IMG/VR virus record: IMGVR_UViG_3300013126_004509
Location: 1-21,914 of that record
From: a virus
Strand: one strand, 5' to 3'
DNA length: 21,914 nucleotides
Positions 1-21,914 of this stretch are shown one piece after another (within the stretch, counting starts at the first letter, position 1; each line of letters opens with the position of its first letter). The notes beneath the pieces were generated by a model, which was not told where the DNA came from, did no database searches, and saw nothing but the letters and a program-made list of their open reading frames with translations. The position numbers and the translations under genes are program-made.

Positions 1-184
1 TATAGTTGGTGACGAGGATAAACCCTACTTTTCTCCAGTTTATTTAATAGAAAATTTTCTAGGATTAACCCCTAGTGATATTAAAGCTAATAAAGTAGCA
101 AAGGAAAGGAAGCAGAAAGAAAAAGAGAAAGCTGAGAAAGAAGGTGGAGGCAAGGAGGAGAAAGAACCAGAAATTACATTATAA
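1..184 (+). CDS. C-terminal end of a second portal (gp20-like) protein, partial
   Basis: An open frame enters from the left edge (codons start at base 2) and stops with TAA at 182-184, giving about 60 residues. The first 27 visible residues align without gaps to residues 472-498 of the portal protein encoded just downstream; I count 14 identities, including the blocks PYF, LI, FL and LTP. Both proteins then enter a Lys/Glu/Gly-rich tail and end in a similar short acidic-plus-TL terminus (EITL versus QVTL). This points to a tandem paralogue of the portal gene. Only the tail is visible, so I cannot say whether the upstream copy is full length or functional. The intergenic gap to the next start is 11 bp, suggesting co-transcription. 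Confidence 0.7.
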   Translation, partial: IVGDEDKPYFSPVYLIENFLGLTPSDIKANKVAKERKQKEKEKAEKEGGGKEEKEPEITL

Positions 185-195
185 AAGATTAAGAA

Positions 196-1845
196 ATGGC
201 GGGATTTATAGATCCAATACAACCTAACAGTGCTTTCGGTACAATACTAAGAAGTCTTTCACAGCTTAGTAGATTTGGGATGAAGTATGAGGATATGGTT
301 GTGAGAAACTCTCAAGCCATTGGAAAAACTGAATCCCAGTTCTGGAATCAGGAAGGAACTGGATTTACAGAGGATGATGCTTTTTACTGGACTGTCTCAC
401 ACGCAGATACTAAGGTTAGAAAGTATATAGCTTATTTTGATAGAGATTATGTAGATAAAAGAAATTTCCTAAGGAAATTCTCACTTAATGGTGAAATTGA
501 ATTTATTCTAGATACCGTAACTGACGAGTCTGTTGTTTACGACGATAAGAATTATTTTGCTTATCCGGAGATAAAAAACCTAGACATATCTGACAAAGTC
601 AAGGATAAGCTTATGGAAAATTTCTATAGGATATATCACCTTTTTAATTTTCAGGAGAGTATATTGGCTTGGCAAATCTTTAGACAACTGTTAATAGATG
701 GCTTTTTAGCTTACGAAATAATATATGATAGTAGAGGTAAGGAGATTATAGGATTTAAGGAATTAGATGCTACATCACTCCAGCCAATGGTCGAAAAAGT
801 CGGAGAAGGTGATTTTCAGCAAGTGTGGGTTCAGTATCCTAAGAATCCTCAGATGACCAGAAAACTTAAGAATGAACAGGTCATCTATATCTCCTACGCT
901 AAGGGGAATACTATATCTAGAGTTAGCTACGTTGAAAGATTAGTTAGGTCCTATAATATTCTGAAGATCATGGAGAATAGCAGGATTATATGGAACGTTA
1001 TGAATGCTTCGTATAGATTGAAATTCATAATTCCAATCGGTACGCAATCTCCGCAGAAAGCCATGCAAACACTAGGGCAGATCATGTCTTACCATAAGGA
1101 GGAAATAGCTATCAACGATAATTCCGGAGAATTGACTATAAACGGTAGACCGAAAATACAGTTCTATAAGAATTATCTGTTTCCTGAAAAAGATGGGGTT
1201 TCTCCAACTATCGAGACCCTTAATGCAGCGGGTCCTGATTTTAATATAATGGACAATGTTCTTTATTTCTTTAACAAGTTAAAGCAAGATTCTAAGATAC
1301 CATACGCAAGATTTGTTTATAGAGGGGGTACCCCTGCAAACAACCAGGTAAGCATCGATGCTCTAGAGAGAGACGAGATTAGATTTGAAAAATTCTTAGC
1401 TAGATTAAGATCGATATACCAGGAGATATTAGTTAAGCCTCTTTATATCCAGATGTGTCTAGATTATCCAGACCTCATAAAAGATAGAAGCTTTAAAACA
1501 AATCTGGGACTTAAATTTGTAAGAGAAAGCGAATTTAATGATCTTGTAGAATTAGCTAATCTTGTTAAAAGGGGGGATTTTGTAAAAGCGCTTGCAGAAA
1601 TGAAGGTCAAGGTAGGTGAAGAAGAGCAGCCATATTTCGATAAGGACTTTCTGATACAGAGATTTTTAAGGCTAACCCCAGACCAGATAGAGACAAATCA
1701 GTCCTATAAAGAGAAAGAGGCTAAAGAAGCGGAAAAGAAGAAAGGCGAGGGCGGAACCGAAGGGGCAGCTGAAGGAGAAGCAGCACCAGCCGAAGGAGGA
1801 GGAGAAGAGGGAGGCGGTGAAGAAGCGGAACAAGTAACATTATAA
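196..1845 (+). CDS. 20: Portal vertex protein, T4 gp20-like
   Basis: At 549 residues it is close to T4 gp20 (524). The portal forms the dodecameric ring at the unique head vertex: it nucleates prohead assembly, docks the terminase and passes DNA. Family-like blocks are visible: an N-terminal segment around residues 97-115 (GEIEFILDTVTDESVVYD) that parallels the conserved gp20 region preceding the wing, and a stem/clip region around 340-410 with a MDNVLYF..KL...KIP.AR pattern starting at M352, followed by the RDE...F..RLR pattern typical of gp20. The C-terminal 60 residues are Glu/Gly/Ala/Lys-rich low complexity. The start ATG at 196 sits 11 bp after the stop of a related gene. A strong hairpin terminator lies just downstream. 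Confidence 0.9.
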   Translation: MAGFIDPIQPNSAFGTILRSLSQLSRFGMKYEDMVVRNSQAIGKTESQFWNQEGTGFTEDDAFYWTVSHADTKVRKYIAYFDRDYVDKRNFLRKFSLNGEIEFILDTVTDESVVYDDKNYFAYPEIKNLDISDKVKDKLMENFYRIYHLFNFQESILAWQIFRQLLIDGFLAYEIIYDSRGKEIIGFKELDATSLQPMVEKVGEGDFQQVWVQYPKNPQMTRKLKNEQVIYISYAKGNTISRVSYVERLVRSYNILKIMENSRIIWNVMNASYRLKFIIPIGTQSPQKAMQTLGQIMSYHKEEIAINDNSGELTINGRPKIQFYKNYLFPEKDGVSPTIETLNAAGPDFNIMDNVLYFFNKLKQDSKIPYARFVYRGGTPANNQVSIDALERDEIRFEKFLARLRSIYQEILVKPLYIQMCLDYPDLIKDRSFKTNLGLKFVRESEFNDLVELANLVKRGDFVKALAEMKVKVGEEEQPYFDKDFLIQRFLRLTPDQIETNQSYKEKEAKEAEKKKGEGGTEGAAEGEAAPAEGGGEEGGGEEAEQVTL

Positions 1846-1863
1846 AAAGAATCTAAATTTTAC

Positions 1864-1893
1864 AAAGACATTTCATAAGAAATGTCTTTTTTT
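1864..1893 (+). terminator. Rho-independent terminator after the portal gene
   Basis: A perfect 11-bp stem (AAAGACATTTC at 1864-1874, GAAATGTCTTT at 1879-1889) with an ATAA loop runs into a T tract ending at 1893. It lies 19 bp after the portal stop codon. It overlaps an upstream in-frame ATG at 1882, which argues against that ATG being the ligase start. Confidence 0.9.
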
Positions 1894-1938
1894 CTGCGGG
1901 GTTATTTATTATTATTGCAGAATATAAAAATAAAAAAT

Positions 1939-3261
1939 ATGATAAACGAACTTAGAATACTAAAACAGCTGGAGGAACTCACAGGAGAGGGATCGCAGAA
2001 AAGAAAGCAGGAGATAATTAAAGAGAATTGGAATGACGATTTAGCTTATGTTTTTGATGTTTGCTTCAATCCTTTTGTAACCACAAAGTTGCATAAGCTA
2101 AATATAGCCGACGATCCCACAGATTCCTTTGGACCTGACAATTTTAAGGAACTTGTAGAGAAATTAAAGATTGCTCCTGCCGCTAATAATTCTTTGAGAT
2201 TAGATGCTAATCAAATGATTAATACCAGGATCACCAATGATCAAGATGATCTTGAACTTCGTAGGATCTTAATGAAGGTCCTTACTAAAAGAATGAACGT
2301 TGGCATCGGTGCAAAACTTATAAATAAAGCTCTAGGTAAGGAAGTAGTACCGGATCCATCAGTCATGTTAGCAACGGATGACCAGGCCTCACTAGAAGGA
2401 TGGGGAAAAATATACTGTGAAGAAAAATATGACGGCGTGAGGGTTATAGCAATCTATAAAAATGGGGAGTTCTCATATTTTACAAGAGCCTTCAACGAGC
2501 TAGATTCTGATAAATTACATAAGATAACATTTTCTTTGAAAAAAATAATGAATTCTTCCGGATTAAAAGGATCTTGGTTTTTCGATGGTGAATTGACTGA
2601 CCTGGATAGAAAATCAGTTAGCGGGAAGGTTACACAGATCTTAAAAGGCACTGCACCTGATAACATCGGCGACAATATAATTTTTAACGTATTTGACCTA
2701 GACGAGTACAGTACACTCGAAAACGGCATTGGTGTTTTACCATATACAGTCAGAAGAGATACTTTATGTGGTGTTCTAGCGGATGTCTCTGATGACGAGC
2801 CTGTGAAATTAGCCACGATGTGGGAGCTGGACGATCCTTCTCAGATCGCTTCAATCTACAAAAAGATAGTTGATGCGGGAGGGGAGGGAGTAATTTGTAA
2901 GAATGATCATCTCTACGAATGTAAAAGATCCAAAAATTGGATTAAGTTTAAGGAGGTAAATGAATGTGATCTTGTTATCACCGGATGGTATCCAGGAGAG
3001 GGTAAGCGTGAAGGATTTATCGGAGGTCTAATATGCACGGATCTTTCCAAAACTCTACACGTAAAGATAGGGTCTGGGTTTACTGATTCCGATTTAAAGG
3101 AGCTTAGCGTTAATCCTGATTCTCTAACCGGTAAAATCTGCGCTATCCAATACAACGTTACGATAACAGATAAATTCCATAATAGATCATTGTTTTTACC
3201 TAGATTCGTAGAGGTTAGACACGATAAGTTAGAAGCAGATGATTTATCCTCTAAATTTTAA
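1939..3261 (+). CDS. 30: ATP-dependent DNA ligase, T4 gp30-like
   Basis: Seals nicks in phage DNA using ATP through a lysyl-AMP intermediate. With the start at 1939 the product is 440 residues (T4 gp30 is 487). Nucleotidyltransferase motifs are in order: motif I E-K-Y-D-G-V-R with adenylated lysine K163 (T4 gp30 uses K159), motif III-like FDGEL at 215-219, motif IV GGEGVICK at 314-321, and motif V WIKFKE with K336 and K338. The N-terminal helical region matches the gp30 style (MI..L..L..L...GS..RK). An upstream in-frame ATG at 1882 lies inside the terminator stem and would add 19 residues unlike the family, so I prefer 1939, which has an A-rich leader. It opens the replication/repair block and stops 32 bp before the clamp-loader gene. 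Confidence 0.92.
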   Translation: MINELRILKQLEELTGEGSQKRKQEIIKENWNDDLAYVFDVCFNPFVTTKLHKLNIADDPTDSFGPDNFKELVEKLKIAPAANNSLRLDANQMINTRITNDQDDLELRRILMKVLTKRMNVGIGAKLINKALGKEVVPDPSVMLATDDQASLEGWGKIYCEEKYDGVRVIAIYKNGEFSYFTRAFNELDSDKLHKITFSLKKIMNSSGLKGSWFFDGELTDLDRKSVSGKVTQILKGTAPDNIGDNIIFNVFDLDEYSTLENGIGVLPYTVRRDTLCGVLADVSDDEPVKLATMWELDDPSQIASIYKKIVDAGGEGVICKNDHLYECKRSKNWIKFKEVNECDLVITGWYPGEGKREGFIGGLICTDLSKTLHVKIGSGFTDSDLKELSVNPDSLTGKICAIQYNVTITDKFHNRSLFLPRFVEVRHDKLEADDLSSKF

Positions 3262-3293
3262 GAAACAGTTCCATTTTTTTCGATAGAATATCT

Positions 3294-4244
3294 ATGATAC
3301 AAGAGCTTTTAACAGAGAAACTTAGACCCAAAGAACTAAGACACATGATACTCCCTCAAAGAATAAGAAAAATATTCGATGAGAAGGGATTAAACCACAA
3401 CGTTCTTCTTTCAGGAAGTCCAGGAAGCGGTAAGACAACTCTAGCCAAAATATTGTCTGCTCCTCATCCGCACCTTTTTATTAATGTTTCTGACGAAAGC
3501 TCTGTTGAAACCATACGTACCAAGATAAATGACTTTTGTTCGACGCTATCCATTATGGACGGTATCTCCTCTAAGAAAGTAGTTGTTTTGGATGAGTTTG
3601 ACGGTGCATCGGATCAGTTCTATAAGGCATTAAGGGGAACGATCGAGAAGTTTGCAGGTAATACCAGATTTATAGCTACTTGCAATTGGATCAATAAGGT
3701 TCCTGATGCTATTCAGAGCAGATTCGAAGTTATCGATTTTGATCCTGTTTCTTCCGACGAGGAGGCAGAGGTTAAACAGGAATGGAGAAAGAGAATACAT
3801 CTCATCTTGAGCAGGGCTTCGATTGAAATAGATGAGGATTCACTTCTTGAATTCGAGAGAAATTTTTATCCTGATCTTAGATCCTCGCTCAATAAGATTC
3901 AAACATGGATGCTTGAGGGAACTAAGAAAGTTGATATATCCAAGGTAAAAGAGATCGGGTGGAGTTACGAATCGCTTTACAATTTAATTTTCGAATCACA
4001 AGATCCCGTAAGCAATTATCAGATATTGGTGGGTGAGTATAACGGAAAGACCGATGACATAATGAGTGCTCTTGGAGATGAATTTATTCAATGGATCATC
4101 AAGAATAAGAAGTCCCACTCCAAAATAATACCTAGTGTTATAGTTTTGGTTGCAGATCACCAGGCTCAAAGGCTACAAGTGATAGACCCGATGGTTTCTT
4201 TGCTTTCATTATTTTTCCAAATCCAAAAATTAATACACGCATGA
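3294..4244 (+). CDS. 44: Sliding-clamp loader ATPase subunit, T4 gp44-like
   Basis: AAA+ ATPase that opens the ring clamp and loads it at primer-template junctions. It has 316 residues against 319 for T4 gp44. Visible motifs: Walker A SGSPGSGKTT at 40-49 (K47, T48), Walker B VVVLDEFD with D100-E101, sensor-1 region ATCN with N131, and an SRF box at 142-144 in the position of the SRC/arginine-finger motif of clamp loaders. The DEFD variant is accepted in gp44-like proteins. The stop overlaps the next start in an ATGA arrangement (4241-4244), so translation of the two is probably coupled. In T4 the small subunit gp62 follows directly; here the next gene does not look like gp62, and a better candidate lies at 6210. 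Confidence 0.93.
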   Translation: MIQELLTEKLRPKELRHMILPQRIRKIFDEKGLNHNVLLSGSPGSGKTTLAKILSAPHPHLFINVSDESSVETIRTKINDFCSTLSIMDGISSKKVVVLDEFDGASDQFYKALRGTIEKFAGNTRFIATCNWINKVPDAIQSRFEVIDFDPVSSDEEAEVKQEWRKRIHLILSRASIEIDEDSLLEFERNFYPDLRSSLNKIQTWMLEGTKKVDISKVKEIGWSYESLYNLIFESQDPVSNYQILVGEYNGKTDDIMSALGDEFIQWIIKNKKSHSKIIPSVIVLVADHQAQRLQVIDPMVSLLSLFFQIQKLIHA

Positions 4245-4555
4245 AAGAATTAGCAGAAGTAATTAATAGAAATGGCTTTGTTTATAAGCAATTAAAAAGG
4301 GGAGACAAAGCTGCTATGTACACACAAACCCTTATAGACGAGGAGAATGGAAATTTCAAAGCTTTTGAGGTTTTCAAGATAAAGATAGGTAAGGCTAAAA
4401 TAGTATTTGGCGTTGAACTACCGGAGAAGGAAAAATTTCCAAGTGACGAGGACTTTGGAAAATGGGCTTGGACGTATTTGGATTATCAAAGAGCTCTTGA
4501 CAAATTCGATAAGATAGAAAGCGGACAAGATGAAGAGGAGGGTGAAGATGAATAA
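4241..4555 (+). CDS. Small conserved phage protein of unknown function (104 aa)
   Basis: I do not recognise a named family, though the pattern is familiar from uncharacterised phage proteins: a short beta-rich N-terminal half (GFVYKQLKRGDKAAMYTQ), then a FEVFKIKIGKAKIVFGVELP strand pair, a P-S-D-E-D-F-G-K-W-A-W segment, and a helix ending in a very acidic tail. It has no signal peptide or membrane segment. The start overlaps the clamp-loader stop by 4 bp, and its stop overlaps the next gene's preferred start by 8 bp. It is therefore tightly embedded in the replication operon, and a role tied to replication or nucleotide supply is possible but only by position. Confidence 0.8.
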   Translation: MKELAEVINRNGFVYKQLKRGDKAAMYTQTLIDEENGNFKAFEVFKIKIGKAKIVFGVELPEKEKFPSDEDFGKWAWTYLDYQRALDKFDKIESGQDEEEGEDE

Positions 4556-5078
4556 AAAGAGAGTTATATTGGTTGGCATGGGAGCTTCAGGTAAAGATCA
4601 TCTTAGAAAAATGATGGTCGAGTCTGGATTTAATTATTGCGTTTCACATACCACTAGGCCAAAAAGATCAGATGAGGAGGATGGAATAGATTATTATTTC
4701 ATAGATGAGGTTGAAGCTTATCGTATGATATTGGAGGATCTTTTTCTAGAACACACATCCTTCAATACTTGGATTTATGGAACTAGTAAAGAGGAATTTC
4801 ACAAGTCCGATCTATTCATAATGACTCCCTCTGGAATATCGCAACTTAACAAGAGGGACAGAGAAGAATCCACGATTGTCTATATAGACGTACCCGAGCA
4901 AATTAGAAGGGAGAGAATGCTAGGAAGAAGAGATGCTGATCACGTTGAAAGAAGAATAAAAGCGGACGAAATAGATTTTATGGGTTTCTCTGATTACGAT
5001 CTAAGAATAGATGATCATAATTTTAGAATGATCCCTGAAGAAGTATTAGGAATAAAAAAAGTAGAACAGAATGATTAA
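4548..5078 (+). CDS. Guanylate-kinase-like (d)NMP kinase
   Basis: Predicted to phosphorylate GMP/dGMP or another (d)NMP at the expense of ATP, feeding dNTP pools for phage DNA synthesis. From the preferred start (176 residues; guanylate kinases are about 190-210) it shows a P-loop G10-MGAS-G15-K16 and the complete GMP-binding signature S33-x-x-T36-R37-x-x-R40-x-x-E43-x-x-G46-x-x-Y49-x-F51. A lid-like Arg-rich stretch (RRERMLGRRDADHVERR) follows later. The P-loop is odd: the usual Ser/Thr after GK is Asp17. From memory, the T4 dNMP kinase gp1 also carries GKD, so activity is still plausible. An in-frame ATG at 4530 would add six residues (MKRRVK); I chose 4548 because it gives the standard short overlap. 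It overlaps the next gene by 8 bp. Confidence 0.82.
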   Translation: MNKKRVILVGMGASGKDHLRKMMVESGFNYCVSHTTRPKRSDEEDGIDYYFIDEVEAYRMILEDLFLEHTSFNTWIYGTSKEEFHKSDLFIMTPSGISQLNKRDREESTIVYIDVPEQIRRERMLGRRDADHVERRIKADEIDFMGFSDYDLRIDDHNFRMIPEEVLGIKKVEQND

Positions 5079-6207
5079 TATTTGTGTAGACGGAAATTAC
5101 ATTTTCCATAAGACTTTTGGAATTTTTGCTGGTTATGGAAACGTAGATCCCGGGAAAGTTTTCTCTAAAAAGTCAGATCAGGCGATGTTTATAAGAAAGG
5201 TTGCTACTGATCTATGCTCTTCTTTAAACAATTTACCATCGGGTGGAAATCTCATATTTACTTCCGATACTAAAAGTTGGAGAAGAGATGTTGAGATCGA
5301 AAACGGAGGATATAAATCGAATAGAGTAAAGGATGAAAATGTGGACTGGAGTATATTTTTTGAATTGCTTGATTCTTTCGGCAGACAGCTGGAGAAGATG
5401 GGATTCATATATTCCAAGGTTCAGGGAGCAGAGGGTGATGATATGCTATATGCCTGGTCTAAACATTTTAATGACAACAAGGAGGATTGCATAATCGTAT
5501 CGGGTGACAAGGACTTGCACCAGTTAGCCAGATTTCACGGACCAAATTGGACAATAGTTTGGAACAGCAATAACAAGAAAAACATATTAACATCCCCTAT
5601 AGGTTGGAGATCAAATTGGTTAGAGAAGGAGGAAGAGGCTAGTGTTTTTGATATGGGATCTATCCTATCTCCCGATAAAGATAAGCTAAAAAATCTAATG
5701 TCCAAATGCGAGATAAACGAGGTTGATAGCGAATTTTTTGTACTCAATAAGATGTTCGTTGGAGATAAGGGTGATGCAGTTCCCTCTGTTTGGGAAATCA
5801 GAAACCAATCTAAAGTAATGGGATTCACTGCGAAGAAGAGCGAATCGTTGATAGAGGCTATGAGATCCTCTGAGGACTGGAGATCTTTAAAAGGAAAGGA
5901 GCTATTAGAGAATAGTGAATTTTTAAATTGGGCATCTGGATTTATATTGAGGATGATGAAGGATGTCGATTCTAAAGAAAATCGTGAAAAGGTCACAAGC
6001 AACATAAAGAGGAATTATAGGCTGATGTGGCTTGATGAATCTGTTTTGCCACAGGACTTGTGTGTGGATATTAGATCTGAAATAGAGAGAGGAATTTCTC
6101 TAGAGAAGAGATCTATAACTCTAGACAGAATAAAGATACTAGAAGGTACAAATTGGATAGCCCCAAATTACAGTCCATCTAATTTTGACCCCTTTGCTAA
6201 TCTATAG
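5071..6207 (+). CDS. rnh: 5'-3' exonuclease of the T4 RNase H / FEN family
   Basis: Removes RNA primers and 5' flaps during lagging-strand maturation, working with ligase and polymerase. It has 378 residues, longer than T4 RNase H (305). The acidic metal-site residues of the family are all recognisable: D7 in VDGN, D66 in SDT, E121-D123-D124 in EGDDM, D146 and D148 in SGDKDLHQL, and D232/D235 in GDKGDAVP, which also marks the helix-hairpin-helix DNA-binding region. A YKSNR segment at 81-85 and the preceding WRRD correspond to the basic arch region. The extra length is mostly in the segment between the SGDKD and GDKGD motifs and at the C-terminus. It sits with ligase and clamp loader, the expected primer-processing set. 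Confidence 0.9.
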   Translation: MINICVDGNYIFHKTFGIFAGYGNVDPGKVFSKKSDQAMFIRKVATDLCSSLNNLPSGGNLIFTSDTKSWRRDVEIENGGYKSNRVKDENVDWSIFFELLDSFGRQLEKMGFIYSKVQGAEGDDMLYAWSKHFNDNKEDCIIVSGDKDLHQLARFHGPNWTIVWNSNNKKNILTSPIGWRSNWLEKEEEASVFDMGSILSPDKDKLKNLMSKCEINEVDSEFFVLNKMFVGDKGDAVPSVWEIRNQSKVMGFTAKKSESLIEAMRSSEDWRSLKGKELLENSEFLNWASGFILRMMKDVDSKENREKVTSNIKRNYRLMWLDESVLPQDLCVDIRSEIERGISLEKRSITLDRIKILEGTNWIAPNYSPSNFDPFANL

Positions 6208-6209
6208 AT

Positions 6210-6641
6210 ATGGAATTATTTGATGTAGTAAAAAAAATATTTGACAAAAAGGAGTCTTCCTGGTTAGCCGTATCGAAGATGGACAAAACCAGGAATTTTT
6301 TTATGATTAATAGGATCATGTCTATCCAATTTCCTGTGCAGGCCAATCAATTCAATAAAACTAAGATAACACCTCATAGAGTAATAGACTGGTGGCATGA
6401 CAACCTTAGCCCTAGATTTACAGGATCCCCTAAATGGGTTTACACCAAAACTAAAAAGAAAGAAAAAGAGGTGAAGAAAGACACCTCTAATAAGAATCTA
6501 AACTTGGAGGAATCTGAATCTTTTGTTAGGGAAAAATTTGGGGTTTCTAAAAAAGATCTAGAACAAATTAAAAAATTCTATCCCGAGAGATATAATTCTT
6601 GGATGGCTTCTATTTCATCGCAGTTGGGTGTTAGAGGGTAG
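6210..6641 (+). CDS. Probable clamp-loader small subunit, gp62-like
   Basis: 143 residues. The architecture resembles the gp62 subunits I recall from cyanophage and other distant T4-like phages: an N-terminal [M]x[L/P]FD helix, a conserved [F/I]xxNRxxS segment (FFMINRIMSI, about 30-39) followed by a short AN..N pattern (QANQFNK), a W/Y-containing helix (VIDWWHDNL), a basic PKW.YTK stretch, and a final helical region with a FGVSKKDLEQI pattern ending in a short glycine-containing tail. gp62 has no ATPase site and bridges the gp44 ring, which fits the absence of nucleotide motifs. It starts 2 bp after the RNase H-like gene. Similarity to T4 gp62 itself is not evident by eye, so an unrelated phage protein is the alternative. 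Confidence 0.5.
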   Translation: MELFDVVKKIFDKKESSWLAVSKMDKTRNFFMINRIMSIQFPVQANQFNKTKITPHRVIDWWHDNLSPRFTGSPKWVYTKTKKKEKEVKKDTSNKNLNLEESESFVREKFGVSKKDLEQIKKFYPERYNSWMASISSQLGVRG

Positions 6642-6644
6642 TTA

Positions 6645-6652
6645 AATATATA
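6645..6652 (+). promoter_or_regulatory. Candidate late-promoter box AATATATA
   Basis: AATATATA followed by G, ending 17 bp before the ATG at 6670. It is a one-base variant of the GATATATA boxes found before the genes at 9404, 12897 and 16809. T4-type late promoters likewise consist of a single A/T octamer near -10. In DNA this AT-rich the match alone is weak. Confidence 0.35.
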
Positions 6653-6669
6653 GTTTAAGATTTATTGCT

Positions 6670-7224
6670 ATGAGAAAAGAACACTCAAAACTTATAGATA
6701 AGATAGTCGCAAGTCTAGATTGGGACTCTATCTTCGAAGTATACAAGGCATTTAAAATGGGAGTAGGTGAGGGCAGCACTGTAATTCCGGGTATAAAAAG
6801 AAAGCCTTTTAGCGACTCGCTCACCAAAAATGACATAAAAGGTGAACTAAAAGTTCTTCTAAAACAAGTTATAGAAGGCGACGTCGCGGATATTATCTAC
6901 GGTCCCTGGGTTATAAAATGGGACAATGGCGATTGGATATTTGAAAACGAGGACGGTGAAGAGGTTAATTCAGACGGAACCATACCAGATCCGGAGGAAG
7001 CTAATATAGTTAACTCTAGATTGGAGGTTATGTACGCACCTCAAAGAATAGCCTTGATTATAAACTCTCTAAAGGATGAAACAGTGGAGGAGGATGCCGG
7101 TGACGTCTACTTGATAGAGTCATTAATGCAAAAGGCAATAAAGAACGAAGATTATGAGCTTGCTTCTAAATTCAGGGATATCCTAAAATACCAGAATAAA
7201 GATCAAAGTTTAGATACATACTAG
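6670..7224 (+). CDS. Unknown protein with a C-terminal UVR-like helical hairpin
   Basis: 184 residues. No family name for the whole protein. The C-terminal stretch at about 149-174 (IESLMQKAI, then NEDYELASKFRDILK) matches the UVR motif pattern of UvrB/UvrC and Clp-associated proteins: a short helical hairpin with alternating acidic and aliphatic residues ending in [A/S]xxRDxI, normally used for protein-protein contact. The middle part (VIKWDNGDWIFENEDGEE) looks like beta strands, and the N-terminal 60 residues are helical. A candidate promoter box lies 17 bp upstream. The following gene starts on the base after the stop codon. Its position near nucleases and a UV-endonuclease-like gene is suggestive of a repair or replication link, but the function is unknown. 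Confidence 0.8.
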   Translation: MRKEHSKLIDKIVASLDWDSIFEVYKAFKMGVGEGSTVIPGIKRKPFSDSLTKNDIKGELKVLLKQVIEGDVADIIYGPWVIKWDNGDWIFENEDGEEVNSDGTIPDPEEANIVNSRLEVMYAPQRIALIINSLKDETVEEDAGDVYLIESLMQKAIKNEDYELASKFRDILKYQNKDQSLDTY

Positions 7225-7713
7225 GTGAAGCACATTAAATCAATAAACGAGTTCGACGCTGGAGCATTCGGTGACACCTATGGATATGGTGGAGCTAATG
7301 GTATTCTAAAGATAAACTACAAACCTTTCTCGGATCTCTCCATAGAGGTTGGACCTGATCCAAATGTACCCAGATCTATCAAAGGATCTGAATTCCAGAT
7401 TGGTGACATGGTGATAGCTCAGCCTATCAACTCCAAGAGCAAGAAGGACAAAAAGATTGGTATAATAGTAAGAGCTCAGAAAAATCCCGATTTTAAGGGA
7501 TTTAGATATTTCATTCAGGTCTTTAATATAGGAAAGCTAACAGAGAAAGTCATTGAGGTGAAGCCAAATGCTATTGAATTTATAGATCAGGGTGACAAGG
7601 GTCATCAGGATCTTCTTTCTAAATACAAGTTGGCACAGCTTCCTGGTAAAGCTTTCAATTCACCTACGGTGTACAACGATTCAGATCTAGGACTTGCTAC
7701 TATAGGCGGGTAA
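7225..7713 (+). CDS. Unknown protein with SH3-like segment and short N-terminal leader
   Basis: 162 residues starting at a GTG that immediately follows the TAG of the previous gene. The start is set by this abutment and by the leader-like N-terminus MKHIKSINEFDAG, whose I-N-E triplet fits a T4 gp21-type cleavage site shared with head-module proteins downstream. Residues about 56-95 (FQIGDMVIAQPI ... IGIIVRAQ ... FRYFIQVF) look like an SH3-like or KOW-like beta barrel with the usual GD-V start. The flanking regions are Gly/Pro-rich and probably flexible. I do not recognise the family. It may be a minor virion protein, judging only by the leader. Confidence 0.75.
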   Translation: MKHIKSINEFDAGAFGDTYGYGGANGILKINYKPFSDLSIEVGPDPNVPRSIKGSEFQIGDMVIAQPINSKSKKDKKIGIIVRAQKNPDFKGFRYFIQVFNIGKLTEKVIEVKPNAIEFIDQGDKGHQDLLSKYKLAQLPGKAFNSPTVYNDSDLGLATIGG

Positions 7714-7754
7714 CGGAACTTAAGTCATTTCTTTTGTATAATACTAAAAAAGAG

Positions 7755-8660
7755 ATGATTTCTTTAGATAGATCAAATTTAGGCTATATAGGTCTTCCGA
7801 AAAAAATTAAGGAAAATTCTCAAGTTAAGATCAAGACGTCTTTGGACTTTTTGAATCTTGTCCATGATGCTTCCCTTTATAATGCTTCACTTGGTATAAA
7901 TATTTTATGCCTGGATGTCACCGAGTTTGATAATCCGGAGAATTTTTCTTCTCTCGCCTTTGATGAGGAAAATCCCCGAATCTCTAGAATACTCTCGGAT
8001 ATACACGAGCTTTCTAATAAAACAAAGTTCAGATTTTGCTTCATAGTTCCGAAAGAATATTTTTTGGCCAGCCAGTTAGACGGAGTACCTGAAAAATCAT
8101 CGTTACTCCTAGATGGCATCTCCAAGATATTGGATGTATTGGGACAAAGAGGAAGATCTATATTTATTAGGATAGGAAGCGCATATGGTAACAGGAAAGA
8201 AACTCTAGCGAGATTTATTGACAATTTCAATCTTCTCCCGAGGAACATACAGAAAAGGATCTCTGTTGTTAATGACGATAAGCCGAGCTTGTTTTCCGTA
8301 ACAGATCTGATAACTGGATGTTACTATAAATCGGAAATACCCGTTTGCTTCAGATTCCTAAATCACCTGTTTAATGATGGTAATCTGACCGTAAGGGAAG
8401 CTCTTTTTTTGAGCTGTTCCACCTGGAAGTTTGGAAGTAATCCCGTTATGATACACGCAGAATCAGAAAGCGAAGATCCTGATGGATTTCCTGTTAATTC
8501 CAAACCATCTAATAGATTAACTAAGAGAATACCAACGTTTGGACTCTCTGTTGATGTTATATTAGATTCTCCTGAAAAAGAGAATTGTTGCGTCAATTAT
8601 CTAAAAGAATTCAAATCTTTACCACCATTCGTATTTAATAAAAGAAAAAATGATAACTAA
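7755..8660 (+). CDS. UV-damage endonuclease (UVDE)-fold protein, probably catalytically dead
   Basis: 301 residues from the ATG at 7755; a TTG at 7734 would add seven residues, and the ATG gives an N-terminus like UVDE. The second half aligns well with the Thermus UVDE sequence as I remember it: IRIGSAYGNRKETLARFIDN against HLGGAYGEKGKALRRFVEN, VVNDD against LENDE, PVCFRFLNH against PVVVDTLHH, and STWKFG.. then IHAES against PTWRG.. then VHLAS. The metal-binding and catalytic positions are nearly all changed: His101 to V98, His143 to R139, Glu175 to V172, Asp200 to R200, His203 to N203, modified Lys229 to M232, Glu269 to D271. Only the His231 equivalent (H234) remains. The TIM-barrel scaffold seems kept while catalysis is not. 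It overlaps the next gene by 11 bp. Confidence 0.75.
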   Translation: MISLDRSNLGYIGLPKKIKENSQVKIKTSLDFLNLVHDASLYNASLGINILCLDVTEFDNPENFSSLAFDEENPRISRILSDIHELSNKTKFRFCFIVPKEYFLASQLDGVPEKSSLLLDGISKILDVLGQRGRSIFIRIGSAYGNRKETLARFIDNFNLLPRNIQKRISVVNDDKPSLFSVTDLITGCYYKSEIPVCFRFLNHLFNDGNLTVREALFLSCSTWKFGSNPVMIHAESESEDPDGFPVNSKPSNRLTKRIPTFGLSVDVILDSPEKENCCVNYLKEFKSLPPFVFNKRKNDN

Positions 8661-9351
8661 AGAAGTAAAAGAAAAAGCTCTCTACCTAGATGTTGAAACA
8701 GCTTCTTGCTCACAGAGCCTAGATAAATTAAGAGAAGACAACCCGAGACTAGCGGATCTTTGGGAAAAAAGGGCAAGTTTCTATAGAAACTCGTATTCGG
8801 ATCTCTCTGAATGTGACGATGCTAAGATATTTCAGGAGAAGTCAGCACTAGAGCCTGAATTTTCAAGAATAGTTTGTGTTTCTTTTGGTTCTTTCAACGA
8901 AGATGGCACTATCAGAACTATGTCTTTCTATGGCGAAGATGAGATTGATATTCTAAATAAAACTAATAAGGTACTGAATAACGCATACAGCAAAGGATGG
9001 AAACTTTGCGGTCACAATATAAAGGGATTTGACATCTCGTGTCTTGGCAAAAGGATGATCTATAATGGAATAATACCTTCTCAGAATATACAGATCTGGG
9101 ATAAGAAACCATGGGAGATACCTTTCATAGACACTGCAGAGATTTTCTCCTTTGGTAATTGGATTCAACAAAAATATTTAGGTCTAGATCTGCTAGCCTG
9201 TTCTCTTGGTATAAAATCACCTAAGGAGGACATAAAGGGATCTGATGTTTCTAGAGTTTTTTGGGCCGATCGCGATTTTGATAAGATAAAGGAGTATTGC
9301 GAAAGGGATGTAGAGACTGTTATGGAAATAATGGGAAAAATCTCTGTTTAG
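8650..9351 (+). CDS. DEDDy-type 3'-5' exonuclease
   Basis: 233 residues with an RNase H-fold exonuclease layout and no polymerase domain. Exo I is YLDVET with D14 and E16; Exo II is GHNIKGFDI with D128; Exo III is YCERDVET with Y216 and D220, so the full D-E-D-D(y) metal set is present. D161 in FIDTAEI is also typical of this group, which resembles predicted PolB-like 3'-5' exonucleases. It removes nucleotides from 3' ends using two metal ions. Possible roles are proofreading in trans, recombination end-processing or host DNA breakdown. It starts inside the last codons of the UVDE-like gene and ends the replication/repair block; a 52-bp spacer with a promoter-like box follows. Confidence 0.88.
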   Translation: MITKEVKEKALYLDVETASCSQSLDKLREDNPRLADLWEKRASFYRNSYSDLSECDDAKIFQEKSALEPEFSRIVCVSFGSFNEDGTIRTMSFYGEDEIDILNKTNKVLNNAYSKGWKLCGHNIKGFDISCLGKRMIYNGIIPSQNIQIWDKKPWEIPFIDTAEIFSFGNWIQQKYLGLDLLACSLGIKSPKEDIKGSDVSRVFWADRDFDKIKEYCERDVETVMEIMGKISV

Positions 9352-9379
9352 CCTTTTTTATAATTAGCTATTTTTTTCC

Positions 9380-9387
9380 GATATATA
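9380..9387 (+). promoter_or_regulatory. Candidate late-promoter box GATATATA
   Basis: GATATATA in the 52-bp spacer between the exonuclease and the nucleotidyltransferase-like gene, ending 16 bp before the GTG start at 9404. The same octamer precedes 12897 and 16809. The in-frame TAA at 9386 inside the box also limits the next gene's start to the GTG at 9404. Confidence 0.5.
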
Positions 9388-9403
9388 AAGGAAAAAAAAT
9401 TCT

Positions 9404-10192
9404 GTGGTTGTTAGCTATTTTAATTTCATAAAAGAATCGGAATCTACAGATTCGCCTTTTTATAAAAAAGAACTCTGCCCTTTATTCTGGGAAAGGGAAG
9501 GCGATGAAAAAAATCCAGAATGGAAGCTGGATCCCCTTGTAGGAAAAAAGCTTCTGGATATAGCAAACGACTTTATAGACGAGAGTTCCGACGTTCTCAA
9601 AAAGAAGGACGTGATAGACATTCAATTAGTTGGATCACTAACAGGATATAACTGGACCCAGTACTCTGACCTCGATCTCCATATTATAGTTAACTTCAAG
9701 GATATGGGTGACGACGAAAAGATGATAGATTATGCAATGTATGGACTGAAATTTTCATGGAATACCAAGCATGATATAATCATGAGAGGACATGATGTTG
9801 AGATAGCGGTTCAAGACGAAGGATCTGAAAGCTACATTTCCACCGTTTATTCACTTAGCAAGAAAAAGTGGATAAAAAAGCCCAAATATTCACCTCCGAA
9901 GATAGATGAATTTATGGTCAATAAGAAATTCAATACTCTAGCTTATGATATAAACAAGCTGGAGAATAAACTTGTAATTTCTAATATTTTCCCCAATAAC
10001 CCAAAGCCTCTGTATAAAATGGCTTCTAAATTAAAATCCAGAATAATAAAGATGAGAAAAGAGTCTCTTGCAGAGGGAGGTGAATTTTCGGTTGGTAATC
10101 TGGTCTTCAAAAAGCTCAGAGCTGAGGGATATATAGGTAAATTGATAGACCTCATCACGAAGTCATACGATAAAATATATAGTATAAAATAA
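9404..10192 (+). CDS. Nucleotidyltransferase-fold protein with head-protein-type leader
   Basis: 262 residues. The polymerase-beta-like nucleotidyltransferase signature is clear: G77-S78, then S88-D89-L90-D91-L92-H93, and a third acidic position in HDVEIAVQD (D131/E133). These proteins transfer NMP groups to nucleic acids, small molecules or proteins; the substrate here is unknown. Relatives occur as uncharacterised proteins in other T4-like phages. The N-terminus MVVSYFNFIKES carries the F-x-x-[F/Y]..I-K-E pattern shared with other head-module proteins, so it may be packaged and trimmed after E11. The GTG start is forced because an in-frame TAA lies at 9386 and no ATG follows nearby. A promoter-like box precedes it, and the C-terminal half is Lys-rich and helical. 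Confidence 0.82.
   Translation: MVVSYFNFIKESESTDSPFYKKELCPLFWEREGDEKNPEWKLDPLVGKKLLDIANDFIDESSDVLKKKDVIDIQLVGSLTGYNWTQYSDLDLHIIVNFKDMGDDEKMIDYAMYGLKFSWNTKHDIIMRGHDVEIAVQDEGSESYISTVYSLSKKKWIKKPKYSPPKIDEFMVNKKFNTLAYDINKLENKLVISNIFPNNPKPLYKMASKLKSRIIKMRKESLAEGGEFSVGNLVFKKLRAEGYIGKLIDLITKSYDKIYSIK
10128..10135 (+). promoter_or_regulatory. GATATATA box inside the upstream gene, possible promoter for the 877-aa gene
   Basis: The octamer GATATATA followed by GG lies in the end of the nucleotidyltransferase-like gene, 70 bp before the ATG at 10206. The spacing is longer than for the other boxes, so it may be chance coding sequence (GYIG codons). Confidence 0.2.
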
Positions 10193-10205
10193 AAATTAAG
10201 AAAAT

Positions 10206-12839
10206 ATGCTTACAATAATCCCAAATGGAACTTTAAAGAAGGGTGATCCCTTTCCTATGATAGACGTACCAACCGACGTAACTGGGACTGATTATACTGA
10301 CTTTGAACTAGAGGACTATCAATGGTGGGCTTATAGTAAATCCTTTAATGATTGGCTTAAGACATCCGGAAGATCTTGGAAAGCTTCCGAATCGGAACAC
10401 TCTAAGGAAATAGAGGCATTAGTCGAAAAATGGAAAACCGAAAAAATAAAGGACGGTAATCCTGTAATGTCATTTGCAGAATTTATTAAAGAATCTCTCA
10501 GTTTCAAGTACGATAAGGATCTAAAAAGCATATTTGAGGAGGGAGAGGCTGACGGAAGTAACGTATCTGAAGGAACCGGGATAACGCAAGAGCAACAAAT
10601 TAAATTTTTATTTGCCTACAATAAGCTTCTAAAACAAGGAGCAATACAGACGACATTTGATACAAACTCCGATTTTAACAGTGGCGACGAGAAAGCATTT
10701 TTCTTGACCCTGCATTTAAAAGACGATAACGAAGAGGCTCTTAATCTTAAGGGTGTAAAATTTATATCGAAATCGTCTGAAACCGGAGGAGCAGGGAAGC
10801 TAGCTTCAGCCAAAGAAATGTACCCTGGACCATATGAGATCCCGCAAGAGGCCTCATCTAATTATCTAGTAACTAAGTTTCAACAGGATCTAACATCCAT
10901 AAGTATATGGGCAGCGGGTTTAATTTCCAGTTGGGGGATATTTACAGTTGCAGCCTCCGTTGCAGCTCCATTTTTATTTTATAGAGTTCTAAACGCCTGG
11001 CAATTTTCCTCAGCTGTTTCAGCAATAGGTAAGTCCGGAGGGTCAAACGCAGCTAAAAGTATAGCGGATCTTCTAAGAGGTGGGAAGGCAGCTAAAAATG
11101 CTAGGAAGGGAGCAGGAGTTTTTGGTAGACTTGGAAAGATCGGAACTTTTGTATTTAAAGAAGGACTAGGTACTGTTAAAGGTTTTAAATACGCTAGTCA
11201 GGCTTGGAAGATGAGCTCAAAAATAAAGACTGCTGGTAGAGTGCTTAATGCCGGTAAAGCTTTCCTGAGGGGTGTAGGTGCTTCTGCAACGAGAGCTATA
11301 CCTGTAGTTGGTTGGGTTCTTCTAGCCGTTGATGCTGTGGGCTCTATGATAAACTGGTACAGCGACAATCAAGCTCCTACTCCAGATGAGGCACTAGAGG
11401 CTTTCGATGCTAAACTAACATTTTCTCCAACGATGGTTAAAGTCGGAGAATCTATAGTTTTGTGCTGGTCCCAACCTGATAATTCAGCTTGGGGAGCAGC
11501 ATTATCCTTTGTTGTCTCGAATATGGGAGAGACGAGAACAGTAATGGAAATGGTGAAAATAATGGACGATGTGAATGGTTATTCACTTTTCATATTGCTT
11601 TCTGCAAATTCGGAATCCCTAAATGAACAATTGAAGAACAATCTTCTTACACTGATAGCTATATCTAACTCATCCAATCTAGAGCAGGGTATTATAGACA
11701 ACCCAGATTTTTCAGGAAGAATCTGTTCCGTTTCTAGACAGGATGTCGATGCGGAGGGAAATAGCATTGAGGTCCCATTTGATTTCCAGGGAGCCTGTAA
11801 TTGGGAGACCCTAGTAAAAGCGGTAGAGGAATCAGAGGGTGTTTTATTCAAAGCTGATCCGAATGCTCCGGAAACTTATGAATTTAATTTCGAAGACATG
11901 GACGGCGACAAGATAAACGTTGTTGGCACCCTGGTAACAGACAGTGATCTTGCCAATCTTACTAGCGATGATATTCAAAGGATATTTTATGGCGGTATAG
12001 ACGTAGATAGTGACGGTAATGCTAAGATAAAAGATGACGAAGAAACAGGGGAGCCTGAAGAAACGGAAGAAACCGTTAGTGAAAAATCTAAAGTGGTTTC
12101 TTTTGATAGTTTTTCTGTTGGGATTTTGAATGAGGAAAATCCTGCTGAAGGGGGAGGAGAAAATATCGATAGTGTTTTGGACGCATATACGCAGCCAGCT
12201 ATGCTAGCTATTTATGTCTGTGACAAGCCACAGAATAAAGCTTATGCAAGCAAAGAGATTGGCAAAAAGAAGAAACTTCCATTGTTTACTAATTTTGCTA
12301 TAAATCCGGATGATTATAATGCTAAGCCTGGTGATCCTATAGAGGTTTCAACAAACAGCACTGAGCAGATAGAAGATCCTAGAGCGGGATACGTCGAACA
12401 GAAGGAGGGCGAGACCGTTGAAAGAAATCCTATAGATACGGAAGATCCTACAAAAGTAGAAGGTGGAGGTGAGGAAGGAGCTGAAAAAGTACAAGCAGGC
12501 GGTGAAAAAATACAAGCTCCCGATATAGTCAGAAAGGAGAGAAGAAACACAACTATCATTAAGGATAAGGATAAAGACGGTGGTGTTAATATGATGGATG
12601 AATTCGTATCCGATGACGACAAGGAGATTTTGGGTATTAATAATTGGGATAGCATAACGATGGTCAAGGTTAAATACGACAAGAATAATCCAGATCTACC
12701 AATTAAAATTATACTAAGAAATAAAAACGCAGACTTTATGGATAGATCCAGAGAGTACACTAAAGAGGATGGGGAATCATTCGATGTAGCGAAAAAATTG
12801 GTAGGTAGCGCTCAAAGTAACCTAGAAGTTAAGAAATAA
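10206..12839 (+). CDS. Large virion protein with membrane-active region and EF-hand-like loops
   Basis: 877 residues, no family recognised. Four parts are visible. Residues 1-96 are mixed helical and end in SFAEFIKE (89-96), the leader-like motif also seen at the N-termini of neighbours. Residues about 97-390 hold two hydrophobic stretches (about 232-262 and 364-386, the second with a PVVGWVLLAVDAVG pattern) flanking a Gly/Ala/Lys-rich amphipathic segment, as in pore-forming or membrane-inserting proteins. Residues 390-643 look beta-rich and end in a second leader-like motif with ILNE (640-643). Residues 644-877 are acidic, Gly/Glu-rich. EF-hand-type loops occur at 599-610 (DVDSDGNAKIKD) and 787-798 (DKDKDGGVNMMD). 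It could be a polyprotein cut by the prohead protease, with an ejected membrane-active middle. That is inference; an ordinary structural protein is the alternative. Confidence 0.75.
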   Translation: MLTIIPNGTLKKGDPFPMIDVPTDVTGTDYTDFELEDYQWWAYSKSFNDWLKTSGRSWKASESEHSKEIEALVEKWKTEKIKDGNPVMSFAEFIKESLSFKYDKDLKSIFEEGEADGSNVSEGTGITQEQQIKFLFAYNKLLKQGAIQTTFDTNSDFNSGDEKAFFLTLHLKDDNEEALNLKGVKFISKSSETGGAGKLASAKEMYPGPYEIPQEASSNYLVTKFQQDLTSISIWAAGLISSWGIFTVAASVAAPFLFYRVLNAWQFSSAVSAIGKSGGSNAAKSIADLLRGGKAAKNARKGAGVFGRLGKIGTFVFKEGLGTVKGFKYASQAWKMSSKIKTAGRVLNAGKAFLRGVGASATRAIPVVGWVLLAVDAVGSMINWYSDNQAPTPDEALEAFDAKLTFSPTMVKVGESIVLCWSQPDNSAWGAALSFVVSNMGETRTVMEMVKIMDDVNGYSLFILLSANSESLNEQLKNNLLTLIAISNSSNLEQGIIDNPDFSGRICSVSRQDVDAEGNSIEVPFDFQGACNWETLVKAVEESEGVLFKADPNAPETYEFNFEDMDGDKINVVGTLVTDSDLANLTSDDIQRIFYGGIDVDSDGNAKIKDDEETGEPEETEETVSEKSKVVSFDSFSVGILNEENPAEGGGENIDSVLDAYTQPAMLAIYVCDKPQNKAYASKEIGKKKKLPLFTNFAINPDDYNAKPGDPIEVSTNSTEQIEDPRAGYVEQKEGETVERNPIDTEDPTKVEGGGEEGAEKVQAGGEKIQAPDIVRKERRNTTIIKDKDKDGGVNMMDEFVSDDDKEILGINNWDSITMVKVKYDKNNPDLPIKIILRNKNADFMDRSREYTKEDGESFDVAKKLVGSAQSNLEVKK

Positions 12840-12861
12840 TGCAATTTTTTAAAACGGAGTT

Positions 12862-12869
12862 GATATATA
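12862..12869 (+). promoter_or_regulatory. Candidate late-promoter box GATATATA
   Basis: GATATATA in the 57-bp spacer before the protease-scaffold gene, ending 27 bp before its ATG at 12897. Identical to the boxes at 9380 and 16780; this spacer holds no other recognisable element. Confidence 0.5.
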
Positions 12870-12896
12870 CAAAATAGGGAAAGAAATAATTAAAGA

Positions 12897-14927
12897 ATGG
12901 AATACTCTAAAACAATAAATGAAAATCTGGTCTTTATCTTAGATAAGCAAGATTTTATTCTTGAGTCTAAGAAATCTGGAAGCGACGATTACGTTCTAGA
13001 GGGAATTGCGGCAGTTTTTCAGAAGGAGAACAATAACAATAGAATCTATATGGCTGAGGATTATCTTCCTCACCTTAATTATCTTAAGGATAAGATCAAG
13101 CAAAAAAGATTGCTTGGTGAACTAGATCATCCTGAGAAATTTGACGTCTCTTTAAAAAATATTTCACACATAATAGAGGATCTTAATTACGATAAGAATA
13201 ACAACACAATCAGAATTAAGGTTAGACTATTAGATACACCAGCTGGACAAATAGCTAAAAAATTAGTCGATGCTGGAGTTCCTATTTCTATTTCATCTAG
13301 AGCAGCAGGAAATGTTGGGCCAGATAAAAGAGTAGAAATAAAGAAAATTTTCACTTATGATCTTGTAGCTGATCCTGGATTTCAAAATGCTCAGCTTGAA
13401 AGAGTTTATGAGGGTGCTGGTTTCACAGAGACTGACATTAGAAAAATAACCGGTAAGGATTCGGTAATTTCAGACCTAATATGCATAAATGAAAGTCTAG
13501 GATTAGAAAATAATTCTAGCACGAAGATATATAAGGTTGAAAATAACGATGAATTCGACAAATTGATCAACAACACAGAAAAAAACAAAAAAACCCTTAT
13601 GGAGAAGAATAACGAATTTGTAACAGCAGATGAGCTTAATCAGTATTCTATTTTCTTGAAAAAAGAAATGGATACTATGAAATCTGCTATTGAGACGGTA
13701 AAAGAACAAAAAGTTTCTTTAGACGAGTCTGAAGTTAAAGAAGATGTTTCTGGATATTGCAGAATTCTTGAAGAAAGAATTCAAAAGCTAGAGAAATATT
13801 CTGATTATCTTGCGGAAAATTTAGAAAATTCAGTTAAATATGGTGAATATCTTGCTGAGAATCTGGATAATTCCATTTCTTACTCCAAGTATTTAGCTGA
13901 AAATTTGGATAAGTCAATTTCTTATTCTAAGTATTTAGCTGAAAATGTAGACAAGGGTATTTCTTACACTGAGTATGTTGCTGAGAATGTTGATAACTCG
14001 ATCGAGTATTCTAAGTATTTAGCTGAAAAATTGGATCAAAGCGTTCAGTATTCAGAATACTTAGCTGAAAGCGTTGAAAAGAACATAAACTATTCAGAAT
14101 ATTTAGCTGAAAATATCGATGATGGAATTCAATATTCAGAGTACATAGCAGAGAATTTAGATAAGGGTATTTCTTATGCTGAGTACGTGGGCGAAAACCT
14201 AGAAAGAGGAATTTCTTACACCGAATATGTTGCTGAGAATTTGAGTAAATCAATATCTTATTCAGAGTATTTAGCTGAAAGCTTAAACAAAAACATCGAT
14301 TCTACCGAGAAGCTAAACGAGAAAGTTAGTAGAAATATTAGCTACACCGAATACATCGCAGAATCACTAAATGACGAGTTTGGTAATAAAGACCAAGCAC
14401 AAGCTCTAAAAGAGTCTATCGAGTACAGCGGAAGACTAAGTTCAGAAACTTCTGGCTTTGCTGGAAATTATGACGATTTAGAATCCAAAATTGACAATTT
14501 GATCGCTAAGGTTCAAACCCAAAAAACTGAGATCAACGAAGCAGCTAAAACTGCATATAATGCCGAAACACAAAAGGCGACAACACTACTTACCGAATCT
14601 TTGAATGACGATAAAGTGTTCAACACAGGTATGAAATTCATTGACGAAATGCCAGCAGAATATGTTCAGGTATGGGAATCACTTAACGAAGGACATAAGC
14701 AATCTATTGTTGCTCAGTCTAACTTCTATAAGCTAGATACACCATATCAGATCAGAAATTTCTGGTCTACCCGTCAATTAGGAGTTTCTCCAATTGGACT
14801 TCAAAAGCTAGATGAGAGTGAAAACACATCAGACAATGGAAATCAAGCTCAAAATCCAGGTTACAGCAATGCTTACATGGATATGATAGCTAGATCTCTA
14901 GAGTCAAGATTTCAAACAAACAGATAA
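12897..14927 (+). CDS. 21/22: Prohead protease fused to scaffold core protein (gp21+gp22-like)
   Basis: 676 residues. Residues about 30-175 are a T4 gp21-type prohead protease (peptidase family S77): GELDHP with H78 and SISSRAAG with S133/S134 supply the expected His and Ser, followed by the conserved YDLVADPGF (about 154-162). T4 gp21 is 212 residues and separate. Here the frame continues from about 235 into a Glu/Lys-rich helical region, fourteen 14-residue repeats (301-496), and a C-terminal domain ending in a YMDMIARSLESRF segment reminiscent of the gp22 scaffold terminus. The major capsid gene follows 17 bp later, so one frame occupies the gp21-gp22 slot of T4. The junction contains two 7-A runs followed by ATG at 13599; a one-base shift there would separate the two proteins, so true fusion, frameshifting and sequencing error all need considering. 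Confidence 0.88.
   Translation: MEYSKTINENLVFILDKQDFILESKKSGSDDYVLEGIAAVFQKENNNNRIYMAEDYLPHLNYLKDKIKQKRLLGELDHPEKFDVSLKNISHIIEDLNYDKNNNTIRIKVRLLDTPAGQIAKKLVDAGVPISISSRAAGNVGPDKRVEIKKIFTYDLVADPGFQNAQLERVYEGAGFTETDIRKITGKDSVISDLICINESLGLENNSSTKIYKVENNDEFDKLINNTEKNKKTLMEKNNEFVTADELNQYSIFLKKEMDTMKSAIETVKEQKVSLDESEVKEDVSGYCRILEERIQKLEKYSDYLAENLENSVKYGEYLAENLDNSISYSKYLAENLDKSISYSKYLAENVDKGISYTEYVAENVDNSIEYSKYLAEKLDQSVQYSEYLAESVEKNINYSEYLAENIDDGIQYSEYIAENLDKGISYAEYVGENLERGISYTEYVAENLSKSISYSEYLAESLNKNIDSTEKLNEKVSRNISYTEYIAESLNDEFGNKDQAQALKESIEYSGRLSSETSGFAGNYDDLESKIDNLIAKVQTQKTEINEAAKTAYNAETQKATTLLTESLNDDKVFNTGMKFIDEMPAEYVQVWESLNEGHKQSIVAQSNFYKLDTPYQIRNFWSTRQLGVSPIGLQKLDESENTSDNGNQAQNPGYSNAYMDMIARSLESRFQTNR
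13797..14384 (+). repeat. Fourteen tandem 42-bp coding repeats (14 aa each)
   Basis: Fourteen uninterrupted units of 14 residues in the scaffold part of the gene, consensus Y-S-E-Y-L-A-E-N-L-D-K-S-I-S. Examples are YSKYLAENLDKSIS, YTEYVAENVDNSIE and YSEYIAENLDKGIS; the 13th unit (STEKLNEKVSRNIS) is the most divergent. Twelve units keep [L/V/I]-A-E, one has V-G-E and one L-N-E. Hydrophobic residues at positions 1, 4/5, 9 and 13 suggest a long amphipathic helix. At DNA level the copies are similar but not identical, with short blocks such as AAGTATTTAGCTGAAAA recurring. Confidence 0.95.
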
Positions 14928-14944
14928 AAAAACAATTTTTAATT

Positions 14945-16687
14945 ATGAAACTAATTAACGAACAAGAGATCTACGATACCTGGTCGCCCATGATTGAGAG
15001 CAAAGCCGGTATTACAGATTCTTCTAAAAAAGCATGGTTGACTAAATATTGTCATTACCATTCATTAAACGAGTCTGCTGGTGCTTATAACACCCTTAAC
15101 GTAGTAAACGGTATGGGTACAGTTGCACCTCCAGCATTCCCAGGTATGAGCAGCTTCGTTGGCGGCGGAGGTTCAACAACACAAGCAAACTTCGGTTTCT
15201 ACAACGCTGCTAACCAAGGATCTGGTGACAAATTCCCATCTTTGCTTCCATTGGCTATCCAAGTGGCTGCTAAGACAGTTGGTTTTGACATCGTTCCTGT
15301 TATTCCAATGTCCGGTCCTACTGGTATCTTGTCTTACCTAGACTACGTATACGCTGGTGGTAAAACCAACGCTGCTACTGGTAACTTTGCTAGCGCTGCT
15401 GATGCACTTTCTGCTGCACCGTCTATGATCAAATTCCCAGTATATGAGTCAACAGCTGGTACAGGTACTACGGGTGCTACTGCTGGTACATTCACAGTGG
15501 GTACAACTTACACAATCACTAACGGTGGAGTTTTAACTTTGAAATTCGTTGGTCTTTCAAGAATCGATGGTTTCCCAATCTTCGAAATTGAGGGAATTTC
15601 AAACGGATACAACGTTGCATCTATCATTAACGGTACACCTATTAACATAGTAACTAGTAGCTTCTATACTGGTGCTACTACAGTTAACTACACAGCTCAA
15701 CTTGTAAAAGCTCTTGAAGATCACATCCAAGGTTTCTCCGGTGCTGGTTTCAACAACGACCAAAACTGGCAAGGACCTTATGTTGATGGTACTAAGACTT
15801 ACAACCCAATGTTGAGAGGAGTAGCTGAATCTGCTTACTACAACTCAATGGGTCTAAGCACCTTCACCAAGTTCGTAGAAGCTGAAACTTTCCAAGTAGC
15901 TGCTTCTGTAACCACCGAGCAAATCCAAGATTTGAACAAGCAATTTGGTATTGACGTTATCTCTATGATCGAGAATGCACTTGTTAACGAGGTTTCTCAA
16001 GCTATTAACAAGCACATCCTTTCTAGAGCTTTTGCACTAGGTTGGTCTAACCACGTACAATTCAACAACGTACAAAATCAAAACTTGAACTTGAACTTGG
16101 TTCTTGGAGGTTCTTCCTTTACTGGTAGCGCAAGCACTGGTGCTTATTACATCAACAAGCAAGATCAGGTTGTTGCTATGACAGTACCTGGAGGTCCATC
16201 TACTTCAAGCTACGAGAACTTGTCAACTTTACAAAGAAGACTGTACTCTAGAATTTTAGCTGCTGCTAACGTGGTTGCTAACCAAGGTAGAAGAGGTCCT
16301 GCTAACTTCATCGTGACTAACGCTGCTATCGCTTCTGCATTGCAGGATATCAGCCAATTCACTTTCGCTCCATTCACAAACACTCTAACTCAAAACAACG
16401 GTACTCTTTACCCAGTTGGTTCTCTAGCTGGTATGACCGTTTACGTAGATCAGAACATGAGCTACAGCGACACTAGAGTTTGTGTTGGTAGAAAAGGTGG
16501 TGACGACGAGCCAGGATTGAAATTTATGCCTTACATGATGGCTGAATCTATTCAGACTATCTCTGAAGGTACAATGTCTCCTAAGATCGCAGTTAAGTCT
16601 AGATACGCTCTAGTTGAGGCTGGTTTCTTACCAGAGACTTTGTATTTCACGTTCTTCGTGAACTTGCCTGCTGGCGGAATCGTTTAA
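14945..16687 (+). CDS. 23: Major capsid protein, T4 gp23-like
   Basis: 580 residues (T4 gp23 is 521); forms the hexamers of the head shell. Recognisable gp23 features: an N-terminal delta-like propeptide (W-x-P-x-[I/L]-E at 13-18) with a likely cleavage site after L41-N42-E43, the FDIVPVIPMSGPTG segment at 114-127, the AETFQVAASVTTEQIQDL..QFGIDVISMIENAL helix region, GRRGPANFIVTN starting at 448, and the C-terminal GMTVYVDQ ... GLKFMPYMMAE block. A Gly/Thr-rich beta stretch around 155-240 is probably a surface insertion domain. Codons shift to C-ending forms (AAC, TTC, ATC) compared with neighbours, as expected for the most highly expressed gene. It is followed at once by a very strong terminator. 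Confidence 0.95.
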   Translation: MKLINEQEIYDTWSPMIESKAGITDSSKKAWLTKYCHYHSLNESAGAYNTLNVVNGMGTVAPPAFPGMSSFVGGGGSTTQANFGFYNAANQGSGDKFPSLLPLAIQVAAKTVGFDIVPVIPMSGPTGILSYLDYVYAGGKTNAATGNFASAADALSAAPSMIKFPVYESTAGTGTTGATAGTFTVGTTYTITNGGVLTLKFVGLSRIDGFPIFEIEGISNGYNVASIINGTPINIVTSSFYTGATTVNYTAQLVKALEDHIQGFSGAGFNNDQNWQGPYVDGTKTYNPMLRGVAESAYYNSMGLSTFTKFVEAETFQVAASVTTEQIQDLNKQFGIDVISMIENALVNEVSQAINKHILSRAFALGWSNHVQFNNVQNQNLNLNLVLGGSSFTGSASTGAYYINKQDQVVAMTVPGGPSTSSYENLSTLQRRLYSRILAAANVVANQGRRGPANFIVTNAAIASALQDISQFTFAPFTNTLTQNNGTLYPVGSLAGMTVYVDQNMSYSDTRVCVGRKGGDDEPGLKFMPYMMAESIQTISEGTMSPKIAVKSRYALVEAGFLPETLYFTFFVNLPAGGIV

Positions 16688-16714
16688 TCCTAGTCTAATC
16701 TAGAATAAACATAG

Positions 16715-16749
16715 GAAAGACCCTAAGGAAACTTAGGGTCTTTCTTTTT
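16715..16749 (+). terminator. Strong Rho-independent terminator after the major capsid gene
   Basis: A perfect 13-bp stem (GAAAGACCCTAAG at 16715-16727, CTTAGGGTCTTTC at 16732-16744) closed by a GAAA tetraloop, followed by TTTTT at 16745-16749. It lies 27 bp after the capsid stop codon and separates the capsid unit from the coiled-coil gene unit. Confidence 0.95.
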
Positions 16750-16779
16750 CCCCCTTCTAGGAGTTTATTGTCGGGCGGT

Positions 16780-16787
16780 GATATATA
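16780..16787 (+). promoter_or_regulatory. Candidate late-promoter box GATATATA
   Basis: GATATATA followed by GAG, placed between the capsid terminator and the next gene, ending 21 bp before the ATG at 16809. A promoter is needed here because the terminator just upstream should stop most read-through, which makes this the best supported of the boxes. Confidence 0.55.
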
Positions 16788-16808
16788 GAGCAGAACTAAA
16801 TTAATAAA

Positions 16809-17936
16809 ATGGGAAGATTCGCTAAGTTTAATGAATTTAAGAAATCTAAATCTCTTCTGGAAAGGGCAGAAATTTCTGAAAGATTAGAGGTAACTGATTT
16901 AATCAATCAAATGGGAGGATTTCCTGTTGAAGAAGGATTATTGTCTGACCTACAGACGGGTGTTTCTAAGTTTCTATTTGGGTCCTTGTCAAAAGCAGGT
17001 ATGGTTGATGATCTAAGAAAGAAGCTATTAGATATTGAAATTAAGTATCTAGACCAGAAATTCGATCTTAATGATGAATTTGATAAGATAGAGGATGAGC
17101 TTGGTGCGGCTAAGAAAGAGGGAAATGAATCGATAGTTTCAGCATTGTCTAGACAAATGGAATCTAAAAATGCAGAGATGAGTGCTCTAGAGGGATCACA
17201 TAAAAACAATGTTAAGAGAGTTTATGAACTTCTTGATAAATTAATTTCTAAGAGTGCTAGATTAAGAGAATATTGGGAAACAGGTAGAGCCGAGGACGAA
17301 TACAAATTAGCTCAGGCTAAATACGAGGTTCTTAAGAATAGATCTGCTAGTTCTGAAAGATTAGCCAAGCAAAGAGTTGCTATGGAAAGGGCAAAAGCAG
17401 AGGCAGAAAAAGCTGCGGAGAAGTTTAAGAGAGACAATATGGATGCAGAGGGCAAGGGCAAATCAAAAGAGGGAGCAGACAAATCAGATTCTGGAAAGGA
17501 TAGCCTAGTTAATAAAAAACCTAAGGATATCATAGATAGAAAAAAAGAACTAGGTGTCGATATAGCTGGAGCTAAAGCGGATCTTGAGAGAATATTGGAA
17601 AAAGCTAAAAGGACTATAACAAAGGGAACTGCCTCTTCGAAAAGCTTGGATAAATTATACAGGGAAGCACTAGAAATTTCTGTTGTGTTGGATTCTAAGA
17701 TATCTCTACTTAAGGCTTACCGTGAAATGGGAAAATCTGCTGATGAAATAGAGAAGAATCTAGCAAATAAATCTAGGATGAAAGACCTTAGTAAAAAAAT
17801 AAACACCGCTTCAACCGCGGGCTCAAGTTCAATTTCGCTTGTAAGAAAATCAATACAGAATGCATTTTCAGGCAAGGCTACTGTTGAAAAAATAGACAAA
17901 GCTACCAGCGAAATAGAAACAGCTACTAATTTATAA
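16809..17936 (+). CDS. Coiled-coil head-module protein, paralogue 1
   Basis: 375 residues, mostly charged long helices with no catalytic motif. The N-terminus MGRFAKFNEFKKSKSLLE has the F-x-x-F leader pattern and several possible [L/I/V]-x-E cleavage points. A segment K-S-A-R-L-R-E-Y-W-E (R151 to E157) followed by an A-rich helix is shared with the next gene (RLREYWE at 117-123), as is a later KKP plus acidic linker, so the two are tandem paralogues of different length. Residues about 195-240 are low-complexity Lys/Glu/Asp/Gly. It follows its own candidate promoter, just behind the capsid terminator. It may be an internal head protein packaged in many copies; this rests on leader and position only. 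Confidence 0.8.
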   Translation: MGRFAKFNEFKKSKSLLERAEISERLEVTDLINQMGGFPVEEGLLSDLQTGVSKFLFGSLSKAGMVDDLRKKLLDIEIKYLDQKFDLNDEFDKIEDELGAAKKEGNESIVSALSRQMESKNAEMSALEGSHKNNVKRVYELLDKLISKSARLREYWETGRAEDEYKLAQAKYEVLKNRSASSERLAKQRVAMERAKAEAEKAAEKFKRDNMDAEGKGKSKEGADKSDSGKDSLVNKKPKDIIDRKKELGVDIAGAKADLERILEKAKRTITKGTASSKSLDKLYREALEISVVLDSKISLLKAYREMGKSADEIEKNLANKSRMKDLSKKINTASTAGSSSISLVRKSIQNAFSGKATVEKIDKATSEIETATNL

Positions 17937-17940
17937 TATT

Positions 17941-18810
17941 ATGGTTTTAAATTTTAAACAATGGGAAAACTTAAATGAAGCTAGCGTTCTAGATTCTATT
18001 AAGAACTGGCTCAGTGGCAACTTCGGAGGATCTGTTGAAAAAATCGACAGCCTCATAGCGCAGATGAAAAAATCTGAAACTGGGTATATTCAGGAGTGGG
18101 AGGATATTGTTTCTGAAATCGATCAACTTGAAATAAAATTGCAAAGTGATATAGATGCAGCTACAGAGAAAGCTACTAATCGAATGATAGAGAGAAAGAA
18201 ACAGCTTCTGAGCACTATAAAGAATAAGAAAGCAGTGGAGATAGAGAATGCTCTTAAGAAGGCAGATTCTATAATAAAATCCAATAAGAGACTTAGAGAA
18301 TACTGGGAAAAAGAGAAAGCACAGGCCGATGTTGATATAGCGAAAAGAATGTATGATATAGCTAAATCCTTAGGTGATGATACCATGACTAGCGATCTCT
18401 ATAACAGATACAAGAAATTCCAGGATAAATCAACGAAGTTGCAGAGTTCTTTGTCCAAAAAATACGGTAAGAAATTTGCGGAGGGAGATTTTAAATCAGA
18501 TGCTAAAGAAACCGGGGACGATAGACTAAAGGTCATTGCTAAAAAACCTCTGGGGGATTTCAACTCAGACGTGAAAGGAATGGATCCAAAAGACGCTAAA
18601 GAGCTTTTTAAGATCTGTACCGAAGAGAGAAACAAGCTCTATGTTGACATGGATTTGGAGATAGCTAAAATAGAGGAGGAGATGAAGAGCAAGAACGATA
18701 GGGATTTTGAAATCGAGGGCGAAAGAAGAATAAAGAAGATCAAGGAGAAATATCTTGAAAAAATAAGAGAATATAGATCTAAAATAACTTTGGCTAAGAG
18801 ATACTCTTAA
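17941..18810 (+). CDS. Coiled-coil head-module protein, paralogue 2
   Basis: 289 residues of charged helical sequence. The N-terminus MVLNFKQWENLNEAS carries the clearest leader of the set, with L-N-E before Ala, matching the T4 gp21 cleavage pattern. The central RLREYWE motif (117-123) and the following A-x-x-D-x-x-x-A-K helix match the preceding gene, as does a KKP segment near 200; the N-terminal region before the motif is 34 residues shorter. No signal peptide, membrane segment or enzyme motif is present. It starts 4 bp after the stop of its paralogue. Together they look like a duplicated packaged or core protein; the function is unknown. Confidence 0.8.
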   Translation: MVLNFKQWENLNEASVLDSIKNWLSGNFGGSVEKIDSLIAQMKKSETGYIQEWEDIVSEIDQLEIKLQSDIDAATEKATNRMIERKKQLLSTIKNKKAVEIENALKKADSIIKSNKRLREYWEKEKAQADVDIAKRMYDIAKSLGDDTMTSDLYNRYKKFQDKSTKLQSSLSKKYGKKFAEGDFKSDAKETGDDRLKVIAKKPLGDFNSDVKGMDPKDAKELFKICTEERNKLYVDMDLEIAKIEEEMKSKNDRDFEIEGERRIKKIKEKYLEKIREYRSKITLAKRYS

Positions 18811-18823
18811 AAAAACATGCGAA

Positions 18824-21271
18824 ATGAAAGAATACTATAAATACAATCCGATAGCTAGACAATTATTTGAAGCTGAGGCCAATCTTGCAGCTAACAAGAC
18901 CAGCAATGGTAAGAAATTGGTACTGGATTTCATATCCAGAGTGGTTGATAGCACTATGGATGTTTTTAAGTCAATTATTTTTGACATGGCTTCTAGCAAC
19001 GATAGAAACCCTGACTCCGTTAGAGAAAAATTATCTGATATAGCTAATTCCAAATCTCTATCTGAAGTAACTTCTAAACTCAAGGATTATGCTGACGAGA
19101 GCAGCATTTCTAGCAGGCTCTTGTCTGATAGTAAGGCACTGTACCTTGAATGTCTAAACAGATTCTGTGATGTGCTATCCAGGATAGATGAAATATCTAA
19201 GGATAAAGGCAAGGATGCCCTACAGGAATTCTCAAAGAATTGCTATTCCCTACAGAGATCGATAGACAATCTTGCTAAAGTTAAACTTAAAAAGATAGAG
19301 GAGACCAAAAAAATGCTCAACGAGAGCATTTACATGGGATATGGCGATAGAATAGACAATCTAAAAAAGATTCTTTATAATTTAATCTCGGGGTCAGAAA
19401 GTCACAATCAGAAGGTTGGTTACGGCAAAGACTGGAGAAGAATATTCATTGATCTGGATCAAAAGCTTGATGTTTTGGAAACCAATCGTAATGGTATTAG
19501 TGAAAGAGACAGAAAGTATCTAGAAGATCTTGAAAAGAACATAGAAAAATTCATGAAGGAGTATTACTCCTCTATTGTTCAGTCAACGAATAGGATTTCC
19601 TCGGAGATAGAAAACGATCCGGATCTTTCTAAATATTACTCGGATGCAACTGAAATGTGCTCAGATGCTCTTGATCTAATGACTAGAGCAAAGACCCAAT
19701 ATCTAGAGACGATGAAATCTCTAAGAGAGGAGATAGCAGAAAATGAGGCAGAGGTTGTTAAATTTGTTTTTCCTATCAAGATCGGTGATTCTGACGATAA
19801 TAAAAGATTTGCAGGAACCGGAATCATCTCACATATACAATCTGCTTTGGCGGAGGGTATTCCTAGTGCAGCTTCTGCCTTGAATAGCGCAGGTGAGAAA
19901 GGAAACTTTGGTCCAAAAACTGAATCTGTTATTAAAGCGATTCAGAAAAACATGGGTAATAAGAACATAGACGGAAAGATAGACAAAGCTCTTTTGGATT
20001 CCATAATGGTTTCAGATTTTATTTCCAAAAAGAACAAGAAGCAGATAATAGATGATCTTAGAGCTTTAAAGAAACCACTTAGAGAATCTGATTCTTCTTT
20101 CACTTACAGTGATGCCATATTTGAAGAAAAAATAGTTATAGACAAAGAGACTTTTGCAAAGGATCTTGAAGCCTATTTAAAAGACGAGAAAGAAAAACCA
20201 CACGGACTAAATAAATCCCAGAAAGAGAAAGATGCTTTTGATTCTGATGACTTAGCTAAAAAGCTGAGAAAGAACTATGGAATAAAAGTTGAATCGGATG
20301 ATTTTAAAAGAGAGGACGGTAATTTTAGATCCTCGTATTCCGGACCCTTTATTTCCGCTTGGAATCAAGCTGTAACTGAGGTCGGGGAGAATCAGGACTA
20401 TCAGTATTTCTTCTGGGAGGAAGGAGCTTATGCTATAGATTCAGAGAAAACTAGTTTGAAAACACCTTCGAATTGGAAGGCTTGGTCTAATATTAGACAG
20501 CTTAAAAATATGTCAGACGATGATTCTTTGGACTTTGTTTCTAATTACATGGATAACTGGAGTACCTTTGGTATGACCAGACCTAATTTTAGATCATCAG
20601 CTATAAAATCATTGTACAAGAAAAATGCAGATTTAGATCTGGATTTTCCTGGCATTTACGAGGCGGTTGCTCCAGTTCTTAAGGATTCTGAAATACCTTT
20701 CATATCATTTGATCTTCTATCTAAAAAGTTTTCTAAAGCAATTAAGGATATGTCACAGATAGGTGAAAATGATCCCGATTTAGGAGCTTCCGATATGGTT
20801 GTATTGAATAATTTAATTTGCATGCTTGCAAATGCTGTTAGTTTCGATGGCGAGAGATTTATAAGCTGTGCTAAGTGGGTATATGAGAATGTGCTTACTG
20901 CAAATGTCGCTATAAGAATCTCTGGCGATAGTATAGTTAGCGATAAATCCGAATCTGAAAAAAACGGATATATGCTAGAATTTGATGGATCTAGCATGAA
21001 AGTAAAATCCACTTCTGAGATTATTAACAAGGAGGAGACCTTGGATCAATACAAGGATATGGACGATGCATTAGAAGGATGGAGATCACTTTCCAAAATG
21101 GCTAAGACGAGTACCTCCCCAATTAAGAGTGCTTTTGGAAATAACATCTATTTTATAGGTTCTAGAGTTTATCCTAGTGTTAAAATCCACGTCAAGAGAA
21201 TGAATGCAACTAATTTTTCTCAGATGCCACAGGAGGATAGAAGTAGATGCTATAACGTAAAGAGCATTTAA
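18824..21271 (+). CDS. Large head-module protein with peptidoglycan-binding-like domain
   Basis: 815 residues. The N-terminus MKEYYKYNPIARQLFEAEA has an L-F-E site (14-16) before Ala, and a second M-L-N-E-S site occurs at 164-168, so protease trimming in two steps is possible. Residues 17-325 are largely helical. Residues 327-395 fit the PF01471 peptidoglycan-binding fold: HIQSAL near the start, then GNFGPKTESVIKAIQKNMG, then DGKIDKALLDSIM (the usual pattern is lQ..L, G.fG..T..av..fQ, dG..d..T...L). The C-terminal 400 residues are mixed alpha/beta with Trp/Tyr-rich stretches around 510-580 and no motif I know. It could contact the cell wall during infection if ejected or tail-exposed. I see no lytic catalytic residues I can defend. 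It ends the operon; a 49-bp spacer follows. Confidence 0.78.
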   Translation: MKEYYKYNPIARQLFEAEANLAANKTSNGKKLVLDFISRVVDSTMDVFKSIIFDMASSNDRNPDSVREKLSDIANSKSLSEVTSKLKDYADESSISSRLLSDSKALYLECLNRFCDVLSRIDEISKDKGKDALQEFSKNCYSLQRSIDNLAKVKLKKIEETKKMLNESIYMGYGDRIDNLKKILYNLISGSESHNQKVGYGKDWRRIFIDLDQKLDVLETNRNGISERDRKYLEDLEKNIEKFMKEYYSSIVQSTNRISSEIENDPDLSKYYSDATEMCSDALDLMTRAKTQYLETMKSLREEIAENEAEVVKFVFPIKIGDSDDNKRFAGTGIISHIQSALAEGIPSAASALNSAGEKGNFGPKTESVIKAIQKNMGNKNIDGKIDKALLDSIMVSDFISKKNKKQIIDDLRALKKPLRESDSSFTYSDAIFEEKIVIDKETFAKDLEAYLKDEKEKPHGLNKSQKEKDAFDSDDLAKKLRKNYGIKVESDDFKREDGNFRSSYSGPFISAWNQAVTEVGENQDYQYFFWEEGAYAIDSEKTSLKTPSNWKAWSNIRQLKNMSDDDSLDFVSNYMDNWSTFGMTRPNFRSSAIKSLYKKNADLDLDFPGIYEAVAPVLKDSEIPFISFDLLSKKFSKAIKDMSQIGENDPDLGASDMVVLNNLICMLANAVSFDGERFISCAKWVYENVLTANVAIRISGDSIVSDKSESEKNGYMLEFDGSSMKVKSTSEIINKEETLDQYKDMDDALEGWRSLSKMAKTSTSPIKSAFGNNIYFIGSRVYPSVKIHVKRMNATNFSQMPQEDRSRCYNVKSI

Positions 21272-21320
21272 TTTACCTCCCAACCAGAGAACAAAATCAT
21301 ATCTTTTAGTATAATCTGAT

Positions 21321-21896
21321 ATGATTATTATATTTGAAGGTTGTAGGAATTCTGGAAAGACTTTTTTAAGCAAGAAAGTATCAGAGGCTCTTTCCATAGA
21401 GAGATTCCAGTTTGATTTTACAGATTATCTTTCATCCCTTAGCATAGGTAGCAGAGGAAGCAAGTCCGCCCATTTTTTTGCCGTCGGTAAGGATCTGATG
21501 CTTATGCAACTCAATAGGGATGGATTCATACAAGAGGATCTCATAATAGACCGCGGATTCCTAACTGTTTTTGCTTGGGGACTAGTCGAGAAGAGAACCG
21601 ATTTATCGAACATAAAAAGCCAGATAAAACTTCTTTCGGATAAAGGATTAACAAGGGACGTCCATGTTATCTATGTTGAAGGTGACAACCCTGACAAATC
21701 AGACAGAAAAAAAGACGTTTGGGATCCAATAGAAAAAACTGGAAGCGAGAGAGTTTCCTATGAAATTGCTATGATGGAAATAGAATCTAAATACCCGGAT
21801 ATAAGCATCACCAGATTTAAAAACAAATTTGATCAACAATCAGTAAACGATTTAATAAGAATAGTTAAGAATGTGCGGAATAATACTAACAACTGA
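21321..21896 (+). CDS. P-loop nucleoside/nucleotide kinase-like protein
   Basis: 191 residues. Walker A G7-CRNS-G12-K13-T14 and a D77-R78-G79 motif after a hydrophobic strand (DLIIDRG) match the thymidylate kinase / deoxynucleoside kinase group, where the DR(S/G) arginine sits near the phosphates. A lid-like stretch with K/R (DRKKDVWDPIEK) lies near residues 132-145. The likely role is phosphorylation of a (deoxy)nucleoside or its monophosphate for phage DNA synthesis, but the substrate cannot be read from sequence. A polynucleotide kinase-like role is the alternative. There is a 49-bp spacer upstream without a terminator I can recognise. Its end overlaps the next start by 26 bp. Confidence 0.72.
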   Translation: MIIIFEGCRNSGKTFLSKKVSEALSIERFQFDFTDYLSSLSIGSRGSKSAHFFAVGKDLMLMQLNRDGFIQEDLIIDRGFLTVFAWGLVEKRTDLSNIKSQIKLLSDKGLTRDVHVIYVEGDNPDKSDRKKDVWDPIEKTGSERVSYEIAMMEIESKYPDISITRFKNKFDQQSVNDLIRIVKNVRNNTNN

Positions 21897-21914
21897 GTAC
21901 AACTCAAGTGAGGA
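21871..21914 (+). CDS. Start of a probable class-II glutamine amidotransferase, partial
   Basis: An ATG at 21871, in a different frame from the kinase gene whose end it overlaps, opens a frame reading MCGIILTTEYNSSE to the window edge. Class-II (Ntn) glutamine amidotransferases such as asparagine synthase and GlmS begin M-C-G-I, with Cys2 as the nucleophile after Met removal. Only 14 codons are visible, so the call rests on this start motif plus an open frame and tight gene spacing. If right, it would supply ammonia for an amide- or amine-forming step, perhaps nucleotide or sugar modification. Confidence 0.5.
   Translation, partial: MCGIILTTEYNSSE

Follow-up and report, generated by a model that had tools for sequence, protein, structure and literature searches.

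In tailed phages and herpesviruses, the portal is described as a ring assembled from twelve copies of a single protein. The locus analyzed here raises the question of whether a phage can keep two portal genes side by side and, if so, how both products are used. The window (the whole stretch of 21,914 nucleotides from IMG/VR record IMGVR_UViG_3300013126_004509) opens with the end of a reading frame, followed by a complete portal gene of the T4 gp20 family. Below, the upstream copy is called A and the downstream copy B.

Identity of the two frames

In profile searches, B matched the Pfam family PF07230 (E = 1.2e-63), was assigned to PHROG 213 (portal), and matched gp20 chains in the PDB (9lu6, 3ja7, and 6uzc; E of about 1e-19). 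The portal families were matched directly by this complete frame only, because the 60-residue fragment of A is too short. The gapless alignment of the fragment to B residues 472-498 given in the initial annotation (14 of 27 identical positions) is exact; by BLASTP, 15 of 30 residues were identical (E = 2e-8), and the observed alignment score was 85, versus a maximum of 46 in 2000 shuffles.

Since the window record holds 21,914 bases only, the upstream gene was read in relatives. The nearest of these (L003) carries a full 526-aa frame upstream of its portal, and over 32 residues the C-terminus of this protein matches the window fragment at 88% identity. The fragment scores 151 against this protein and at most 102 against any B. 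The full-length A of L003 is in turn 47% identical to the window's B over 504 residues. These two identities, taken together, show that the fragment is the end of a second portal and shares more than a common tail with B, as first proposed from the window alone. The Pfam Portal_T4 model was matched by all 10 A proteins tested (best, 3.1e-61), and for A and B alike the match exceeds the curated threshold of the family across most of the profile. A predicted structure of A also resembles T4 gp20 by fold, as gp20 chains were its best match among all solved structures (E = 2e-18, TM 0.5) for a model of moderate confidence (pLDDT 64, pTM 0.56; clip and N-terminus poor). Both proteins are about 17-20% identical to T4 gp20 and share its family by sequence (PDB 3ja7, 6uzc, and 9mkb).

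The window's A is cut by the contig edge, as would be expected if the pair were an artefact of assembly or a similarity confined to a short C-terminal tail. However, full-length A is found in hundreds of independent contigs, which rules out a shared tail only, and in these the A-B pair lies far from the contig ends, which rules out duplication at the edge; we consider such an artefact extremely improbable.

The gap of 11 nt between the two genes leaves no room for a separate promoter, implying that A and B lie on one transcript. The T4-type late promoter TATAAATA occurs at chance-level frequency in the window, and upstream of A or B in just 4 of 88 loci. The features of the window and of related loci are listed in Table 1. 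Between the portal pair and the protease and capsid genes lie about 11 kb of other genes, including DNA-ligase-like and clamp-loader-like genes (assigned by motif reading). The C-terminal half of the gp21-like protease gene contains a degenerate array of 42-nt repeats (14 residues, YxEYLAEN-like), which probably represents a scaffold of coiled-coil type joined to the protease.

Table 1. Positions of the portal pair and of other features in the window and in related loci.
Feature	Positions	Strand	Basis
Portal A, C-terminal 60 residues (upstream paralogue; remainder off contig)	1..184 (frame 2-184)	+	Similarity to L003 full-length A
A-rich 11-nt gap between A and B	185..195	+	Sequence
Portal B, complete, 549 aa, T4 gp20 family	196..1845	+	PF07230, PHROG 213, PDB matches
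Other genes between portal pair and protease/capsid genes	1882-12839		
Prohead protease (gp21-like), long repeat-bearing C-terminal part, same head module	12897..14927	+	PHROG 207 E=6.7e-40, PF03420
Repeat array in protease gene	13794-14070		
Major capsid protein (gp23-like), context	14945..16687	+	PF07068 E=3.4e-41
Short gp23-like genes (L352-L354)	G002:C1 about 129580-130146; G005:C1 242467-242988; G001:C1 73823-74635		Further hits G003, G008, G010
Broken B	L222/L251 7629-9250		
Homing endonuclease	L083 5183-6796		PHROG 3339, E=3.6e-117
Lak portals, broken frames	L088/L089 8136-9641		
Portal-like 101-aa frame	LR756501 15166-15351		C-terminal part of portal profile

Extent and origin of the two-portal lineage

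To determine how widespread the pair is, we scanned IMG/VR with B, A, alignments of each, and single-portal relatives. Two long portal frames were present in 228 of the 350 fetched loci, always in the order A then B, and were separated by 1-23 nt wherever the start of B could be placed. These loci correspond to 99 distinct A/B protein pairs, which is the safer count because the same contig can be represented by several differently cut loci. Where a locus shows one copy or a fragment, it ends at a contig edge, with the sole exception of one contig (3300044626_001692; L222/L251) in which B is broken into two overlapping frames by either a sequencing error or a real frameshift.

All 11 long contigs (128-430 kb) carry exactly two portals, which are adjacent, and thus break the usual pattern of one portal per genome. 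Both genes lie in the head module together with gp4, gp2, protease, and capsid genes. A single full-size gp23 capsid gene was found in each of the 11 contigs, and a single terminase large subunit (TerL) and a single gp14-like neck gene in each of the eight two-portal contigs tested, so that no second full-size capsid, neck, or terminase set for a second vertex was detected in these contigs. A tail sheath model had no match in the two-portal contigs, and a host search by matches in GTDB genomes returned none. These viruses are a lineage of jumbo phages, so far metagenomic only. The aquatic jumbo "moraphages" described in 2025, with predicted Bacteroidota hosts, include the portal family among their core genes, with copy number absent from the account (PMC12619734); they may or may not be the same lineage.

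Six of the larger two-portal contigs also contain a second, short (~300-aa) gp23-like gene located far from the main capsid gene, possibly encoding a vertex protein or a capsid derivative; it had no match in the single-portal 462-kb record described below.

Among annotated phages, 2061 records match B, and a second matching place was found in two only, both of the same 735-kb sequence. Whole-record scanning of LR756501 (W03, 735 kb) located a 101-aa portal-like frame, a possible remnant, ~57 kb from its full portal. The closest portal in this collection, 46% identical to B, belongs to LR756500 (L083), an uncultured huge phage which, unlike the two-portal lineage, has one portal in its whole 462-kb record. 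The same portal family is found in LR756501-LR756504 and LR745206 (634-735 kb), in Lak phages, in Tenacibaculum phages PTm1 and pT24, in Sphingomonas phage PAU, and in Chryseobacterium phage MA9V, with 26-38% identity to B; in contrast to the A-B pair, the fetched loci of these phages hold a single portal gene near the match. Read with the standard code, the Lak portal genes are broken frames, in line with the alternative coding that has been reported for these phages.

The gene order around these portals bears on the origin of the pair. Two-portal loci read late sigma factor (gp55-like), gp4-like, gp2-like, A, and B, and LR756500 reads gp4-like head closure, gp2-like DNA end protector, portal, and protease, its protease following the portal directly, unlike in the window. 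The gp4-like proteins of the two groups are 44% identical, and the gp2-like proteins are weakly similar and both match PHROG 429. This order of gp4, gp2, and portal, found in LR756500 and its IMG/VR relatives (L094-L099) as in the two-portal loci, indicates that the portal was duplicated in place. In LR756500, a gene for a 537-aa homing endonuclease lies just upstream of the gp4-gp2-portal block. T4 has the same head-gene neighbours as the two-portal phages (gp4, gp2, gp21-like, and gp23-like), and differs in having one portal gene, whose product forms a homo-dodecamer, where the two-portal lineage has two fixed tandem paralogues.

Two trees were built from A, B, and single-portal sequences, one of 74 rows and a careful one of 35 rows. 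In both, A, B, and the single-portal sequences each split from all others at a single branch (with 100% bootstrap support in the 35-row tree), and A and B are sister clades whose internal branching largely agrees, as mirrored subtrees. The post-duplication stems measure 0.44 for A and 0.33 for B. It follows from this topology that the portal duplicated once, in an ancestor of the sampled lineage, and that both copies were then inherited together without homogenisation; recent duplication or gene conversion is excluded. The pair is an old in situ tandem duplication, fixed in the sampled lineage. The suggestion in the initial annotation that the pair is a duplication in the course of specialising does not hold for a recent event, as the duplication predates the whole sampled lineage.

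Constraint and divergence of the paralogues

Mean identity is 74% among A proteins, 75% among B proteins, and 50% between A and B, and mean distances within the two are equal (0.317 for A and 0.312 for B). Over the 21 pairs with usable dS, the median dN/dS was 0.020 (A) and 0.015 (B), values that are approximate because dS is near 1. By these measures the two paralogues change at the same rate, and both are under strong purifying selection. Both also retain 53 of the 67 sites that are conserved among single-portal relatives; this and the low dN/dS exclude a degenerating copy.

Two functional-looking copies in a tight gene pair could be retained simply for dosage, providing enough portal for very large heads or bursts. 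Only 12 portal copies are needed per head, however, and the paralogues stand at ~50% identity throughout the lineage, with paralogue-specific sites fixed and no sign of homogenisation, making redundancy of this kind a very improbable explanation.

Differences between A and B were mapped on the domains of T4 gp20 (PMC4493910), with approximate aligned borders, given <20% identity to T4. A site was counted as a fixed difference when each paralogue was conserved there at 90% and the two carried different residues. Such differences occupy 18 of the 80 doubly conserved sites that fall in the stem, clip, and tunnel loop; for the N-terminus, wing, and crown the count is 7 of 104 (Fisher p = 0.002, ranging from 0.0002 to 0.02 when other thresholds were used). 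A-B identity relative to identity within the paralogues was lowest in the second stem helix (0.40) and the tunnel loop (0.41), also low in the crown (0.49) and N-terminus (0.57), and highest in the wing and first stem helix (0.77-0.81). The crown and N-terminus therefore differ between A and B too, and are too fast-varying for the fixed-difference count. In T4, the tunnel loop gates DNA, and the clip binds terminase and neck and carries main-chain contacts between subunits (PMC4493910).

The two paralogues are slightly asymmetric. At decided sites, B keeps 17 ancestral residues and A keeps 10, and in A alone R398 at the tunnel-loop base is replaced by K, and K70 by Q (T4 numbering). These features, together with the somewhat longer stem of A, would be expected if one paralogue formed the portal ring and the other had become a portal-vertex accessory that, for example, nucleates assembly, regulates headful packaging, or forms a second ring stacked on the first. 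The asymmetry is small, though, with overall rates and constraint equal, and the capsid-contacting wing is equally conserved in A and B with few fixed differences. We regard an accessory role as unlikely.

Taken together, these data show that the tandem pair of functional portal paralogues, both of the T4 portal family, is real, ancient, and lineage-wide.

One mixed ring or separate rings

Pairwise distances of A and of B are strongly correlated (r = 0.956). In 150-column samples, the A-B distance correlation was 0.88, versus 0.90 for two halves of one protein, and the correlation of A or B with the gp4, ligase-like, and clamp-loader-like genes was 0.74-0.80 (0.70-0.80 for other gene pairs overall). 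Because neighbouring genes are inherited together, the A-B co-variation is inflated; even so, gp4, at a distance of two genes, gets no higher than about 0.8. Given this co-variation close to that of one protein, and one full-size gp23, one TerL, and one gp14-like gene, the simplest reading is one vertex with one ring built of both proteins. Prediction of A fused to B, from in-frame loci with stop codons read through, gave an unusable model (pTM 0.33).

Our preferred reading, to which we assign a probability of about 0.5, is that A and B are both working portal subunits that co-assemble in one mixed ring; we infer the sharing of a ring, its stoichiometry, and any functional gain. At these roughly even odds, it is the best supported of the mechanisms considered. 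The ancestral T4-type portal gene duplicated in place behind gp4 and gp2 in a jumbo-phage ancestor, and under this proposal both copies would have become indispensable. A and B, translated from one transcript, would co-assemble in a single dodecameric ring, for example of six A and six B subunits in alternation. Both would share the wing surfaces seated in the capsid and would serve one terminase and one neck, whereas the DNA channel and the contacts between subunits would receive a different set of stem, tunnel-loop, and clip elements from each paralogue.

Mixed portal rings are known from the laboratory. In T4, up to about half of the portal positions can be occupied by GFP fusions without loss of prohead function (PMC9958956), and P22 rings that combine wild-type with mutant subunits are functional (PMC9320234). 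In both cases two kinds of subunit assemble and function, as proposed for A and B, but these rings were made from wild-type and fused or mutant proteins, whereas A and B are both encoded by the genome.

An alternating ring would be six-fold symmetric, matching a six-fold neck and tail. By their entry titles, T4 portal-neck complexes were solved in C6 (9lu6 and 9lu7), which suggests that an A6B6 ring would suit the neck. A natural hetero-oligomeric A6B6 portal, in which two kinds of subunit give different valve loops and stems to one channel, is a tentative proposal, with somewhat less than an even chance of being correct.

The main competing explanation is that A and B form separate homo-dodecamers for different particles, stages, or hosts, the two rings differing in the properties of their channel and valve. 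Each protein could work alone, having kept nearly all of the conserved portal sites, and the fixed differences in channel, valve loop, and subunit interfaces are what would be seen if mixing were avoided; interface differences are as much to be expected from mutual avoidance and separate rings as from co-assembly. Remaining homomeric is also a frequent outcome when bacterial homomers are duplicated: in E. coli, about half of the paralogue pairs derived from homomers stayed so (PMC7480870), and the prior is accordingly not strongly in favor of mixing. On the other hand, alternatives to one another would not be expected to share a transcript with almost no gap, to be accompanied by a single terminase, a single neck gene, and a single full-size capsid gene, to co-vary nearly as one protein does, or to be retained without loss of either copy in 99 pairs. 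Separate rings are therefore rather unlikely, with a chance of about one in five.

Among the explanations first offered for the pair, a mixed ring is thus favored by inference and different head forms are disfavored, because each of the long contigs has a single full-size capsid gene and, where tested, a single terminase and a single neck gene.

A full-text literature search, with most subscription journals outside its reach, found no tailed phage with two portal genes, and we know of no natural two-component portal ring in a tailed virus. The 12-to-5 and 12-to-6 symmetry mismatches at the portal vertex are a long-standing puzzle, and a whole jumbo-phage lineage in which two portal paralogues are fixed offers a natural experiment on it. 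Large and uncultured, this phage lineage also gains a clean single-locus marker in the A-B pair. If the mixed ring is true, these phages would have a lower-symmetry portal whose subunit roles are genetically separable, and an A6B6 ring would be, as far as we know, the first natural two-component portal ring in a tailed virus.

Follow-up and report, generated by a model that had tools for sequence, protein, structure and literature searches.

A prohead protease fused to a scaffold-like protein

The window, by which we mean the whole 21,914-nucleotide stretch of viral DNA analysed here (IMG/VR record IMGVR_UViG_3300013126_004509, positions 1 to 21,914), has a head-gene context given by a gp20-type portal protein (196..1845, + strand; Portal_T4, 1.2e-63) and a gp23-type major capsid protein (14945..16687, +; Pfam Gp23, 3.4e-41). 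The capsid gene lies directly downstream of an open reading frame of 676 residues (12897..14927, +) in which a protease domain and an array of fourteen short repeats share a single frame. With little reservation, we predict this ORF to be a prohead protease (Peptidase_S77/S80) fused to a scaffold-like protein: it matches Peptidase_S77 (5.3e-9, 36.3 bits, cut-off 27) and Peptidase_S80 (2.1e-5, 24.3 bits, cut-off 23.4) in Pfam, and the head maturation protease family phrog_207 (6.7e-40) in PHROG. These matches bear out a first-pass annotation of this DNA, which had placed a gp21-type protease in the same frame as the repeats. A separate gp22 gene is absent between the fused ORF and the capsid gene, and it is the array and the C-terminus of the ORF that sit between the protease domain and the capsid gene, that is, in the gp22-type place.

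The protease domain (12987..13395, +; residues ~31-166, from the Pfam and PHROG matches) contains the motifs GELDHP, SISSRAAG and TYDLVADPGF, of which GE[LF]DHP and SSRAAG are invariant in the 12 of 12 homologues aligned; from knowledge of the family, we take the catalytic His and Ser to lie in these two motifs. Among solved structures, the search yielded for the fused ORF nothing beyond a marginal match of the protease domain to T4 gp21 (5jbl, E 0.023). At the other end, the C-terminal region (14385..14924, +) combines extra predicted cut sites, considered below, with a block around MPxxxxxxWESLNE...NFWxTR that is conserved in the alignment of homologues.

A diverged array of fourteen units, predicted to form a helical rod

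The array (13797..14384, +; residues 301-496), supported by sequence, profile and AF2 prediction, measures exactly 14 x 42 bases, and its 14-residue units, of the form Y-S-E-Y-L-A-E-N-L-D-K-S-I-S, follow one another in frame and without gaps, as had been noted at first reading; shifted by 14 residues it matches itself at 108 positions, whereas 2000 shuffles gave no more than 37 identities at any lag. The units have diverged to a mean identity of 52% in protein and 59% in DNA, which argues for an old array under selection rather than a recent tandem duplication. All 14 carry the triplet [LIV][AGN]E, again as first described: ten have LAE or IAE, two VAE, one VGE, and the degenerate unit 13 (STEKLNEKVSRNIS), which keeps neither tyrosine, has LNE. 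The equation of this triplet with the strict T4 pattern [LI]xE stands for 11 of the 14 units and fails for those with VAE or VGE.

A profile built on the repeat itself, run over about 80 proteins of relatives, picked out 857 units. Their most conserved column is E7 (97%, entropy 0.26 bits, a value slightly inflated by the profile-based unit finding, a bias common to all columns), followed by Y4 (0.47), Y1 (0.51), A6 (0.74) and I13 (1.17 bits), with the rest at 1.46-3.04 bits.

Very probably, the array is a helical rod, as the first-pass annotation had proposed for the scaffold. AF2 predicts the repeat stretch as one continuous helix (residues 44-255 of the modelled stretch) with moderate confidence (pLDDT about 50-78); the full-length AF2 model of the fused protein was of low confidence and too poor for use. 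The hydrophobic period in four homologues is 103 degrees, as in a heptad-like helix, and the rod would be roughly 29 nm long, calculated at 0.15 nm per residue. In the helix layout the hydrophobic face consists of L5, L9 and I13 and is flanked by Y1 and Y4, while E7 sits 177-179 degrees away from it, on the same side as the freely varying S14.

This geometry bears on a purely structural reading, in which the array would be a coiled-coil rod with units kept for packing and an LAE that has no role in cutting, to be removed whole or through cuts outside it (INE|S before; INE|A, LTE|S, LNE|G and LDE|S after). Such a rod would fit the conserved cut sites just outside the array, the reuse of the unit in genes that lack the protease (one beside collagen-like G-X-S triplets, one membrane-anchored) and the 462-kb relative LR756500, whose hydrophobic positions 5 and 9 persist in a hand alignment although E7 is kept in 6 of 11 units and lost in the other five. 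Against it, E7 tops the conservation of the 857 units and yet lies opposite the hydrophobic face, so that core packing does not explain its retention; nor is an E7-K11 (i+4) salt bridge general, since position 11 is Lys in just 51% of units. We consider the structural reading unlikely, if a serious contender.

Relatives and copy number

The same combination of protease and 14-mer array is found in the uncultured phages LR756500-504 and LR745206, with genomes of 462-735 kb, and the fusion recurs in many IMG/VR contigs; we place these phages in the Mahaphage clade (clade and genome sizes in PMC7162821), to which the window virus is related. Array-bearing homologues have 3-14 detectable units at the same place in the protein. 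Lak phages, among them one of 541 kb, have a related protease and an acidic stretch, with the array absent. In the freely accessible literature searched, neither the array nor the leaders discussed below turned out to be described.

These genomes permit an assessment of the first-pass suggestion that the number of units sets core length and hence head size. An unbroken helix whose units are all of one length could indeed measure, and within clades the number of units varies rather little. However, there are about 11, 12, 12, 11 and 13-14 units in the 462-, 635-, 636-, 642- and 735-kb genomes, the 11 of the 462-kb phage being degenerate, and the 541-kb Lak phage lacks the array; across the five array-bearing near-complete genomes compared, copy number shows no monotonic relation to genome size. 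A ruler function is accordingly very improbable.

Several other genes in these genomes are related to parts of the fused protein. Small paralogues of the protease in LR756501 (L079:4315-4851, -) and LR756500 (L078:4841-5245, -) are possible pseudo-proteases: GELDHP is changed to GELGYP or GELYNP and SSRAAG to RPRAAG or IRSTGTQ, so that, judged by sequence, neither catalytic motif appears to survive. LR756501 also encodes a 76-residue protein (L098:4347-4577, +) in which two repeat-like units precede a hydrophobic C-terminal segment that probably spans the membrane, and its 228-residue neighbour (L098:3659-4345, +) likewise ends in such a segment; the two could tie the core to a membrane. A 207-residue protein of the same phage (L037:9761-10384, +) combines three repeat units with collagen-like G-X-S triplets, a hint that the unit may also exist as a trimer. 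Further, the tag DPYGEE[NDE]W closes eight or more unrelated ORFs, both small and large, in the 735-kb LR756501 (e.g., in L037, L079, L088, L090, L114 and L116), and the scan of the other genomes did not find it.

Predicted cleavage sites

Directly behind the protease domain lies the predicted site INE|S (13485..13496, +; residues 197-200), which nearly all of 85 homologues share as [ILMV]NE|S-[LFY]-G. Given this conservation, it is likely the site of protease release; T4 gp21 has EITE|S at a comparable place. The capsid protein, presumed to be the main substrate, has a predicted site LNE|S (15065..15073, +; residues 41-43) of the pattern [LIM]xE|[SNDG]. An [LIM]xE site was found by pattern in 66 of 73 capsid genes, with S (30), N (29), D (6) or G (1) at P1'. 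The C-terminal region of the fused protein adds INE|A (546-548), LTE|S (565-567), LNE|G (596-598) and LDE|S (638-640); it has six [LI]xE against 1.8 in shuffles (P 0.002), an independent test, whereas shuffle P values within the array are not independent evidence, the unit being repeated.

T4 offers a direct precedent for a scaffold dense in cut sites. Its gp21 cleaves after L/I-x-E; its gp22 is broken into several fragments (PMC9026906) and ends up as small peptides (PMC9026906, PMC9958956). There are 16 [LI]xE in gp22, with 5.7 expected from shuffles, and both WLAE|N and KIAE|K are among them. The array triplets appear compatible with the probable specificity of the window protease, as judged from the capsid [LIM]xE|S/N and post-protease [ILMV]NE|S patterns. 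The first-pass annotation had named a protease that does not accept Ala at P2 or Asn at P1' as a refutation of cutting. Both residues have parallels: Ala stands at P2 in the IAE sites of T4 itself, and Asn is the commonest P1' at the leader sites described below, so that neither residue counts against the idea. On these patterns we judge it slightly the better bet that the protease cuts at many of the units. The stronger idea of a rod built to be cut every 14 residues finds no support, given that five of the 11 units in the 462-kb relative have lost E7.

The same likeness of units to substrates, together with the fusion of the array to the protease and the conserved release site between them, would also suit a decoy or tether, in which near-consensus sites keep the attached protease occupied for as long as the head is being assembled. 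However, T4 gp21 is reportedly kept inactive by its own N-terminus and not by an array of substrates (PMC9958956), and the related protease of Lak phages has no array; such a role is improbable.

The unit resembles a capsid-targeting sequence

The first-pass annotation missed the match of each unit to the capsid-targeting sequence (CTS), and this correspondence of spacing is what is new in the present analysis. The unit's Y-x-x-Y-[LIV]-x-E has the exact spacing of the T4 CTS (YQEFIAE in IPII and IPIII, which start MKTYQEFIAE|A). Genetic work on T4 assigns targeting mainly to CTS residues 4 and 7 and processing to residues 8 and 10 (PMC9026906); these four (Y, F, I, E) correspond to Y1, Y4, [LIV]5 and E7 of the repeat. 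As the units are internal (residues 301-496) and not N-terminal like the T4 CTS, we term them CTS-like. At interior rates the motif is expected in any register of about 0.45% of random 14-mers, which counts against units kept for packing alone.

The spacing is equally prominent at N-termini. We scanned the N-termini encoded by four array-bearing genomes for 150 different spacings between two aromatic residues, an aliphatic one and a Glu, with ORFs called mechanically from ATG starts. The unit spacing, (2,0,1), was the most enriched, with 84 occurrences against 10.6 expected (z 22.5; runner-up 9.6), counts that are non-independent given related genomes and paralogous leaders. By genome, it ranked first in three records (735, 636 and 374 kb) and was one of the three most enriched spacings in the 462-kb phage, which keeps CTS leaders alongside its degenerate array. 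The enrichment is absent in array-less Lak (2 vs 1.3) and in Tenacibaculum phage PTm1, a contrast between array and no-array phages that spans few lineages. In the window's nearest relatives the N-terminal excess is small (4 vs 0.9), and the test hence rests on more distant huge phages. By itself, [FLIVM]xE is weakly enriched at the N-termini of all phages, so the signal is carried by the aromatic pair. This pair is absent from the capsid cleavage sites of array phages and is thus not simply a requirement of the protease. Lak-A1 has its own recurrent leader type, MNKNIKKLLE|SLFDDD (loci L234-L253).

Examples of the leaders, a type also represented by MKYIKEYEEFLLE, are MKNIKKFIDFINE|S, MKYILEYEEFLLE|N and MKYIKEYSEFVNE|S. 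Leader logos, being selected by regular expression, fix P7, P4, P3 and P1 by construction; the informative elements are the spacing scan, P2 and P1'. At P1' the leaders of array-bearing genomes have N (23%), S (18%) or A (17%), which makes Asn as the repeat's commonest P1' unremarkable, and at P2 they have mostly Asn, whereas the repeat has Ala. In the 635-kb phage, a small ORF would read MNYEDYIAE|SLEKNISYSEYISEN... if begun at a putative ATG start, in which case its leader would itself be a repeat unit.

The window has its own candidates. A 262-residue ORF at 9404 has the CTS-like leader YFNFIKE|S (9416..9436, +), and a 289-residue ORF has the leader MVLNFKQWENLNE|A (17941..17979, +), of variant spacing. 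The 877-residue ORF at 10206-12839, which has no Pfam or PHROG match, carries an internal CTS-like site FAEFIKE|S (10473..10493, +; residues 90-96), replaced by FLDFVNE|S in its homologues, and later ILNE|E; it is a candidate for a large head precursor that is processed by cleavage.

A proposed scaffold of tandem targeting and cleavage modules

We propose, at about even confidence, that a helical core rod consists of tandem targeting and cleavage modules and that cargo leaders resemble one such unit. The fused ORF would do in one chain the work of T4 gp21 and gp22. Its array helix, amphipathic and continuous, would bundle with its fellows into the prohead core, held together during assembly by an aromatic stripe and a hydrophobic seam. 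The Y-x-x-Y-[LIV]-A-E of each unit would serve as a targeting and cleavage heptamer, making the rod a tandem of modules, and cargo with the same heptamer in an N-terminal leader would join the core as a single helix of the unit type. Once assembly is over, autocleavage at INE|S would release the protease. It would also process the capsid protein at LNE|S and cleave both leaders and rod behind the Glu, and the rod would depart as short peptides. The fusion, the gene order, the array, its conservation, the unit and leader spacing and the site patterns are read from the sequence and the helix is predicted; from these we infer the core role, the co-packing and the cleavage within the array.

The boldest element of this proposal, that cargo leaders mimic the scaffold repeat, with one unit-like helix inserting into the core and the same heptamer being cut in cargo and core, we put forward as a possibility that is on balance doubtful. 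Several points weigh against the proposal as a whole. Packing into a helix may make the units hard to cut; T4 has the CTS and yet no tandem array; the 462-kb phage combines CTS leaders with a degenerate array; leaders and repeat differ at P2; profile comparison shows no homology to gp22; and the full-length AF2 model is of low confidence. In addition, T4 gp22 is greatly in excess of gp21 (PMC9958956), a ratio that a 1:1 fusion cannot match without another scaffold. If leader mimicry is true, it would explain how the T4-type targeting sequence works and would make the head cargo of huge phages readable from sequence: applied to the first 15 residues of each protein, the leader rule yields dozens of predicted head-cargo proteins per genome. 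The array is a candidate scaffold for the largest known phages, with a testable rule that joins scaffold, leader and cut site.

Comparison with known systems

A counterpart with the same fusion is the prohead core scaffolding protein and protease of Tenacibaculum phage PTm1 (BBI90692), which is 28.6% identical to the window protein across the matched 54% and has helical-looking repeats. These are of about 16 residues with Trp; 14-mers are absent, and aromatic-pair leaders are not enriched in that phage.

With T4 gp21 and gp22 the window system shares the Peptidase_S77 domain, the gene order portal ... protease/scaffold - gp23 and a scaffold dense in [LI]xE. The T4 order is 20, 67, 68, 21, 22, 23, and in the window one ORF fills the place of 21 and 22, as a single fused chain with tandem 14-mers, unlike the T4 pair. 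Membership of the array or the C-terminus in the gp22 family was considered and rejected, as profile comparison (hhalign against a 7-member gp22 alignment) found no homology, with probabilities of 0.3 and 0.5%. The best conserved part of gp22 is EWLAEN at T4 residues 96-101 (L101), whose W97 and N101 do not vary among the 7 gp22 proteins; its likeness to the EYLAEN of the repeat is not significant by profile comparison and is a lead only.

The T4 IPII/IPIII CTS, in turn, has the form aromatic-xx-aromatic-[LIV]-x-E with the spacing of the unit, but it is a single N-terminal cargo leader in a phage that has no tandem array, whereas the window has 14 internal copies within the scaffold. By analogy, the fused ORF would work like the gp21-gp22 pair, though not as a member of the gp22 family.
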